Origin: Streptomyces sp. NBC_01497
GTDB taxonomy: Bacteria > Actinomycetota > Actinomycetes > Streptomycetales > Streptomycetaceae
Direction of reading: 5' to 3'
Assembly (NCBI RefSeq): GCF_036250695.1
Contig: NZ_CP109427.1
Coordinates: forward strand, 868,001 to 932,000
DNA: 64,000 bases
Made by a program: the position numbers and the translations under genes. Positions 1 through 64,000 of the stretch are shown here, piece by piece. The stretch's first letter is position 1. Each line of letters starts with the position of its first letter. The notes under the pieces are model-generated. The model did not search any database, was not told where the DNA came from, and worked only from the letters and a program-made list of their open reading frames with translations.

Positions 1-17
1 GAGGAGGTGTGTGGACC

Positions 18-656
18 GTGGCGAACAGGAGCCAGAGCGACACCGTCGAGCGACTTCTCGACACCTACGGCAGGACGTACACCGACGAGGCGGGCATCCG
101 CCTGCGCGACACCCCGCAGCCGCTGTACCGGCTACTGGTCATGTCCGTCCTGCTGAGCGCGCGGATCAGCTCCGGCATCGCGCTCGCCACCGCGCGGGCG
201 CTCGCGGACGCGGGGCTGCGTTCCCCGCGGGCGATGGCGGACGCCACCTGGCAGCAGCGGGTGGACGCGCTCGGCGAGGGCGGTTACCGGCGCTATGACG
301 AGCGCACGGCGACCCAGCTCGGCAAGGGCGCGGAACTGCTGCTGGAGCACTACCGCGGCGACCTGCGACGCCTGCGGGCGACGGCGGACGGCGACCGGGA
401 CAGGTTGAGCCGGCTGCTGCAGCAGGTGCCGGGGCTCGGCCCGGTCGGCGCGGACATCTTCCTGCGCGAGGTGCAGGACATCTGGCCCGAGGCCGCTCCC
501 TACCTGGACGGGAAGGCCCGGCAGGGCGCCCGCAAGGTGGGGCTCCCGGACGACCCGGCCCGGCTGGCCCGCCTGGCGGGCGACGACCCCGCGCTGTTCG
601 CCGCCGCACTGGTACGGGTGTCGCTGGACCGGCACGCGGAGCTCGCGACCGCGTGA
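18..656 (+). CDS. HhH-GPD / endonuclease III-like protein
   Basis: About 212 aa. The C-terminal half carries a helix-hairpin-helix motif (VPGLGPVGADIFLREV, about residues 135-150), as in the DNA glycosylase superfamily that includes endonuclease III. No Cys cluster for an Fe-S centre is visible at the C-terminus, so this is the cluster-less actinobacterial type, whose substrate is not established. An upstream GTG at 9 is possible, but the GAGGAGG at 1-7 would then touch the start. GTG at 18 has a 10-nt spacing and is preferred. A strong hairpin at 690-731 follows the stop. The gene stands alone, so context does not add to the function. It is close to the window edge, but the reading frame looks complete. 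Confidence 0.7.
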   Translation: MANRSQSDTVERLLDTYGRTYTDEAGIRLRDTPQPLYRLLVMSVLLSARISSGIALATARALADAGLRSPRAMADATWQQRVDALGEGGYRRYDERTATQLGKGAELLLEHYRGDLRRLRATADGDRDRLSRLLQQVPGLGPVGADIFLREVQDIWPEAAPYLDGKARQGARKVGLPDDPARLARLAGDDPALFAAALVRVSLDRHAELATA

Positions 657-689
657 GGGCGCCGCCGGTACTCACGGCCTCATGACCGC

Positions 690-731
690 ACGCCGGGGAG
701 CCGCGACCGCGTGGTCGCGCCTCCCCGGCGT
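690..731 (+). terminator. Hairpin downstream of HhH-GPD gene
   Basis: An 11-bp arm (ACGCCGGGGAG) and a further 7-bp arm (CGCGACC) are matched by their exact complements around a GCGT loop, with a single C/C mismatch. It lies 34 bases after the stop of the preceding gene. There is no U-tract, which is usual for high-GC actinomycete terminators. Confidence 0.6.
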
Positions 732-924
732 CGTGACGCGCGGATCGAGTGGCCCGGTCGCGGACGGCGCACGGTCATCGCGTACGACACGTGCCGGCGC
801 GGCCCGTACGGCGGATGACATCGCGCACTGCCGTATCGGCGGGCGCACGGACGTCCTGCCGGGGCGCCGCGCCGCTCCCCCGCCCGCTCCTTCGTCCCCC
901 TCGGCCGCGCCCGTCGCGCGCGAA

Positions 925-966
925 CGCCGGTGTGCGCCACACGGAAAGGTGTGGCGCACACCGGCG
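925..966. terminator. 18-bp perfect inverted repeat, terminator
   Basis: Two exactly complementary 18-base arms (925-942 and 949-966) surround the loop GGAAAG. It sits 15 bases beyond the stop of the minus-strand gene at 982-1182 and can also serve the plus strand. The stretch 657-981 otherwise holds only the hairpin at 690-731; no gene is seen there. Confidence 0.75.
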
Positions 967-981
967 TGAGGACGCCTGCGG

Positions 982-1182
982 TCAGCCGCGCGGTGGGTTG
1001 TCGTCCCCGGACCTGGGGTCGTTGCCCATCTGCTCGTCCATCTTCTTCTGCCCGGTGTCGACCTGGTTCTCGTACTTGTTGCCGGTCTTCTTGTCGACGG
1101 CGTCCCCCGCCTTGTCCACACCTTTGTGGGCAGTGTCCTCGTGCCCCTTCATCATGCCCTTGAGCTTGTCGAGCATCGACAT
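982..1182 (-). CDS. MT0933-like antitoxin family small protein
   Basis: 66 aa, very hydrophilic, rich in Lys, Asp and Gly, starting MSMLDKLKGMMKGHED. Repeated amphipathic segments of the form KGVDKAGDAVDKKTG give a helical, partly disordered protein. This matches the actinobacterial family annotated as MT0933-like antitoxin. The toxin-antitoxin role of that family is weakly supported, and no toxin gene lies beside this copy, so a stress-related or CsbD-like role is just as likely. The gene ends 15 bases before an 18-bp hairpin. Confidence 0.7.
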   Translation of the reverse strand: MSMLDKLKGMMKGHEDTAHKGVDKAGDAVDKKTGNKYENQVDTGQKKMDEQMGNDPRSGDDNPPRG

Positions 1183-1268
1183 GGCTGGCTCCTCACTCGG
1201 GACGTACTACTCTCCCCACCATCCACGCCACCGCACGATCCCGCATCCGCAGCCGTCCGGGGGCCAGC

Positions 1269-1628
1269 TCAGGGTGAGTACGAGTACGCGTGGGTGCGGC
1301 TGCACGGGTCGGTCCTGTGGCCGCTCACCGCGTCGATCCCGTCGTCCGGCAGCCCGGCCGCGCCCTGCAGCGCCGCGCTCACGAGCGTGACGAGCAGGTC
1401 GATGTCGGCACCCGTCTCCAGCCGCACGGTGACCCAGCCGGAACCGGGGTGCAGCCGCAGCGCGGTCGAGTTCTTGAGTGCCGGGCGCAGTTTTGCGATC
1501 ATGGTGCTGGCGAGGTGCACATCGGCCTCGTGCTCGCCGTGGAAGTGCACGATGTCGCGGGTGCCCTCACGTACGCACAGGTCCGTGCCGCAGTAGCCCG
1601 CTCCGGCGCTGAGACCCGGCCAGGTCAT
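1269..1628 (-). CDS. Luciferase-domain (DUF5519-like) protein
   Basis: 119 aa. The pattern IVHFHGEHEADVHL near residue 25, then LHPGSGWVTVRLE and DIDLLVTLVSAAL in the C-terminal half, match small actinobacterial proteins annotated as luciferase family or DUF5519. No biochemical role is known for these. The start at 1628 has a GGAGAA about 8 bases upstream. An upstream in-frame ATG at 1661 would add 11 residues but has a poorer ribosome site. It is divergent from the HD-domain gene at 1850, with about 220 bp between them. Confidence 0.6.
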   Translation of the reverse strand: MTWPGLSAGAGYCGTDLCVREGTRDIVHFHGEHEADVHLASTMIAKLRPALKNSTALRLHPGSGWVTVRLETGADIDLLVTLVSAALQGAAGLPDDGIDAVSGHRTDPCSRTHAYSYSP

Positions 1629-1849
1629 CAGTCGTTCTCCGGCATGTCTGGCACCGTTCATGCATTCAGCGTGCCCTATCGGGGGCGCCCGGCACAGGGG
1701 ATTCGCGTAACGGAGAGGACTCGGATGCGCCGTGTTGACGCGGTGATGGTCCGTTTCTGTTCGCTGCGCGTTCAACCCGTTGTGGCGCGGACCGTTCATT
1801 CCCGCGTGATCTGCTCGTCGTCGCGACGGTGAACAGAGGAAGGAAGCCC

Positions 1850-2404
1850 ATGACCGCTCACTCGGTGGACGAGCTGATGGATCTCCTCCACGCGTGCCGG
1901 GGCGCGTGGGACACCCCGGACCGCACGGGCGATCCGGTGGACCTGCACGACCATGCGCTCCAGACGGCGGCCCTGCTGCGCCGCAGACATCCTGCCGACA
2001 AGGAATTGCAGGTCGCGGGATTGCTGCACGACCTGGGGCATCTCCTGCGTCCCGGCGACGACGCGGGGCACGCCGACTCGGCGGCCGCCGCGGTGCGCCC
2101 GCTGCTCGGTGAGCGGGTGGCGCGGCTGGTGCAGCTCCACGTACCGGCCAAGCGGTATCTCGCGGCGGCCGAGCCCGGTCGGAGCCTGTCACCGCAGAGC
2201 GACCTGACACTGGGGGTGCAGGGCGGTCCGATGACGGCGGACGAGATGGCCGCGTTCGTCCAGGATCCCTGCGCCCAGGACGCACTGACTCTCCGTCAGG
2301 CCGACGACGAGGGCAAGGTCGTGGGACTGGACGCGGGCGAACTGGAGGACTGGCGGCCGGTGTTGGAGCATCTGGCGGCGTCCCGTACCGGAGCCGCCCG
2401 CTGA
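1850..2404 (+). CDS. HD-domain protein, PhnZ-like
   Basis: 184 aa. The metal-binding pattern is visible in order: LHDHALQTA, then GLLHDLGHLL (the HD pair), then HADSAAAAV, then LVQLHVPAKRYL. The last two elements, with the His followed by AKRYL, resemble PhnZ, the mixed-valence di-iron oxygenase that cleaves the C-P bond of hydroxylated 2-aminoethylphosphonate. The usual partner, a PhnY-type 2-oxoglutarate oxygenase, is not next door, so a plain phosphohydrolase role is possible. The start at 1850 follows a GAGGAAGGAAG ribosome site; an upstream in-frame ATG at 1829 lacks one. Confidence 0.65.
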   Translation: MTAHSVDELMDLLHACRGAWDTPDRTGDPVDLHDHALQTAALLRRRHPADKELQVAGLLHDLGHLLRPGDDAGHADSAAAAVRPLLGERVARLVQLHVPAKRYLAAAEPGRSLSPQSDLTLGVQGGPMTADEMAAFVQDPCAQDALTLRQADDEGKVVGLDAGELEDWRPVLEHLAASRTGAAR

Positions 2405-2625
2405 GCGTCGCGCACCCACGCCCCCCGTTCCCGCCCACCCCGGCACCGGCCGCGGCCACTGCGGCCCGCAGCGCCGGTCGGGAGCGCACGGCCGGGCTGT
2501 CGGGGGCGGTGTGTCACCCGCCGTCGCGGCTCCGGCTCAGCCTCCCTTCACCCGGGACCCTCCGGACGCATGGGTGGTTTCCTCCCCGGTGGGGCCCGGT
2601 GCGTGCCGGCCACGGCGCCCGCGGG

Positions 2626-2631
2626 TAGCCT
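2626..2631 (+). promoter_or_regulatory. Candidate -10 box for leaderless PPOX gene
   Basis: TAGCCT ends 9 bases before the ATG at 2641, and no Shine-Dalgarno sequence is present. The spacing fits transcription beginning at or beside the start codon, which is common in actinomycetes. Confidence 0.4.
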
Positions 2632-2640
2632 GCGGCCACG

Positions 2641-3036
2641 ATGAAACTCTCCGATGAACTGACCGCGCTGCTGCGCGAACCGAGCACCTGCTACCTGACC
2701 ACGCTGATGCCCGACGGGTCCCCGCAGATCACCCAGGTCTGGGTCGACACGGACGGCGAGAACGTCCTCGTCAACAGCGTGCGCACCCACCTCAAGACGC
2801 GGAACATCGCCCGTGACCCCCGCGTCGCCCTCGCCGTCTCCTCACCGCGGAACCCGTCGCGGTACGTGCAGATCCGCGGCCGGGTGGCCGAGGTGAGGAC
2901 CGACGGCGCGGCCGACCACATCGAGGCCTTGGCCCACAAGTACCTGGGCGGTCCGTACCCGTGGTTCGGCGGCCGGGACCAGGAGCGTGTCCAGTTCGTC
3001 ATAGAGGCGGGGAGTGTCAGCGGCATCGGGAACTGA
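2641..3036 (+). CDS. PPOX-class F420-dependent oxidoreductase
   Basis: 131 aa. The family signature is plain: CYLTTLMPDGSPQITQVWV near the N-terminus, then VRTHLKTRNIARDPRVAL and YVQIRGRVAEV. This is the split beta-barrel of pyridoxamine 5'-phosphate oxidase-like proteins, of the short Rv1155 type known to bind cofactor F420. Expected to be cytoplasmic and dimeric; the substrate is unknown. The gene seems leaderless and ends 28 bases before the convergent kinase gene. Confidence 0.8.
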   Translation: MKLSDELTALLREPSTCYLTTLMPDGSPQITQVWVDTDGENVLVNSVRTHLKTRNIARDPRVALAVSSPRNPSRYVQIRGRVAEVRTDGAADHIEALAHKYLGGPYPWFGGRDQERVQFVIEAGSVSGIGN

Positions 3037-3064
3037 CCGGCCCCAGCCCCCGTTGGTCCTTGCG

Positions 3065-3991
3065 TCACCCCATGTCGCGTACCAGCTGGTCGAGTTGGCG
3101 CACCGCGGTGGCCATCCGGTCCGGGTGGCCTCGGAAGAACGGGTCGTCGGGCACGGGCAGGGACGCCGCGAGTCCCCAGCCGCGGCCGCGCGCCCAGGTC
3201 GCGTCGTCCACCCCGAGCGCGGCCCGGAACCGGGGCCGGGCCGACGCGGGCAGGAACGTCCAGGCGGGGAGCAGGTCGACGGCCGGATCACCGGCCGCGA
3301 GCGTCCCGAAGTCGATGACGCCGCTCAGTTCGCCGTCGGCCACGAGAAGGTTCCCGGCGGCCAGGTCGCCGTGGATCCACACCGGGGGCCGGTCCCACGC
3401 GGGTGCGGCGAGCGCCGCGTCCCAGACGGCGCGGACGCCGTCCGCGTCCACGCCCGGCAGCTCCACGACCCGCTCCAGCTTGGTCCGCACACGCCATTCC
3501 ACGGCGAGGGAGTCCCGCTCGTCGCCCATCGGCACTCCCCGGAACGCGTTGCTCCACTCTGGGCCCGGCGCGCCCGTGGCGTCGACCGTCCGGAGCGCGG
3601 CGATGAATCCGGCGAGCCGGTCGGCGGCGCGGTCCGGGTGTGTGAGGTGCTCGCCGGTCGCGGCCCGGCCGCCGAGCCGGCGGTTGACCGACCACGGGAA
3701 CGGATATCCCTCGCCGGGCTCTCCCCTGCCGAGCGGGACGGGTACCGCCAGCGGCAGCCGCGGGGCGAGGACCGGCAGCCAGCGCTGCTCCCGCTCCACC
3801 TGGCCCACCCAGCGCGGGAAACGCGGCAGCCGCACCGACATGGTCCCGCCGAGCCGGAACGTGGTGTTGTCCATGCCCTGCTGGGGCTCGGGGGCGAGCG
3901 GCAGCCCGGCCCACTGCGGGAACTGGGTCGCGATCAGCCTGCCGACCCGCTCCGCGTCCACCTCGACGGGTCGCTCACCGCCCTGTGACAT
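3065..3991 (-). CDS. Aminoglycoside phosphotransferase-family kinase
   Basis: 308 aa. Protein-kinase-like fold with the catalytic loop WIHGDLAAGNLLV and the metal-binding VIDFGTLAAGDPAVDL, both in the C-terminal half. The N-terminal lobe has MDNTTFRLGGTMSVRLPR as the nucleotide-binding beta-hairpin. Such proteins phosphorylate small hydroxylated molecules; resistance is only one option and nothing in the context points to an antibiotic. The start at 3991 has GGAGG upstream. The longer frame to 4042 is Arg-rich and unlikely to be translated. Confidence 0.75.
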   Translation of the reverse strand: MSQGGERPVEVDAERVGRLIATQFPQWAGLPLAPEPQQGMDNTTFRLGGTMSVRLPRFPRWVGQVEREQRWLPVLAPRLPLAVPVPLGRGEPGEGYPFPWSVNRRLGGRAATGEHLTHPDRAADRLAGFIAALRTVDATGAPGPEWSNAFRGVPMGDERDSLAVEWRVRTKLERVVELPGVDADGVRAVWDAALAAPAWDRPPVWIHGDLAAGNLLVADGELSGVIDFGTLAAGDPAVDLLPAWTFLPASARPRFRAALGVDDATWARGRGWGLAASLPVPDDPFFRGHPDRMATAVRQLDQLVRDMG

Positions 3992-4194
3992 CGGTGTCCT
4001 CCGCGTTCTCCGGCCGGTCCGCCGTGGCCGGCGGTGCCCCATCCCAGCGGGTGGGGCGGCCCGGCGTCCACCGGTTTACCCCTGAGGCCGGCGGAACGAG
4101 CCGTTCCCGGACGCACGGGAGCCGGGGCGGACGAGGAGCCTCACGCTCCCCGCCCGCCCCGGCGGCCCGCCGCGGACGAGCGGTGTGCTCCGCG

Positions 4195-5196
4195 TCAGCC
4201 GATGACCGCGCGCAGCGACTGCTTGAGCGATCCCATCGTGGCGAGCACGGCCGTCGGCTCGTAGCCGCAGTGGGCCATGCAGTTGTCGCAGCGGGGGTCC
4301 TTGCCGCGCCCGTACTTGTCCCAGTCGGTGTCGTCGAGCAGTTCCTGGTAGGTCTTCGCGTACCCGTCGCTCATCAGGTAGCAGGGCTTCTGCCAGCCGA
4401 ACAGCGAGTAGGAGGGGACGCCCCAGGGTGTGCACTCGAACTCCGCCTTGCCCTCAAGGAAGTCGAGGAACAGCTCGGAGTGGTTGAGGCGCCACCGCTT
4501 GCGCCGGCCCTCGCCGAACGCTTTCCTGAAGACCTCGCGGGTCTGCTCCACACCGAGGAAGTGGTCCTGGTCTGGGGCCTTCTCGTAGGCGTAGGCCGGC
4601 GAGATCTCCAGGCGGTCGACCTTCAGCTCGTCGTTGAGGTAGTCGAGGACCTCGATGATGTCCTCGGCGGTGTCAGTGTTGAAGAACGTCGAGTTGGTGT
4701 AGACGGCGAAGCCCGCGGCCTTGGCCTGCCGGATCGCCTCGACGGCCTGGTCGAAGACGCCTTCCTTGCTCACCGACTCGTCGTGCCGCTCCCGCATGCC
4801 GTCGATGTGCACCATCCACGCGAAGTTGCGGTGCGGGGTGAACTTGTGCAGGTGCTTGGGCAGCAGGACCGCGTTGGTGCACAGCACCACGAACTTGCCC
4901 CGGTCCAGGAGCTCCCGCGTGATGATGTCGATCTGCGGGTGCATCAGCGGCTCGCCGCCCGCCAGGGACACCATGGGCGCGCCGCACTCCTCGACCGCGC
5001 CGATGGCCTGCGCGACCGGCATGCGCTGCTTGAGGACTCCCGCGGGGTGCTGGATCTTGCCGCAGCCGTTGCAGGCGAGGTTGCAGGCGAAGAGCGGCTC
5101 GATCTCGACGATGAGGGGGAACTTCTCCGTCCTCTTCATCTTCTGTTTGACGAGGTGGCTGCCCATCTTGACGGTCAGGTTGAGGGGTAGGGCCAT
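4195..5196 (-). CDS. hpnH: Adenosyl-hopene transferase HpnH (radical SAM)
   Basis: 333 aa, the full family length. The radical SAM CxxxCxxC motif is C38, C42, C45 (CNLACNGC), preceded by IVEIEPLFA. SLAGGEPLMHP and the C-terminal Cys-rich CDNCMAHCGYEP are typical of HpnH. The enzyme joins 5'-deoxyadenosine to diploptene, the first step toward C35 bacteriohopanepolyols, at the membrane. Squalene-hopene cyclase and the other hpn genes are not in the window, so this copy is separated from the usual cluster. It is divergent from the TetR gene at 5318, across a palindrome. Confidence 0.92.
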   Translation of the reverse strand: MALPLNLTVKMGSHLVKQKMKRTEKFPLIVEIEPLFACNLACNGCGKIQHPAGVLKQRMPVAQAIGAVEECGAPMVSLAGGEPLMHPQIDIITRELLDRGKFVVLCTNAVLLPKHLHKFTPHRNFAWMVHIDGMRERHDESVSKEGVFDQAVEAIRQAKAAGFAVYTNSTFFNTDTAEDIIEVLDYLNDELKVDRLEISPAYAYEKAPDQDHFLGVEQTREVFRKAFGEGRRKRWRLNHSELFLDFLEGKAEFECTPWGVPSYSLFGWQKPCYLMSDGYAKTYQELLDDTDWDKYGRGKDPRCDNCMAHCGYEPTAVLATMGSLKQSLRAVIG

Positions 5197-5287
5197 GACC
5201 TTTTCTCCGTTCCCACGGGGCCCTTCGGCTCCGTCGCGGACGCGTCCCGCGCATGCGTCTGTTGGCTGGCATACACGATGCTCTCAA

Positions 5288-5302
5288 CATACAGCCTGTA
5301 TG
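5288..5302. promoter_or_regulatory. 15-bp palindrome, TetR operator candidate
   Basis: CATACAG C CTGTATG is a perfect 7-bp inverted repeat with one central base. It lies 16 bases upstream of the TetR start at 5318 and about 90 bases upstream of hpnH on the other strand. This placement fits an autoregulatory operator that may also control hpnH. Confidence 0.65.
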
Positions 5303-5317
5303 GGACAGAATAAAGGC

Positions 5318-5956
5318 ATGTCCCCACCACCGAAGTCCGTGTCGAGCCGGCGCGCCGAGCATGTCGCCGACACCCGGGAGGCCCTGCTGGGCGCGGCGCG
5401 CACCCTGTTCGCGAGCCGTGGTTACGCGGCCACGGGAACGGAGGACATCGTCTCCGCCGCCCGGGTGACGCGGGGCGCCCTGTACCACCACTTCCGGGAC
5501 AAGGCGGACCTCTTCACCGCGGTGATGGAGCGGTGCGCGCGGGAGATGGCCGACCGGCTGATCGAGCAGGAGACCCGCCGCGCGGAGGCGGAGCACCAGG
5601 AGGACACCTGGAGCCTGCTGCGCACGGGTTTCCAGTCGTTCCTCGACGCCTGCGCGGACCCGGACTTCCAGCGGATCGTGCTGATCGAGGGGCCCGCGGT
5701 GCTGGGCCACAGCGTCTGGGACGCGCTCGTGGAGAAGCACGGCTACGTACTGCTGGAGGAGGTGCTGTCGCAGGCGGTCGCGGAGGGCAGGATCGACCCG
5801 CTCCCCGTGCGCCCGCTGACCCGCATGCTCGGCGCGCTGATCTCGGAGGCGAGTCTGTACATCGCCCGCTCCGACGATCAGCGGCGGGCACGCGCCGACG
5901 CCGGAGCGGTGCTCGACCGGATACTGACGGGCCTTCGCCGCGGCGGGGAGTCCTGA
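5318..5956 (+). CDS. TetR/AcrR family regulator
   Basis: 212 aa. The N-terminal helix-turn-helix is seen as TREALLGAARTLFASRGY followed by GTEDIVSAARVTRGALYHHF, about residues 15-60. The C-terminal ligand domain is typical of TetR_C types with a conserved IEGPAVLG segment. The start at 5318 gives the canonical basic N-terminus. An ATG at 5300 is in frame but lies inside the operator. AGAATAAAGGC just upstream has no ribosome site, so the message is probably leaderless. It is divergent from hpnH. Confidence 0.85.
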   Translation: MSPPPKSVSSRRAEHVADTREALLGAARTLFASRGYAATGTEDIVSAARVTRGALYHHFRDKADLFTAVMERCAREMADRLIEQETRRAEAEHQEDTWSLLRTGFQSFLDACADPDFQRIVLIEGPAVLGHSVWDALVEKHGYVLLEEVLSQAVAEGRIDPLPVRPLTRMLGALISEASLYIARSDDQRRARADAGAVLDRILTGLRRGGES

Positions 5957-6083
5957 GCGCCCCGGTCCCGTGCGGCGGCGCCCGGTCGGGGGCCGCGGCG
6001 GCCGGTGGATCGGCGGCCGGTGGTCAGCGGTCAGCGGTCGCGGACCGGGGGACCGCATCAGTCGCCCCCGGGTCGCGACGGTC

Positions 6084-6779
6084 TCAGCCGTCGCCTATGG
6101 CCGTGTACGCCTCGTCGAGGAGGTCGTTGACGCGGTCCACCGTCCGTTCCGCCACGGGCAGTTCGACGCACGACTTCAGCGCGGAGAGCAGCGGTGAGAT
6201 GGCCGCGCTCGCCAGCACGCGGGCCCGGAAGAGCGGATCGGGCGGCGAGGGGTCCGCGCCCGCGCCCGTCGGTGCCGTGTCACGCGCCGCCTCACCGGTA
6301 CCGGCGCACCCGGCCGGGAGGGACAGGAGCCGGACGGTCGGGGTCGAGACCCCCGCGAGCCGGGGCCGCAGCCCGTCGGCGAGGCCCTCGCAGAACTCCT
6401 CGATCATGCGGTGCATGCCGGGCGCCGACTTGTCGAGCAGCCGCTCCCCCATGTCCCGCACGAGCAGGCCCATGACGTGCGGATGCTGCTCCTCCAGGCT
6501 GCGCAGCGCCCGCCAGACCGCTGTGAAGGGACGCTCTGACGCGGGCCGGCCGGCCGTGAGGTCACGCAGCAGCGGGATCAGTCCCCGCACCTCGGCCAGC
6601 ACCAGATCGTCCTTGAACGGGAAGTACCGGTAGACCGTGCGCTCGGTGACCCGGCAGACATCGGCGATCTGCCGCATCGTCGTCGCCTCGAAGCCCTGCT
6701 CACCGAAGAGGCGCAGCGCCGCGGCGAGAATCCTGGCGCGCGTGCTCTCGCGGCCCCCCGGCCGTTCCTCTTCCGTCAC
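6084..6779 (-). CDS. TetR family repressor of adjacent MMPL exporter
   Basis: 231 aa. HTH at the N-terminus: STRARILAAALRLFGEQGF, then TTMRQIADVCRVTERTVYRY. The conserved YRYFPFKDDLV end of the recognition helix is present. The GTG start at 6779 places the HTH in the normal position. The longer frame to 6920 reads through the operator cluster and is rejected. It is divergent from the MMPL gene at 6938. The three matching palindromes between them strongly suggest it represses the exporter and itself, as for other TetR/MMPL pairs. Confidence 0.85.
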   Translation of the reverse strand: MTEEERPGGRESTRARILAAALRLFGEQGFEATTMRQIADVCRVTERTVYRYFPFKDDLVLAEVRGLIPLLRDLTAGRPASERPFTAVWRALRSLEEQHPHVMGLLVRDMGERLLDKSAPGMHRMIEEFCEGLADGLRPRLAGVSTPTVRLLSLPAGCAGTGEAARDTAPTGAGADPSPPDPLFRARVLASAAISPLLSALKSCVELPVAERTVDRVNDLLDEAYTAIGDG

Positions 6780-6821
6780 CCGGACAGTCTCCCACGCGCG
6801 CTGAGCGGGGGCGATGCGTCG

Positions 6822-6895
6822 TGTCAGGTCTGACAGGGCGGTGGATGTCAGGCCTGACACGAGTGCTAGCGTGAGGGCGGATGTCAGGTCTGACA
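6822..6895. promoter_or_regulatory. Three-copy palindromic operator array
   Basis: TGTCAGGTCTGACA at 6822-6835, TGTCAGGCCTGACA at 6846-6859 and TGTCAGGTCTGACA at 6882-6895. Arms are identical in all copies and only the two central bases vary. Start-to-start spacings are 24 and 36 bp. The array fills the space between the TetR start (6779) and the MMPL start (6938), so it should be the binding region of that TetR protein. Confidence 0.85.
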
Positions 6896-6937
6896 TTCCT
6901 GCGTCCCTCTGCCCGCGCACCCACCCGGAGAGCCAGC

Positions 6938-9157
6938 ATGGCGAGTCTTCTCTACCGTCTCGGACGTTTCTCCTTCCGCCGCCGACGGCTTCTGCTCTCG
7001 ATCTGGCTGGCCGCCCTCGCGCTGATCGTGGCCGGGTTCGCGCTGGCGGGCAGCGCGCTCGACGAGCAGTTCTCCATACCCGGATCGCAGTCCCAGCAGG
7101 CGCTGGACCGGCTCAAGACCGTGGAGCCCGCGGCCGGCGGAGTGAGCGGGCAGATCGTGTTCACCGCGCCGCCCGGCAAGAAGGTCACCGAGCAGCCGTA
7201 CGCGAACGGGATGGCGGCAGCGCTGCGGGCTGCCTCCCACGCACCGCAGGTCGGTGCGGTGATCCCGCCGCAGAAGGCCGGGACGCTCACTCGTGACGGC
7301 CGTACGGCACTGGCTCAGGTGCAGTACTCCGTGTCCGCTCCCGATGTGCGGACCACCAGCGTGGACGCGCTGCAGGACGCGACGAAGCCCGCCACACGGG
7401 CCGGGCTCACCGTGCACGTCGGCGGCGCGGTCTTCGCGAGTCACGGCGTGCAGGTCGGCGCGACCGAGGTCATCGGTGTCCTCGTGGCGCTGGTGGTACT
7501 CGTGATCACGTTCGGATCGCTGCTGGCCGCGGGCATGCCCCTGCTCACGGCGATCGGCGGACTGGCCGTGTCGCTGTGCGCCCTGATGCTGCTCGGACAT
7601 GTCTTCACCGTGTCGTCGACCGCGCTCACCCTGGCCGTGATGCTGGGGCTCGCCGTCGGCATCGACTACACCCTGTTCATCCTGTCCCGGCACAGGACGC
7701 AGCTGGCACGGGGCATGGACGTGGAGGAGTCGACCGCACGGGCCCTCGGCACGGCGGGCAGCGCGGTCACCTTCGCCGGACTCACCGTCGTCGTCGCGCT
7801 GGCCGGACTCTCCGTGGTCGGCATACCGTTCCTCACCGTCATGGGGCTGAGCGGCGCGCTGACCGTGGTGATCGCCGTTCTCGCGGCCACCACCCTGCTC
7901 CCCGCACTGCTCGGCTTCGCCGGTCGACGGCTCGTGCCGAAGCCGGCCTCGCGGGCTGCGCGGCGCGAAACCAGCGACAAGCCCGCCATGGGGGCCCGGT
8001 GGATCAGGGCCACCACCCGCAAGCCGTTGCTGACCCTGCTCGCCGGCGTGGCCGTGCTCGTCGTGGTGGCGATCCCGGCGCGGGACCTGCAGCTCGCCCT
8101 GCCGGACAACGGATCCGCCCCGCAGGGCTCCAGCCAGCGCGAGGCGTACGACGCGGTGTCCGACGCCTTCGGGCCCGGCTTCAACGGCCCGCTGCTCGTG
8201 CTCGCCGACACCGCGCACGCGAAGGGCGGTACGAAGGGGGCCCGCGCCGAGCTCAACCAGGTCGTCGCGGACCTGAAGAAGCTGCCGGGCGTCGCGGCCG
8301 TCACCCCGCCGCAGCCGACCTCGTCCAGGACCGACGAGGTGCTGCAGCTCGTCCCCACCACGGCCCCGGACGCCCAGGGCACCCAGGACCTGGTGCACGC
8401 GGTACGCGACTACGCGGACGGGGCGCGGGAGCAGTCCGGCGTCTCGCTCGCGGTGACCGGGACCACCGCGGTCAACGTGGACGTGTCGAGCAAACTCAGC
8501 GCGTCCCTGGTGCCGTTCGCCGCGGTCGTCGTGGGGCTCTGCCTCATCATCCTGCTGATCGTGTTCCGGTCGCTGGTGGTCCCGTTGAAGGCGACGATCG
8601 GATTCCTGCTGTCGGTCGCGGCGGCCTTCGGCGCGGTGGTCGCGGTCTTCCAGTGGGGCTGGCTGGCCGATGTGCTCGGTGTGACGAAGACCGGCCCGGT
8701 GGTCAGTTTCCTGCCGGTGATCCTGATGGCCGTGCTGTTCGGACTGGCCATGGACTACGAGGTGTTCGTCGTCGCCGGCATCCATGAGGAGTACGCGCAC
8801 GGCCGCGAGCCGAGGGAGGCCATCCAGCGCGGCGCGCCGGGCGCCTTCCGGGTGGTGACGGCGGCGGCGCTGATCATGATCGCGGTGTTCGCGGGGTTCG
8901 TGACGCTCGACGACGCGATCGTGAAACCGATCGCGTTCGCGCTGGCCTTCGGTGTGCTGGTCGACGCGTTCGTGGTGCGGATGACGCTCGTGCCGGCGGT
9001 GCTCACCCTGGTGGGGCGGGCCGGTTGGTGGCTGCCGAAGTGGCTGGCGCGGATCCTGCCGACCGTGGACATCGAGGGGCGCGGGCTGCCGGAGCGGGCC
9101 GCCCCGGAGCCGGCCGCCGTGGACGACCGGAAGCACGAGGTGCCGTCCGGCCATTGA
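6938..9157 (+). CDS. MMPL family RND-type exporter
   Basis: 739 aa, normal for short actinobacterial MMPL proteins. Basic N-terminus, then one membrane helix, a periplasmic-type domain to about residue 165, a five-helix bundle (residues about 165-350), and the same layout repeated in the second half. The conserved GLAVGIDYTLFILSRHR in the first half and FGLAMDYEVFVVAGIHEEY in the second carry the Asp-Tyr pairs used in proton coupling. Predicted role is proton-driven export of a lipid or hydrophobic toxin across the membrane. The start at 6938 follows CCCGGAGAG. It is regulated by the divergent TetR via the three operators. Confidence 0.9.
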   Translation: MASLLYRLGRFSFRRRRLLLSIWLAALALIVAGFALAGSALDEQFSIPGSQSQQALDRLKTVEPAAGGVSGQIVFTAPPGKKVTEQPYANGMAAALRAASHAPQVGAVIPPQKAGTLTRDGRTALAQVQYSVSAPDVRTTSVDALQDATKPATRAGLTVHVGGAVFASHGVQVGATEVIGVLVALVVLVITFGSLLAAGMPLLTAIGGLAVSLCALMLLGHVFTVSSTALTLAVMLGLAVGIDYTLFILSRHRTQLARGMDVEESTARALGTAGSAVTFAGLTVVVALAGLSVVGIPFLTVMGLSGALTVVIAVLAATTLLPALLGFAGRRLVPKPASRAARRETSDKPAMGARWIRATTRKPLLTLLAGVAVLVVVAIPARDLQLALPDNGSAPQGSSQREAYDAVSDAFGPGFNGPLLVLADTAHAKGGTKGARAELNQVVADLKKLPGVAAVTPPQPTSSRTDEVLQLVPTTAPDAQGTQDLVHAVRDYADGAREQSGVSLAVTGTTAVNVDVSSKLSASLVPFAAVVVGLCLIILLIVFRSLVVPLKATIGFLLSVAAAFGAVVAVFQWGWLADVLGVTKTGPVVSFLPVILMAVLFGLAMDYEVFVVAGIHEEYAHGREPREAIQRGAPGAFRVVTAAALIMIAVFAGFVTLDDAIVKPIAFALAFGVLVDAFVVRMTLVPAVLTLVGRAGWWLPKWLARILPTVDIEGRGLPERAAPEPAAVDDRKHEVPSGH

Positions 9158-9201
9158 GCGGCCGACGGTGAACGGCGGGACCGCGGGGCCCTGGCCCCGG
9201 C

Positions 9202-9250
9202 AGGCCCCGGCCCGGCTGCCCTGAACGGGCGGGCCGCCGGGCCGGGGCCT
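9202..9250 (+). terminator. Hairpin after MMPL gene
   Basis: A 14-base arm (AGGCCCCGGCCCGG, 9202-9215) is exactly complementary to 9237-9250, with a 21-base loop that can pair further internally. It lies 45 bases after the MMPL stop. Confidence 0.6.
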
Positions 9251-9367
9251 TGCTCCGTCGACCGGTCACGTCGATGGCGCGTGCGGCGGCCGAGGCCCGG
9301 GCTCCGGCGGCTCCGGCCCGGTGCGAGGGCGGTGGCGCCCGGACGCCCAGGCCGCGCGGGCCGCAGC

Positions 9368-9480
9368 GGTCAGGTCGTCCGGCCAGGTCGGTTCGTTCGG
9401 TCCGGCCAGGTCGGGTCAGGTCGGTCGGTTCGAGCAGGTCTCGTCAGGTCGGTCAGTTCGGATCAGGTCAGGTCAGTTCG
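9368..9480. repeat. CAGGTC-rich degenerate direct repeats
   Basis: CAGGTC recurs about eight times at uneven 6-20 base spacing, often as CAGGTCGGTC or CAGGTCAGGTCAG, ending right at the stop of the glycosidase gene. The rest of the intergenic stretch 9158-9467 holds only the MMPL terminator. The spacing is irregular and there are no spacers, so it is not CRISPR; it may be a slippage-derived repeat. Confidence 0.6.
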
Positions 9481-11399
9481 AGCACCCGCACACCGAAGGG
9501 GTCCAGCGTCACCTCGGTCACCGGCGCGCCGTCGAGGCCGCACAGGACGCCCCCGGCACGTGGCCGTACCGTCAGTTCGGTCGCGCCCTGACTCACCAGC
9601 CACACGAAGCGGCGCCCGTCCTCGTGGCGGACCGTGTCGGCGCAGACGTGCGGAGTGTCCACCGTCACCGGCCGGGCCGCGCCCGCGACCTGTGCGAGCG
9701 CCGCGTAGAGCCGGTGTGTCTGCTCGGGGTTGATCCGTGCGCTGCGGGCCGCCATGTGCTCCAGCGGGTACGTCGCAAGGACGGTACGGCCCCGGCCCAG
9801 TGTGTGCTCCAGCAGTGCGGGCCTGCCGTGCGCGTCGGTGGCGATCACACGCGCGCCCCGCGGGACCACGGGGAGGTACGCGCGGCTGTCCTCATTGCCC
9901 GCCACCGGGAAGCGCAGGGTCTCCCCCGCCGTGATCGACCCGAAGTCCACGAGGAAGGTGAGGGCGAGTTCGTCGTCCTCGATCGGCTCCGCGACGCCGT
10001 AGGTGAGTTGCTGCTCGACACCGAACAGGGCGTCCAGGCCGTCGAACCAGGGGCCTCGCGTGCCGGGGTGCTCGCCGGAGCAGAACGACAGGTAGACGGT
10101 GGCGCCCTCGCGGGCCCTGCGCTCCAGTTCACGCCGGGTGCGCGTGGTGAACTGCCGAGTGGACGGCAGCAGATAGAGCTTCGCGTCGCCGGGCAGGCCG
10201 TCGGCCTCGCGGCTGAGCGCGACCGGCAGGTCGGCCGCGCGGGCCGCCACGTACGCCTGGTGCAGCGAGGTGAAGATCAACGGCCGGTCGGCGGGGCGGC
10301 TGTAGGGGTAGCCGCGTTCGAGGAAGGCGGGGACGACGAGCGCCGTGTCGGCGTCGGAGCGGTGGCACCTGGCGAAGTCGGTGGCCGCCAGCACCCCGGC
10401 GAAGTCGTCCAGTTCCCGCAGCGGCGGCTTCGGCGCGCCGGAGCTGTCCGTGATGCCGAAGTGCATCTCGAAGGGGTGGTGGTCGTACGGGGAGCGGTCC
10501 CACAGCGCGTCGTAGTCGGTGTTGTTCCAGGCGATCCAGCCGGTGGCCCCGCCCAGCAGCGAGTTGTGCAGCGTCTGCCGGTAGTACACGGCCGCCGCCT
10601 CGGCCGAGACGGTGTCGGTGGACAGCCCGAACTCCTCCAGTACCACCGGCTGCCCCGTCACCGAGGCCAGTTCGCACTCGAAGGCGGCGCGGTAGTGCTG
10701 GCGGACCCGGTCGGTGTCGGAGCGGTAGACGTGCGGGCCCACGAAGTCCACGTACTCGGCGGTGTCGCGCAGCGAGAAACCGTTGTCCCGGCCGGTCACC
10801 TCGATCCCCCACGCGCCGTCGCCGAGCGAGAGGGGCTGGGTGCCGCCCGCGGCGCGCACGGCATGGCACATGGCCTGCGCCCAGGCCGTGACGACGTCGG
10901 AGGAGGGCGGGTCGACCTGGTGGATCCGGCCGTAGCCCGGCATCTCGTTGGTGATGAGCCAGCCGGTGACGGCGGGATGGTCCTTGAACCTGCGGGTCAT
11001 CTGGTGCACGAACCAGGCCTGGCGGCCCACCATCCACACGTCCTCGTACAGGTCCCGCCCGCCGCGCCACGCCGGGTCCCAGTTCTCCCCCGACATGTGT
11101 CCGACGATGAACGTGGGCACGGTCGCCATGCCGCGTTCGCTGTGCGCGTCCAGGAAGTCGCGGAAGCGGTCGCACAGCTCCTCGTCGATCCGGCCCGGTT
11201 CGGGATGGAAGTCGGGCCAGTAGAAGAAGGACCTGGTCATCGTGAGGCCGTGGTCGCCGAGGACGGCCAGTTCCTCACGGACCACCGCCGGATCGTAGTC
11301 GCGCCACATCAGCGGTCCGCCGGTACGGGACCAGTAGTTGGCGCCGAGCCAGGGCAGGACGGCGGCATCGTGGGTGAGCTGGGCGGTGTGGCGTCGCAT
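9468..11399 (-). CDS. GH5/GH42-like glycoside hydrolase
   Basis: 643 aa, no signal peptide, so cytoplasmic. An N-terminal TIM barrel (to about residue 350) has the acid/base in LITNEMPGYG (N151, E152) and the nucleophile in VVLEEFG (E255/E256), the clan GH-A arrangement. A middle domain (about 380-560) with LPSTRQFTTRTRRELERRA looks like the class I glutamine amidotransferase fold found in GH42 enzymes. A small beta domain ends the protein. It is the last gene of the ABC/LacI unit, so it probably cleaves the imported oligosaccharide, perhaps a beta-mannoside or beta-galactoside. GAGGAAAG precedes the ATG at 11399. Confidence 0.75.
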   Translation of the reverse strand: MRRHTAQLTHDAAVLPWLGANYWSRTGGPLMWRDYDPAVVREELAVLGDHGLTMTRSFFYWPDFHPEPGRIDEELCDRFRDFLDAHSERGMATVPTFIVGHMSGENWDPAWRGGRDLYEDVWMVGRQAWFVHQMTRRFKDHPAVTGWLITNEMPGYGRIHQVDPPSSDVVTAWAQAMCHAVRAAGGTQPLSLGDGAWGIEVTGRDNGFSLRDTAEYVDFVGPHVYRSDTDRVRQHYRAAFECELASVTGQPVVLEEFGLSTDTVSAEAAAVYYRQTLHNSLLGGATGWIAWNNTDYDALWDRSPYDHHPFEMHFGITDSSGAPKPPLRELDDFAGVLAATDFARCHRSDADTALVVPAFLERGYPYSRPADRPLIFTSLHQAYVAARAADLPVALSREADGLPGDAKLYLLPSTRQFTTRTRRELERRAREGATVYLSFCSGEHPGTRGPWFDGLDALFGVEQQLTYGVAEPIEDDELALTFLVDFGSITAGETLRFPVAGNEDSRAYLPVVPRGARVIATDAHGRPALLEHTLGRGRTVLATYPLEHMAARSARINPEQTHRLYAALAQVAGAARPVTVDTPHVCADTVRHEDGRRFVWLVSQGATELTVRPRAGGVLCGLDGAPVTEVTLDPFGVRVLELT

Positions 11400-11494
11400 A
11401 CGGGTGTCTGTTCTTTCCTCGGTGTGTTCGGTGTGCTCACCGCCGTCCGCAGCCGTGGCGGCGCGGTCCGGGGCCGGTGGTGCTTCGGTGCGGG

Positions 11495-12610
11495 TCAGGG
11501 GTGCGGTGCCCGGCAGGTGGACTCCCGTACCACGAGCCGGGGCCTGCCGTCCGGCGGCGCGGTGTCGACGTCCTCGCCGCACTGCGCGAGCAGCGCCCGT
11601 GCGGCGGCGGCGCCGACGCGCTGCACCTGCTGGTCGACGGTGGTCAGTCGGGGGTGCATCCAGCGGCCGAGCGGCAGATCGTCGTAGCCGACGACCGAGA
11701 GGTCCTCCGGTACACGCAGCCCGGCGCGGAGCGTGGCGCCGATGCCGCAGACGGCCATCGAGTCGTTGGCGTACACGACGGCCGTGGGCCGCTCCGCCCT
11801 GGCAAGCAGTTGCTCCGTCGCGGCGAGGGCCGCCGCCTCGGAGAAGTCCGTCTCCAGTACGGCCGCCGGCTCGGTGCGGGCGGTCGCCAGCGCGTCCCGG
11901 AACGCGGCCAGCCGCAGCCGGGTGTGCAGCAGTTCGCCGGGTCCGGTCACGTACGCGATCCGGCGGTGCCCGAGCAGCAGCAGATGCTCGACCGCCTCAC
12001 GGACGCCCGCCCCCTGCTGCGGCAGCCCCACACTCGGCACCTGGAGACCGCTGTCGGGGGCACCCAACAGCACGGCGGGGAGCGCCAGTTCCCTGAGCAG
12101 CGGCGGCCTCGGGTCGTCGGCGCGGGCGTCGGTGAGGACCGCGCCGTCCACCCGGCCCTCGGCGGCGAGGCGCTCGTACAGGGCACGCTCCTGCTCGGGG
12201 CCCGCCACCAGGTGCAGCAGCAGGCCGTAGCCGCGCGGCGAGAGTTCGCCCTCCAGGCCCGTGATGAGTTCGCCGAAGTGCGGGTCCGCACCGAGCACGT
12301 CGGTGGGCCTGCGCACGACGAGTGCGAACGTCCGGGTACGGGCGCTGCGCAGCGCGGACGCCGACGCGTTCGGCGACCAGCCGAGCGATGCGGCGGCGGC
12401 CAGCACCCGGCGCCTGGTGCGCTCCGAGAGACGGCCGGTGCCGTTGACGGCCTGGGAGACGGCCGCCGTGGAGACGCCCGCCGCCGCGGCGACCGCCTTG
12501 ATGGTGGGCCGCCCGGCGGACTCCTCGGGACCCGCGGGCCCGGGGTCCTCGCGTCCCGTACCGGGCTCCTGCCGCGAACCCGAACCCGGGGATGCCTCGC
12601 TGCCGCTCAC
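11495..12610 (-). CDS. LacI family regulator of sugar uptake operon
   Basis: 371 aa. After a Pro/Gly-rich N-terminal tail of about 35 residues comes the LacI HTH, TIKAVAAAAGVSTAAVSQAV, with the hinge helix NASASALRSART. A periplasmic-binding-like effector domain follows, with VVGYDDLPLGRWMHPRLTTV near the end. The GTG start at 12610 overlaps the TGA of the upstream permease by 4 bases (GTGA), so translation is coupled. It probably binds the operator at 15955-15972 and releases it when the imported sugar is present. Confidence 0.85.
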   Translation of the reverse strand: MSGSEASPGSGSRQEPGTGREDPGPAGPEESAGRPTIKAVAAAAGVSTAAVSQAVNGTGRLSERTRRRVLAAAASLGWSPNASASALRSARTRTFALVVRRPTDVLGADPHFGELITGLEGELSPRGYGLLLHLVAGPEQERALYERLAAEGRVDGAVLTDARADDPRPPLLRELALPAVLLGAPDSGLQVPSVGLPQQGAGVREAVEHLLLLGHRRIAYVTGPGELLHTRLRLAAFRDALATARTEPAAVLETDFSEAAALAATEQLLARAERPTAVVYANDSMAVCGIGATLRAGLRVPEDLSVVGYDDLPLGRWMHPRLTTVDQQVQRVGAAAARALLAQCGEDVDTAPPDGRPRLVVRESTCRAPHP

Positions 12611-13434
12611 ATCTTCACCGCCCCACTGACCAGTGCCTGCTGCATGCGCTTCTGGAGAACCGTATAGACGATCCAGACGGGGATGAGGGTGAGGACCGTG
12701 CCCGCCGTCAGCACGCCGTAGTCGGTCCCGGTCAGGGCGCGCAGGGTCGGCAGCGCCACCTGGACGGTCCGCTGAGAGGGGTCGGGGCCGATGATGACGA
12801 GCGAGTAGAGGTACTCGTTCCAGAAGGACAGGAAGTTCAGCAGCACCACCGTCGCGATGCCCGGCAGGCACATCGGCGCGTAGACGCGGCACAACAGCGT
12901 GAAGGTCGACGCGCCGTCGAGGCGCGCCGCCTCCTCCATCTCGCGCGGGACGGTGCGCATGAACTGCACGAGGATCACCACCGCGAGCGGCATCGCCGTC
13001 GCGGGCAGGAAGATCATCATGAACAGCCGCGTGTGGAACAGCCCGGTCGCGGCGGCCAGCAGGAAGGTCGGGAACAAGGCCGCGAACGTCGGTACGAGGA
13101 AGCCGAGGGAGAACACCCGCTCGACGGCCCTGCCCGTCCGGCCCTCGGAACGCGCCACGGCGAAGGCGGCCGGCACGGCCAGGACCACGGTGACGATCAG
13201 CGCGACGGCCGTCACCAGCACCGACGAGACGATCGCGCCGCCGAGGTCCGCGGTGTCGAAGGCATGACCGAAGTTGTGGAAGGACAGCGACGTGGGCAGC
13301 GAGAACGGCGTCGCGAAGATCTGGTCGTTGCTCTTGAACGCCGACACCAGCAGGTAGTAGAGCGGCACGAGGAGCAGCAGCGCGTACAGCCAGGCCAGGA
13401 CGTGCGCGGGCAGCCAGGACTTTCCGGTTTTCAC
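12607..13434 (-). CDS. Sugar ABC transporter permease, MalG type
   Basis: 275 aa with six predicted membrane helices. The cytoplasmic EAA loop, EMEEAARLDGASTFTLLCRV, makes contact with the ATPase. The C-terminus QKRMQQALVSGAVKM is the classic end of MalG-type (CUT1) permeases. No ATPase gene is in the unit; in Streptomyces a shared MsiK ATPase usually powers such importers. It pairs with the permease at 13450. Confidence 0.9.
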   Translation of the reverse strand: MKTGKSWLPAHVLAWLYALLLLVPLYYLLVSAFKSNDQIFATPFSLPTSLSFHNFGHAFDTADLGGAIVSSVLVTAVALIVTVVLAVPAAFAVARSEGRTGRAVERVFSLGFLVPTFAALFPTFLLAAATGLFHTRLFMMIFLPATAMPLAVVILVQFMRTVPREMEEAARLDGASTFTLLCRVYAPMCLPGIATVVLLNFLSFWNEYLYSLVIIGPDPSQRTVQVALPTLRALTGTDYGVLTAGTVLTLIPVWIVYTVLQKRMQQALVSGAVKM

Positions 13435-13449
13435 GGGTGCCTCCTTCGG

Positions 13450-14382
13450 TCAGTAGGTCTGGCGGAACACACGGCGGATGACGAGCAGGCCGGCGAGCCC
13501 GACGAGGAAGAGGACCACACCGACGGTCTGGCTGTAGCCGAGGTCGGCCGCGATGAACGCCTTCTGGTAGACGAGGAAGGAGAGCGTCGTCGAGGACGAT
13601 CCCGGGCCGCCCTGGGTGAGCAGCAGCACGTTCTGGGCGGAGTCGAAGAGGGTCCACAGGAACTGCAGCATCGTCACCACCCCGACGTAGTCGCGGATGA
13701 CCGGGAAGTGGATGCGCCACATGGTGCGCCAGTGGCCGGCGCCGTCGAGCTGCGCTGCCTCGCCGATCTCGTCGGGGACGCTGCCGAGACGGGCGGCGAA
13801 CAGCACGGCGGTGAAGCCGATGCCGCTCCACACGTCCAGCAGGACGACGCACAGCAGCGCGGTCGACGGGGAGGCCAGCCAGGCGTCCTGGAGCGATCCG
13901 AGACCCATCGCGTCGAGCGCCCCGTTGAGCAGTCCGTCCGGCGAGAGCACGGCGTAGAACACCATCGCCTTGGCCGAGGTCGAGATCAGGCCGGGTATGA
14001 ACAGCAGATAGCGCAGCACCCGGTGCCCCGGCGGGCGCTGGACGACGTAGTACCCCAGCATGTACGCGCACACGACCATCACCGGCAGGGCGATGGCGAG
14101 CTGCACGGCGGTGTTGCGTACCGCGTCCCAGAAGACCGGATCGCCCAGCACCGTACGCACGTTGGCCAGTCCGGCGAAGGACACCGGCTGCAACATGCCG
14201 GGCCAGTGCAGCGCCGCGACGACGAACATCGCGACCAGCGGGCCGAGCATGAACACGGCGTACCAGACGAGGGCGGGCACGGCGAGGATGGTGCCGCCCT
14301 GGCGGCGCCCGCCCCGGGGCCTCGCGGGCGGAGGGCGGCGCGCGGGCCGGGCCGCAGGGGGGGTCGAGGACAGCATCGTCAT
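13450..14382 (-). CDS. Sugar ABC transporter permease, MalF type
   Basis: 310 aa. An N-terminal cytoplasmic tail rich in Pro/Arg is followed by six helices. The EAA loop is EIGEAAQLDGAGHWRTMWRI. TQGGPGSSSTTLSFLVYQKAF near the end is characteristic of CUT1 permeases. It lies 15 bases upstream of the second permease and about 200 bases downstream of the binding-protein gene. Confidence 0.9.
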   Translation of the reverse strand: MTMLSSTPPAARPARRPPPARPRGGRRQGGTILAVPALVWYAVFMLGPLVAMFVVAALHWPGMLQPVSFAGLANVRTVLGDPVFWDAVRNTAVQLAIALPVMVVCAYMLGYYVVQRPPGHRVLRYLLFIPGLISTSAKAMVFYAVLSPDGLLNGALDAMGLGSLQDAWLASPSTALLCVVLLDVWSGIGFTAVLFAARLGSVPDEIGEAAQLDGAGHWRTMWRIHFPVIRDYVGVVTMLQFLWTLFDSAQNVLLLTQGGPGSSSTTLSFLVYQKAFIAADLGYSQTVGVVLFLVGLAGLLVIRRVFRQTY

Positions 14383-14584
14383 GAGGGGACTCCCCTGAAG
14401 GCGTGGAGGGGCGGCGGGACGGACGGTGGGTCCGCTACGGCCACGGTGTGCGGGTACCGGGGCGCGGAAACGATGGCGGGTGGCGGGTGTGCGGGGCTGC
14501 CGTGGTCAACGACACCGGTGCTGCGGCAGGTTGGCGTTCGCGCGCGGTGAGACGCGGCGCTCCCCCGCCGACAGCGGCCCGTGC

Positions 14585-15877
14585 TCAGGACGAGCGGTAG
14601 GCGGCTTCCAGCGCCGCCCGCACCCGGGCTGCGCTGGTGCCCGGTGTGAAAGCCGTGCTGGTCGCGGTGATCAGCGGCTGGTTGGCGGTCGGCGGCACAT
14701 GGACGTCGGGCAGCACGACCTGGCTGACCTTGTCCCCGAGCCGCGTGGCGTCCGCGACCAGCGGGAACCGCGTCGCGAGGGTCGTGGATCTGACCGCCAT
14801 GTCCCGCCCCGCCTCGGTGATGAACCGGGAGACGGTCTCGGGCCGGTACATGAAGCGCAGGAACTTCTCCACGGCGTCGATCTTCTTCGTGCCGTTGGGG
14901 CTGATCCAGAACGCGATCAGGGTGTACGTGCGCAGCGCGGTGGGGTGCGGCTGCACGGCGCCGGCCGTGAGCGGGAACCCGCCCACTGCGGTGTGTTTCA
15001 CCACGTCCGCCGGCACCTGCGCGAGCGCGGAGGACTCCGCCGACTCCACGGCGGCCTTCTCGGTGTTGTACTGGGTGAACATCGAGTCGGACGTGAGTCC
15101 CTGGGCCTTGTCGGAGAACACACCGGCGTCGCGCAGGGTGACGAAGTACTCGATGCCCTGCCGGGCCGCGCGCGTGCTGAAGTCGCCTGTCGTGTAGGCG
15201 TGGACGGCCTCGTCCGCCGTCAGGAAGGTCTGGATGATCTGCGCCAGCAGCTTCTGCCCGGTCCAGTCCTCGCCCCCGATCGTGACGGGCATGATGCCCT
15301 TGCCGCGCAACTTGTGGGCGGCGCTGATGAGTTCGTCACCGGTGGTGGGGACGGCACCCACCCCCGCCCGTTCCAGCAGCCGGGTGTTGTACGCGACCGG
15401 CCAGTTGGTCCCGAAGTAGGGGAACGCCCGGACGCGGCCCCTGGCGTCGGTCCACTCGCGCAGGGCCTCGGGCAGGACACGCTCGTGCAGGCCCCAGTCG
15501 ACGAGGTACGGCTTCACGTCCACGGTCGCGCCGACGTCCGTCCAGGCCAGCGTCTTGTCGTAGAGGTTGACCATCACGACGTCGGCCTCTTTGCGCGCCA
15601 GCCGCGAGGTCTCGTAGACCTGGGCCAGGTCGTCGCCGTTGACGAGGTTCTTGACCGTGAGGCCGGGGTTCTCCCGGTGGAAGTCGGCCACGGCCGACAG
15701 ATACGTCCCGGATCCGGTGGCGGTGGTCCCGAGCTGGGTGTGGACGACGAGGGTGTCAGGGTCCGCGCCGTCACCGGCGAGGGCGGCACCGCAGCCGGTC
15801 AGGGACGGCGCGGCCGCCGCGGCGGCGAGGCCGGAGCCCGCGGCGAGCAATCGCCGCCGGCTCATCGTTGGGCGCAC
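14585..15877 (-). CDS. Sugar ABC transporter substrate-binding lipoprotein
   Basis: 430 aa. N-terminus SRRRLLAAGSGLAAAAAAP then the lipobox LTGC: a lipoprotein, with the Arg run suggesting Tat export. The mature part is a CUT1 solute-binding fold, e.g. FPYFGTNWPVAYNTRLLERAG and KFLRFMYRPETVSRF. The GTG at 15877 has GGAGGCG 8 bases upstream; the internal ATG at 15865 is an alternative. It is the first gene of the minus-strand sugar unit and lies about 80 bases below the LacI operator. Confidence 0.88.
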   Translation of the reverse strand: MRPTMSRRRLLAAGSGLAAAAAAPSLTGCGAALAGDGADPDTLVVHTQLGTTATGSGTYLSAVADFHRENPGLTVKNLVNGDDLAQVYETSRLARKEADVVMVNLYDKTLAWTDVGATVDVKPYLVDWGLHERVLPEALREWTDARGRVRAFPYFGTNWPVAYNTRLLERAGVGAVPTTGDELISAAHKLRGKGIMPVTIGGEDWTGQKLLAQIIQTFLTADEAVHAYTTGDFSTRAARQGIEYFVTLRDAGVFSDKAQGLTSDSMFTQYNTEKAAVESAESSALAQVPADVVKHTAVGGFPLTAGAVQPHPTALRTYTLIAFWISPNGTKKIDAVEKFLRFMYRPETVSRFITEAGRDMAVRSTTLATRFPLVADATRLGDKVSQVVLPDVHVPPTANQPLITATSTAFTPGTSAARVRAALEAAYRSS

Positions 15878-15954
15878 GGCAGAACGCCTCCAGCCTGAGG
15901 AGAGGGGACGGAAGGGGGGAGCGGAACAGGGGGGAGCGGGGGTGGAGCGCCTCG

Positions 15955-15972
15955 TGGTTAATCGATATACCA
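15955..15972. promoter_or_regulatory. LacI-type operator upstream of sugar operon
   Basis: TGGTTAATCGATATACCA is an 18-bp near-palindrome with the central CG typical of LacI-family operators; 7 of 9 pairs match. It is an AT-rich island in GC-rich DNA, upstream of the binding-protein start. The rest of 15878-16236 shows only CGGCACC-type short repeats (about 16145-16180) and no gene. Confidence 0.75.
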
Positions 15973-16236
15973 GCGAGGTGGCTGCACCATACGGCGCCCT
16001 TTCGCGGCGGGTCAACCCCCTGTGATCACGGCATCGCACCCGCGCCGGCGGAAGGGGAGGCACCGCGTGCCGGGCCCCTCGCCGCCGGCCGCGCCGTGCC
16101 TGCTCGGGATGGTCCGGGGAACATCGCGGCACCCCTCGCACAGCCACCGGCACCGGCACCCGGCACCCGGCACCCGGGCCATCCGTCCCCGGGCAACAGT
16201 GGTTCCCGCGCAGCGTGCGGAGCCACCCGCCCGCGA

Positions 16237-16866
16237 TCAGCCGCCGGCCGGTGCCCCGGGTGCCAGTCGTGCCGCCGGCGGCAGCGGTGCGTGGTGAGGG
16301 CAGGCTTCGAGCGCCTGGATCGCCAGCCCCGCGAAGCGCCGGGAGGCCATGACCTGGGTGGCGGTCGATGCCGCGTGGATCCCCTTGTTGGCCATGAGGA
16401 TGAGAAGAAGGTCGTCCAGGACGAAGTCCGGCCTCAGGTGACCTGCGTCCTTGGCGCGCCGGGCCAGGGCCGCGACCGCCTTCACCGTGTACGCACGTCC
16501 CGCGACACCCGGCGCCCCGGGCAGGGTCGACAGGAAGGCTTCGGTGAAGCCTCGATCGCGTGCGTGCAGCTCACAGATCTTCTCGATCACCAGGCACAGA
16601 CCACGCCACGGATCGGGATCCGCGCATCCCTCGTCGACGATGGTGCGGCATGCGGTCAGCTGGTCCGCGAAGGCCTCGGCGACCAGCAACTGCTTGGTCG
16701 GGAAACGACGGTACAAGGTGGCGGGTCCCACCCCGGCACGCCGCGCGATCTCCCGCATCGGCACATCCAGGCCGTCGGCCGAGAACACCGCTCGGGCCGC
16801 GTCGAGGATGCGGTCGCGGTTGTCCCTCGCGTCGGAACGCAGCTTATGAGGCAAAGCGTCGGTCAC
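16237..16866 (-). CDS. TetR family regulator
   Basis: 209 aa. HTH: NRDRILDAARAVFSADGLD followed by PMREIARRAGVGPATLYRRF, then PTKQLLVAEAFADQL. The C-terminal domain is of the type found in repressors of short oxidoreductase genes. It is divergent from the quinone oxidoreductase at 17061, so it likely represses that gene and itself through the inverted repeat at 16883-16902. Confidence 0.85.
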   Translation of the reverse strand: MTDALPHKLRSDARDNRDRILDAARAVFSADGLDVPMREIARRAGVGPATLYRRFPTKQLLVAEAFADQLTACRTIVDEGCADPDPWRGLCLVIEKICELHARDRGFTEAFLSTLPGAPGVAGRAYTVKAVAALARRAKDAGHLRPDFVLDDLLLILMANKGIHAASTATQVMASRRFAGLAIQALEACPHHAPLPPAARLAPGAPAGG

Positions 16867-16882
16867 CGTCTCACTTTAGCCA

Positions 16883-16902
16883 AGCGGACGGGGGCGTCCA
16901 CT
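16883..16902. promoter_or_regulatory. Inverted repeat, TetR operator candidate
   Basis: AGCGGACG GGGG CGTCCACT: 7 of 8 pairs match around a G4 centre. It begins 17 bases upstream of the TetR start codon, in the divergent intergenic region. Confidence 0.45.
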
Positions 16903-17060
16903 AACGTCCGGCACGGAGAAGCTCGCCGAGATCATCGGGGCGCGCGGTACGGGGTCGGTCCTCGGCCACGGTGCGAAGCCCCCTCCCGCCAGGCGGTGAT
17001 CGGCGGTGGGCATGGAGCAGGATCGCGCCTTTGAGCGGTCCACGAACAGGGGAAACGACA

Positions 17061-18023
17061 ATGAAGGCCATCGCGATCAAGACGTTCGGGGCTCCTGAAG
17101 GTCTGGCTGTCGTCGACCTGCCCGTACCCGTACCCGCTGCCGGGCAGGTGCTGATCGCCGTCGAGGCGGTGGGTGTCGGTGGGGTGGACACAGTGATCCG
17201 CAGTGGGGCGCTGGCCGCCTACGGATTCACGGAGGGGCACATCCCGGGTGGCGAGGTGGCAGGCACCGTGACCCGGGTCGGTGACGGCGTCGACGCGTCG
17301 TGGACCGGCCGGCGGGTGTGGGCCTTCACCGGCACCGGCGGAGGCTATGTCGAACAGGCCGTCGTGCCGGTCGAGCAGACCCTTCCCCTGCCCGAGGGCC
17401 TGCCCGCCGTTGACGCCGTGACGCTCGGCAGTGCCGGCGTGGTGGCACACTTCGGGCTCCGCCACGCCCGTTTCGCTCCGGGGGAGGCGGTTCTGGTGCG
17501 TGGCGCGGCCGGCAGCATCGGGATCATGGCGGTGCAGCTCGCGGCACGCGCCGGTGGTGCCGTGGTCGCGGTCACGACATCGTCGGCCGAACGCGGTGAG
17601 CGGCTGCGCCGTCTCGGTGCGACCCACGTCCTGGACCGCTCCGGCGACGGAGGGGAATCCGCTCCCGCCGGCTACGACGTCATCGTCGACATCGTCGCCG
17701 GCAAGGACATGCCGTCGTTCTTCGACAGGCTCAACCCGAACGGCCGCATGGTGGCCGTGGGCGCCGTCGCCGGCCAACCGCCCGCGGACTTCGGCACGAA
17801 GATCATGGCGGCGTTCCAGAAGTCGATGTCCTTCGCCGCTTTCAGCGCCGCCACCGTCACCCCGGCCGACCTGCGTACCGTGCGCGGCGAGCACTTCGCC
17901 GCAGCGAGCCGCGGCGAGATCGAAACCGTGGTGCACGAGGTGCTGCCACTGGACGAAGCCGTACTGGCACACCGGAAGATGGCCACGGGCGAGGTCTTCG
18001 GCAGGATCGTACTGACTCCGTGA
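17061..18023 (+). CDS. Zinc-independent quinone oxidoreductase (MDR family)
   Basis: 320 aa. An N-terminal GroES-like domain has IPGGEVAGTVTRVGDGVDA, and the Rossmann domain has VLVRGAAGSIGIMAVQLAARAG for NADPH binding. The Cys/His residues that bind zinc in alcohol dehydrogenases are absent, as in quinone oxidoreductase/zeta-crystallin types. Expected to reduce quinones or enones in the cytoplasm with NADPH. The start at 17061 follows CAGGGGAAACG. It is divergent from, and probably controlled by, the TetR gene. Confidence 0.85.
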   Translation: MKAIAIKTFGAPEGLAVVDLPVPVPAAGQVLIAVEAVGVGGVDTVIRSGALAAYGFTEGHIPGGEVAGTVTRVGDGVDASWTGRRVWAFTGTGGGYVEQAVVPVEQTLPLPEGLPAVDAVTLGSAGVVAHFGLRHARFAPGEAVLVRGAAGSIGIMAVQLAARAGGAVVAVTTSSAERGERLRRLGATHVLDRSGDGGESAPAGYDVIVDIVAGKDMPSFFDRLNPNGRMVAVGAVAGQPPADFGTKIMAAFQKSMSFAAFSAATVTPADLRTVRGEHFAAASRGEIETVVHEVLPLDEAVLAHRKMATGEVFGRIVLTP

Positions 18024-18173
18024 CCGAGGGCATCCACACCGGGACTGCCTCACATCCCCGCGCGGTCGAGTCGTCCCATGGCACTGCCTGGAGGCGGGCG
18101 GCGGAGTCGGACTCCCCCGCGACCACGCTCCACGGGAAGACCGCTGATCCGGCGCGGAGTTCGCCGCCCTGCG

Positions 18174-18195
18174 GGCCTTGGCGGCCGCCAAGGCC
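18174..18195. repeat. 22-bp perfect palindrome between convergent genes
   Basis: GGCCTTGGCGG joined directly to its complement CCGCCAAGGCC. It lies in the 364-bp gap 18024-18387 between two convergent oxidoreductase genes. It may act as a two-way terminator with a tight loop; nothing else is recognisable in the gap. Confidence 0.5.
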
Positions 18196-18387
18196 GGCCG
18201 GTGTGAGCGGCGACCGCCGCCCGGGACGGGAGCGGGGTCGGACCAACCGACAGGCCCCGTCCGCCGCCCCGGCACTGCCACGCCCCCGGCGGGGGTGGGG
18301 TGCCGCCGCCGCGACTCCCTACGCTGCCGCCCACCGGGTACGGGGTGCCATGACACTGCCGCGGTGGGCCGTACGGCGTCGGACGCG

Positions 18388-19437
18388 TCAGATGGTCGCG
18401 GTGTCGATCACGAAGCGGTAGCGCACGTCGCTGCCGACGACCCGCTCGTACGCCTCGTTGATCTCATCGGCGCTGATCACCTCGATCTCCGCTCCGAGCC
18501 CGTGCTCGGCGCAGAAATCCAGCATCTCCTGGGTCTCGCGGATTCCGCCGATGGAGGAGCCCGCGAGCGTCCTGCGGCCCGCGATCAGCGAGAACATGTT
18601 GAGCGAGTTCGGCTCCTCGGGGGCGCCGACGTTGACGAACGCGCCGTCCACCTTGAGCAGCCGCAGGTACGCGTCGATCGGCAGCGGGGCGGAGACCGTC
18701 GAGAGGATGATGTCGAACTGGCCGCGCAGCTCGCTGAAGGTGGCGTCGTCCGAGGTCGCGTAGTACCGGTCGGCGCCGAGCCGCAGGCCGTCGTCCTTCT
18801 TGCGCAGCGACTGGCTGAGGACCGTCACCTCGGCACCCATGGCGTGGGCGATCTTGACGGCCATGTGGCCCAGTCCGCCGAGGCCGATGACGGCGACCTT
18901 CTTGCCGGGGCCCGCGTTCCAGTGACGCAGGGGGGAGTACGTGGTGATCCCCGCGCACAGCAGCGGCGCGGCCACGTCCAGGGACAGGCCCTGCGGGATG
19001 CGGACGGCGTAGTTCTCGTCGACCACGAGCTGCCGGGAGTAGCCACCGTACGTCGGGTCGCCGTTCTTCTCGCGACCGTTGTACGTGGCCACGGTGCCCT
19101 TGAGGCAGTACTGCTCCAGTCCCCGCTCGCAGTACTCACACTCCCGGCACGAGTCCACGAAGCAGCCGACACCCACGCGGTCGCCGGCGGAGTAACGGGT
19201 CACACCGGGACCGACCTCCGTGACCACACCGGCTATCTCGTGGCCGGGCACCATCGGGAAGACGGCCTCGCCCCACCCCTCGTTGGCCTGGTGGATGTCG
19301 GAGTGGCAGATGCCCGCGAACTTGATGTCGATCAGGATGTCGTACTCGCCGACCGGACGCCGCGCGATGGTGGTGCGCTCCAGCGGAGCCTTGGGCGCGG
19401 GGACAGCGTAGGCGGGAACGGTCGTGAGGCTGGTCAT
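18388..19437 (-). CDS. Zinc-dependent NAD(P) alcohol dehydrogenase
   Basis: 349 aa. The catalytic zinc site is seen in [11 protein letters not shown] and [14 protein letters not shown]. The structural zinc site has four Cys in [15 protein letters not shown]. The coenzyme site is [20 protein letters not shown]. It belongs to the cinnamyl alcohol dehydrogenase/YahK-like branch, which reduces aldehydes with NADPH. ATG at 19437. It is divergent from the MmyB-like regulator at 19810, a common pairing in which the regulator controls the dehydrogenase. Confidence 0.88.
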
Positions 19438-19718
19438 ACCTGGGGCTCTCCGATACGTCGGGGGAAGGCCGGACGGATGTCCATGGCGGTTTCCCACAGT
19501 GCCTCGTTCGCGGCATGTCGCCCAGACCACTCCTCTGCGTACGTCCGCTGTGCGTACCACCAACGGGCACAGGCTCGAAGGCGCCCTGCGGGAATACGGC
19601 GGTCAGAGGGGCAGCGTCGGACGGCGCCACCCCGGGCGCCGGGCGCAAACAGGCACGAGGGGGTGCGATTCCTCACGTCGCGACGGGCGTTGGCGCCCCC
19701 TTCGATCGCGACGCGTCG

Positions 19719-19734
19719 CGTGAGGCACCTCACG
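19719..19734. promoter_or_regulatory. Inverted repeat, MmyB-like operator candidate
   Basis: CGTGAGG CA CCTCACG, two perfect 7-bp arms, in the 372-bp divergent region between the ADH and the XRE-type regulator, 75 bases upstream of the regulator start. A second CCTCACG occurs near 19670. Confidence 0.5.
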
Positions 19735-19796
19735 TGACGCCTCCCGTCCATCGCGTCCGCCGGTCCCGGGGCGTACGACAAAAGCGCACCCGCACC

Positions 19797-19802
19797 CATA
19801 CT
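19797..19802 (+). promoter_or_regulatory. Candidate -10 for leaderless regulator gene
   Basis: CATACT ends 7 bases before the ATG at 19810, and no ribosome site is present, so the message is probably leaderless. Confidence 0.4.
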
Positions 19803-19809
19803 GGAACGT

Positions 19810-20703
19810 ATGACCGACCAGTCCGAGCGCCGAGCCCTCGACCGCAAGGGCGAGCTGACCGAGTTCCTGCACACCCGGCGCGCTCGTCTCAAGCCCGTCG
19901 ACGTGGGCCTGCCCGACCTGGGGCGGCACCGCCGGGTGCCGGGGCTGCGCCGAGAGGAACTGGCGCAGCTGGCCGGGGTCTCCGTGGCCTACTACACACG
20001 GCTCGAACAGGGCAACGCCGAGAACGTCTCGACGGACGTCCTCGACGCCATCGCCCGGGCCCTGCGGCTGACCGACGCCGAGACACACCACCTCACACAC
20101 CTCGCGAGGCCCAAGCGGCGCAGCAACAAGAGGGCGCACGTCAGGCCGCAGGCGCTGCGGGCCGGGCTCGGCACCCTGCTGCAGTCGATGGAGCTGGTGC
20201 CCGCGTACGTCCTGGGCCACCGCACCGACATCCTCGCGTGGAACCGGCTGGCCGCCGCCGTCTTCCACGACTTCGGCGCGGTCCCGGAGCACAACCGTAA
20301 CTACGCGCGTCTCGTCTTTCTCGACCCGACCATGCGGACGCTCTACGCGGACTGGGAGGCGAAGGCTGCGGAGACCGCGAGCGCACTGCGCATGTACGCG
20401 GGCTACTGCGCCGATGACCCCGAACTGTCCTCGCTCGTAGGAGAGTTGTCCGTCAGGAGCGGGGACTTCCGGCGGCTCTGGGCCGCGCACGAGGTGCACG
20501 AGAAGGGGTATGGGAGCAAGGTCTTGAACCACCCGCTGGTCGGCGGGCTGGAGTTGTCGTACGAGACGCTGAAGCTGCCGGACGACCCGGAGCAGACACT
20601 GCTTCTCTTCCACGCGGAACCGGGGTCGAAGTCGGACGAGTCGCTGCGCCTGCTCGCCAGTTGGGGAGCGTATGCCTCACACCCGGACGTGGTGACGGGC
20701 TGA
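19810..20703 (+). CDS. XRE/MmyB-like transcriptional regulator
   Basis: 297 aa. The N-terminal HTH_3 domain includes VPGLRREELAQLAGVSVAYY and LEQGNAENVSTDVLDAIARA. The C-terminal MmyB-like ligand domain (from about residue 110) contains VPAYVLGHRTDILAWNRLA and NYARLVFLDP, the usual signature. These domains are thought to bind a fatty acid or similar ligand and control a neighbouring oxidoreductase, here most likely the divergent alcohol dehydrogenase. All visible conserved parts are intact. Confidence 0.88.
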   Translation: MTDQSERRALDRKGELTEFLHTRRARLKPVDVGLPDLGRHRRVPGLRREELAQLAGVSVAYYTRLEQGNAENVSTDVLDAIARALRLTDAETHHLTHLARPKRRSNKRAHVRPQALRAGLGTLLQSMELVPAYVLGHRTDILAWNRLAAAVFHDFGAVPEHNRNYARLVFLDPTMRTLYADWEAKAAETASALRMYAGYCADDPELSSLVGELSVRSGDFRRLWAAHEVHEKGYGSKVLNHPLVGGLELSYETLKLPDDPEQTLLLFHAEPGSKSDESLRLLASWGAYASHPDVVTG

Positions 20704-20850
20704 CACGCGGCGGCCAGGCCCCTTCGGCCGCAGCCGCCGAACGGCACCCGGCCGGCGCGGCCGAAGCGCTCCCGCACCTGCTCCGGCGCTCCGCGCCCGC
20801 CTCCCCGGTCCGCACACGGGTCTGCTCCCTGACGGTGCGTCACCTTGTGG

Positions 20851-20900
20851 CGGTCGCCGTTGCCCGGTCGCCGTTGCCCGGTCGCCGTTGCCCGGTCGCT
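20851..20900. repeat. 14-bp tandem repeat, 3.5 copies
   Basis: CGGTCGCCGTTGCC repeated exactly at 20851, 20865 and 20879, with a partial fourth copy. It is in the 554-bp gap 20704-21257. The only other structure seen there is the paired operator-like repeat next to the ribokinase gene. Confidence 0.8.
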
Positions 20901-21185
20901 GTCGACACGGGCGTCCGCGCGAACCGCCGGCCGTCACTGCCCCGACCCACCGACCCCCGGCACATCTCCTCGCAAGCGCCTCGGGACCGCCCCGGCGGTG
21001 CCCGGGATCGCCTCGGGAGCCGCTCCGGAACCGGCCCGGTCTGCTCCCGCTGCCGCCCCCCGGTGCCGCCTCCCCGATCCGGCGTATCCGGGAGGCGCGG
21101 ATCCGGTTCCCACCCGGTCTCCCCTTGACGAGGACGCCGGTGCGGGGAGATATTCGCCACCGGCCCGTCCGTACCGGATGGGGTT

Positions 21186-21231
21186 GTCAACACGAGTAGA
21201 CCTCACTCCACAGCAGCGCAACACGAGTAGA
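21186..21231. promoter_or_regulatory. Tandem LacI-type operators before rbsK operon
   Basis: GTCAACACGAGTAGAC (21186-21201) is a near-palindrome with central CG, 6 of 8 pairs matching. Its core CAACACGAGTAGA recurs exactly at 21219-21231. The 31-bp offset is close to three DNA turns. Placed just upstream of the ribokinase start at 21258, it is a good candidate for the site of the LacI regulator in the same operon. Confidence 0.6.
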
Positions 21232-21257
21232 TTCCCCACAACGAGGAACGGAGCGAC

Positions 21258-22280
21258 ATGGCGCGGAACGGCTGCGTACTGGTCGTCGGCTCGGTCAACC
21301 GGGACGTGACCGTGAGCACGGAGCGCTTCCCGGCCCCCGGCGAGACCGTCCTCGGCGGTCCCGTGGTCACGGGTCTCGGCGGCAAGGGCGCCAACCAGGC
21401 GGTGGCGGCTGTCCGGGCAGGGGCGACCGGCCGGTTCCTCGCCACGGTGGGTGACGACAGTGACGGGCGCGAGCTCCTGCGGTCCCTCGCCGCTGCGGAC
21501 GTCGACACCACGCTCGTCGAGCACGTTGCGCAAGCACCCACGGGTACGGCCCTGATCACCGTGGACGCCGCGGGGGAGAACCAGATCGTGGTCGTCGCGG
21601 GTGCCAACACCGCGACAGGCGCGGCGCGGGTGCGCGCCGCCTCGGAGGCGGTGCGGGCGGCGGACGTCGTCGTCGCGCAGGGCGAGATCCCGGTGGCGGC
21701 CATCGAGGAGATCGCGGCCGCCGGGCCCCGGCTGTTCGTCCTCAACCTCGCGCCGTACGTCAAGGTGTCCTTGGAGGTGCTGACCCGCGTCGACGTCCTG
21801 GTGGTCAACGCCACGGAGGCGGGCCAGATCCTCGGGTCGACGACCCCCTCGGGCGCGGACGAGGCGCTGGAGGCGGTGCGCGCCCTCGCGGGGATCGCCC
21901 GCAACGCGGTGGTCACCCTCGGCGGTGACGGGGCGGTTCTGGCCGGTCCGGCCGCGCGCGGCCGGACCGGCGCCCGGCACATCCCGGTTCCGTGCGCCGT
22001 GCCCGTCGTGGACGCGACCGGGGCGGGCGACGCCTTCGTCGGGGTGCTCGCCGCGCGGCTCGCCGCCGGTGACGCGCTGGACGAGGCCGCCGCGTCGGCG
22101 GTTCAGGCGGCGACCGCCACCGTGCGGGTGCGGGGCGCCGCCCCCGCCTATCCGGACTTCGCCGCCCTGCTCGGGACGCGGACGAAGACGGGCGCGGGTC
22201 GACCGGGCTCAGATCGACCGGGCCCCCCGCGGCGGGCGCCCCGGGGTGCCGAGGCGGCCGGGAGGGGGAAGCGGTCATGA
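21258..22280 (+). CDS. rbsK: Ribokinase, PfkB family
   Basis: 340 aa. It starts with LVVGSVNRDVTV, then the ribose-binding loop LGGKGANQAVAAVRAGA, and ends with the catalytic VVDATGAGDAFVGVLAARLA, in which the Asp of GAGD is the base. It phosphorylates ribose or a related pentose at O5 in the cytoplasm. The C-terminal tail of about 35 residues after the catalytic domain is Arg/Pro/Gly-rich and longer than usual. The gene overlaps the LacI gene by 4 bases and opens a four-gene operon. Confidence 0.85.
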   Translation: MARNGCVLVVGSVNRDVTVSTERFPAPGETVLGGPVVTGLGGKGANQAVAAVRAGATGRFLATVGDDSDGRELLRSLAAADVDTTLVEHVAQAPTGTALITVDAAGENQIVVVAGANTATGAARVRAASEAVRAADVVVAQGEIPVAAIEEIAAAGPRLFVLNLAPYVKVSLEVLTRVDVLVVNATEAGQILGSTTPSGADEALEAVRALAGIARNAVVTLGGDGAVLAGPAARGRTGARHIPVPCAVPVVDATGAGDAFVGVLAARLAAGDALDEAAASAVQAATATVRVRGAAPAYPDFAALLGTRTKTGAGRPGSDRPGPPRRAPRGAEAAGRGKRS

Positions 22281-23551
22281 CCACGACGGCGGGGCAGGAC
22301 GCGGACGGGACCGGCGGGCCGGCCGTCGGGGACGACGCGGGCCCGGGCAGCCGGACCTCACGCGGCCGGGGCGCTGCCACCCGGGCCGATGTCGCACGGC
22401 TCGCAGGCACGTCGAGCGCGGTGGTCAGCTACGTCATCAACGACGGCCCCCGGCCGGTGGCCGCCGCGACCCGGGAGCGCGTGCTCACCGCGATCGCCGA
22501 GCTCGACTACCGGCCCAACGCGGTGGCCAGGGCCCTTAAGACCCAGCAGACCCAGACCCTGGCGATGCTGGTGCCGGACATCGCCAACCCCTTCTTCGCC
22601 GAGTTCGCGCGTGCCGTGCAGGACGCCGCCTTCGAGCAGGGCAAGGTGCTGCTGCTCGGTGACTCCGGCGGCAGCCTCCAGCGGGAGACCGCCTACCTGC
22701 GACGCTTCCTCGACCAGCGGGTCGAGGGCATCGTCCTGATCGGTGCGCGCCGCGACTCCTCCCTGCGGATCGTCGAGGCCTCGGGCGTACCGGCCGTCGT
22801 ACTCGACCGGCAGCTCGACGAAGGGGCCGCCATCTCGTCCGTGGGCATCGACAACAAGTCCGCGGCGCTCGCCGCCACCGAGCACCTGATCGGGCACGGG
22901 CACCGGGCCATCGCCTGCGTCGCCGGCCCGAGCGAACAGCGCAACGCCACCGACCGGCTCGCCGGCTGGGCCACCGCGCTGCACCGGGCCGGCATCGCTC
23001 CGGACCCCGCTCTCATCCATGTCGACGACTTCTCCGTCGAGGGCGGCGTCAGGGCCGGGCGGGCGCTCCTCGATGTGCCGGACGCACCGGGCGGGGGAAC
23101 ACGTCGGCCGCGGGCCGACGACGCGGGTGAGCCTTCGCAGGAGCCGCCCCGCCGCCCGGCGCACCGGCCCACCGCGGTGTTCGTGAGCAGCGACTCGCAG
23201 GCGGAGGGGCTCCTCGCGGTCGCCCACCGGCTCGGCCTGCGCGTCCCCCAGGACCTGGCGGTCCTCGGGTTCGACGGGACGCGCCGCAGCGCGTACTCCG
23301 ACCCGGCGATGTCCGTCGTGGAGCAGCCGCTTCTCGCCGCCGCGGCGGCCGCCGTGGCGCTGCTCGCGCCCGGGCGCGGCCGCCGGACCCGCTCCGGCGA
23401 CAGCACCCTCGGTGCCCGCGTCGTGCGTACCCCCGTCGAGCACGTCGTGCTCGGTTTCTCCCTCGTCATCCGCAGGTCCTGCGGATGCTCACCCGATCAG
23501 AGCCCGCCGGACGGGCCGTGGGACACAACGGCCGAAGGAGTCCGTTCATGA
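22277..23551 (+). CDS. LacI family regulator of rbsK operon
   Basis: 424 aa. After about 35 polar residues comes the HTH, ATRADVARLAGTSSAVVSYV, and the hinge NAVARALKTQQT. The effector domain begins LAMLVPDIANPFFAEFARA, as in RbsR-like proteins. An insertion of about 30 residues (RRPRADDAGEPSQEPPRRP) lies before the DSQAEGLLAVAHRLG segment, which is unusual. It overlaps both neighbours. Probably it represses this operon via the paired sites at 21186-21231, with a sugar or nucleoside as inducer. Confidence 0.85.
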   Translation: MTTTAGQDADGTGGPAVGDDAGPGSRTSRGRGAATRADVARLAGTSSAVVSYVINDGPRPVAAATRERVLTAIAELDYRPNAVARALKTQQTQTLAMLVPDIANPFFAEFARAVQDAAFEQGKVLLLGDSGGSLQRETAYLRRFLDQRVEGIVLIGARRDSSLRIVEASGVPAVVLDRQLDEGAAISSVGIDNKSAALAATEHLIGHGHRAIACVAGPSEQRNATDRLAGWATALHRAGIAPDPALIHVDDFSVEGGVRAGRALLDVPDAPGGGTRRPRADDAGEPSQEPPRRPAHRPTAVFVSSDSQAEGLLAVAHRLGLRVPQDLAVLGFDGTRRSAYSDPAMSVVEQPLLAAAAAAVALLAPGRGRRTRSGDSTLGARVVRTPVEHVVLGFSLVIRRSCGCSPDQSPPDGPWDTTAEGVRS

Positions 23552-25209
23552 CACCTGCACACACCCCTCCCCCGGCAAGGGAGCCGTCGGGCTCCGCCGG
23601 GTCCCGGCCGGCCACGCCGGCCGTCGAACAGAACGGCGTCAACCCCGTCCCCGACACCGAGCGCCACGGCACACCCCGGGGCCTGTTCGGTGTGTGGTTC
23701 TCGTGGAACGTGTCTATCCTGGGCGTCAGTTACGGCATCTTCGTCTACGGGGTCGGCCTGAGCGCGTGGCAGGCGATCCTCGCGGGACTGCTCGGATACG
23801 CCGTGTCGTCGCTGCTCGTGGGCATCCTCGCGGTGGGTGGTCCGCGGACCGGCCTGCCGACGCTGACCCAGACGCGGATGGCTTTCGGCTTCCACGGCAA
23901 CAAGTTCCCGACGTTCTTCGCCTACCTCTCGAACGTCGGCTGGAAGGTCACGATCATCACGCTGGCCTCGACGACCGGCGCGAAACTCTTCGCCCGGCTC
24001 TGGCCCGGTGCGTTCGCGAACGGGAGCGGGCACGAGACCACCACCGGCGTGGTGATGTGGTACGTGGTCGTCCTCGGTGTCACGGTCACGATCGCGGTCT
24101 TCGGTCACGAGGTGATCGTCAGGGTGGAGCGCTGGATCGCCTGGCTGACCTCGGTGATGACCATCGTGTTCATCATCCTGATCATCCCACACATCCAGTG
24201 GAGCAGGATCGGCCACGCCCCCAACGGATCGTTCGCGGAGTTCATCGGCGGCACGGTCCTCGCCATGACCCTGGTGGGGCTGGGATTCCTCAACTACGGC
24301 GGTGACTTCGCCCGTTACCTGCCGCGCCGTACCCCGGCGCGCGGTGTGACCAGTTGGACCGCCGGCGGCATCACCCTCCCGGTGGCGGTCCTGCTGGTGC
24401 TGGGCGTCCTGCTGGTCTCCGGCGACGCGAAGCTCGGTTCCGCGGCGGCCGACGATCCGATCGGCGCGCTCACGGCGCTGCTGCCGCTGTGGTTCTTCAT
24501 CCCCTTCAGCATCGTCATCGTCATCTCGCTGATCGCGGCCGCGATCACCGGCCTGTACTCGTCGGGGCTCGCGCTGCTGGCCCTCGGCGCGCCGGTCTCG
24601 CGGGCGGGCACGACGGTGATCAACATGGTCATCATCTCGGCCGGCGCGTTCTACCTGCTCTTCGTCTCGGACTCCTTCCTCGCCACCTTCCAGGCGTTCC
24701 TCGCCCTGATCGCGGTCGTCATGGGCACGATGGGCGGCATCCAGCTGCTGGACTTCATCCGTCAGCGGCGCCTGGGGTGGCCCGTGCGGCTCGCCGAGCG
24801 GGCGGGCCACGGCGGCCTGAGCGGCCGGTGGACGGCTCTGGTCTCCCTGGCCGTCGCCACGGTCATCGGCCTCGGGCTCGTCACGTCGTCGGACCCGAAC
24901 ATCGCCAGGGTCGTGGGCTTCCTGCTCTCCGATCAGCAGAAGAAGGGCGTCATCGGCACCACCAACATCGGTGTGCTGATCGCGATGGGCGTCGGGGCCG
25001 CGATGTACGCGATCCTGACCTTCGGGCTCAAGATCGATCCGCGCGCGAAGGTGCCCACGGGCGACGTGCCCGGGGAGCCGGCCGAGGGCGGCGCGTCCGC
25101 GAGGACCGGATCGACCCGCCGCACGCCCCGTCCGGACACCACGGCGGTACGGACCGCGGGGGCCGCGGGCGCCGCGCGCCGCTCCCGCCGCCAGAAGGGC
25201 GACTCATGA
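23548..25209 (+). CDS. NCS1 family nucleobase/cytosine-type permease
   Basis: 553 aa, about 12 membrane helices. The N-terminal GLFGVWFSWNVSILGVSYG matches the first helix of NCS1 permeases (CodB, Mhp1, PucI), and QTRMAFGFHGNKFPTFFAYL follows the third. It should import a purine, pyrimidine, hydantoin or a related ring compound with H+ or Na+. The basic C-terminal tail is long and low in complexity. GAAGGAG precedes the ATG at 23548, which overlaps the LacI stop; the last bases overlap the glycosidase start (ATGA). Confidence 0.85.
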   Translation: MTPAHTPPPAREPSGSAGSRPATPAVEQNGVNPVPDTERHGTPRGLFGVWFSWNVSILGVSYGIFVYGVGLSAWQAILAGLLGYAVSSLLVGILAVGGPRTGLPTLTQTRMAFGFHGNKFPTFFAYLSNVGWKVTIITLASTTGAKLFARLWPGAFANGSGHETTTGVVMWYVVVLGVTVTIAVFGHEVIVRVERWIAWLTSVMTIVFIILIIPHIQWSRIGHAPNGSFAEFIGGTVLAMTLVGLGFLNYGGDFARYLPRRTPARGVTSWTAGGITLPVAVLLVLGVLLVSGDAKLGSAAADDPIGALTALLPLWFFIPFSIVIVISLIAAAITGLYSSGLALLALGAPVSRAGTTVINMVIISAGAFYLLFVSDSFLATFQAFLALIAVVMGTMGGIQLLDFIRQRRLGWPVRLAERAGHGGLSGRWTALVSLAVATVIGLGLVTSSDPNIARVVGFLLSDQQKKGVIGTTNIGVLIAMGVGAAMYAILTFGLKIDPRAKVPTGDVPGEPAEGGASARTGSTRRTPRPDTTAVRTAGAAGAARRSRRQKGDS

Positions 25210-27980
25210 GCTTCGAGCACCCCGACGCCTGGCACGCGCCGGCCACGTACTGGTTCTGGCAGCGCGTACCGTCGAAGCGGGAGATCCGGGAGCAGTTGGA
25301 CACCCTGGCCGGGGCGGGTTTCGGCTCGTTCCAGATCCAGACCCGGTTGTCCTTCCCCCGCGAGGAGTACCTGGGCGACGCGTATCTCGCCGCGGTGCGC
25401 CTGGCCGCCGACGAAGCCGCCGCCCGGGGCCTGATGATGGGGCTGTACGACGAGTACAACTGGTTGTCGGGGCATGCCGGCGGCCGCACGGTGGCGGGCC
25501 GGGACGAGCTGCGCGAGCGGCACATGTTCTTCTCCACCTCCGCCTCCACCTCCGCCTCCGCCGCGCCGGCGGACGATGGGGCCGCCGAGTGCGCCGTCGA
25601 CGGCATCAGGGCCAAGGACGTCGACCACCTTCTCGGCCCCGGGAAGAACTGGGTCTTCGAGGACGCGGAGATCCGTTGGGACCAGTGGGAGATCGTCGCC
25701 GCGCTGGCGCATCCGGAGGGCTCGGTCACCGACGCGGACTCCGTCGTCGACGTCACCGCGCACGCGTACTTCGCGGACACCGGCGGATCGGGCTGCCGGG
25801 TGCGCGTCCCGCTCGACGTCGTCGGTCCCGGCAGGGCGGTGACGGTCTTCGTCGCGGCGCGGTGCGCCTCCAGCAGAATGATCAACTACCTGCTCCCCGA
25901 GGCCGCGGAGCGCTTCCTCGACGTGGGTTACGAGCCCTACGCCGCCGCCCTCGGGCACCACCTCGGCAGCACGGTCAGCTACGTGTTCTTCGATCAGCCC
26001 CACGCCTGCTTCTACGGCTGGCGGCAGCAGGACGAGCAGCCCGCCCACCTCACCTCCTCGCTGATGTACGCACCGGCCGTCGTCCCGCTGGACCGCAGGG
26101 AACTCCTGGCGCTGGCACGGGACATCGGGCCGGCGACGGCCGCCTGGCGCTGCGCGTTCTTCGAGCGGTACGCGGCCCTCGGCATCGACGCGTTCTTCGG
26201 CACCCTGTCGCGCTGGTGCGGAAGCCACGGTGTCGCCCTGTCGGGGCACGAGGTGCTCGGCTTTGTCTCCTCGTGGAACCCGACCGACACGATCATCACC
26301 GAGGACACCCGGACGAACTTCGGCTCCGACTACTTCGGCCTGGACCGCCACCGTGACCTCACCGCCGTCGACGCGCGCAACGAACACCCCCAGATCAGCG
26401 CCAAGTTCGGGGATTCGATGGCCCGGTCCAACGGCCGGTCCGGGTGCCTGGTCGAGCAGTACTTCGCGCGCACCGAGACGGGATCGCACTTCGCGGAGGG
26501 GCGCTGGGAGCTCACGCTCGGCGAGCTGAGAAACCAGACGGTACGACACCATCTGCTCGGCGCACGCCAGTTGCTGACCCACGCGTTCTGGCTGACGGAC
26601 GGCCGGGACACGGCGCCGGAGGAGACCCGCCCCGGCACCGGGGACGGCGCTACGGCCGTGGACGCGGGCCCGCCCGCGGTGTTCACCGATCCGGCCTTCG
26701 ACTTCCCTCCTGGCGTGAACTTCGAGCCATGGTTCAGCCACCACCTCGCGTTCGCGGAGGAGTCCGGCCGGCTGTCCGAGTTCCTGGACGGCGCGGATCC
26801 GTTGAACGAGATCGCGCTGCTCTATCCACTGCGTACCGCCTGGGCCGGTGGACCCGCCCACCCCTACGGCGCCCATTTCGCGTTCTGGGCCGAGCACCTG
26901 GCCCGCGCGGGCTACGACTTCAGCGTCGTCGACGAGCGGGACGTCAGGGACGGACGGCTGCGGGAGCGGTGCGCGACGCTCATCCTGCCGGGCGTCTCGG
27001 TGGTCGCTGACATCGCGACCGTCGAAGCGCTGGCGAAGTTCACCGCGGACGGCGGGACCGTGCTGGCCTCGGGCCCGCTGCCGACGGCGGCTCAGAACGG
27101 CGGAAGTGGTATCCAGGAGAGCGAGCGGGAACTGGCCGGGCGGGTCGCGGACCTCGTCGGCGGCCCCCGGGCGGCGCACTGGCCGGATCTCCCGTCCGGC
27201 GAGGACGTGGACGCCCGGCTCACCGCCGCCGTGACAGGTCACCCGCAGATCGAGTCGGACGCCGACGTGTGGTCGGTGCGGCGGCGCGACGACGACGGGT
27301 TCCGGATCGCGCTGTTCAACGACGGCGCCGGGCGCCGCGTGGTGAGCGTACGGCCGGCGTCACTGCCGGCCGGGGTCACGCGCTGGGAGGCCGCGACGGG
27401 GCTCAGGAGCGCGCCGCGCGAGGTGACGGAGTCGCTGACGCTCACCCTGGAGGCGGGCGAACTCGTCTGCCTGCACCTCACGGAGGGCACCGGCGAGGTC
27501 CGCGGGACGCCCGCCACCCTGGTACTCGACCAGGGGTGGACCCTGCAGGTGGCAGGTGTGCCGCGCCAACCGGTCGACGTGTACCGGGGCTGGGAACAGC
27601 AGGGCCTGCCCGCCTTCGCGGGGACGGGCGAGTACCGCACGGTCTTCGACCTGCCGCTCGCCGGCCCGCGATCCGGCGCGGGGTCCGGTGGCGCGGAAGC
27701 GGGCGGCGAGGAGGCCGGTGGCGGGAACCCCGCCGAGGAGTGGCCGCAGTGGGAGCTGCACCTGCCGGGTGTCGAGGCGTCCGCCGAGGCGGAGCTCAAC
27801 GGCGTCGTGGTCGGGCGGTGGGGCTGGGGGCCGTTCCGCTGTGTCTTCCCGGCGGGGGTTCTGCGCCGCCACGGCAACGAGCTCACCGTGAAGGTGGCGT
27901 CGACGGCGGCGAACCGGTACGCCCCGGCGGGCCGACCGAGCGGCCTCGTACGGCCGCCGCGGCTGCGCCCGAAGCTCTGA
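25206..27980 (+). CDS. GH106-like glycoside hydrolase, large
   Basis: 924 aa, no signal peptide. N-terminal barrel with TYWFWQRVPSKREIREQLD, GAGFGSFQIQTRL and LYDEYNWLSGHAGGRTV. This pattern is seen in GH106-type alpha-L-rhamnosidases and related uncharacterised hydrolases. A flavodoxin/amidotransferase-like segment (LILPGVSVVADIATVEALAK, about residue 595) and a C-terminal GH2-type sugar-binding beta domain (AELNGVVVGRWGWGPFRC) follow. The low-complexity stretch of Ser/Ala near residue 115 is odd. Coupled by ATGA overlap to the NCS1 permease, so it should act inside the cell on what that permease brings in. The substrate is unknown. Confidence 0.7.
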   Translation: MSFEHPDAWHAPATYWFWQRVPSKREIREQLDTLAGAGFGSFQIQTRLSFPREEYLGDAYLAAVRLAADEAAARGLMMGLYDEYNWLSGHAGGRTVAGRDELRERHMFFSTSASTSASAAPADDGAAECAVDGIRAKDVDHLLGPGKNWVFEDAEIRWDQWEIVAALAHPEGSVTDADSVVDVTAHAYFADTGGSGCRVRVPLDVVGPGRAVTVFVAARCASSRMINYLLPEAAERFLDVGYEPYAAALGHHLGSTVSYVFFDQPHACFYGWRQQDEQPAHLTSSLMYAPAVVPLDRRELLALARDIGPATAAWRCAFFERYAALGIDAFFGTLSRWCGSHGVALSGHEVLGFVSSWNPTDTIITEDTRTNFGSDYFGLDRHRDLTAVDARNEHPQISAKFGDSMARSNGRSGCLVEQYFARTETGSHFAEGRWELTLGELRNQTVRHHLLGARQLLTHAFWLTDGRDTAPEETRPGTGDGATAVDAGPPAVFTDPAFDFPPGVNFEPWFSHHLAFAEESGRLSEFLDGADPLNEIALLYPLRTAWAGGPAHPYGAHFAFWAEHLARAGYDFSVVDERDVRDGRLRERCATLILPGVSVVADIATVEALAKFTADGGTVLASGPLPTAAQNGGSGIQESERELAGRVADLVGGPRAAHWPDLPSGEDVDARLTAAVTGHPQIESDADVWSVRRRDDDGFRIALFNDGAGRRVVSVRPASLPAGVTRWEAATGLRSAPREVTESLTLTLEAGELVCLHLTEGTGEVRGTPATLVLDQGWTLQVAGVPRQPVDVYRGWEQQGLPAFAGTGEYRTVFDLPLAGPRSGAGSGGAEAGGEEAGGGNPAEEWPQWELHLPGVEASAEAELNGVVVGRWGWGPFRCVFPAGVLRRHGNELTVKVASTAANRYAPAGRPSGLVRPPRLRPKL

Positions 27981-28025
27981 CGTTCCCCGGGCCGGGCGGC
28001 GACCGGCCGCCCGGCCCGGGGAACG
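27981..28025 (+). terminator. 20-bp perfect hairpin after rbsK operon
   Basis: Two fully complementary 20-base arms (27981-28000 and 28006-28025) with the 5-base loop GACCG begin immediately after the glycosidase stop codon. It is one of the strongest hairpins in the window and can act in both directions, since the GH20 gene converges from the right. Confidence 0.85.
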
Positions 28026-28156
28026 CGTACACCGGCACGGTCACGGCGGCGGCCGGCGCGCGCGATCCGGAGGTGCGCCGGGACGGCCCGGCGCGCGGGG
28101 GCCCGCTTCTGCCCGCAGGGGTCCGATCAGCGCGCGCCACCGTGTCGTACGCCGGC

Positions 28157-29971
28157 TCAGCCCATCGGACGACCGGGGACGCCGGGCCGGCGCTCCCAGG
28201 GGCGCGGCCCCTCGGGGCGCCGGTAGTCCACACCCATCGCGTCCAGCCGCTCGTAGTGCCCGGCCATGCGCGCCTCGAAGTCAGCCAGGTCGCGTTCCGC
28301 GGGGGGCGGGAGGTGCGACCAGGTCACCTCGGCCAGCGCGGCGAGCCGGGGGAAGACCTGGTAGTCGAGACGCTGCGGGCTGTCCATCGCCTCGGTCCAG
28401 GCGTTGCCCTGGGCGCCGGCCACCCGGCGCGCCTCCTCCTCGCTCAGTTCGGCGGGTACCGGTTCGAAGCGGTAGACGTCCGCGAGGGTGCGCACGTAGC
28501 CGATCGGCACCGGCTCCCCCTCGGCGGCCTGCCGGTGATCCAGGTAGAGGTGCTCCTCGGGGCACATCACCGCCGCGTGGCCCGCCCGTGCGGCCGCGAC
28601 GCCACCCGCGAAACCACGCCACGACAGGACCACGGTGTCCTCGGGCAGGTCACGGGCGCCGGGCGCGGAGTGTTGCGCGCCCACGTCGGCCCGTACGGCC
28701 CCGGACACCGCCCCGAAGCCCTCCCCCGCTTCGGCCCACGACGAGGCGAGCGCCCCCGCGCCGGAACGCGGGGCACGGCGGTCCATGATCTCGTCCCACC
28801 CCGCCGGTGTGCGCCCGCGCTCGGTGAGCCACTCGGCGAAGTGCCGTACCAGCCAGTGCTGGAGGGAGATCTCGTCGTCCAGTCCGAGTTCCTCGATGCG
28901 CAGTTGGACGGCCGCCGACTCCCGCCACTGCCCCATGGGGCACTCGTCGGCGCCGATGTGCACGTACGGGCCGGGGAAGATCTCCAGGATCTCTTCGAGG
29001 ACGTGCTCGTAGAAGCGGATCGTCTCCTCGGACGGGTTCAGCACGTTGGGGCTGAGTCCCCACTCCGTCCACACCCGCAGGTCACCGGTATCCACCACGT
29101 CGGTGACGCCCAGTTCGGGGTGGGCCGCGACGGCGGCCTGGGAGTGGGCGGGCACATCGATCTCCGGCACGACGGTGATGTGCCGAACCGCCGCGTAGGC
29201 CACGATCTCCCGCAGGTCGTCCTGGGTGTAGTAACCGCCGTGCGGCCGCTCGTCCCAGAGAGTCGAGCCCTGGAGTCCGAGCCTGCTGCGCTCGCGCCAC
29301 CCGCCGGTTCCGGTCAGCCGGGGGTAGCGCTTGATCTCGACGCGCCAGCCCTGGTCGTCCGTCAGGTGCAGTTGCAGGACGTTGAGTTTGTGGGCCGCCA
29401 TCAGGTCGATGTAGCGCAGTACGCCGTCCTTGGGCAGGAAGTGACGTGCCACGTCGAGCATCAGCCCCCGCCACCGGAACCGGGGGGCGTCCTCGATGAC
29501 GCCCCCCGGCAGGGCCCACGCGCGGTCCCCCGCTCGGGGCAGCGGCGCGCGCCGGCAGGCCTCGGGGCCGAGCAGTTGACGCAGCGTCTGGGCACCCCAG
29601 AACAGCCCGGCCGGCCCGCCGCCCAGGAGGGTCACCGCGTCGGCCCCGATGTCGAGCCGGTAACTCTCGGGGCCCCGCTCCGCTCCCGCCTGTTCGTCGA
29701 GGCCGAGCCGGATCGTACGGCTCGCCGGCACGCGGTCCGTCCCGCCGGGTCCGCCGGAGTCCGGTGGGTCCAGCGGCAGACCGGTGGCGGCCCCCACCGT
29801 GGCGCGCAGCCAGCGCGCCACGTCCTCGGCGCCGGGTCCCGCGGCGAGTCGCGTCCGCGCGTCCAGGAGGAACTCTTCGCCTGTGGGGGCCGCGGCCTGA
29901 CGCAGCGGCAGAGGAAGCAGGGCGCGGCTGCCCTCGGGGCCGGGCCGCGGTGATGTGTTCGTGGCGTTCAT
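28157..29971 (-). CDS. Beta-N-acetylhexosaminidase, GH20
   Basis: 604 aa. The N-terminal GH20b domain is followed by the catalytic barrel from about residue 165 (APRFRWRGLMLDVARHF). The catalytic Asp-Glu pair is in YVHIGADECPMGQW. LNVLQLHLTDDQGWRVEIK is also diagnostic. It removes terminal GlcNAc or GalNAc, for instance from chitooligosaccharides or peptidoglycan fragments. No clear signal peptide, so cytoplasmic action is likely. ATG at 29971 after GGGAGAG. It is divergent from the aminotransferase gene; the 366-bp region 29972-30337 shows no obvious regulatory repeat. Confidence 0.9.
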   Translation of the reverse strand: MNATNTSPRPGPEGSRALLPLPLRQAAAPTGEEFLLDARTRLAAGPGAEDVARWLRATVGAATGLPLDPPDSGGPGGTDRVPASRTIRLGLDEQAGAERGPESYRLDIGADAVTLLGGGPAGLFWGAQTLRQLLGPEACRRAPLPRAGDRAWALPGGVIEDAPRFRWRGLMLDVARHFLPKDGVLRYIDLMAAHKLNVLQLHLTDDQGWRVEIKRYPRLTGTGGWRERSRLGLQGSTLWDERPHGGYYTQDDLREIVAYAAVRHITVVPEIDVPAHSQAAVAAHPELGVTDVVDTGDLRVWTEWGLSPNVLNPSEETIRFYEHVLEEILEIFPGPYVHIGADECPMGQWRESAAVQLRIEELGLDDEISLQHWLVRHFAEWLTERGRTPAGWDEIMDRRAPRSGAGALASSWAEAGEGFGAVSGAVRADVGAQHSAPGARDLPEDTVVLSWRGFAGGVAAARAGHAAVMCPEEHLYLDHRQAAEGEPVPIGYVRTLADVYRFEPVPAELSEEEARRVAGAQGNAWTEAMDSPQRLDYQVFPRLAALAEVTWSHLPPPAERDLADFEARMAGHYERLDAMGVDYRRPEGPRPWERRPGVPGRPMG

Positions 29972-30337
29972 GCTGGCGGAGCTCTCCCAATTGTCGTCGG
30001 TTCCGGCATACGGGACCGGCCTCCCGGGCGGGCCGCCCGCGCGTGTCACCGCGCCGGCTCCCCGTCCCGCGAGCCGGGGCCGATCTGGTGGGCGGACCCC
30101 GGGCACCGGCCCGTGCCCGGGTCGCGGTCCCGGCCCGAAGGGAGCGAAGGGAGAGGGGCGCGGGGAATTCGGCAGGCACTTGTGAGCGAATTCCGCTGTT
30201 GCGCGGATCACATTCGCAGCCCAACTCTCCCCCTTTCTGGTCACATGCCCGTGGTGCATACTTCAGGGGCCAGCCCCCTCTTACGCAAATGCCACGAAGT
30301 CGACCGGAGTTGAGTCTCCGAAGGAGTCGATCGCCGC

Positions 30338-31507
30338 ATGCCGCAGCATTCCTCCCCCAGCAATGACAGTGACGTCGTCGTACCTTTCCGGGACCTCCGA
30401 CGGCTGCACAGAATAGGTGGGGATTCATCACGGGCTGCCCTGCTCACAGCTCTGGATTCGGCTGATTTCGCCCGTCCCAACCGGCTCATTCGGGAATTCG
30501 AGGAACGCTACGCCGAATTCTGCGGAGCCCGGCATGTCATCGCGACCTCCAGTGGTTCCTCGGCGCTCCTCCTGGCCTACCTGACCCTCGGGATCGGGCC
30601 CGGCGACAACATCGTCACCGTCCCCAACACGTTCGTCGCCACGGCGGAGGCGGCCCTGCTGCTCGGCGCCGAGGTCCGGCTGGCCGACATCGACCCGGCC
30701 ACCCACACGGTCGACGAGGCCGCAGCCCTCGACCTGCTGACGCCCCGTACGAAGGCAGTGGTACCGCTGCACACGTACGGGCGGCTCGCCGCCGTCGACG
30801 GCCTCGCCGACGCGTGCCGCGAGCGTGGCATCGCCCTCGTCGAGGAGGCGTGCCACGCCCACGGCGCCGTGCGCGGGGGCCGCAGCGCCGGGTCGTTCGG
30901 CGACTGCGCGGTCTACAGCTTCGGTCCGACCAAGACCTTCGCGGGTATGGGCGAAGGCGGCGCCGTGGTGACGAACGACGACGAACTCGCCGCCCGATTG
31001 CGGGCCATGAACAGCCACGGTCTCGAAGGCTCGCTCCACACCTCGCTCGGCCTCAGCTTCCGCATGCACCCGATGGAGGCCGCCTACCTGACGGCCCGCC
31101 TCGAACTGCTGCCGGCGATGCTCAAGGAGCGGCGGGAGGTCGCCGCGCTCTACAACGAGGCGTTCTCGCCCTTCGGGGTGGTGCACAACACCGATGTCCC
31201 CGACCTGGCCGAGCACGGCCTGTACGTGTACGTGATCGACGTGCCCGACCGGGACGCCTTCTGCCGGCACCTGACGTCCGCCGGGGTCGGCTGGGACATC
31301 CACTACCGCGCGGCACTGCACCAGCAGCCCGCACACCGTGAGCGCTTCCGTTCCAGCGTGCTGCCCTCCTGCGACACGCGGATGCGGGAGATCGTGTCGC
31401 TGCCGATGATCGCCGGGCTGACGGACCGGGAGGTCGCCCGGGTGATCGACGTCGTCACCGACGCGCTCGGCGAGGTCACGACGGCACCCGCGGCAGCCGG
31501 GGCGTGA
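30338..31507 (+). CDS. DegT/DnrJ/EryC1/StrS family aminotransferase
   Basis: 389 aa. The PLP-binding Lys is in VYSFGPTKTFAGMGEGG, about residue 206. ATSSGSSALLLAYLTLGIGPGD and PNTFVATAEAALLLGAEV are the conserved N-terminal motifs. These enzymes aminate keto-sugars or cyclitols, and a few make AHBA or other amino acids. GAAGGAG precedes the ATG. The 3' end overlaps the end of the convergent enolase gene by 32 bases. With no nucleotide-sugar genes next to it, the substrate is likelier a small keto compound made by the facing cupin, kinase and enolase genes. Confidence 0.85.
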   Translation: MPQHSSPSNDSDVVVPFRDLRRLHRIGGDSSRAALLTALDSADFARPNRLIREFEERYAEFCGARHVIATSSGSSALLLAYLTLGIGPGDNIVTVPNTFVATAEAALLLGAEVRLADIDPATHTVDEAAALDLLTPRTKAVVPLHTYGRLAAVDGLADACRERGIALVEEACHAHGAVRGGRSAGSFGDCAVYSFGPTKTFAGMGEGGAVVTNDDELAARLRAMNSHGLEGSLHTSLGLSFRMHPMEAAYLTARLELLPAMLKERREVAALYNEAFSPFGVVHNTDVPDLAEHGLYVYVIDVPDRDAFCRHLTSAGVGWDIHYRAALHQQPAHRERFRSSVLPSCDTRMREIVSLPMIAGLTDREVARVIDVVTDALGEVTTAPAAAGA

Positions 31508-32756
31508 ACGCGCGGGGCCCCGGATAGACCGCCCGGGGCCCCAGCGCCTCCGCGATCCTCAGCAACTGGTTGTACTTGGCGACCCGTTCGCCCCGCACGG
31601 GTGCGCCGCTCTTGAGCTGCCCGCAGCCGGACGCGACCGCCAGGTCGGCGACGGCGGTGTCGTCCGTCTCACCGGTGCGGTGGCTCACCACGCAGCGGTA
31701 CCCCGACGCGTGGGCGAGCCCGATCGCGTCGAGGGTCTCGGTGACGGTGCCGGCCTGGCCCGGTTTGGCGAGGAAGGCGTTGGCCGCCCCGCGTTCGACA
31801 CCGTCGCGCAGCCGCTCGGCCCCCGTCAGGAACAGCGCGTCGCCGACGAGCTGCACCCGGTGGCCGATCAGCCGGGTCAACTCGCTCCAGCCGGCCCAGT
31901 CCTCGCCCCCGAGGGGGTCTTCCAGGGAGACCAGCGGGTAGGAGCCGAGCCAGTCGCCGTAGACGTAGGCCATGCCCTCCGCGTCGCGCACGCGCCCCGC
32001 GAAGTCGTAGCGGCCGTCGGGGCGCGGACTGATCCCCACGTCGAGGGCGAGGCCGACGTCCCGCCCCGGTTCCAGGCCCGCGGCCTCGATCGCGGCGCTC
32101 ACCCAGTCCAGGGCCACGCGGTCGTCCGGGACCGGCGGGGCATAGCTGCCCTCGTCGGTGGTGGGAGCGGCCACACCCGCCTTCGCCAGCACCGCCCCCA
32201 GGGCGTGCCAGATCTCCGCGCCCCAGCGGACGGCCTCCCCGAGGTCCGGGGCACCCAGGGGAACGATCATGAACTCCTGCACGGCGGCCGCCCCGTTCCC
32301 CCGGGCGCCGCTGAGCACGTTCATCAGCGGTACGGGCAGGACGTGCGCGTCCGGGCCGCCGAGGTGGGCCGCGAGCGGCAGCCCGCGCGCGTCGGCCGCC
32401 GCACGGGCCACCGCGAGCGAGACGCCGAGCAGGACGTTCCCGCCGAGCCGCGACTTGAGCGGTGTGCCGTCCAGAGCGATCAGCAACGAGTCCAGCTCGC
32501 GCTGGTCCAGGGCGGAGCGCCCGCTCAGCGCGGGTTCGACCTCCTGGGCCACCGAGGCGATCGCGGTACGCAGCCCCTGACCCGCGTACCGCGTGCCGCC
32601 GTCACGGATCTCGGCCGCGAACGCCCCGGTGGTCACCGCGCCGGCGACGGAGGCCCGGCCCGTCGCGCCGCGCGCCAGCCGGACGTCCACCTCCAGGGCG
32701 GGCACGCCCCGCCCGTCGAGGATCTCCCGGGCCCGTACCGTACGAATCACGCTCAT
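31476..32756 (-). CDS. Atypical enolase paralogue
   Basis: 426 aa. Clear enolase fold: AREILDGRGVPALEVDV, AVQEFMIVPLGAP, LALDVGIS, VSLEDPLGGEDWAGW, SHRTGETDD and GQLKSGAPVRGERVAKYNQ. Metal ligands Asp (LALDV), Glu (LEDP) and Asp (LVGD), and both catalytic Lys (LAKPGQ, GQLKSG), are kept. However, the mobile loop SGASTG is changed to AGAVTTG, the catalytic His of the GGxHAD loop is lost (SGARGNG), and GDEGGFAP is TDEGSYAP. So it is not the housekeeping glycolytic enzyme; it may dehydrate or otherwise process another phosphorylated acid. Last gene of the cupin-kinase-enolase operon. Confidence 0.85.
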   Translation of the reverse strand: MSVIRTVRAREILDGRGVPALEVDVRLARGATGRASVAGAVTTGAFAAEIRDGGTRYAGQGLRTAIASVAQEVEPALSGRSALDQRELDSLLIALDGTPLKSRLGGNVLLGVSLAVARAAADARGLPLAAHLGGPDAHVLPVPLMNVLSGARGNGAAAVQEFMIVPLGAPDLGEAVRWGAEIWHALGAVLAKAGVAAPTTDEGSYAPPVPDDRVALDWVSAAIEAAGLEPGRDVGLALDVGISPRPDGRYDFAGRVRDAEGMAYVYGDWLGSYPLVSLEDPLGGEDWAGWSELTRLIGHRVQLVGDALFLTGAERLRDGVERGAANAFLAKPGQAGTVTETLDAIGLAHASGYRCVVSHRTGETDDTAVADLAVASGCGQLKSGAPVRGERVAKYNQLLRIAEALGPRAVYPGPRAFTPRLPRVPS

Positions 32757-32840
32757 CGTTCGTTCCTTCCGTGCTCGTGCGCCCCCGCTCCGCGCGGGGC
32801 CGAGGGTCGTCCACGCCCGGTCCGTCGCCGGTCGGCGGGC

Positions 32841-34067
32841 TCATGCCGTCGGGACACCGTCCGGCGCTCCGATCAACCCGAGGTGGGCGACCGGATCGGG
32901 CTCCCGCCCCCGGTCGAGCCCGTCGAGCAGGTCCGTCATCAGCACCGCGCCGTTGAGGAAGAGTCCGAGCGAGCGGTTGTACCGCACGGCCGGCGCCTCG
33001 GCACGGTCCGAGAGCCGGCACGCGGACTCCGCGAGGACGTGCGACGCGTGGGCGAACAGCAGGCGGTGCACCCACGGCCCGGGCGGAAAGCCGGCGTCGG
33101 CGAGCATCGTCCAGACCTCCGGCAGCAGCTCCAGAAAACCCGCCGTGGCGGCCCGCAGCGGGCTCGGCACCGCGCCGGCGACGGTGTACGAGCCGGGGCC
33201 CGCCGAGTCGAGCGCGAAGCCCGCGCGCATGGTGTCGTCGAACAGCGTGACGGTGAACAGCATCTTGGCGAGGTCGTAGACGACGTCCCACGGCGTGAGC
33301 ACGCCCCTCGGGTCGAGGAGCCGGAAACCGGGGCCACCGCCGGGCGGCGGGACCAGGATGTTGCGCAGGTTCAGGTCACCGTGCACCGGCTGCGAGAGCG
33401 GACTGCCCGCGAACAACGCGGTGACGTTCGCCGATTCGGCCCTGCGGACCAGCTCGCGCAGACCGTACGCCCGGCGTCCGCCGACCGTGACGTGCGGGTC
33501 TTCGAGGAGGTCGGCGGGCAAGTGGCGCTCCAGGATCCACCGACGGCGCGTCAGGCGCTCCAGGTACATCGACTGCCACAGCCGCTCCGGCCCGGGCGCC
33601 ACGACACGGCCGTACCCGTCCGCGACGAGCGCCCGCAGCACCGGGCCCAGCAGCTCCGGCACGCTCCCGCCCCCGCGCAGGGCCTCGACCAGCGTGGGCC
33701 AGGGGTAGTAGGTCAGCACATAGGCCGACCACGCGCGGCGGTGCGCCGAGTGCAGGATCGCCGCGTACGACCCCGCGACGCCGGGAGCGGTCCGCTCCAG
33801 CAGCTCCTGCTGCCGCTGCTTGGCACGGAAGGTCTTGAGCCCGTGCCCGTCGACGCGTTCCGAGGCCGGCTGGAGGCATTTCAGCACCACCTGTTCGCCG
33901 TCGGCGGTCGTGGCCAGGGCGCACGCGGAATCCGAACCGCCGTCCTTGAGGACGCGCACCAATGTGAGACCGAAGTGCGCCGCGGCCTCCTCCAGCGGGC
34001 CGGCCGACGGCGCCTGCGGGCCGCCGCTGTGCGCGGCGGCCCCGGCCTCGTGGGGCGCAGCCGTCAC
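32841..34067 (-). CDS. APH-like small-molecule kinase
   Basis: 408 aa. Catalytic loop QPVHGDLNLRNILVPP with Asp and Asn in place. The usual DFG/DxE is replaced by LLDPRGVLTPWDVVYDLAKM, which still supplies an Asp. An ATP-binding N-lobe has VRVLKDGGSDSACALATT and the Lys in QVVLKCLQPA. Resembles choline/aminoglycoside kinases more than known resistance enzymes. The GTG at 34067 overlaps the cupin stop by 4 bases. As the middle gene between a cupin and an enolase, it probably phosphorylates the metabolite that the enolase then uses. Confidence 0.75.
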   Translation of the reverse strand: MTAAPHEAGAAAHSGGPQAPSAGPLEEAAAHFGLTLVRVLKDGGSDSACALATTADGEQVVLKCLQPASERVDGHGLKTFRAKQRQQELLERTAPGVAGSYAAILHSAHRRAWSAYVLTYYPWPTLVEALRGGGSVPELLGPVLRALVADGYGRVVAPGPERLWQSMYLERLTRRRWILERHLPADLLEDPHVTVGGRRAYGLRELVRRAESANVTALFAGSPLSQPVHGDLNLRNILVPPPGGGPGFRLLDPRGVLTPWDVVYDLAKMLFTVTLFDDTMRAGFALDSAGPGSYTVAGAVPSPLRAATAGFLELLPEVWTMLADAGFPPGPWVHRLLFAHASHVLAESACRLSDRAEAPAVRYNRSLGLFLNGAVLMTDLLDGLDRGREPDPVAHLGLIGAPDGVPTA

Positions 34068-34825
34068 GGGCGGACGGCGCGCAGCCGGCCGGCGAAGGCG
34101 ACGAGTTCCTCGTCCGTGCACTCGGCGAGCACCCCGCGCAGCCCGCCGCGCTCCCGCACCTCCTCGTCCAGCTCGACGGGCAGGGGGCGCTGTTCGGATA
34201 TGACCCGGCCGGGGGTGTGGTCACCGGGGAGCCAGGTGGCGCGGGGCTGCCCGTCCTGCATGGTCACGACGCAGGGCAGCGGCACCCTGCTGTGGTACTT
34301 CTCGGAGACGTCGGTGCCGCCCCCGCCCTCCCGTGCCGTATAGACGTTGAACACGTCCGCGCGCTTCCAGGGCGATCCCGTCAGGTGGAACCAGCCGGGC
34401 GGGATGAGCGCGAGATCGCCCGGCCCGTACTCGGCCAGCCACACCCGCTCACCACCCGGCGGGGCGATCAGCATGACCACACGGCCGGACTCGACCTCGA
34501 AGACCTCCAGTTGGTCCGTGGAGTTCCAGTGGCCGATCGAGCGGACCGGCTCGCCGTCCGCGAGCACCCCGCCCTCGTACTCCACGAAGTCGCCCCGCCA
34601 GTGGAACGCCTCCGCGTCCGCCGGCGCGAGCGGCCTCGCCGGGATCCCGTCGCGGTAGGCCGTGTAAAGGAGCGGGCCCGGCTCCGCGGGGTCCGCGCTC
34701 AGCGCCTCCCGGTCGGCCACCACGGGGCCGACGCCATCCGGGCGCGCGCGGAGCAGGTCGGCGAGGTGGCGGGGCTCCTTCGCGGCGGGACGGTCGGTCT
34801 TCTCCTGCGTGACGAGCGGGTGCAT
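34064..34825 (-). CDS. Cupin-domain protein
   Basis: 253 aa. The two cupin motifs are GHWNSTDQLEVFEVESG (about residues 97-113) and GPGDLALIPPGWFHLTG (about 134-150), supplying His and Glu metal ligands. The arrangement resembles cupin-type phosphosugar isomerases, but the N- and C-terminal extensions are not familiar. It could be an isomerase, epimerase or dioxygenase of a small acid or sugar. First gene of the operon with the kinase and enolase; an 897-bp region without a clear gene lies upstream. Confidence 0.65.
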   Translation of the reverse strand: MHPLVTQEKTDRPAAKEPRHLADLLRARPDGVGPVVADREALSADPAEPGPLLYTAYRDGIPARPLAPADAEAFHWRGDFVEYEGGVLADGEPVRSIGHWNSTDQLEVFEVESGRVVMLIAPPGGERVWLAEYGPGDLALIPPGWFHLTGSPWKRADVFNVYTAREGGGGTDVSEKYHSRVPLPCVVTMQDGQPRATWLPGDHTPGRVISEQRPLPVELDEEVRERGGLRGVLAECTDEELVAFAGRLRAVRP

Positions 34826-35722
34826 GGCTTTCTCGATCCTCCGGATCTCGGCAGGGTGCCCTCGATGGCATGGCGCGTGAATTCACATCGCGTACGGCAC
34901 GGAATTGCGGTCACGCCGGACACGTCCGCATTTTCCGGTCCGTTCGTGGAACGCCGGCCTTCTCCTCGCGGAGGGGTCCGGTCGGGGCCGACAAGGGCTT
35001 CGGGAGGGGAGCGGACCGGCAGGGGTGAACAATCCGCCCACGATCCGCCTCACTCAACTGTCGCATTGCTTCGCGGCGGTTCATGGGTGAGGAAGGTTGC
35101 GGCGCGATCATGCCCGGCGGGCGCGCCGTAAATCACGGCGCGCATGATTGTGACCGAGGCCACAGGTAATTGCTCGCGATTGTGTCCATGCAGCAGAAAG
35201 GGCGGCAACCCGGCGCAAACGACCGGAGGTCAAGCAGTCCGGCCCGGAAGCGGACGACCTTCGGTCCGCGCGCGCATCCGGGCGGACCCTTCCAACCCCG
35301 GTCATTCAGGCCGCACTCGACTCCGAGCCCCGGCCGCCGCCCTCAAGCTCCGGCTCCGGCTCCGACTCCGGGTCTGCCTCTGCCTCTGCCTCTGCCTCTG
35401 CCTCTGCCTCTGCCTCTGCCTCTGCCTCAGTCATAGCCGGTCATCCGTCAGCGACGGTGCGTCGCCCAGGGGTCCGGATGGCCGGGGCCCGGCGCGGGAT
35501 CTCCCGGCGCCATCGGGAAAGCGTCCGTTCGCGATTGGGGGCAGCGCCCGCGGTCTCCCCCGGTCTCGGCGTGGAGGGGCGACTTCCCGGGCCAGCGCGC
35601 ACCGGCCCGGACCCCCGCTCCCGGCTTCCTCCCCCCCTCTCTAAGGGCCGTGACCGGCCGGGCGAGGAGGTCCGGCCGGGAAGCGCCCCGCCTGGGCCGC
35701 CCCTCCAGCCGGGAGCCTCGGG
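34826..35722. other. Long gene-poor region with nested inverted repeats
   Basis: No open frame here looks like a gene. Relatively AT-rich stretches occur at 34850-34940 and 35040-35230, suggesting promoters. At 35107-35148 an outer inverted repeat ATCATGC/GCATGAT encloses an inner 8-bp stem GCGCGCCG/CGGCGCGC with loop TAAATCA. A hexanucleotide microsatellite follows at 35373. It may hold the control region of the cupin operon or a non-coding RNA. Confidence 0.5.
35373..35426. repeat. (TCTGCC)9 hexanucleotide microsatellite
   Basis: Nine exact TCTGCC units. Frames through it would code Leu-Cys or Ala-Glu type repeats, but none has the look of a real gene. Preceded by GGCTCCGGCTCCGACTCCGG-type repeats. 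Confidence 0.9.
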
Positions 35723-36019
35723 TTACTTGGCGGCCAGGACGTCGACGGGAGTGATCTCCGGGGCGCGCACGAGGAGGTCCCCCGCCACATTGCCCAGTGC
35801 CTTGGCGATCTCCCCTTCGAGGTGTGCTCGGCGTCCCTCCTCGGCGGCGAACGTGTCGAAGATCGCGAACTCGCGTTCGCTCAGCCGGCAGGCGTACCAG
35901 GTGACGGTCTGCTCCTCGGCGACGGCGAGTTCCCGGCCCGCCGCGAGGAACTCGGCAAGCGCCTGTTCCTTCCCCGGCTTGGCCTCCAGACGTACCAGCA
36001 GGCCCAGTGTCACGGTCAT
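35723..36019 (-). CDS. ABM-type (antibiotic biosynthesis) monooxygenase
   Basis: 98 aa, the normal size for single-domain ABM proteins. The ferredoxin-like fold is seen from LGLLVRLEAKPGKEQALAEF, then TVTWYACRLSEREFAIFDTF and GRRAHLEGEIAKAL. Relatives such as YgiN oxidise quinols without a cofactor; others have no proven reaction. The ATG at 36019 has GGAG close upstream. It appears to be a single gene. Confidence 0.8.
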   Translation of the reverse strand: MTVTLGLLVRLEAKPGKEQALAEFLAAGRELAVAEEQTVTWYACRLSEREFAIFDTFAAEEGRRAHLEGEIAKALGNVAGDLLVRAPEITPVDVLAAK

Positions 36020-36292
36020 GGTGTTCTCCTCTGTCTGATCAAGGGCTGAATCGGGTGCCGCCGGGCGCCGGCCCGGAGTACCTGACCAGGTGCCACCGCC
36101 GGCGCCCCGCACGGTGAAACGACCGCGCACCGGGCCGGGGCATCAGCCGAACCGGTGAAAGGTGGGCCTGTGGGCCGGTGTGTCCGGCAGCGGCGGACGG
36201 CCTCCGTCCTACGGGTGTGTCCCGACCGCCGAGGGCGGTCCGCAGATGGCTCCTCCTCCCGCGCCGGATCCCGACGCCGCCACTGTGCGCCG

Positions 36293-37666
36293 TCACCAGC
36301 CGGTCAGAAGGAGGTGGTTGATCAGCAGGGCGACGACAGCCTGCGCGGCCAGCCACATCCGGCGGTCCGCGCGCGGCAGCAGCACCGCCGTCGCGGGCAG
36401 CCACAGGGTGAAGGGCAGCCAGATCCGCTCGGTCTCGGCCTTGCTCATCCCCGAGACGTCGGCGGCCACGATGGCCAGCAGGAACGCGCAGCCGAGCAGG
36501 ACCACGGCCCGGTTGTCCCGCAGCGGGAACCGCAGGAGCCGCCCGATGCCCGCCACGGAGGCGAGACCCGCGCTCGCCACCACGGTCCCCAGGTCACCGA
36601 ACAGCCAGTAGGAGTAAGGGCGTACACCGCCCACGCCCTGGTAGTACCGCACGACCAGCAGCGGGTACGCGTCCCACCAGCGAAACCCCACCGCCACGAA
36701 GAGCCCGGCCACCCCGGCCGCCGCACCCAGCACGTACGGAAGCGGCCGCAGGGTCCGCGCACACCACAGCACCGCGAGACCCGGCAGCGCGATCAGTGTG
36801 AGTCCGTACGAGACGTGGACCGCGAGACCGAAAAGGAGGCCGCTGCCGATCGCCGCCGCGGCGGGTCGCCGCACGCGCCGCGTGGCGGCGAGCGCCAGCA
36901 GGGCGAGCGCCCAGGCGGCGACACTCGCGAAGTACCCGTCACCGGACGCACCCACCCAGATGGCGGCCGGGGTCAGGACGAGGAAGGGCGCAGCGGTCCG
37001 CGCGGTGGCCTCCGTCCCGAGGGCGCGCAGGGCGATGAGCGCCGCAACGGCCACCGAACTGCCGGTGACCACGCAGAACACCCCGGCCCATCCCCCGCCC
37101 CCCAGGCCCATCCGGTCCAGGAGGACGAAGGTCAGCACGGCACCTGGCGGGTGACCCGCCACGTGCGCCGGCCAGTAGCCGGGCCGTCCGCCCACGATGT
37201 GCTGCGAGAAAGTGTGCAGGGCGGGCCACAGGTCGTCGAACCGCGGAATCGCGGACACGTATTCGTGACGGGTCGTCAGACGTCCGGCGATGCCGCGCTG
37301 CCAGCCGTCGACGAGGGCGAGGGAGAACGTCCACGCCATGGCGCTCGCCCAAGTCGCCGCGAGAGTGAGCCGCCAGGAGAGCACTTCGGCGGCCGTGGGC
37401 CCGTACGTGACGACCAGCACGGCGACGGCGACGGCGGCCGGGGTCCCGGGGCCGACGTGGGGCATCCAGTCGGCGAGAAGGGGTGGCCACGAGACGTTCA
37501 GTGTGCCGCTGGACCGCTCGATGACACCGCCCGCCACGGCGACAGCGGCGAAGAGGAGAACCCCGACGGCCGCCGCCACGATGTCACGGCGCCGGGTGTC
37601 CGGCCGGACGGCCATGACGGCCTTCGAGGCGGGATCGGTGGGAGGACGGGAGAAGGAGACGCTCAC
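36293..37666 (-). CDS. Polytopic membrane protein, GT-C-like
   Basis: 457 aa with about 10-12 hydrophobic helices. The loop after the second helix pair has RHEYVSAIPRFDDLWPALH, and PAHVAGHPPGAVLTFVLLDR follows, in the manner of polyprenyl-phosphate-dependent GT-C glycosyltransferases with an acidic residue in the first large outer loop. I do not recognise an exact family. The GTG at 37666 is chosen because the upstream frame is Arg-rich. It is divergent from the six-gene operon at 38308, and may glycosylate a surface polymer with sugars made there. Confidence 0.6.
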   Translation of the reverse strand: MSVSFSRPPTDPASKAVMAVRPDTRRRDIVAAAVGVLLFAAVAVAGGVIERSSGTLNVSWPPLLADWMPHVGPGTPAAVAVAVLVVTYGPTAAEVLSWRLTLAATWASAMAWTFSLALVDGWQRGIAGRLTTRHEYVSAIPRFDDLWPALHTFSQHIVGGRPGYWPAHVAGHPPGAVLTFVLLDRMGLGGGGWAGVFCVVTGSSVAVAALIALRALGTEATARTAAPFLVLTPAAIWVGASGDGYFASVAAWALALLALAATRRVRRPAAAAIGSGLLFGLAVHVSYGLTLIALPGLAVLWCARTLRPLPYVLGAAAGVAGLFVAVGFRWWDAYPLLVVRYYQGVGGVRPYSYWLFGDLGTVVASAGLASVAGIGRLLRFPLRDNRAVVLLGCAFLLAIVAADVSGMSKAETERIWLPFTLWLPATAVLLPRADRRMWLAAQAVVALLINHLLLTGW

Positions 37667-38307
37667 GGGCGCCACCCTAGAACGGCCTCCCGGCTCGAAT
37701 GCGGAGCACGGGCGCCACGGAGGTCCCCGGCTCCCAGTAGCGCAGGAGAACGGCGTTATTCGCGTCCCCGTTCGCCGTAATCTTACCCGTGCGTGCGAAA
37801 TACGCGGGGCACACGCTCCTGAGCAGGCCGTTCGCATGCGCGCCAGGAACGGTTCCATGGTCGGCCGAACGCCCATGGCGTCATTCTTTCGTCACATCCT
37901 TGATGACGTGCCGCCACGCGTTCGGGGAGAGTCGGACAAGGGCCGAGATCCGGGACCGCTTCGGGGAGCGAATCCAGGAGCTCATCAGGGAGGAATCCGG
38001 TCCGGATCGGCCAGCGGACCGGGGCGCGTCATACTTCCGTAAGAAGTCCGGCCGGGGTCGGGTTCCCTGGCCTTCGCGGGCCATTTCCGGGCACAGGACG
38101 GACGTGACCAGGGCATCCCCCCTTATCAGCCTCACCGCGTCGCGATGTCTTACGCAGTGACCTGATAATTCCTCACGCCCGCCTCGGATCTGCACAATTA
38201 CCCGATTTCAGAAGGCGTCACGGGGCAGCGGTACCCTGTTGAGGTCATATTTTCGTCATGTCTCGGACCGGATGACGTTCCCTGGATGTGGTCTACAGTC
38301 CGGCGTC
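37667..38307. other. Divergent intergenic region, leaderless promoter
   Basis: 641 bp with no convincing gene. AT-richer patches lie at 37755-37800 and 38155-38300. TACAGT at 38294-38299 ends 8 bases before the ATG at 38308, with no ribosome site, which suggests a leaderless start for the operon. GATGAC at 38271-38276 is a possible -35. Confidence 0.45.
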
Positions 38308-39594
38308 ATGAAAGTTTCCAGTGGCCTTCCGGCAAGCCCGTGGCGAAGTCCTCTGCGCGGCCCGTGGCTGACGTCCGTATTCGGAGTGGTGCTGCTTGTC
38401 GGCATTCCGGTGCTCTTCGTCACTGGATTGCTCTCGTACGCGGCATACAACCCCGGTCTCGCGGCCGTCAACGACAAGACCCCGGACAAGGGGCTGCTGG
38501 GTTTCTACCTCTTCTCGTGGCCGACGGACCCGTACTGGCTGTACCGCCTCACTCAGGGCGTACACGTGACGCTCGGTGTGGTGCTCGTGCCGGTGCTGCT
38601 GGCGAAGTTGTGGTCCGTCGTGCCCAAGCTGTTCACCATCCCGCCGCTGCGGTCGGCGGGACACGCGCTGGACCGGCTGTCCTTGCTGCTGCTGGTGGGC
38701 GGCGGCCTGTTCGAGTTCCTGACCGGCGTGCTCAACGTCCAGCTCGACTACCTGTTCCCCGGTTCGTTCTACCCGTTGCACTTCTACGGCGCCTGGGTGT
38801 TCGTCGGCGCGGTGTCCGCCCATGTCGCCCTGCGCCTGCCACGCACCCTACGGGCCCTGCGCAGCCGGGACTTCCGGGCGGAACTGCGCACGAACACCGC
38901 CCGTACACGTCCCGAGCCGCGGGACCAGAGCGGGCTCGTCGCCGCCCACCCGTCCGAGCCGACCCTGTCACGGCGCGGCGCGCTCGGCATGGTGGGACTC
39001 GGTTCCCTGGCCCTGTTCGTCGTCACGGCCGGGCAGAGCATCGGTGGGCCGCTGCGCCGTACCGCCCTCCTCGCGCCCCACGGCAGAGCGGTCGGCGACG
39101 GGCCCAACGGGTTCCCGGTGAACAAGAGTTACCTGGCCGCCGGCATCCACGGCCCGGACGTCGGCGAGGGCTGGCGTCTCGTCGTCGAGGGACCCGGCCG
39201 GCAACTCACCCTGACGCTGGACGAGATACGCCGCCTGCCCCAATACCGTTCTGCGCTGCCCATCGCCTGTGTGGAGGGCTGGTCGACGGAGAATCAGCAC
39301 TGGGAGGGGGTACGCCTCGTCGACCTGGCCCGGATGGCGGGCTACGACGACGACGTGCCCGGTGTGTTCGTCGAGTCGGCCCAGCTCACGGGCTCCTTCC
39401 GGGCCGTCGCGCTGCGCGGCAACCAGGTCCGCGATCCACGGTCGCTGCTCGCGCTGCGGGTCAACGGCGCGGTGCTGTCGCACGACCACGGCCGTCCGGC
39501 CCGCATCATCGTTCCGGACGCACCCGGTGTGATGAACACCAAATGGGTCCGCCGGCTCACCTTCGGTGCCACGGCTCAGGGGGCCCGCGCATGA
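38308..39594 (+). CDS. Membrane-anchored molybdopterin oxidoreductase
   Basis: 428 aa. The N-terminal part (residues 20-190) has four membrane helices resembling a cytochrome b561-like anchor, with His in GVHVTLG and PLHFYGAW. A further helix near 230 precedes a sulfite-oxidase-type Moco domain from about 290. PIACVEGWSTENQHWEGV carries the Cys that should bind molybdenum. Predicted to act outside the membrane on an oxidised or sulfur substrate, drawing electrons through the haem anchor. It overlaps the next gene by 4 bases and opens a six-gene operon. Confidence 0.8.
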   Translation: MKVSSGLPASPWRSPLRGPWLTSVFGVVLLVGIPVLFVTGLLSYAAYNPGLAAVNDKTPDKGLLGFYLFSWPTDPYWLYRLTQGVHVTLGVVLVPVLLAKLWSVVPKLFTIPPLRSAGHALDRLSLLLLVGGGLFEFLTGVLNVQLDYLFPGSFYPLHFYGAWVFVGAVSAHVALRLPRTLRALRSRDFRAELRTNTARTRPEPRDQSGLVAAHPSEPTLSRRGALGMVGLGSLALFVVTAGQSIGGPLRRTALLAPHGRAVGDGPNGFPVNKSYLAAGIHGPDVGEGWRLVVEGPGRQLTLTLDEIRRLPQYRSALPIACVEGWSTENQHWEGVRLVDLARMAGYDDDVPGVFVESAQLTGSFRAVALRGNQVRDPRSLLALRVNGAVLSHDHGRPARIIVPDAPGVMNTKWVRRLTFGATAQGARA

Positions 39595-40145
39595 GGAACC
39601 TCTCGCCGGCGCGGCGCCGGTCGGGCGGGACGGACGCGGGCACAGCGGCGCGGCGCGCCGGCGCGCGGTTCCGGCGGCTCTACGGCGCGTCACCCCCGCA
39701 CCTGGTCATCCTGCTCGCGTCGTTCGCCGTCTGCGGGTACGCGGCGTTGCGGTGGCTCACGGACGACTGGCTGTCCATCGCGGTGTGGTTCGTCGGGGCG
39801 GCCGTGCTGCACGACCTCGTCCTGGTGCCGTTGTACGCAGGTGCCGACTGGATCGTCAGCCGCCTCCTCGGCCTCGCGGCCCGCGGGTCGCGGACGACAC
39901 CACGAACGGCGGTGAATCACCTGCGCGTGCCCGCCTTCGTGTCACTGTTGCTGCTCCTCGTCTACTGGCCCCTCATCCTCGGGGACTCCCCCCACTACGC
40001 CGTGTCGACGCACCTGTCCGGCACCGTCTTCCTCGGGCGCTGGCTGCTGATCACCGCCGCGTTGTTCGGCGCGTCCGCCCTCTGGTTCGCGCTGGCCCGA
40101 TGGCGGAGCCGCCCTCGCACACGTATCCCCACGAAGGAGCACTGA
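39591..40145 (+). CDS. Small polytopic membrane protein
   Basis: 184 aa, about four helices (around residues 37-60, 63-85, 113-130 and 145-165). Basic N-terminal tail. No enzyme motif is visible. The ATGA overlap with the Moco protein and the one-base gap to the epimerase gene suggest it works with this operon, possibly as a partner subunit of the Moco enzyme. Confidence 0.75.
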   Translation: MRNLSPARRRSGGTDAGTAARRAGARFRRLYGASPPHLVILLASFAVCGYAALRWLTDDWLSIAVWFVGAAVLHDLVLVPLYAGADWIVSRLLGLAARGSRTTPRTAVNHLRVPAFVSLLLLLVYWPLILGDSPHYAVSTHLSGTVFLGRWLLITAALFGASALWFALARWRSRPRTRIPTKEH

Positions 40146-40146
40146 C

Positions 40147-41304
40147 ATGCGAGTACTGCTGACCGGCGGAGCCGGCTTCATCGGATCGCACATCGCCCGG
40201 GCCCTGCTCGCCGCGGACCACGACGTGGTCGTCCTCGATGCGCTGCTGGCCTCGGCGCACCCGGCGCCGGCCGACCCCGTCCCGGGCACCACCTGGATCC
40301 AGGGGGACGTACGCGACGCGGCGACGGTGGCCGGAGCCCTGCGCGGTGTGGACGTGGTGTGCCACCAGGCGGCCATGGTGGGACTCGGCAAGGACTTCGC
40401 CGACGCCCCCGCCTATGTCGCGTGCAACGACCTGGGCACGGCCGTCCTGCTGGCCGCCATGGCCCAGGGCCCGGTGCGCGGCCTGGTGCTGGCCGGATCG
40501 ATGGTGGTCTACGGCGAAGGACGCTACGACTGCGCCCGCCACGGACGAGTCGCCCCCGGGCCCCGCGCCGAACGGGACCTGGCCGAGGGCCGGTTCGAAC
40601 TACGCTGTCCGCACTGCGGCGAGGACCTCGCCCCCGGACTCGTCGGGGAGGACGCGGCGACGGATCCGCGCAACGTGTACGCGGCGAGCAAGCTCGCCCA
40701 GGAGCACCTGGCCGGATCATGGGCACGCGCGGTGGGAGGCAGGGCGATCGCCCTGCGCTACCACAACGTCTACGGGCCGGGCATGCCGCGCGACACACCC
40801 TACGCGGGGGTGGCGTCGTTCTTCCGTTCGTCCCTGGCCAGGGGGGAGGCCCCCCGCGTGTTCGAGGACGGCGGCCAGCGTCGCGACTTCGTCCACGTGC
40901 GGGACATCGCCGCGGCCAACGTCCTCGCCCTGACGGCCCTGGCAGGCCGCCCGCAGGGCTCGTTCCGTGCCTACAACGCGGGCAGCGGGGCACCGCACAC
41001 CGTCGGCGAGATGGCCCGCACACTCTCCGACGCACACGGCGGTCCGGATCCCGTGGTCACCGGTGAGTACCGGCTCGGCGACGTACGCCACATCACCGCG
41101 TCCTCCACCCGGCTGCGCACCGAACTGGGCTGGCGGCCCGAAGTCCCGTTCGCGGCAGGCGTCCACGAGTTCGCACACGCGGCACAGCGGACGGCGCACC
41201 CGGCGCACCGCCCTACGGTCGCACCGGCCACCCCGGCCGCCCCGGCCTCTGCCACTTCCACTCCCATCGCCTCTGCCACTGCCACTGCCGGAAACCGGCC
41301 CTGA
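40147..41304 (+). CDS. NAD-dependent sugar epimerase with Cys insertion
   Basis: 385 aa. Rossmann motif TGGAGFIGSHIARALL at the N-terminus, then SMVVYGEGRYDC and the catalytic VYAASK (YxxxK). Between them is an insertion of about 45 residues with LRCPHCGEDLAPG, a possible metal-binding knuckle, as in dTDP-L-rhamnose 4-epimerase-like proteins. It should epimerise a nucleotide sugar. The last 40 residues are an Ala/Pro/Thr/Ser tail coded by hexamer repeats. It stands between the membrane gene and GT2. Confidence 0.82.
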   Translation: MRVLLTGGAGFIGSHIARALLAADHDVVVLDALLASAHPAPADPVPGTTWIQGDVRDAATVAGALRGVDVVCHQAAMVGLGKDFADAPAYVACNDLGTAVLLAAMAQGPVRGLVLAGSMVVYGEGRYDCARHGRVAPGPRAERDLAEGRFELRCPHCGEDLAPGLVGEDAATDPRNVYAASKLAQEHLAGSWARAVGGRAIALRYHNVYGPGMPRDTPYAGVASFFRSSLARGEAPRVFEDGGQRRDFVHVRDIAAANVLALTALAGRPQGSFRAYNAGSGAPHTVGEMARTLSDAHGGPDPVVTGEYRLGDVRHITASSTRLRTELGWRPEVPFAAGVHEFAHAAQRTAHPAHRPTVAPATPAAPASATSTPIASATATAGNRP

Positions 41305-41369
41305 CCGGCGCCCGTCCACTCCTCCCGTTGCGACGGCCCCGCTGGTTCCCCCTCCCCCCTTTCGACTCC

Positions 41370-42269
41370 ATGGACGTGACTGCTTTGACCGCCACGACGG
41401 CAGACGTCGTACTCCCCTGTCTCGACGAGGCCCGCGCCCTGCCCTGGGTGCTCGAACGCATGCCCCCCGGATGGCGGGCCATCGTCGTCGACAACGGCTC
41501 CTCGGACGGATCGGCCGCCATCGCCGCGGCGCTCGGCGCCACGGTCGTCCACGAGGCGCGGCGCGGATTCGGTGCCGCCTGCCATGCCGGTCTCCTCGCC
41601 GCCGACGCCGAGTTCGTCTGCTTCTGCGACTGTGACGCCTCACTCGACCCCGGCCTGCTCACCGGCTTCGTCGAACGCCTCGCGGAGGGCCGGGCCGACC
41701 TCGTCCTCGGACGGCGCAGGCCCCAGCGATTCGGTGTCTGGCCGGCGCACGCGAGAGCAGGCAACCTCGCGCTGGCCCGTATGACGCGCACCAGGACCGG
41801 CCTCGACCTGCACGACCTGGGGCCGTTGCGCGCCGCGCGCCGGGCCGCGCTCCTCGGCCTCGGCCTGAGCGACCGGCGCAGCGGCTACCCGCTGGAGATG
41901 GTGGTGAAGGCAGCCGACGCCGGCTGGCGGGTCGAGGAGCGGGACGTGCCGTACCTGCCGAGGAAGGGCAAATCCAAGGTGACCGGCACCTGGCGCGGCA
42001 CCTGGCACGCGGTACGCGACATGCGCGGTGTCCTCACCGCGCCGGCGGCGCCCGTGGGCACCACGGACCCCGTCCGTATCGCGGACCCCCTGACCGCCGG
42101 CGAGCGCGTGAGCGATGGAGGCCGCGTCGCCACGGGAGAGCCCGATTCCGCCGGGGACCCCGTCCGCACCGCGGATCCCGTGGGCAGTGCGGAAGCCGCG
42201 GGCGCCCTGGATTCCGCGCAGACCGCGCAGACCCGCCCCCGCCCCTCGCACGGAACGGATGTGCGATGA
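41370..42269 (+). CDS. Family 2 glycosyltransferase
   Basis: 299 aa. The GT-A nucleotide-binding part has VVLPCLDEARALP, IVVDNGSSDGSAAIAAALGA and the metal-binding FCDCDASLDPGLL. GYPLEMVVKAADAGWRVEE and YLPRKGKSKVTGTWRG are as in dolichyl-phosphate mannose synthase-like enzymes. No membrane helix. The last 70 residues are repetitive (DPVRTADP-like) and probably disordered. It likely transfers a sugar to polyprenyl phosphate, which could feed the divergent GT-C-like protein. Confidence 0.85.
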   Translation: MDVTALTATTADVVLPCLDEARALPWVLERMPPGWRAIVVDNGSSDGSAAIAAALGATVVHEARRGFGAACHAGLLAADAEFVCFCDCDASLDPGLLTGFVERLAEGRADLVLGRRRPQRFGVWPAHARAGNLALARMTRTRTGLDLHDLGPLRAARRAALLGLGLSDRRSGYPLEMVVKAADAGWRVEERDVPYLPRKGKSKVTGTWRGTWHAVRDMRGVLTAPAAPVGTTDPVRIADPLTAGERVSDGGRVATGEPDSAGDPVRTADPVGSAEAAGALDSAQTAQTRPRPSHGTDVR

Positions 42270-42898
42270 CCACCCTTCTCGTCATCGCCAAGGAACCGGT
42301 TCCCGGCCGCGTCAAGACGCGCCTCTCGCCGCCCTACACACCCGGTGAGGCCGCGCGGCTCGCCGAAGCCGCCCTCACCGACACCCTGCACACCGTGCTC
42401 GACGCGGGCGCGAGCCGCAGGATCCTCGTCCTCGACGGAGAGCCGGGGCCCTGGCTGCCCCCGGGGATCGAGGTGTTCCCCCAGGTGACCGGCGGGCTCG
42501 ACCGGCGCATCGCGGGGGCCTTCGCCCTCTGCGACGGTCCCGCTCTCCTCATCGGCATGGACACCCCGCAGGTCACGGCGCGGCTCCTGCGGCCTGCTCT
42601 CGACCCGGGGAGCCTGCGCCCGGACACGGCCTGGTTCGGCCCCGCGGCAGACGGGGGATTCTGGTGCCTGGGCCTCACCGACCCCGATCCCGCGCTCCTG
42701 ACCGGCGTACCGATGTCCACTGCGGACACTGGCGCTCTCCAGCGGGCACGGCTCACCGACGCCGGTCTCGCCGTCCGGGACCTGCCCGAACTGCGCGACG
42801 TGGACACGGCCCACGACGCACGGCTGGTCGCGGCGGACGCACCGGGCAGCCGGTTCGCCGCCGTCTTGCGCGAGTTGGCGGGAGTCGGTGCCCGATGA
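42266..42898 (+). CDS. DUF2064 nucleotidyltransferase-like protein
   Basis: 210 aa. It begins LLVIAKEPVPGRVKTRLSPP, the family signature, with GMDTPQVTARLL and GPAADGGFWCLGL downstream. DUF2064 proteins resemble CofC and GT-A nucleotidyltransferases and are usually found beside GT2 genes; the reaction is not proven. Overlaps both neighbours by 4 bases. Confidence 0.85.
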   Translation: MTTLLVIAKEPVPGRVKTRLSPPYTPGEAARLAEAALTDTLHTVLDAGASRRILVLDGEPGPWLPPGIEVFPQVTGGLDRRIAGAFALCDGPALLIGMDTPQVTARLLRPALDPGSLRPDTAWFGPAADGGFWCLGLTDPDPALLTGVPMSTADTGALQRARLTDAGLAVRDLPELRDVDTAHDARLVAADAPGSRFAAVLRELAGVGAR

Positions 42899-43728
42899 GT
42901 CACCCGGGCACCGGCACCGCCGCGGCCAGGGGCTTCGCGACCGGGGCCGGACACACCGTTCCGCCCCCGGCGGGACACTCCCCCGCGAGCCCGTCCACCA
43001 CCGGTGCCGGTGCCGGCGCCGGCACCAGCACCAGCACCGAGGCAGCGCCGCACGCCGTCCCATCGGAGTGGCGCGCCGACCCGTACACCCACGCCCTGAC
43101 TTCCGGCCACGGTCCGCTGTTCCTGAAAGGCACGGACGGGGAACGACTGCCTCTCGGTGTGGAACGCTGGTGCGGCACACCGGACGCGGCCGACCGCACC
43201 GTCGTCGGGCGCTGTGAGGGCGCGGTGCTGGACATCGGCTGCGGTCCGGGCCGGTTCGTCATCGCGCTGGCCCTCGCGGGGCACAGGACACTCGGCATCG
43301 ACGTCAACCGGGCGGCCGTGCGCAGGACCGTGCGACAGGGCGGACCCGCACTCGTGCGGTCGGTGTTCGACCCCGTGCCGCGCGAAGGCCGGTGGAACAC
43401 CGCCCTGCTCGTCGACGGCAACATCGGCATCGGGGGAGATCCCGCGACGCTGCTCGCCCGCGCGGCGGAGATCCTGGTTCCCGGCGGGCTGCTGGTCGTC
43501 GAGGTGGCGGCCCGCGACATCGACGAACGCCTGGAGGTCCGCTTCGACACCGGCCGCTCCCGAACGGCGGAGGGCGAAGCCTTCCCCTGGGCCCGGCTCG
43601 GTACCCGGGCCCTGCTGCGTCACGCCGGCACGGCCGGTGACTGGGCGGGGCGGGAGACCTGGGACCACGCCGGACGCGCCTTCGTGGCGCTCCGCAGCCG
43701 GACCCGTCCCGCTCCGTCCTCCTGGTGA
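42895..43728 (+). CDS. Class I SAM-dependent methyltransferase
   Basis: 277 aa. A disordered N-terminal stretch of about 55 residues (Gly/Ala/Ser/Thr) precedes the SAM-binding motif VLDIGCGPGRFVIALALAGH, then LGIDVNRAAVRRTVRQG and VPGGLLVVEVAARD. Likely methylates the sugar or lipid-linked product of this operon. It starts by ATGA overlap and is followed by a hairpin, so it ends the transcription unit. Confidence 0.85.
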   Translation: MSHPGTGTAAARGFATGAGHTVPPPAGHSPASPSTTGAGAGAGTSTSTEAAPHAVPSEWRADPYTHALTSGHGPLFLKGTDGERLPLGVERWCGTPDAADRTVVGRCEGAVLDIGCGPGRFVIALALAGHRTLGIDVNRAAVRRTVRQGGPALVRSVFDPVPREGRWNTALLVDGNIGIGGDPATLLARAAEILVPGGLLVVEVAARDIDERLEVRFDTGRSRTAEGEAFPWARLGTRALLRHAGTAGDWAGRETWDHAGRAFVALRSRTRPAPSSW

Positions 43729-43734
43729 CCTGCT

Positions 43735-43781
43735 GGTGAACTGCCCTGACCGAACACCCTTAATGTTCCGGGCAGTTCACC
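43735..43781 (+). terminator. Hairpin ending the six-gene operon
   Basis: GGTGAACTGCCC (43735-43746) and its exact complement (43770-43781). Inside the loop a second pair, GAACA/TGTTC, extends the structure. It lies 6 bases after the methyltransferase stop. The remainder of 43729-44046 has no gene apart from the operator-like site below. Confidence 0.75.
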
Positions 43782-43953
43782 ACGTGCCCGGCATCTTCGC
43801 GCGAGAACAGGCGGGAGTCGGCGGGCGCTCCCTCCCGGCGTTCGGCCGGGGCCTCCGGCGCGCACCCACCCCAGGTGGTCGGCCGGGGCCCCGGGCTCGC
43901 CCGCGTTGTCGCGGCAGGACAGCGGGTTCTTACGGAGCGATGACATCCGTTGC

Positions 43954-43968
43954 GCACAATTGAATTGC
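43954..43968. promoter_or_regulatory. OhrR-like box upstream of secreted hydrolase
   Basis: GCACAATTGAATTGC contains ACAATT-G-AATTGc, close to the ACAATT.AATTGT core known for OhrR sites. The half GCACAATT occurs again in front of the OhrR-like gene (44934-44941). This suggests that the regulator controls both genes. Confidence 0.55.
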
Positions 43969-44046
43969 AGGCTACATTCATGACCGCAACCACGTGGGCG
44001 GGTCGCGATCTGACCGCCCGCCAGCCATCGCCGGAAGGAATGCACG

Positions 44047-44897
44047 ATGAACGTCGCATCGCTGAAGCGCTCCAGTTCCCTGCGCCGAGGAACGGCCGCG
44101 AGTGTGGGCGCCCTCGCCCTGACCGCCGCCGGGGTCCTCGCCTTCGGCAGCACCGCGTCCGCCACGGACTCCCACGTCGGCGGGCCGAAGCCGACGATCG
44201 TGCTGGAGCATGGCGCCTTCGCTGACGCGTCCAGCTGGAACGGCGTGATCGAGCGGCTGCGGGGTGACGGATACCAGGTGATCGCACCGGCCGACCCGCT
44301 GCGCTCGGTCGCCACCGACGCGGCCTACCTGCGGGGCGTCGTGGACCACGTACAGGGCCCCGTCGTGCTGGTGGGCCACTCCTACGGGGTTCCGTCATCA
44401 GCGAGGCCGCGACGAACGACCCCAAGGTCAAAGCGCTCGTGTATGCGGCGGCCTTCCTCCCCGCCCCGGGGGAGAGCGCGGGCGAACTGTCCGCGAAGTT
44501 CCCCGGCAGCACCCTCGGAGATGCCCTCGACCCGGTCACGTACACGCTGCCCGACGGGACGCGGGGAACCGACCTCTCCATCAAGGCGGGGTCGTTCCAC
44601 CACCAGTTCGCGGCCGACGTTCCCGCGGACCAGGCGGCTCTGATGGCGGCCACCCAGCGCCCCATCACGCAGGCGGCCCTCGACGAGAAGGCCACATCGG
44701 CCGCCTGGAAGACCACGCCCAGCTGGGACATCATCACGACCCAGGACCTCAACATCCCCCCGGCCGCGCAGAAGTTCATGGCGCGGCGCGCCCACGCCCA
44801 CGTCACCGTGGTGAAGTCCTCCCACGCGGTGTCCGTCTCGCACCCCGCAGTCGTCACCGAGGTGATCGAGCAGGCGGCCCGCGCCACCGTGAAGTGA
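44047..44897 (+). pseudogene. Secreted alpha/beta hydrolase, frameshifted
   Basis: The first frame codes a signal peptide (ALALTAAGVLAFGSTASA, cut after ASA) and the N-terminal half to VVLVGHSYG, with the nucleophile Ser. The second half (YAAAFLPAPGESAGELS to the stop at 44897) continues in another frame. One missing base in the G run at 44386-44389 explains it: with five Gs the frame reads HSYGGSVISEAATNDPKVK. The restored protein would have about 283 aa and belongs to the same family as the hydrolase at 48017. It may be a true mutation or a sequence error in a homopolymer. An OhrR-like gene follows. Confidence 0.8.
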
Positions 44898-44928
44898 CGT
44901 GCCCCCCGGGCCTTCGCCGGGCAAGTGG

Positions 44929-44953
44929 ATTGTGCACAATTCGGTAGTACAAT
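44929..44953 (+). promoter_or_regulatory. Autoregulatory site and -10 of ohrR-like gene
   Basis: The perfect palindrome ATTGTGCACAAT (44929-44940) is followed by TACAAT (44948-44953), a good -10 box 6 bases before the ATG at 44960. No ribosome site is visible, so the message is probably leaderless. The palindrome overlaps the promoter, as expected for self-repression. Confidence 0.55.
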
Positions 44954-44959
44954 CGCCAC

Positions 44960-45445
44960 ATGTCCGATGACGCGCGCACGACACCCACAGCGGCCGGGGC
45001 GGACTTCCTCCGCCTCGACCTGCACCTCTGTTTCGATCTGCAGAACACCTCCCGGGCCTTCGGGGACGTGTACCGGCGGGTACTGCGCGACACGGGGCTC
45101 ACCTACCCCCAGTACCTCGTCATGGTCGCCCTGTGGGAGCACGGCGAGCTGCCGGTCAAGCGCCTCGGGCAGCTCCTCAGGCTGGACTCTGGCACCTTGT
45201 CGCCCCTGCTCAAGCGGATGGAGGCGGCGGGCCTCGTGTCGCGGACCCGCAGTGCCGCCGACGAGCGCTCTGTGATCGTGCGGACGACCGCCCAGGGCGC
45301 CGGCCTCCGGGAGAGCGCGAACGACATCCCGTACGCGATCCACGCGGCGGCCGGCCTGTCCGAGGAGGAGGCCTCGGTCCTCCAGCGGTCTCTGAGGAAG
45401 CTCGCCGCATCGCTCGACGCCTGGGAGGACCGCACCGGCGAGTGA
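44960..45445 (+). CDS. OhrR-like MarR family redox regulator
   Basis: 161 aa. LDLHLCFDLQNTSRAFGDVY carries the reactive Cys (C24) at the position of the peroxide-sensing Cys of OhrR. TYPQYLVMVALWEHGELPVK and LDSGTLSPLLKRMEAAGLV are the conserved winged-helix parts. OhrR represses genes until its Cys is oxidised by organic peroxide or hypochlorite. The usual target, an OsmC/Ohr peroxidase gene, is absent; the neighbour is the secreted hydrolase, which shares the GCACAATT half-site. Confidence 0.85.
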   Translation: MSDDARTTPTAAGADFLRLDLHLCFDLQNTSRAFGDVYRRVLRDTGLTYPQYLVMVALWEHGELPVKRLGQLLRLDSGTLSPLLKRMEAAGLVSRTRSAADERSVIVRTTAQGAGLRESANDIPYAIHAAAGLSEEEASVLQRSLRKLAASLDAWEDRTGE

Positions 45446-45532
45446 GGTCGAAGTGAGGTCGAAGGACACTGGCCCGCTCGTCCCGGCGGTCGCGCAAGCG
45501 ACCCACCGGGAGGCGCACGCCGGACGGGGCCA

Positions 45533-45570
45533 CCGGGGCCCGTCCCCGCGTGGGCGGGAACGGGCCCCGG
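45533..45570. terminator. Two-way hairpin between convergent genes
   Basis: An 11-bp outer stem (CCGGGGCCCGT and its complement) and a 5-bp inner stem (CCCGC/GCGGG) with one mismatch and a GTGG loop. Located between the OhrR-like gene and the convergent DUF6924 gene. Confidence 0.6.
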
Positions 45571-45643
45571 CCGGATGCACACCTTCGGGCGGTCCCGCCC
45601 GGCGTGATCCACGGCGCGCGAGTGCGGCCTCGTCCGCCCGGGA

Positions 45644-46045
45644 TCAGAAGCCCCGGAAGACCCCGTCCTCGTCCGCCGAGCTCGCGAAATCGTCCCAGTC
45701 CATGTTGGCAAGGGAGATGTTGTTCTCGATCGACCACAGTTCTTCGGCTATGACCCGAAGTTCGTGGCTTTCGTCCTCGTCGCGGTAGAGGACGAGCAGC
45801 GGCCTCCCGGGGGCGGTGAGGGCTGTCCTGTCCGCCACGATGAGGAAGAGATCCGGGCCGGCGAGCCCGGCGACCTGCTCCGATGTCAGGTCGCGGTGAT
45901 CGGGATCATCGACGATCTGCAGATTGGCGAGGAAATCGTCCTCGTTCGGTGTCGTGACGGCCGTGAGCAGCGCGCGCCACGCCTCCTCGTCGGAGAAGTC
46001 GGTGCGGACGAGCGGGGTGCTGTCGTCTGTCGGGGGAAGACTCAT
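45644..46045 (-). CDS. DUF6924-like protein
   Basis: 133 aa, acidic. LVRTDFSDEEAWRALLTAV near the start and LANMDWDDFASSADEDGVF at the end are the pattern of a Streptomyces family of unknown role. No membrane segment or catalytic motif. The start at 46045 is chosen since the family normally begins a few residues before LVRTDFS. Upstream, 46046-46445 (400 bp) shows no gene; a CCGGCAGTAC segment occurs twice near 46358-46405. Confidence 0.7.
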   Translation of the reverse strand: MSLPPTDDSTPLVRTDFSDEEAWRALLTAVTTPNEDDFLANLQIVDDPDHRDLTSEQVAGLAGPDLFLIVADRTALTAPGRPLLVLYRDEDESHELRVIAEELWSIENNISLANMDWDDFASSADEDGVFRGF

Positions 46046-46445
46046 GATGAAGCGCGGTCCTTGTCGTGGAGCGTCCAACAGGGAAGAGGCGTACGCGAGA
46101 TCGGTCGCCCGACCTCTGCGCACCGCCACCTCGAACATAACCACCGGGTCTGACACTGAGGCCGGTACCCGGGTCGCGGTGGCCGTGACTCAGGGTCCGA
46201 CCGACGTCCCGACGGGCTGTCCTGCGGTTGTTCCGTCCGGCCGCGGGGACCTGTTGCCGCAGCTCGGGACGGCCCACTCCGGCACCCGGCGGGTGTCGCG
46301 CGCACGGGCGCCCGCAACCCGTACCCCGTACGCCTTCGCCGGCGTCGCGGCGGCCGGCCGGCAGTACATCGATCCGGGCAACGCCCCACCCCCGGCAGTA
46401 CGTCGAGTACGGCAGTGCGCCGTGCCCGGGGACGGCTCGCGACGC

Positions 46446-47894
46446 TCAGCCCCGGTACGCCTTCATCAGGTGCAGCCAGACCTCGCTGATGGTCGGGAAG
46501 CAGGGCACCGCGTGCCAGAGCCGGTCCATCGTGATGCGTCCCGCCACGGCCACCGTCGCCGAGTGCAGGAGTTCCGCGACGCCCGGGCCCACGAACGTGA
46601 CACCGAGCAGGTACTCGTGGTCGAGGTCGACCACCATCCTGGCGTGCCCGCGGTAGCCGTCGGCGTAGAGGAAGGCCCCCTGCACCTCGCCCATGTCCAC
46701 GTCGACCACCTTGGTCCGGTGGCCGGTCTGCTGGGCCTGTGCCGCGGTCAGCCCCACGGCCGCGGCCTCGGGGTCACAGAAGAAGACCTGCGGTACCGCT
46801 TGCGTGTCCGCGGTGGTCGCGTGGTCGCCCCACGGCTCCTCGTCGAGCGACAGCCCCCGCGCGCGGGCGCCGATGGCCTCGCCCGCTATCCGCGCCTGGT
46901 ACTTGCCCTGATGGGTGAGCAGGGCGTGGTGGTTGACATCCCCGGCCGCGTACAGCCAGCCGCCGTCGACCCCGCGTACGCGACAGGTCCCATCCACATC
47001 CAGCCAGGAGCCGGGTGCGAGACCCGCCGTGTCGAGTCCGAGGTCATCGGTGCCCGGCGCCCTGCCGGTGGCGAACAGGACCTCGTCCGCCTCCAGTTCA
47101 CCGCCGGTGTCGAGGCGCAGGGTGACGGGCCCCGCCGGATCGGGCCTGCTCAGGGACGTCACGGAGGTTGCCGTGCGCACGTCCACGCCCGACTCGGCCA
47201 GTCCCCGGGCGACCTCTTCGCCGACGAACGGCTCCATGCGCGGCAGGACACCGCTCCCGCGTACGAGCAGAGTGACCTGGGCGCCCAGCCCCTGCCAGGC
47301 ACTGGCCATCTCCACGGCGACCCCGCCCCCGCCCACCACGGCGAGCCTTCCCGGTACGTCCTCGGAGTCGGTGGCCCGCCGGTTGTTCCAGGCGCGTGCC
47401 TCCTCGATGCCCGGCAGGTCCGGCAGGGAGGCGGCACTGCCGGTGCACAGGACCACGGCGTGCCGTGCCTCCAGCGTCACCCGCTCGCCGCCCGGCCGGT
47501 CGACCGTGACGCGGCGCTCGCCGGCGAGCCGCCCATGGCCGCGCACCAGAGCCGCGCCGAGACCGGTCATGGAGTCGGCCTGCCCGGCGTCGTCCCAGTT
47601 GGTGACGACACGGTCCCGGCGGGCGAACGCGCCCTGCGGGTCGACCCTCCCGGTCACGGCCGCCCTCGCCCCTTCGACCCGTTGTGTGTCGGCCACCGCG
47701 ACGACCGGCCGCAGCAGCGCCTTGCTCGGGACGCAGGCCCAGTACGAGCACTCGCCACCGACGAGTTCGCGTTCGACCATGGCGACGGACAGGCCTGCGG
47801 CACGCGCGCGCTCCACCAGGGTCTGGCCGACCGGCCCCGCGCCGACCACGATCACGTCATGGAGGGCGGTCCGGTCATCGGGGGTCGGATTCAT
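46446..47894 (-). CDS. Flavoprotein disulfide reductase (group I)
   Basis: 482 aa. FAD site IVVGAGPVGQTLVERARAAG, redox-active disulfide in GGECSYWACVPSKALLRP (Cys-x4-Cys), NAD(P)H site LAVVGGGGVAVEMASAWQGL, second FAD segment LYAAGDVNHHALLTHQGKY, and a C-terminal dimer domain. The usual His-Glu pair at the C-terminus is not seen (HAVPCFPTISEVW instead), so it is neither standard lipoamide dehydrogenase nor glutathione reductase, and lacks the Cys pair of mercuric reductase. Probable cytoplasmic NAD(P)H oxidoreductase. Same strand as the two hydrolases upstream. Confidence 0.82.
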   Translation of the reverse strand: MNPTPDDRTALHDVIVVGAGPVGQTLVERARAAGLSVAMVERELVGGECSYWACVPSKALLRPVVAVADTQRVEGARAAVTGRVDPQGAFARRDRVVTNWDDAGQADSMTGLGAALVRGHGRLAGERRVTVDRPGGERVTLEARHAVVLCTGSAASLPDLPGIEEARAWNNRRATDSEDVPGRLAVVGGGGVAVEMASAWQGLGAQVTLLVRGSGVLPRMEPFVGEEVARGLAESGVDVRTATSVTSLSRPDPAGPVTLRLDTGGELEADEVLFATGRAPGTDDLGLDTAGLAPGSWLDVDGTCRVRGVDGGWLYAAGDVNHHALLTHQGKYQARIAGEAIGARARGLSLDEEPWGDHATTADTQAVPQVFFCDPEAAAVGLTAAQAQQTGHRTKVVDVDMGEVQGAFLYADGYRGHARMVVDLDHEYLLGVTFVGPGVAELLHSATVAVAGRITMDRLWHAVPCFPTISEVWLHLMKAYRG

Positions 47895-48016
47895 CTTCCT
47901 GCCTCTTCTCTCGGTGCCGCGGGTTGCCGGTCGGCGCGTCCGGTGTCCTGCCGGAGCGGCGCCGCCCTCCCGCTCACGGCGCCGGAACCGGGAGGGCCGG
48001 CCGCTTCCCGGCGGCT

Positions 48017-48730
48017 TCAGTGCACGAGCGCCGTCTGCTGGAGCGCGTCCATGATCACGTCCGTCACGAGCCCGGCCGCGCTGATCAGGGGGGCGTGGTC
48101 GGTGTTCATGGACCTGATGGACGCGTGCATGCGCTCTGCCATGAACCGCTGGGTTCCGGGCGGGATCATGCGGTCCTGTTCGGCCACGAAGTACCAGGAC
48201 GGCCTGGTCCGCCAGAGGGGCGCTCCGACCGGAGTCGTGATGCACCCGACGGCGATCGGACGCTGGACGGAGGCCAGCCACGTGTGGTCCTCGGGCGTGG
48301 CGTTCTGCGCGAACGCGTCGGCGAAGGCCATGTCCGGCAGCCAGACGAGACCCGCCGCGTCCGGAGTGAGCTCGGGTGCGTCCGGGTGCGGCTCTCCCCG
48401 GTAGAAGACGTCGGCCACCGTCTCGCCCTCGTCGGGTGCGAGAGCCGCCACGTAGAGGAGGCCGCTGACCTTGTCGGGCCGGGCCGACCCGATGACGGCG
48501 CCCGCGTAGGCGTGCCCCACGACGAGTGCGGGTTCCGCCACCCGGTCGAGTAGCCGGTCGAGGGCCGCGACGTCGTCGTCGAGCGAGGTCAGCGGAAGGG
48601 GAGCGGCACGGGCCCGTACGCCCCTGTCCCGGAGGAGGCCGATGACCCGGCTCCAGCTCGATCCGTCGGCCCACGCTCCGTGGGCAAGCACCACGGGCGC
48701 CGTGGGGGCCGTGGTGTCGTCGGTGCTCAT
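48017..48730 (-). CDS. Alpha/beta hydrolase-fold protein, Ser to Ala
   Basis: 237 aa. LAHGAWADGSSWSRVIGLLRD is the family start, and ASIRSMNTDHAPLISAAG carries the C-terminal His. The nucleophile elbow, normally GHSYGG, reads VVGHAYAGAVIG: the catalytic Ser is Ala (codon GCC). Thus ordinary ester hydrolysis should be lost; a lyase, binding or other role, or decay, is possible. It resembles the frameshifted secreted hydrolase at 44047. It sits between the dehalogenase-like hydrolase and the flavoprotein gene. Confidence 0.8.
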   Translation of the reverse strand: MSTDDTTAPTAPVVLAHGAWADGSSWSRVIGLLRDRGVRARAAPLPLTSLDDDVAALDRLLDRVAEPALVVGHAYAGAVIGSARPDKVSGLLYVAALAPDEGETVADVFYRGEPHPDAPELTPDAAGLVWLPDMAFADAFAQNATPEDHTWLASVQRPIAVGCITTPVGAPLWRTRPSWYFVAEQDRMIPPGTQRFMAERMHASIRSMNTDHAPLISAAGLVTDVIMDALQQTALVH

Positions 48731-48833
48731 GTCGTGTCTCTCCCCTTCTCGAACCGCTCTGCCGCTCCCCTCGGAAGCAGCCGGAATGCCGTGTGCCACC
48801 GGAGCATTGGGGCCTTCGCCCGTCCTGCGCCCG

Positions 48834-49703
48834 TCAGGACTTCAACGCCCGGCCCAGGAAGCCGGTGATGAGCTCCGCCGCCTCGTCGAAGGCACTCTCC
48901 AGCAGGAAGTGGCCGCCTTCGAGCAGGTGGATCTCCGCGTCGGGCAGATCGCGGGCGAAGGCCTCCGCTCCAGCGGGGCCGAAGATGGGGTCGCCCTTGC
49001 CCCAGACGGCGAGCAGCGGGGGCCGCGCGTCCCGGAAGTATTCGTGCAGCGCCGGGTACTGCGGCGAGTTGGTCGCGTAGTCGAGGAAGAGCTTGAGCTG
49101 GATCTCGTCGTTGCCCGGGCGGGAGATCAGCTGGTAGTCGTGGTGCCACGTGTCGGGGCTCACGACGGTCTCGTCCGGGACCCCGGTGACGTACTGCCAC
49201 TTGGTGACGTCGAGGGTGAGCGCGCCGCGGATGGCACTCTCGGCCTCCGGGCTCTGCTCGCGCTGGTAGTCCCAGATCGTCTTCCAGAAGCTCTCCACGA
49301 AGCCGTCGTCGTAGGCGTTGCCGCTCTGGGTGATGACCGCGGTGACCGCGCCGGGGTTGTTCAGGGCGAGGCGCCAGCCGATGGGGGCACCGTAATCCTG
49401 CACGTAGAGGGCGTACCGGGTGACCCCGATCTGGTCGAGCAGCCCCTTGGTCAACCCCGTCAGCGCGTCGAAGGTGTAGTCGAACTCGTCGACGCCCGGG
49501 GCGTCGGAGAATCCGTAGCCGAGGTGGTCGGGGGCGATGACGTGGTACCGCTCCGCGAGCACCGGGATGAGGTTGCGGAACATGTACGAGCTGGTGGGGA
49601 AGCCGTGCAGCAGCACCACGGCAGGGGCGTCCGTGGGCCCGGCCTCCCGGTAGAAGAGCTGCTGGCCCTGCACGGTCGCGTACCGGTGGTGAACGGTTGC
49701 CAT
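48834..49703 (-). CDS. Haloalkane dehalogenase/epoxide hydrolase-like
   Basis: 289 aa. HGFPTSSYMFRNLIPVLAER forms the oxyanion side, YVQDYGAPIGWRLALNNPG supplies an Asp nucleophile (not Ser), and LLEGGHFLLES the catalytic His. Asp nucleophiles are typical of epoxide hydrolases and dehalogenases. No signal peptide, hence cytoplasmic. The start at 49703 has AAGGAG upstream. The preceding region is AT-rich with TTGACT at 49764-49759 (minus strand) and GAGTAT at 49739-49734 as a plausible promoter. Confidence 0.85.
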   Translation of the reverse strand: MATVHHRYATVQGQQLFYREAGPTDAPAVVLLHGFPTSSYMFRNLIPVLAERYHVIAPDHLGYGFSDAPGVDEFDYTFDALTGLTKGLLDQIGVTRYALYVQDYGAPIGWRLALNNPGAVTAVITQSGNAYDDGFVESFWKTIWDYQREQSPEAESAIRGALTLDVTKWQYVTGVPDETVVSPDTWHHDYQLISRPGNDEIQLKLFLDYATNSPQYPALHEYFRDARPPLLAVWGKGDPIFGPAGAEAFARDLPDAEIHLLEGGHFLLESAFDEAAELITGFLGRALKS

Positions 49704-50263
49704 AACTAACTCCTTAAATTTGTTTTGACGGTTATACTCAACCATGACCTGGGTAACCAGTCAAACTCTCATAGATGGTTAGCATGGAAAAGGGCCGGCA
49801 CATCGCGCCCAGCGGTCCACCGGGCGCCCTCGTGGCACGTGGCATACCGCTCCGGCCACCTCGCCCCCCCCTGCCGCACCCGCCCCCGCTTCACCCGAGC
49901 CGGACCGGCCTCCGGGAACATCGCCGCCAAAAGGCCCTTTGGCGGCGCGGCTGCCTCCCAGCGGGGCAAACTCCACCTGGTGCACGCGTCGTTGACTCCG
50001 GAACCGGTACGAAGCGATCCGGCGGACCGGCACCGCCCGGCGCTCCCCGGCCGGACCCCGAGGACCGTTCGCCCGCTCCTCGGCGCCCGGAAACCTCGCG
50101 CGATCGGCGACCCGGCCAGGCGGGACTTCCCCATCCCGGTGTGGACGGTCCTCCTCTGCCGCGGGACGTCCTTCGGACGTTCCCGCGCTCCTTGACGACG
50201 GCGTTGTCATCGCGTTCGCTCCTTCGGGCCGCTGCCGTCGGCCGACGGGGCTGGACCGGGGCC
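49704..50263. other. AT-rich promoter and gene-poor region
   Basis: The first 80 bases are the AT-richest of the area and look like a divergent promoter, but no regulator gene follows on the plus strand: frames after ATG 49782 are Pro/Arg-rich shadows. At 49922-49947 a 10-bp stem CGCCGCCAAA/TTTGGCGGCG with loop AGGCCC may be a terminator for the minus-strand gene at 50264. Nothing else is recognised. Confidence 0.4.
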
Positions 50264-50614
50264 TCAGATGCGGGACTCCCCGCCGCCGGCCCGAACCGTC
50301 ACACCGCTCGGCGCGGGGTCGGTCGTCACGAGCGGGCCCGCCACCACCATGTCGTCGACGGCGCCGGTCCGCCTGCCGGGATTCTTCGCCCGCAGTTTCT
50401 CGAAGTACCCGCGTCTGCCCTCTTCACCCACGGAGTCCCGGATGCCGGTGCCACTGGCGCCCTGCGGGACCACGTACACACTGATCCGCCCGAGCACCTG
50501 GACGCCGCTTCGCCTGGACACCACGTCGTCGACCTGCCCGGCGCAAGCGGCCGACAGCTGGATGCCCGCGTCGTCGTGATCCGCCTCCCCGCGCGCTTCC
50601 GGTGCCCCGTTCAC
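50264..50614 (-). CDS. Hypothetical protein
   Basis: 116 aa, not recognised. The frame has strong third-position GC bias, a GTG start with GGAAGG about 12 bases upstream, and a natural-looking composition (VQVLGRISVYVVPQGASGTG, GYFEKLRAKNPGRRTGAVDD). These point to a real gene or the remains of a larger one. No membrane segment or known motif. It lies alone between two gene-poor stretches. Confidence 0.5.
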   Translation of the reverse strand: MNGAPEARGEADHDDAGIQLSAACAGQVDDVVSRRSGVQVLGRISVYVVPQGASGTGIRDSVGEEGRRGYFEKLRAKNPGRRTGAVDDMVVAGPLVTTDPAPSGVTVRAGGGESRI

Positions 50615-50700
50615 GTCCTACCTTCCAGGCACCACGCGGGCGCCGCGAGGGTGACGGCCGGGCGCCACGGCAAAGCCCGCCGCCATCGCCAACCCAACCA

Positions 50701-50730
50701 CTGCCACTGCCACTGCCACTGCCACTGCCA
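50701..50730. repeat. (CTGCCA)5 hexanucleotide microsatellite
   Basis: Five exact units in the gap 50615-51160, which otherwise shows no gene. It is similar in kind to the TCTGCC repeat at 35373 and to the hexamer-rich 3' end of the epimerase gene near 41245-41295. Confidence 0.85.
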
Positions 50731-51160
50731 CGACCGATCACACGGACAACGATCCGGTTCTCAAGTGACACAGCCACGTGCTGGATGCCCTTTCTCCCCC
50801 CCGTTTCCCACTCTAGGAGCCGCCGACCTCCAGCGCCTTCCTCCTGATCATGGAAGTTCCGGTCGCTGGAGCGGACCTGACCATCCCGCCCACCTCCGGG
50901 GCGGCCGTGCGGCGGGCCGGTGTGGTGTGCGGCCTGGAACCCCGGACACCACGCACACCGTCAGCACACTGGCCGGGCAGGGGCAGAACCCCGCGCCCCG
51001 CCACCGTGTTTGGCCGGCCACGTTTCGCGCACGTCCGGCATTGCGGGTGCTCCCGCATGCCCCTAGCGTCGAAGGGAGGATTGCCCTGCGTCCCCGGCCC
51101 TCGCCGTGGGCGGGATGTGACGTGGACGGCGTCCGCCGGACGGGGAAAGAAGGGAACGCC

Positions 51161-52027
51161 ATGGGTCTGGCATGGCAGCAGGGTCCACTGGCCGCCCATG
51201 CGGCGGGCAGGTTCCTGACGCCCGAACCACTCCCGCAGAGAGTCCTGTTCGCAGAGCCCCTGCGCCGCCGCATGCGGGCGAGGTTCGCCGGCGACTGGGT
51301 GGCCGACAGTGAGGACGTCGTGCTGCTGCACGAGCCCGGCCGCTACCCGGTGGCGTACTTCCCCCTCAAGGACGTCGCGGACGGGGCACTGCTGAGCACA
51401 GAGCGCACGACCCGCCACCGCGAGCTCGGACCCACAGCCTGGTACACCGTGCGCGGCGGGGACACGGAGACCGAGCGTGCGGCCTGGCGGCACACCGAAC
51501 CACCGGATTTTGCCCGGGAGTTCGAGGGGCGGGTGGCCTTCGCCTGGCGCGCCATGGACGCGTTCTACGAGGAGGACGACCGTATCCTCGGCCACGCGGC
51601 CGACGCCTACCACCGGATCGACATCCGATCGACGTCCCGCGAACTCGTCGTGCGCGATGGCGACCGGGTCGTGGCCAGGTCACAGCACCCACTGGTGTTG
51701 TACGAGTCCGGCTTCGCGCCCCGCTGGTACGTGCCGAGGGCGGACGTGGACGAGGGTGCGCTCCAGCCCGTCGAGGGCCGGACGTTCTGCCCGTACAAGG
51801 GACTGGCCGACTACTTCGCGATCGGCGGGACACCCGGGGCCGCGTGGTCGTACGAGGACGCGTATCCGGAAGTGGAGCGGGTCTCCGGCCACGTCTCCTT
51901 CGAACCGGACAAGGTAGAGGTCACACTCGACGGCGAGCGCCTGCGTCTGGAGCCCGGGCAGAACGTGATCTCCCACGGGATGGACCGCGGCCTCGATGTC
52001 GAAGAACTCCGCCGCGCGACGGCGTAG
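51161..52027 (+). CDS. Double DUF427 domain protein
   Basis: 288 aa with two copies of the DUF427 beta-fold. First copy: FAGDWVADSEDVVLLHEPGR and VAYFPLKDV. Second copy: HRIDIRSTSRELVVRDGDRV and the diagnostic LVLYESGFAPRWYVPRADV with TFCPYKGLADYF. DUF427 is placed among putative nucleotidyltransferase-like folds but has no proven function. AGAAGGGAACG precedes the ATG. It converges on the truncated MFS gene. Confidence 0.85.
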   Translation: MGLAWQQGPLAAHAAGRFLTPEPLPQRVLFAEPLRRRMRARFAGDWVADSEDVVLLHEPGRYPVAYFPLKDVADGALLSTERTTRHRELGPTAWYTVRGGDTETERAAWRHTEPPDFAREFEGRVAFAWRAMDAFYEEDDRILGHAADAYHRIDIRSTSRELVVRDGDRVVARSQHPLVLYESGFAPRWYVPRADVDEGALQPVEGRTFCPYKGLADYFAIGGTPGAAWSYEDAYPEVERVSGHVSFEPDKVEVTLDGERLRLEPGQNVISHGMDRGLDVEELRRATA

Positions 52028-52049
52028 GACCGTGCGCCTTTCCCGCGTT

Positions 52050-52565
52050 TCATGGCCGGCTGCCCGGCGGGGCGCCGCGGGCCTCGTCCTGAACGTCCAT
52101 GAGGAGAAGGCTCCCGGTACCCGTCGTAGGGACGGCCGTACGACGGAACCGCAGGGCGTGCGATGCCAGGGTGATGCCCGCCAGCGAGAGGAAGCCGAGG
52201 CCGCTGCTCACGACGCCGGCCCATCCGAAGGCGGAGAACAGCGCCCCGGCGACGGCGGATCCGGCAGCGCCTCCGGCGAAGACGCAGAAGATGTAGACCG
52301 TGTTGAGCCTCGCCCTGATCTCCGGTCGCACGGCCAGGATGCGTGCCTGGTTGGCGATCTGGCCGCTGGTCGTCCCGTAACCGAGAAGATTGCAGCCGAT
52401 CACCAGAGCGATCAGTGACTGGCCGGCCAGGGCGAACACGGTGAAGGCGAGCAGCGCCGACGCGATGGACAGGGCGTTGACGGCACGCGGGCCCCATCGG
52501 TCGGTGAGGTGTCCCGAGTACCGCGCCCCCAGGGCGCCGGGCACGCTGAACAGGCACGCCCGTCA
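52050..52565 (-). pseudogene. MFS transporter, N-terminal half missing
   Basis: Only the second half of a major facilitator protein remains (ARYSGHLTDRWGPRAV, then about five helices, ending SHALRFRRTAVP). MFS-like sequence begins at LFSVPGALG, within about ten bases of the TGA of the ABC ATPase gene and in the same frame as it. No ribosome site or sensible start is present. So the gene was cut by a rearrangement that placed the ABC operon against it. The MFS gene at the right edge is of the same general family. Confidence 0.75.
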
Positions 52566-54731
52566 CACCACTTCGCGGACGCGCGGGTAGTGGCAGGCCG
52601 CGACATGGTCGGCGCCGTGGGAGAGCAGCGGCGGGACGACGCTCTCACAGCGGTGCGCTTCCTCCCGCCCCAGGCCGGCGAAGACGGGGCACCGCCCCCG
52701 GAAGCGGCATCCGTCCTCGCGGCGTGTGGGACTGGGCGGGTCACCCGCGAGGAGGATGCGCTCCCTGGCCCGTTCACGGGGCGGGTCGGGCAGCGGGACC
52801 GCCGACAGCAGTGCCTGGGTGTACGGGTGGCGCGGCGCCGTGAAGACCTCGGCCACGGAGCCCGCCTCGACGGTCCTGCCGAGATACATCACACTCACCC
52901 GGTCGGCGATGTGCCGGACCACGGACAGGTCGTGGGAGACGAAGAGGTACGCGAGGCCCAGCTGGTGCTTGAGTGCCTGGAGCAGGTTGAGGATGCCGGC
53001 CTGGATCGAGACGTCGAGCGCCGACACCGGTTCGTCGAGGACGAGAAGCCGCGGTTCGACGGACAACGCCCTTGCGATGCAGATGCGTTGGCGCTGGCCG
53101 CCGGAGAACTCATGGGGGAACCGGTCGGCATGCGCCGCATCGAGGCCGACGAGACGCAGCAGGCCGGGGATGCGGCGCGCGATGGCGGCGCGGTCGGCTC
53201 CCTGGGCGCGCAGCGGCTCGGCGACGATCTCGCCGACGGGCATCCGGGGGTCGAGGCCGGCGAGCGGATCCTGGAAGACGATCTGGACCTGTCCGCGCAG
53301 CCGCTGGGCCTCCCGTCGTGCGAGGCGGGACGTGGACACGCCCAGGATCTCCACCTCGCCGCGCTCCGGCGCCTGGAGTCCCAGGATCTCGTACAGGGTG
53401 GTCGACTTACCGGATCCCGACTCGCCGACGAGTCCGAGCGTCTCGCCCCGGCGGATGTCGAGTTCGACCCCGTCGACCGCGTGCACCGTGCCGGTGCGCC
53501 GCTTGAATACGGTTCCCTTGTACAGCGGGAACGAGCGGACGAGGCCCCGCACCCGCAGAGCGGGTCCCGCCTGCGCCTCCTCGCGGGTGGACGCCGGCGC
53601 CGAAGCGGGCTCGGGCACCGGGAAGACGTCCGTGGGCCCGAGCCGCCGTGCGGCGATCTCGTCGGACCGTACGCAGGCCGCCAGGTGCGACGGGACCACC
53701 GCAGCGGACAGGGCGGGCTCGGCTTCCCGGCACACGTCCTCGGCCAGCGGGCAGCGCGGGGCGAACGGGCAGCCGGGGGGCAGCGCGTCCATGGCCGGCG
53801 GGGTCCCCGGAATCGGTACGAGGACGGGCGGGGCACCCGGAATCGGTACGGGGACGGGCCCGGGGCTCCCGGGCTCCGCTGACCGGATCGCCTCCGACCC
53901 GTCGCCGGGGCCTCCCTCTGGGCCCGGGCCCCCGCCGGGTCCGGCGGCCGGAGTGGCCCCGTCGAGCCGGGGGACGGCGCCGATCAGCCCCAGGGTGTAC
54001 GGCATGACGGGCCGGGCGAAGAGGTCGTCGACGGGGGCGGTCTCCACGATGCGGCCCGCGTACATGACCGCGACCCGGTCCGCCGTGCCCGCGATGACGC
54101 CGAGGTCGTGGCTGACGAGGACCATCGCCGCGCCGGTCTCTCGCTGCGCGGTGCGCAGCACGTCGAGGATCTGCGCCTGGATGGTGACGTCGAGGGCCGT
54201 CGTGGGCTCGTCGGCGAGGATGACGTCGGGGTCGTTGGCGACGGCCATCGCGATCATGGCCCGCTGGCGCATGCCCCCGGAGAACTCGTGCGGGAACGCC
54301 TCCGCCCGTACGCGCGGTTCCGGTATGCCGACCAGGTCGAGGAGCTCCACGGCACGCCGGCGGGCCGCGTCCTTGGACACGTCCTGGTGGGCCCTGATCG
54401 CTTCGGTGATCTGGTCGCCTATCCGGTAGACCGGGGTGAAGGCGGACAGCGGGTCCTGGAAGACCATCGCGATCCGGTTCCCCCGCAGGGAGTCGAGCGT
54501 CCGCTCGGGGGCCCCGAGCAGTTCGGTGCCGTCCAGCAGGACCGAACCCCCCACCCGTGCCGAGCGGGGCAGCAGGCCGAGCACGGCGAGGGCGGTGGCG
54601 GACTTGCCCGACCCCGACTCCCCCACGATGCCGAGGACTTCGCCGCGCGAGAGGTCGAAGCCGACGCCGCGCACGGCGGGCACGTCGCCGAAGTCGACGG
54701 CGAGGTCGCGTACCTGGAGCACCGGGGTCAT
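52563..54731 (-). CDS. Peptide-type ABC importer ATPase, fused pair
   Basis: 722 aa, two complete ATPase domains. First: Walker A GESGSGKSATALAVLG, signature FSGGMRQRAMIAMA, Walker B VILADEPTTALD. Second: GESGSGKSTTLYEILG, FSGGQRQRICIARA, LLVLDEPVSALD. Each is followed by an oligopeptide/dipeptide-type C-terminal domain with a Cys cluster (CPFAPRCPLAEDVC; CRFRGRCPVF). So OppD- and OppF-like proteins are joined, with a Pro/Gly-rich linker of about 100 residues. It powers the permeases encoded just upstream; starts overlap by 4 bases. Confidence 0.92.
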   Translation of the reverse strand: MTPVLQVRDLAVDFGDVPAVRGVGFDLSRGEVLGIVGESGSGKSATALAVLGLLPRSARVGGSVLLDGTELLGAPERTLDSLRGNRIAMVFQDPLSAFTPVYRIGDQITEAIRAHQDVSKDAARRRAVELLDLVGIPEPRVRAEAFPHEFSGGMRQRAMIAMAVANDPDVILADEPTTALDVTIQAQILDVLRTAQRETGAAMVLVSHDLGVIAGTADRVAVMYAGRIVETAPVDDLFARPVMPYTLGLIGAVPRLDGATPAAGPGGGPGPEGGPGDGSEAIRSAEPGSPGPVPVPIPGAPPVLVPIPGTPPAMDALPPGCPFAPRCPLAEDVCREAEPALSAAVVPSHLAACVRSDEIAARRLGPTDVFPVPEPASAPASTREEAQAGPALRVRGLVRSFPLYKGTVFKRRTGTVHAVDGVELDIRRGETLGLVGESGSGKSTTLYEILGLQAPERGEVEILGVSTSRLARREAQRLRGQVQIVFQDPLAGLDPRMPVGEIVAEPLRAQGADRAAIARRIPGLLRLVGLDAAHADRFPHEFSGGQRQRICIARALSVEPRLLVLDEPVSALDVSIQAGILNLLQALKHQLGLAYLFVSHDLSVVRHIADRVSVMYLGRTVEAGSVAEVFTAPRHPYTQALLSAVPLPDPPRERARERILLAGDPPSPTRREDGCRFRGRCPVFAGLGREEAHRCESVVPPLLSHGADHVAACHYPRVREVV

Positions 54732-55648
54732 GAACGGCCCTTTCGCGAGGTCGGGTCGAACGCGTCCCGCAGCCCGTCCCCGATGAGGTTGACGGCGAGC
54801 ACGAAGACCACGAGCAGCCCGGAGGCGAAGAAGAACATCCAGGGATAGGTGACCGCGGCGCTCGTGCCGGATGCGATGAGCGTGCCGAGCGACACGTCGG
54901 GAGGCTGCACACCGAACCCGAAGTACGACAGGGCGGTCTCGGTCATCACGGCGCCTCCCACCGAGATGGTCGCGTCGATGATCAGGAAGGAGGCGACATT
55001 CGGGAGGATGTGCCGCAGGATGATCCGCAGCGGACGCACCCCCATGTAGCGGGCCGCGCGCACGAATTCGCGCTCACGCAGCGACCGGGTCATCGAGCGG
55101 ACGACCCGGGCCGTCACCATCCAGGCGAACAGGGCGAGCAGGCCGACGAAGGCGAGCCAGCCGGCCGCCCTGAGCCGCGGTGCCACGATCGCGATGACCA
55201 GGAAGCTCGGGAAGACCAGCAGCAGGTCCACGAGGAACATCAGAGCGCGATCGGCCAGGCCGCCGAAGTAGCCCGCGCAGGCTCCGACGCCCGCCGCCAC
55301 CGAGGTGGACAGGCACCCGACGACGAGGCCGATGAGCAGTGACTTCTGCAGGCCCCGCACCGTCTGGGCGAACACGTCCTGGCCGATCCTGTTGGTGCCG
55401 AACCAGTGCGCGGACGAGGGTGGTTGACGCAGGGCGGTGTAGTCGATGGCGGAGTAGTCCCACTGCGTGAGGTGCGGCCCGGCGAAGGCGAGGGCGAACA
55501 GCAGCGCCACCACCACGACCCCGGCGACGGCGCTGCGGCGGCCGAGGAAGCGGCGCAGCACCAGTCGGCCCCTGCCGGGCAGCGCGGCGGTGGCCACCGG
55601 CGCGTCGAGCACGTCGTCGGCGGCCGCCGCGGTGATCTCTGCTGTCAT
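54728..55648 (-). CDS. ABC importer permease, DppC/OppC type
   Basis: 306 aa. An N-terminal cytoplasmic tail and first helix are followed by the OppC N-domain (HWFGTNRIGQDVFAQTVRGL) and the transmembrane domain. The EAA-like loop is REFVRAARYMGVRPLRIILRH. GVQPPDVSLGTLIA is conserved in the family. It is between the two other minus-strand genes of the importer. Confidence 0.92.
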   Translation of the reverse strand: MTAEITAAAADDVLDAPVATAALPGRGRLVLRRFLGRRSAVAGVVVVALLFALAFAGPHLTQWDYSAIDYTALRQPPSSAHWFGTNRIGQDVFAQTVRGLQKSLLIGLVVGCLSTSVAAGVGACAGYFGGLADRALMFLVDLLLVFPSFLVIAIVAPRLRAAGWLAFVGLLALFAWMVTARVVRSMTRSLREREFVRAARYMGVRPLRIILRHILPNVASFLIIDATISVGGAVMTETALSYFGFGVQPPDVSLGTLIASGTSAAVTYPWMFFFASGLLVVFVLAVNLIGDGLRDAFDPTSRKGRS

Positions 55649-55664
55649 GGCCTCGGTCTCCTTC

Positions 55665-56645
55665 TCAGGCGCGGACGCGGGGATCGAGCGCCGCGTGCAG
55701 GACGTCGGCCAGGAAGCCCGAGAGCAGCACGACGACCGCGGCGAAGGTGGACACCGCGACCACGGAGTTCACGTCGTTCTTGTCGATGGACTCGACGAGC
55801 CACTCGCCCATCCCGTGCCAGCCGAAGATGATCTCGGTGAACGTGGCCCCGGTGAACAGGGCGAGGAATCCGTACGAGAAGTACGTCGACATCGGGATCA
55901 GCGCGGTGCGCAGCCCGTGTCTGAGCAGGGCGGCGCGGCGGCTGAGGCCCTTGGCGCGCGCGGTGCGCAGGTAGTCGGCGCCCAGGACGTCGAGCATGGT
56001 GTTGCGCTGGTAACGGCTGTACGAGGCGGCAGTGACGAGCCCGATGGAGAGCGTGGGAAGCAGCAGGTGCACACCGCGGTCGCGGACGATCGCGAGGAAC
56101 CCGCCCTGCAGGTCGGGGTCCTTCTCGCCGGTGAACTGGATCAGGTCGGTGCCGAGGGCGGCGTTCAGCTTGATCGCCCCGATCTTGAGCAGGACGGCCA
56201 GCAGGAACGTGGGCAGCGACAGCAGCACGAACGAGACGAGGGTGACGGCGCGGTCCGACGGCCGGTACTGGCGCACCGCCGTCCACGCCCCCGCCAGGAT
56301 GCCGATGACCGTACCGAGGACCGTGCCCACGATCAACAGGCGCAGACTGACGCCGAGTCGGCGTCCGAGTTCGGCCGAGACGGACGTGTCGTCGATGGTG
56401 CGGCCGAGGTCGCCGTGGAGTGCGCCCGCGAACCAGTGCCACAACCGCACGACGAGGGCGCTGTGGTCGTTCATGCCCAGCGCGGTGAGCTGCGCGTTGA
56501 CGGCGCCGGGCGGCGGCACGGGGCGGCGGTCCGCGAAGTAGGCGCGCGGGTCCAGGGCGAGGGAGGCGAGGACGTAGGAGAGGGCGACGGCGACGACCAG
56601 CAGTACCGCGTAGTAGCCGAGCCTCCGGGCCAGGTAGGCCGTCAC
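55665..56645 (-). CDS. ABC importer permease, DppB/OppB type
   Basis: 326 aa. The first helix LARRLGYYAVLLVVAVALSY starts at the N-terminus. The loop YLRTARAKGLSRRAALLRHG is the ATPase contact. GATFTEIIFGWHGMGEWLVE is the standard C-terminal motif. GTG at 56645 with GGGAGAGG upstream. First gene of the minus-strand operon; divergent from the binding-protein gene at 56827. Confidence 0.92.
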   Translation of the reverse strand: MTAYLARRLGYYAVLLVVAVALSYVLASLALDPRAYFADRRPVPPPGAVNAQLTALGMNDHSALVVRLWHWFAGALHGDLGRTIDDTSVSAELGRRLGVSLRLLIVGTVLGTVIGILAGAWTAVRQYRPSDRAVTLVSFVLLSLPTFLLAVLLKIGAIKLNAALGTDLIQFTGEKDPDLQGGFLAIVRDRGVHLLLPTLSIGLVTAASYSRYQRNTMLDVLGADYLRTARAKGLSRRAALLRHGLRTALIPMSTYFSYGFLALFTGATFTEIIFGWHGMGEWLVESIDKNDVNSVVAVSTFAAVVVLLSGFLADVLHAALDPRVRA

Positions 56646-56826
56646 ATGCGTTCCTCTCCCCCGGTGTCGGCTGTCCCGTCGATCTTCATGTCGCACTGTT
56701 GCGGCAATGTGAAGAGAGCATGTCAGATCTTTGCAACCGCTTACACGCCGCCCCCGCGGCTCTACCATTCCCGTCGCGGGCGGACCCCCATCCGCCGGCT
56801 CGCCCCGACACCCGGAGGAAACGCCC

Positions 56827-58521
56827 ATGTTCAAGCCCCACAGAGCCGTCGCGTACACGGCCGCCACCCTCTCGGCGGCCCTGGTGATGGCGGCGTGCGG
56901 AGGGCCGTCGGGCGACGGGCACGACAAGGCCGTCAGCCATGCCGCCCCCGCGGTGGGCGCCCAGGGCGTCAACGCGCAGCCCGCGTCGAAGGTGCGGCAG
57001 GGCGGCACGCTCAAGCTGTCGACCCAGACGTGGATCACGCAGTACAACGAGTACCAGGTGGACGGCACCGACGGTGACGCCTCCGCGATCCTGGAGCAGG
57101 TCGAGCCGGTGCTGATGCCGAAGGACGCCAAGGGCGTCCCGCACCCGGACCCCGACTACCTGCGCTCCGCGCGCGTCACCTCCACGGCTCCGCAGGTGGT
57201 GACGTACGAACTGAACCCGAAGGCGGCCTGGTCCGACGGTAAGAAGATGAGCTACCGCGACTTCGCGGCCGTGTGGCACGCGCTCGACGGGCACGACGAC
57301 CGCTACCTCGTCGCGGACAGCAGCGGCTACGACCAGATCGCGGACGTGGCGCGCGGCAAGGACGACCAGGAGGTGAAGGTCACCTTCAGCACCCCGTACG
57401 CCGACTGGCAGCGCCTGTTCCGCGTGCTGCTGCCGGCCGCGGCGATCGACACGCCCGAGAAGTTCAACAAGGGCTGGATCCAGCGGATCCCGGTCACCGG
57501 CGCCGCGTGGAAGATCAAGTCGATCGACAAGACCGCGCAGACCGTCTCGACCATGCCCGACCCGAAGTGGTGGGGTGCGCGGCCCAAACTGGACTCGATC
57601 ACCTGGCGCGCCCTCGACCTGCCGGCGGACACCGAGGCGTACCTGAACAAGGAGGTCGACGAGGCCCCCGCGATCCTCCCCGAGGACTACAAGCGCCTGG
57701 CGAAGGCACCGGACACGGACATCAGGCGCGGTGCCCGCTGGGACGAGGTGCACATATCCCTGAGCGAGCGCGGCGCGCTGGGGGATGTGAGGGTGCGTCA
57801 GGCCGTGGACCTGGCCACCGACCGCAAGGGCATCGTCGCGGCGTTCGCCCACGACCTCGACTTCCCCGTCGAGACGCTGAACAGCCACTTCTTCATGCCC
57901 AACCAGGCGGGTTACGAGGACACCGCGGGCAAGTGGGGAACCTTCGACCTGGCAGGCGCCAAGAAGCTGCTCGACCAGGCGGGTTGGCGGGACAACGGGG
58001 CGGGCAAGCCGCGCACGAAGGGCGGCAGGCAGCTGACCCTGCAGTACGTGATCAGCTCGGGCTCCGCCTCCGCCTCGGTGGACCAGGCGCAGATCGTGCA
58101 GCAGCAGCTCGGAATGGCCGGCATCAAGGTCGTGATCCAGCAGGTGCCGCAGGCCGACTTCTTCGTGAAGTTCATCGACCGCGGCGCCTTCGACCTGACG
58201 AGCTTCCGCAACGTCGACGAGATCTTCCACTCGCAGCTCTTCTCCACGTTCCAGCAGCCCAAGGGCGCCCAGGCCTACCTCAACTACGGGCGGATCGGCT
58301 CCCCGGAGATCGACAAGCTCATGACGCAGGCGTCGCGGACCACCGACACGTCGAAGTCGAACGCGCTGTACAACGAGGCCGACAAGCTGATCTGGGCCGA
58401 GGGCCACTCGATCGAGCTCTACCAGCGTCCGCAGATCCTCGCCGTGCGCAAGGGCCTGGCGAACTTCGGCGCGAGCGGTCTCGGCGACTCGGACTTCGTG
58501 ACCATGGGCTGGCAGAAGTAG
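56827..58521 (+). CDS. ABC importer substrate-binding lipoprotein
   Basis: 564 aa. Lipobox LVMAACGG near residue 20. The SBP_bac_5 (peptide/nickel/opine-type) fold is seen in VTYELNPKAAWSDGKKMSYR, DVRVRQAVDLATDRKGIVAA and VEEP-like late segments. It should bind a peptide or, given the sulfur genes beyond the LysR gene, perhaps a sulfur-containing peptide or sulfonate. GGAGGAA precedes the ATG. Divergent from its permease operon across 181 bp. Confidence 0.88.
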   Translation: MFKPHRAVAYTAATLSAALVMAACGGPSGDGHDKAVSHAAPAVGAQGVNAQPASKVRQGGTLKLSTQTWITQYNEYQVDGTDGDASAILEQVEPVLMPKDAKGVPHPDPDYLRSARVTSTAPQVVTYELNPKAAWSDGKKMSYRDFAAVWHALDGHDDRYLVADSSGYDQIADVARGKDDQEVKVTFSTPYADWQRLFRVLLPAAAIDTPEKFNKGWIQRIPVTGAAWKIKSIDKTAQTVSTMPDPKWWGARPKLDSITWRALDLPADTEAYLNKEVDEAPAILPEDYKRLAKAPDTDIRRGARWDEVHISLSERGALGDVRVRQAVDLATDRKGIVAAFAHDLDFPVETLNSHFFMPNQAGYEDTAGKWGTFDLAGAKKLLDQAGWRDNGAGKPRTKGGRQLTLQYVISSGSASASVDQAQIVQQQLGMAGIKVVIQQVPQADFFVKFIDRGAFDLTSFRNVDEIFHSQLFSTFQQPKGAQAYLNYGRIGSPEIDKLMTQASRTTDTSKSNALYNEADKLIWAEGHSIELYQRPQILAVRKGLANFGASGLGDSDFVTMGWQK

Positions 58522-58563
58522 ACGGGCCGGCAGAAGTAGGCAGACGCAGCCCCACCGCCCGTT

Positions 58564-58595
58564 CACAGGGGCCCGGTACCGCCCGGCCCCCTGTG
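58564..58595. terminator. Two-way hairpin between binding protein and LysR
   Basis: CACAGGGG/CCCCTGTG, then a C/C mismatch, then CCGG/CCGG around loop TACCGC. It sits between two convergent genes. Three imperfect CCCGGTGGTGC-type repeats follow at 58612-58670. Confidence 0.65.
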
Positions 58596-58677
58596 GCGCG
58601 GGACAGCAACACCCGGTGGTGCCGGGAGAGGGCCCGGGTGGTGCACGGGCAGAGCCCGGTGGCGCCCGGCTCGTGTG

Positions 58678-59601
58678 TCAGTGTTTCCGGTGGTGGACGC
58701 CCTGCTCGTGTGCTGCGGCGGCCGTGACGAACAGGTCGCGCAGTGCGGCGGCCGCGGCCGGGAACGACCCCGCGAGCGGCCGCTCGACCACCATGAACAC
58801 CTCGGTGGGTTCGGTGACGAGCGGGCGGTGGGTGATGATCCCCGCCCGCTCCAGCGGGTCGCCCCGGACACTGAAGTCCGGCAGGACCGTGACACCGAGC
58901 CCCTCCGCCACCATCAGCTTGCCCATCTCGGCGCCGTCGGTGGAGTACGAGAAGTCCGGGGCACGGCCCCCGAGCAGCCGGTTGACATAGCGGTGCATGA
59001 CATAGCCCTGCCGCATCACGATCAGCGGCTGCGTGAGCAGTTCGTCCACCGTCAGCCGAGTCCCGCCGGCGAGCGGGCTGTCGGAGCGCAGGCACACCAC
59101 CGGACGCCCCCTGAGCAGCTCGGTGCCCTCGATGCCGTACGGCCGGTCGTCGCCCTGCAGGTAGTTGATGAGCCCGAGGTCGAGCCCGCCCTCCAGCAGC
59201 ATGCGCTGGATGACGGCCTGCTGCTCCGCCACGACCTCGATCCGCGTCGCGGGGTGCGCGGCGCGAAAAGCGCGGATCGTGGGCACCAGGAGCGGCACCG
59301 TGGCCGCGTTGACCGTGCCCAGCCGCACGGCACGACTGCTGAGATGCTGCTCGTCCGCCGCCCCGCGCAGCCGGTCCACGGCGTCCAGGACGCCCACGAT
59401 GTGCGGCAGCAGCTCCCGTCCGGCATCGCTGATCCTCGCACCGGAACGCCTGCGATCCAGGAGATCCACACCCAGCTCACGCTCCAGGTTGCGCACGGTC
59501 TCACTGAGCGCCGGCTGCGAGAGATGCAGCGCCTGGGCCGCCTTGCGCAGCGAACCGAGCCGGGTCACCGCCTCGATGCACGCGAGCTGTTCGATCCGCA
59601 C
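58678..59601 (-). CDS. LysR family regulator
   Basis: 307 aa. The N-terminal wHTH is EAVTRLGSLRKAAQALHLSQ followed by PALSETVRNLERELGVDLLD. The effector domain begins VRLGTVNAATVPLLVPTIRA. The GTG start at 59601 gives the usual beginning RIEQLACIEAV. It is divergent from the leader peptide and sulfur genes, so it probably activates them, like CysB or Cbl; the ligand is not identifiable. The ABC importer may be a second target. Confidence 0.85.
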   Translation of the reverse strand: MRIEQLACIEAVTRLGSLRKAAQALHLSQPALSETVRNLERELGVDLLDRRRSGARISDAGRELLPHIVGVLDAVDRLRGAADEQHLSSRAVRLGTVNAATVPLLVPTIRAFRAAHPATRIEVVAEQQAVIQRMLLEGGLDLGLINYLQGDDRPYGIEGTELLRGRPVVCLRSDSPLAGGTRLTVDELLTQPLIVMRQGYVMHRYVNRLLGGRAPDFSYSTDGAEMGKLMVAEGLGVTVLPDFSVRGDPLERAGIITHRPLVTEPTEVFMVVERPLAGSFPAAAAALRDLFVTAAAAHEQGVHHRKH

Positions 59602-59749
59602 GACGACGCCCCCATCCCTCCCGGTGAAAGGAAAACCCTATCAACGGGTCGCGGATACCGAATGTACTGCCGGCCACCTGGACGGCTAGCCTCATACCGA
59701 CAGGTCCGGCGCGGACCACGAGCACTGTGCCAGCGAGGAGGTGACGGCG

Positions 59750-59833
59750 ATGCGGGACCGATGGGGACTGACCTTGCGCCGCCACATCGACCTCGCCCGG
59801 GTCGCCAGCGCCCTGTGTCGCCACAGCCGCTGA
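59750..59833 (+). CDS. Cys-containing leader peptide of sulfur operon
   Basis: 27 aa: MRDRWGLTLRRHIDLARVAS followed by ALCRHSR and the stop. The RRHIDLARVASALC core is that of the small putative leader peptides found upstream of sulfur-assimilation genes in actinobacteria, with Cys near the C-terminus. GAGGAG 9 bases upstream is a strong ribosome site. Slow decoding of the Cys codon when cysteine is scarce may change folding of the downstream RNA and allow expression of the sulfur genes. Confidence 0.8.
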   Translation: MRDRWGLTLRRHIDLARVASALCRHSR

Positions 59834-60160
59834 GCCGACACCCCGCCCGCTGACCCCCGCCCCACCCGTCCTGCCGGATACGCAGGCCCGGACGCGGGAC
59901 GGGAGACCCGGGGTTCGGCCTCCCGCTGACGTCCGCCCGCCGGGCACGGCGTTCACCATGTCACCGTCGGGCGCGCACGCCGGGACACGTCGTCCCCCGG
60001 GCGCTTGCTCCCGGCGGGCCGGCTCCCGGCCCGTTCGTCGGCCGTCCCGAGCGGGCGGCAGTCACCGCGCGGTCCACCACCGGCGCGGCGCGGGCGTCAG
60101 GTCCTTCCCGGCACTGACGGCCGGCCCCAGGTCCTCCACGGAATTCCGAGGTGCATCCGC
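59834..60160 (+). promoter_or_regulatory. Likely attenuator region after leader peptide
   Basis: 327 bp between the leader stop and the FMN reductase start, with no gene. It is able to form several stems, the clearest GGGCCGG CTC CCGGCCC at 60016-60032, and GTCC/GGAC-rich pairs near 59868-59900. Its position fits cysteine-dependent attenuation, but the exact alternative structures cannot be set by eye. Confidence 0.4.
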
Positions 60161-60724
60161 ATGGCCACCATCCTCTCCCTCTCGGGCAGTCCCTCCCCGG
60201 CATCCCGTACCGCCCGACTGCTGCGGCACCTGGACGCAGGGCTCGTGGCCCGGGGCCACGACGTCGTCCCCCTCGACGTACGGACCCTGCCCGCCGCCGC
60301 GCTGCTCGGCGCCGACACGCGTCATCCCGCGATCGCCGAGGCCGTGCGCCTCGTCGCGCGGGCGGACGGCGTCGTCGTGGGCACCCCCGTGTACAAGGCG
60401 TCCTACTCGGGAGTGCTCAAGAGCTTCCTCGACCTCCTGCCGCAGGACGCGCTCGCCGGCAAGACCGTCCTGCCGCTGGCCACCGGCGGATCGCCCGCCC
60501 ACGTCCTGGCGATCGACTACGCCCTCCGCCCGGTCCTCGCGTCGATGGGCGCGCGGCACATCGTGCGCGGCTGGTTCGTCCTCGACAAGGACATCACCGC
60601 CGGTGACAGCGGGGTGCGGGTCGCGCCGGACGCGGCCCGGGCGCTGGACACCGCCGTCGACCGGTTCGCGCGTGCCCTGTCCGCGCCCGCCGAGCATCGC
60701 CCCGCCCCGGCCGCCGCGGCCTGA
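60161..60724 (+). CDS. NADPH-dependent FMN reductase, SsuE/MsuE-like
   Basis: 187 aa. ILSLSGSPSPASRTARLLRH at the start is the FMN phosphate loop; GVVVGTPVYKASYSGVLKSF is the conserved flavodoxin-like core, and LPLATGGSPAHVLAIDYALR follows. It gives FMNH2 to partner monooxygenases. Next to SfnB-like and SsuD-like genes, it should be the reductase of a two-component desulfonation system. GAGGTG precedes the ATG at 60161. Confidence 0.88.
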   Translation: MATILSLSGSPSPASRTARLLRHLDAGLVARGHDVVPLDVRTLPAAALLGADTRHPAIAEAVRLVARADGVVVGTPVYKASYSGVLKSFLDLLPQDALAGKTVLPLATGGSPAHVLAIDYALRPVLASMGARHIVRGWFVLDKDITAGDSGVRVAPDAARALDTAVDRFARALSAPAEHRPAPAAAA

Positions 60725-60779
60725 CCCCTTTCCCGAGGAGACCCAGCCGTGGGTCCCCGACCACACCCGGAGGACAACC

Positions 60780-61997
60780 GTGACCGCTCCCGACCGCCCG
60801 AGAGCCGGGCAGTCCGAGGCCCATGTCATCGCGGACGACGCGGAGGCGCTCGCTGTCGCCGCGGAACTGGCCGGCGCGTTCCGGCAGGGGGCCGCGCGGC
60901 GCGACGCCGAGCGCATCCTCCCGCACGAGGAGCTGGACCGTCTCGCGGCGAGCGGGCTGCTCGGGATCACGGTGCCCGCGTCGTACGGCGGCGCGGACGT
61001 GCGCCTGACCACACTGGCCGAGGTATTCCGGCTCCTGGCCGCAGCCGACGGCAGCCTGGCGCAGATCCCGCAGAACCACTTCGTGTACGTGAACGTGCTC
61101 CGGCGCCAGGGAAGCCCGGCCCAGCGGGAGTTCTTCTTCCGTGAAGTCCTCGCGGGCCGCAGGTTCGGCAACGCCCAGTCGGAGGCCGGGACCAAGCACG
61201 TCCTGGACATCCGCACCCGGCTGACACCGCGCGGCGACGGTACGTACCTCCTGCGCGGCGAGAAGCACTACTCGACGGGAGCTCTCTTCGCGGACTCGAT
61301 CCCCGTCCTCGCCCGGGCCGAGGAGGATGCCCTGCATGTCGCCTACGTCCCGCGGCACGCGCCGGGCGTGAGCGTGGTCGACGACTGGGACGGCATGGGG
61401 CAGCGCACCACGGCGAGCGGGACCGTACGACTCGCGGATGTGGTGGTCCCCGCCGACCGGGTGGTGCCGCACCACCTGACCTTCCAGGGACCTCAACTGC
61501 ATGGCGCAGTAGCCCAGTTGCTCCACGCGGCCATCGACGCGGGGATCGCGGCGGGGGCGCTCGACGAGGCCGCCGCGTTCGTGCGCACCAAGAGCAGGCC
61601 CTGGTTCGAGAGCGGGTACGAGAGCGCCGTCGAGGACCCGCTGCTCGTGCAGCGCTTCGGCGAACTCGCCCTGCGGGTGCGCGCGTCGGACGCGCTGGTC
61701 GCCGCGGCCGCCCGTGCCGTCGACGCGGCGGCGGCGGACCTCACCGACGACACGGCGGCCGAGGCGTCGATAGCGGTCGCCGCCGCCAAGGTCCAGGCCG
61801 CGAACGCGGCGGTCGAACTGGGCAGCGCGCTCTTCGAGGTGGCGGGCACCCGGGCCGCGCTCAACGGCCTCAATCTGCACCGGCACTGGCGCGACGCCCG
61901 TACGCACACCCTGCACGACCCGTCCCGCTGGAAGATCCAGCACATCGGCCGCTACGTCCTGACCGGAACCAGGCCGCCCCGCCACGGACTGATCTGA
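60780..61997 (+). CDS. SfnB/DszC-like flavin monooxygenase
   Basis: 405 aa. Acyl-CoA dehydrogenase fold: GLLGITVPASYGGADVRLTT, GRRFGNAQSEAGTKHVLDIR, GEKHYSTGALFADSIPVLA and the C-terminal LFEVAGTRAALNGLNLHRHW. The catalytic Glu of acyl-CoA dehydrogenases is absent, and the HYSTGA part is that of the sulfur-acquisition SfnB family, which uses FMNH2 and O2 on organosulfur compounds. GTG at 60780 after GGAGGACAACC. Between the reductase and SsuD-like genes. Confidence 0.85.
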   Translation: MTAPDRPRAGQSEAHVIADDAEALAVAAELAGAFRQGAARRDAERILPHEELDRLAASGLLGITVPASYGGADVRLTTLAEVFRLLAAADGSLAQIPQNHFVYVNVLRRQGSPAQREFFFREVLAGRRFGNAQSEAGTKHVLDIRTRLTPRGDGTYLLRGEKHYSTGALFADSIPVLARAEEDALHVAYVPRHAPGVSVVDDWDGMGQRTTASGTVRLADVVVPADRVVPHHLTFQGPQLHGAVAQLLHAAIDAGIAAGALDEAAAFVRTKSRPWFESGYESAVEDPLLVQRFGELALRVRASDALVAAAARAVDAAAADLTDDTAAEASIAVAAAKVQAANAAVELGSALFEVAGTRAALNGLNLHRHWRDARTHTLHDPSRWKIQHIGRYVLTGTRPPRHGLI

Positions 61998-62071
61998 GCG
62001 GGCGGCCCCGCCCGCCCGTTCCCTGCCCCACCGCCGCCCGGCGGCACCCCGGAGAAGACTGGAGACCTGCT

Positions 62072-63229
62072 GTGAGCCTCACCTTCCACTGGTTCCTCCC
62101 CACCTACGGCGACAGCCGGCATGTCGTCGGCGGCGGGCACGGGCTGCCCGCGGGCGGCGCGGGCGGCCAGCGCCCCGCCGACCTCGGCTACCTCACCCAG
62201 ATCGGCCGCGCCGCAGAGCAGTTGGGGTTCGTCGGCGCCCTCACCCCGACCGGGGCCTGGTGCGAGGACGCGTGGCTGACCACCGCGATGCTGGCGCGGG
62301 AGACCGAACGGCTCAAGTTCCTCGTCGCCTTCCGGCCCGGCTTCGTGGCCCCCACGCTCGCCGCCCAGATGGCCGCGACCTTCCAGCGCCACTCGGGCGG
62401 CCGGCTGCTGCTGAACGTGGTCACCGGTGGCGAGAGCCACGAACAGCGCGCCTACGGCGACTTCCTGGACAAGGAGGGCCGCTACGCCCGCACCGGCGAG
62501 TTCCTGGACATCGTGCGCTCCCTGTGGGCGGGCGGGACGGTCACACGGGAGGGGCAGCACCTGCGCGTGGAGGAGGCGCGGCTCGCCCGCGTACCCGATC
62601 CGGTACCGCCGGTGTACTTCGGCGGCTCGTCGCCCGCCGCCGGCGAGGTCGCGGGCCGGTACAGCGACGTGTACCTGACGTGGGGGGAGCCGCCGGCCCA
62701 GGTCGAGGAGAAGATCGCCTGGATCCGTTCGCTCGCCGAGAAGCAGGGCCGGCAGGTGCGGTTCGGCATCCGGCTGCACGTCATCACCCGGGACACCGCG
62801 GACCACGCGTGGGCCGAGGCGCGCAGGCTGCTCGACGGCTTCTCGGACGAGGCCGTCGCCACCGTCCAGGCGGGGCTCGCCCGCAGCGAGTCCGAGGGCC
62901 AGCGCAGGATGCTCGCGCTGCACGGCGGCAGCAGGGACGGGCTGGAGGTCTCGCCCAATCTGTGGGCCGGCATCGGCCTCGTGCGCGGCGGAGCCGGTAC
63001 GGCCCTGGTGGGCAGTCACGCGGAGGTGGCGGAGCGCATCGAGGAGTACCACCGGCTCGGTGTCGACGAGTTCATCATGTCCGGCCACCCCCACGTCGAG
63101 GAGGCGTACTGGTTCGGCGAGGGCGTACTGCCGAGGCTGGCCGCGGCGGGTCTGTGGACCCACCCGGCCGAGCACGCCGTCGAACACCCGGCCAACGGGG
63201 TGCCGTTCGCGCCCGGCGTCGGGTCCTAG
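62072..63229 (+). CDS. ssuD: SsuD-like alkanesulfonate monooxygenase
   Basis: 385 aa. Bacterial luciferase-like barrel: FHWFLPTYGDSR at the start, LLLNVVTGGESHEQRAYGDF, RYARTGEFLDIVRSLW and VYFGGSSPAAGEVAGRYSDV are SsuD signatures. The protein should use FMNH2 from the reductase and O2 to release sulfite from alkanesulfonates. The N-terminus has a Gly-rich insertion (GGGHGLPAGGAGGQRP). GTG start. It ends the operon; an inverted repeat GGTGAC-AC-GTCACC is at 63277-63290, and AGACCGTTGACG is repeated at 63357 and 63380. Confidence 0.88.
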   Translation: MSLTFHWFLPTYGDSRHVVGGGHGLPAGGAGGQRPADLGYLTQIGRAAEQLGFVGALTPTGAWCEDAWLTTAMLARETERLKFLVAFRPGFVAPTLAAQMAATFQRHSGGRLLLNVVTGGESHEQRAYGDFLDKEGRYARTGEFLDIVRSLWAGGTVTREGQHLRVEEARLARVPDPVPPVYFGGSSPAAGEVAGRYSDVYLTWGEPPAQVEEKIAWIRSLAEKQGRQVRFGIRLHVITRDTADHAWAEARRLLDGFSDEAVATVQAGLARSESEGQRRMLALHGGSRDGLEVSPNLWAGIGLVRGGAGTALVGSHAEVAERIEEYHRLGVDEFIMSGHPHVEEAYWFGEGVLPRLAAAGLWTHPAEHAVEHPANGVPFAPGVGS

Positions 63230-63454
63230 AACCTGTCCGACGACTCAGGTGACCCGCCTGTCAACCAGCCACGAGAGGTGACACGTCACCGCACGGCCGC
63301 GGGGGCGAACAACGCGGAGGCACCCCTTCTGCGATGTCTGCGATATGTGCGACAGCAGACCGTTGACGGCCCCCACAGGAGACCGTTGACGAGGGCGCGG
63401 GTCTCCCCCGGGGGCCCCGCCGCGTCGCACCGACCGGTCGGGGACAAGAACCGC

Positions 63455-64000
63455 TCAACCAGCCGCTGCGGTAGGTGCGTTCGGGGTACCGCGTCGCGTG
63501 AGTGCCCACAGGAGGAGCGCTAGCGAGCTGAACCCTGCGCCCAGCGCGCACACGGCCGTCCAGCCCGCCACCGCGTACAGAGCCGTCGCGGTGACGGCAC
63601 CCGAGGCGCTGCCGATCGAGTAGAAGACCATGTAACCGCCGATCAGTCGGCTCCCCGCCTCCGGGTGCAGGGCGTAGATCAGGGTCTGGTTGGTGACGTG
63701 GACCGCTTGTACGGCGAGATCGAGGACGATCACGCCGGCCGCCAGCGCCCAGAGCGAGTGCCGGGTCAGCGCCAGGGGAAGCCAGGAGACGGTGAGCAGC
63801 GCCAGGCCGATGCCGGTGGTCCGCTGGGAGAAACCTCGGTCGTTCAAGCGGCCGGCTGCCGTGGCGGCGAGGGCACCCGCCGCTCCGGCCAGTCCGAATG
63901 CTCCGATTTCGGTGTGCGAGAGGGAGAGTGGAGGCGCGCTGAGCGGCAGCGCGACACTGCTCCACAGGGCGCTGAAGGCCGCGAAGATCAGCAGAGCGAA
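63455..64000 (-). CDS. MFS transporter, C-terminal part (cut by window)
   Basis: The last 181 residues of a major facilitator protein; the N-terminal part lies beyond the right edge. Loop GRLNDRGFSQRTTGIG (between helices 8 and 9 by analogy), then four or five helices, VQAVHVTNQTLIYALHPEAG, and a short Pro/Ala tail. It belongs to the drug/arabinose-efflux type and resembles the truncated gene at 52050, but keeps its upstream sequence within the window. Confidence 0.8.
   Translation of the reverse strand, partial: FALLIFAAFSALWSSVALPLSAPPLSLSHTEIGAFGLAGAAGALAATAAGRLNDRGFSQRTTGIGLALLTVSWLPLALTRHSLWALAAGVIVLDLAVQAVHVTNQTLIYALHPEAGSRLIGGYMVFYSIGSASGAVTATALYAVAGWTAVCALGAGFSSLALLLWALTRRGTPNAPTAAAG

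Follow-up and report, generated by a model that had tools for sequence, protein, structure and literature searches.

The cassette and its coding sequences

We analysed a 64,000-nucleotide stretch (the window) of the 9.08-Mb genome of Streptomyces sp. NBC_01497, in which a cupin, a kinase and an enolase-like protein are encoded as one minus-strand unit and a DegT aminotransferase gene converges onto it. All four reading frames listed by a first-pass annotation of this DNA are present, and the 3′ ends of the enolase and DegT genes overlap by the 32 bp that it had reported (31476-31507). The features, in window coordinates, are as follows.

25359-27980, plus strand: large protein without a domain match, adjoining the GH20 gene; membership of the cassette doubtful
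28157-29971, minus strand: GH20 beta-N-acetylhexosaminidase (604 aa from the ATG at 29971, HIGADE motif), divergent from DegT; likely accessory
30338-31507, plus strand: DegT/DnrJ/StrS PLP aminotransferase, convergent to the enolase gene
31476-32756, minus strand: enolase-like protein with Mg ligands and acid/base residues retained and phosphate-side loops altered
32841-34067 (frame as listed, 32841-34121), minus strand: APH-fold small-molecule kinase with HGDLNLRN and DPRG motifs
34064-34825, minus strand: cupin, a relative of archaeal cupin-type phosphoglucose isomerase

The longer kinase frame is read from an upstream GTG. Comparison with Streptomyces sp. 8L supports the GTG at 34067, which yields a protein of 408 aa and overlaps the cupin stop by four bases (GTGA).

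Distribution and neighbouring genes

Cupin matches occur in only 2 of 392 Streptomyces genomes, with the source genome counted. Streptomyces sp. 8L has all four genes arranged in this way, convergent and with overlapping ends, and so does S. mirabilis (48-71% identity), where they sit on a 1-Mb linear plasmid. Since a divergent lineage shows both the gene order and the convergent overlap, the layout is not a product of chance, and the four genes can be regarded as a conserved unit. The first-pass annotation had asked whether related genomes would show the genes scattered: they are found together, except that S. griseoviridis yielded no DegT orthologue, its best match reaching 36%. In that species, cupin, kinase and enolase genes are joined by those for a GNAT acetyltransferase and a GH20 hexosaminidase, and a DegT of another clade lies 2.8 kb upstream; the species may do without the cassette DegT, or use this other member in its place. 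The S. mirabilis plasmid copy is a six-gene island, made up of the four genes, a GNAT acetyltransferase and a PIG-L deacetylase, and is flanked by integrase-like and transposase genes. Two features of the relatives had thus gone unremarked in the earlier annotation: the unit takes in an N-acetyltransferase together with a deacetylase or a GH20 hexosaminidase, and one of its copies is carried by a plasmid, bracketed by transposase genes. No GNAT gene was found next to the cassette of either the window or 8L, PIG-L adjoins the cassette only in the S. mirabilis lineage, and the copies compared have no exporter or regulator in common. A literature search retrieved no published description of this cassette, which does not prove that none exists.

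The window GH20 has a 75% identical relative in the S. griseoviridis operon. Its HIG(A/G)DE motif is intact in the window, 8L and S. griseoviridis, and none of the three proteins has an evident signal peptide, as judged by eye. We rejected the idea of a GH20 subfamily confined to the cassette, given unbroken full-length relatives (61-65%) in two genomes (G090, G108) beside genes that look like housekeeping genes by eye. The GH20 was therefore probably recruited. The large protein at 25359-27980 has no Pfam or NCBIfam match and no PDB match by sequence; besides the window, it lies beside the cassette only in 8L, and it is unmatched in S. griseoviridis and on the S. mirabilis plasmid. An NCS1-type permease is also next to the cassette in the window and 8L (88.8% identity between the two strains), and the window has a LacI gene for which 8L gives just a 57-residue match. 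A core block of large protein, permease and LacI was rejected, as its first two members are shared only with 8L and the third is matched there only in part.

These neighbours bear on a catabolic explanation, in which GH20 and/or PIG-L would act on an N-acetylated glycoside to release an amino sugar, DegT working in reverse would deaminate this sugar, and kinase, cupin and enolase would feed the product into central metabolism. The intact GH20 motif and the apparent lack of a signal peptide fit such a role, as do the permease and large putative enzyme adjoining the cassette in two strains, the LacI gene in the window, and the resemblance of two cassette enzymes to phosphoglucose isomerase and enolase of glycolysis. 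However, gene calling in the six-gene plasmid island (part of which was run against Pfam) showed no transporter, regulator or glycosidase, the large protein is missing from the matches in S. griseoviridis and the plasmid, and GNAT fits catabolism poorly. The very rare distribution and the occurrence of kinase relatives in azasugar-type clusters (see below) also argue against catabolism, which we regard as unlikely, though it is the strongest of the competing explanations.

The enolase-like protein and the cupin

Enolase is among the most conserved enzymes and, to our knowledge, few non-glycolytic uses of it have been described. The cassette protein has the N- and C-terminal enolase domains over its full length (PF03952 and PF00113), scores above the NCBIfam eno cut-off (TIGR01060; 454 versus 300 bits), and is 53-58% identical to the three canonical rows compared. 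Its description as off-type was borne out: of the 170 positions at which 118 canonical enolases show at least 99% invariance, it differs at 38. The Mg ligands (D246, E295, D320), the acid/base residues (E211, K345) and E168, R374 and K396 are kept in the proteins of the window, 8L and S. griseoviridis and in the S. mirabilis-type sequence; these numbers, and that of His159, follow yeast numbering, mapped by motif. All 118 canonical enolases share the PSGAST loop and His159. On the phosphate side, the Pro, first Ser, Ala and His are changed in every cassette enolase row with coverage; one loop residue is deleted, and the second Asp of GDD and the Ser of SHRS are changed. Cassette enolases form a separate clade in the tree, and the three cassette genomes checked (G000, G133, G674) also encode a normal enolase. 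A separate clade of competent-looking but altered proteins makes a non-glycolytic role likely, as the first-pass annotation had supposed. Two other sequences were set aside: another enolase paralogue encoded in this genome (352 kb), which is 48% identical, keeps the histidine and has an unrelated context by eye, and an apparent close match (P0032) with a duplicated inner segment that looks chimeric.

There are two further accounts of this protein. It could be a spare but ordinary 2-phosphoglycerate enolase with unrelated neighbours, for which the score above the eno cut-off and the retained metal and acid/base residues would speak; its own clade, its altered phosphate-side loops and its linkage in divergent lineages make this very improbable. 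Alternatively, it could be an enzyme of the carboxyphosphonoenolpyruvate (CPEP) synthase type in a phosphonate or phosphinate branch, since enolase paralogues serve phosphinothricin biosynthesis in this way, a parallel drawn by the first-pass annotation. Against this precedent, visual inspection of the gene calls that flank the cassette copies of the window, 8L, S. griseoviridis and the S. mirabilis plasmid, some of which were run against Pfam, revealed no phosphonate gene, and we give this branch the lowest probability of the explanations considered.

The cupin falls below the cut-off of the Pfam GPI family (PF06560; 19.4 versus 20.7 bits), while its profile matches solved cupin-type phosphoglucose isomerases over the cupin domain and N-terminal arm (mean pLDDT of the structure model, 66). 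Of the earlier suggestion that it isomerises or oxidises, the isomerase part is strengthened by this fold family. The positions that we presume to be metal ligands, counted on the alignment with the solved isomerases, are H99, N101, E107 and H147. This H, N, E, H set is found in 10 of 10 rows (one row pair is identical and another 87% identical) and departs from the His, His, Glu, His set of cupin-type phosphoglucose isomerase by one His to Asn change. The 8L cupin, 78% identical to that of the window, also reads HWN, and the cupin of Streptomyces sp. DW26H14 (P0024), among the 10 rows, is 96% identical to that of 8L. Cupin and kinase relatives are also carried by Streptomyces sp. NPDC048737 (P0004/P0025) and by a 33.9-kb contig (P0007/P0027).

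With two cassette proteins in fold families of glycolytic enzymes, self-resistance could be envisaged: a spare, inhibitor-insensitive kinase, glucose-6-phosphate isomerase and enolase would protect the producer of a glycolysis inhibitor. Natural enolase inhibitors do exist, SF2312 being an example (PMC13302981). Yet the enolase His and loop residues lost here are present in all 118 canonical enolases, and the cupin is without one metal histidine in every row, both of which argue against normal glycolytic turnover. DegT and GNAT would also be left unexplained, and self-resistance appears highly unlikely.

A possible pathway and its relation to known systems

The kinase alone is below Pfam cut-offs (TCAD9, 22.2 versus 40; APH, 19 versus 23.2), whereas an APH match at E up to 1 is seen for 16 of its 21 aligned relatives. 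The structure model of the kinase adopts the APH fold, with the catalytic HGDxxxxN motif and the metal-binding Asp motif (DPRG). The kinase sequence has zero matches in the PDB, and structure comparison gives a broad tie among APH-fold families; families beyond those named below may fit as well. Distant relatives (30-38%) are encoded in loci with a class III aminotransferase, an IMPase and a Zn-dehydrogenase, i.e. azasugar-type clusters; GH35 genes were observed in 4 of 8 such relatives. The DegT protein belongs to PF01041 (E 7e-93) with the PLP lysine motif GPTK, and the close relatives found (91% and 70-71%) are all located in cassettes. Nucleotide-sugar partner genes were not seen in the S. 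mirabilis island, but may be located elsewhere in the genome.

The cassette genes probably act together in the synthesis or breakdown of an unusual amino-sugar-like compound. Our best reading, at a probability of roughly 0.45 for the whole, is a horizontally moving, compact pathway cassette that would lead via sugar phosphates to a specialised, N-acetylatable amino-sugar-like product, with substrates, step order and product as we infer them. Mobility is suggested by the one plasmid copy and the patchy distribution. The kinase would phosphorylate a sugar-like hydroxy compound, and the phosphoglucose-isomerase-like cupin would interconvert aldose and ketose (or enediol) forms of it. The enolase-like protein, going by its residues, may have been recruited to a substrate larger than 2-phosphoglycerate: it would still abstract the alpha-proton beside a metal-bound carboxylate, with the phosphate side opened, and so dehydrate or isomerise a sugar-acid phosphate, a substrate proposed on chemical grounds. 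DegT would convert a ketone to an amine, GNAT would cap the amine, and the deacetylase or hexosaminidase would act on the N-acetylated product. The pathway first suggested for these genes is supported in part by the conserved unit, the altered enolase clade and the isomerase-like cupin.

A more specific and distinctly speculative proposal has the cassette produce, by a previously undescribed route, a sugar analogue that mimics N-acetylhexosamine and is directed at hexosaminidases. Here kinase and cupin would prepare the phosphorylated sugar, the recruited enolase would form an enol or dehydro sugar-acid intermediate, and DegT and GNAT would add an acetamido group. The co-operonic GH20 or PIG-L would then serve as the corresponding enzyme of immunity or processing, a role that GH35 may have in the azasugar-type relatives. 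Were the product such a mimic, the cassette would offer a search handle for compounds that standard cluster-finding rules would probably miss. More broadly, an enolase clade with an intact catalytic core, a rebuilt phosphate pocket and constant gene partners, in one case within a plasmid island, provides a candidate new enolase reaction that is directly testable with six small genes.

Several known systems can be compared with the cassette. Azasugar gabT1-yktC1-gutB1 clusters have ‘disordered’ Streptomyces forms that include an APH-domain protein (PMC8466323), and distant kinase relatives lie in such loci, whereas no GabT1- or YktC1-like match (class III aminotransferase or IMPase) is found beside the cassette. 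A Zn-dehydrogenase match (30%) lies 11 kb from the cassette in the window. We rejected membership of the kinase in a known azasugar cluster: a search without positive control gave zero YktC1-like IMPase matches in 4 cassette genomes, where class III aminotransferase matches reach 35-37% at best. With MTR kinase, fructosamine-3-kinase, glucosamine kinase and N-acetylhexosamine kinase, the cassette kinase shares fold and motifs, but it forms its own clade, and at 9-16% identity in structural alignments its substrate cannot be assigned. DegT has the family domain and PLP lysine in common with the DegT/DnrJ/EryC1/StrS sugar aminotransferases, but lies outside every NCBIfam equivalog cut-off and is at most 40% identical to other Streptomyces members among the matches listed. 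The cupin is about 20% identical to archaeal cupin-type phosphoglucose isomerases (1j3p, 1x82), from which it differs in its actinobacterial origin, an extra C-terminal helical tail and the Asn in place of one of four metal histidines. Finally, the enolase-like protein shares full-length homology, metal ligands, the Lys/Glu acid-base pair and the active-site Arg and Lys with canonical enolase, and is set apart by the loss of the active-site His and PSGAST-loop residues, its own clade and its fixed operon partners.

The cassette and its copies

All four open reading frames on which the first-pass annotation built a kinase-enolase-cupin-aminotransferase pathway were found in the window, whose host genome is 9.08 Mb in size and has Streptomyces as its nearest relatives. 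The window features discussed here are as follows.

34825-34064, minus strand: cupin open reading frame
Start most likely GTG at 34067, minus strand: APH-type kinase, its start overlapping the cupin stop as GTGA
32756-31476, minus strand: enolase-like gene, 84 bp after the kinase
30338-31507, plus strand: DegT aminotransferase, converging on the enolase, with coding ends overlapping by 32 bp
25359-27980: large protein of about 870 aa, without a Pfam, NCBIfam or PDB sequence match
9468-16159: GH5-type hydrolase (PF00150), two ABC permeases and a solute-binding protein, likely a sugar-uptake locus

A radical SAM protein with DUF3463 lies at 4195-5196.

What the sequences show directly is which genes are present and how they are linked, which residues are kept or lost, the fold families, and one plasmid copy between mobile elements. 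Its kinase and cupin are rare. At E<=0.001 the kinase query had matches in 5 of 199 genomes of the genus, namely its own, the genome with the S. griseoviridis cassette region (G133, 56% identity) and three at 36-38%. An overlapping draw from the order gave 3 of 391 (own, G133 and one marginal 20-bit match), and a set of relatives gave 4 of 100 (its own plus three distant matches). The cupin query matched only its own genome and G133 among 392 genus genomes. DegT matches occurred in 120 of 121 genomes, at 40% identity or less beyond its own locus among the matches listed.

Scanning contigs with the kinase alignment returned 16 loci, a set that may lack the records closest to the window genome. 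In three of these, cupin and enolase adjoin the kinase: Streptomyces sp. 8L, S. diastatochromogenes ATCC 12309 and S. griseoviridis. Strain 8L carries all four genes in the layout of the window (identity: kinase 76%, enolase 86%, DegT 91%, cupin 78%). The S. diastatochromogenes contig (L010) ends inside the enolase, and the remainder of the unit lies on a separate contig (L069) with the enolase, a convergent DegT (70%), a GNAT acetyltransferase and a PIG-L deacetylase. A plasmid search found an unbroken cassette on the 1,027,571-base linear plasmid of S. mirabilis (NZ_CP108478.1; L077), ordered PIG-L, GNAT, DegT, enolase, kinase, cupin over about 6 kb, flanked at a distance of about 4 kb by an integrase-like gene and, in the opposite direction, at about 2 kb by transposases. 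Identities to the window are 71% for DegT, 59% for enolase, 57% for kinase and 48% for cupin. Contigs L010 and L069 are 99.9% identical to L077 over 10 kb, which suggests a shared plasmid or near-identical strains, and the two copies are therefore counted as one lineage. Two further contigs appear to hold both cupin and kinase of the cassette clade (P0004/P0025 and P0007/P0027).

Five genes stand in a row in S. griseoviridis: cupin, kinase, enolase, a GNAT with 63% identity to the S. mirabilis type and a GH20 with 75% identity to the one in the window. The best DegT match in this genome reaches 36%, and no orthologue was found; 2.8 kb upstream of the cupin sits a DegT (35%) that belongs to another clade. 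The PLP lysine motif is present in the DegT of the window, 8L and S. mirabilis, and the protein has no NCBIfam equivalog above cut-off. GNAT and PIG-L, both identified by Pfam match, gave no tblastn match in the window or 8L.

The enolase-like protein

Among 170 positions near-invariant in 118 canonical enolases, a biased reference of nearest search matches, the window enolase keeps 132 and the S. griseoviridis cassette enolase 115; for the normal enolase of the window genome the figure is 168, and for the other paralogue there it is 149. All covered cassette rows retain the equivalents of E168, E211, D246, E295, D320, K345, R374 and K396 (yeast numbering). In all of these rows the PSGAST loop has Pro, the first Ser and Ala altered and the Glu after it deleted, the active-site His of NGGAHAD, the second Asp of GDD and the Asn two places past the catalytic Lys are altered, and the Ser of SHRS is replaced by Thr. 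This is the pattern of a substrate pocket rebuilt around an intact proton-abstraction and metal site. Four cassette enolases form one clade with 100/100 support, in a tree whose long branches make long-branch joining possible and in which one cassette row is a C-terminal part only. CPEP synthase is an enolase paralogue.

PSGAST, the histidine, GDD and SHRS are all present in a further enolase that the window genome, G133 and another cassette-bearing genome (G674) each encode. The window genome has a third enolase (C1:352395-353246; L002, L027), which is 48% identical to the window enolase, keeps the active-site histidine, sits on a long branch and has neighbours that appear unrelated by eye. 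Separately, a 525-aa metagenomic enolase (P0032) contains an internal segment in duplicate, which suggests a chimera or an artefact of assembly.

A candidate pathway and the kinase family

There is a possible route through the cassette, whose steps may run in another order than given here. The kinase would phosphorylate a sugar-like compound, the cupin would isomerise it, the enolase-like protein would act on a phosphate that bears a carboxylate, abstracting a proton and bringing about an elimination or isomerisation, and DegT would carry out a transamination; GNAT might N-acetylate the compound, and PIG-L or GH20 trim it. We tentatively favor a specialised-metabolite pathway, at a probability of 0.45, and consider a catabolic one less likely. 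The chromosomal copies do adjoin sugar-utilisation genes, a point in favor of catabolism that is not explained away: GH20, the large enzyme, a permease of NCS1 type whose window and 8L versions share 88.8% identity and, in the window, LacI. The large protein has a counterpart in 8L (77%) and looks glycosidase-like, by eye only. The window GH20 is a full hexosaminidase with HIGADE. Two genomes carry members of its subfamily in seemingly housekeeping settings, and it is therefore best seen as recruited. Against catabolism, no transporter, regulator or glycosidase was seen in the S. mirabilis plasmid island, GNAT better suits biosynthesis or self-protection, and kinase relatives occupy azasugar-type loci; for these reasons the specialised-metabolite reading is preferred. 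A literature search within one library returned no entry describing the cassette gene set.

The kinase model is a confident one (mean pLDDT 88) and has an APH fold. Its structural matches, with Z scores from 19.3 to 17.6, a spread of about 2, include methylthioribose, fructosamine-3-, glucosamine and N-acetylhexosamine kinases, with choline and drug-modifying kinases in the same band, and they point no further than to a 'small sugar or amine' substrate class. A quick tree with SH-aLRT support only, in which some further rows have no known context, groups the cassette kinases in a single clade and places outside it two others, each tied to another kind of locus.

The other 15 kinase loci that were read were sorted by neighbor genes into seven of type A and eight of type B; the cassette cupin and enolase were not found within their fetched flanks. 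Within 10 kb round the kinase, the type A loci (L013, L014, L017, L018, L020, L022, L026), from diverse actinomycetes, carry GatZ/KbaZ-like genes (7/7), ThuA, HAD phosphatase and aldos-2-ulose-dehydratase-like beta-propeller genes (6/7 each) and MarR, MFS and luciferase-like genes (5/7 each). Type B loci (L012, L015, L016, L019, L021, L023, L024, L025) all hold a GabT1-like class III aminotransferase and a YktC1-like IMPase-like gene, with a GutB1-like Zn-dehydrogenase in seven, GH35 in four, and also PfkB, HAD and epimerase genes; L023, a Methylocystaceae MAG, lies outside the actinobacteria. PMC8466323 reports APH-domain proteins, possibly of the same family as the cassette kinase, among the interleaved genes of 'disordered' gabT1-yktC1-gutB1 azasugar clusters, and it is these clusters that the type B loci resemble.
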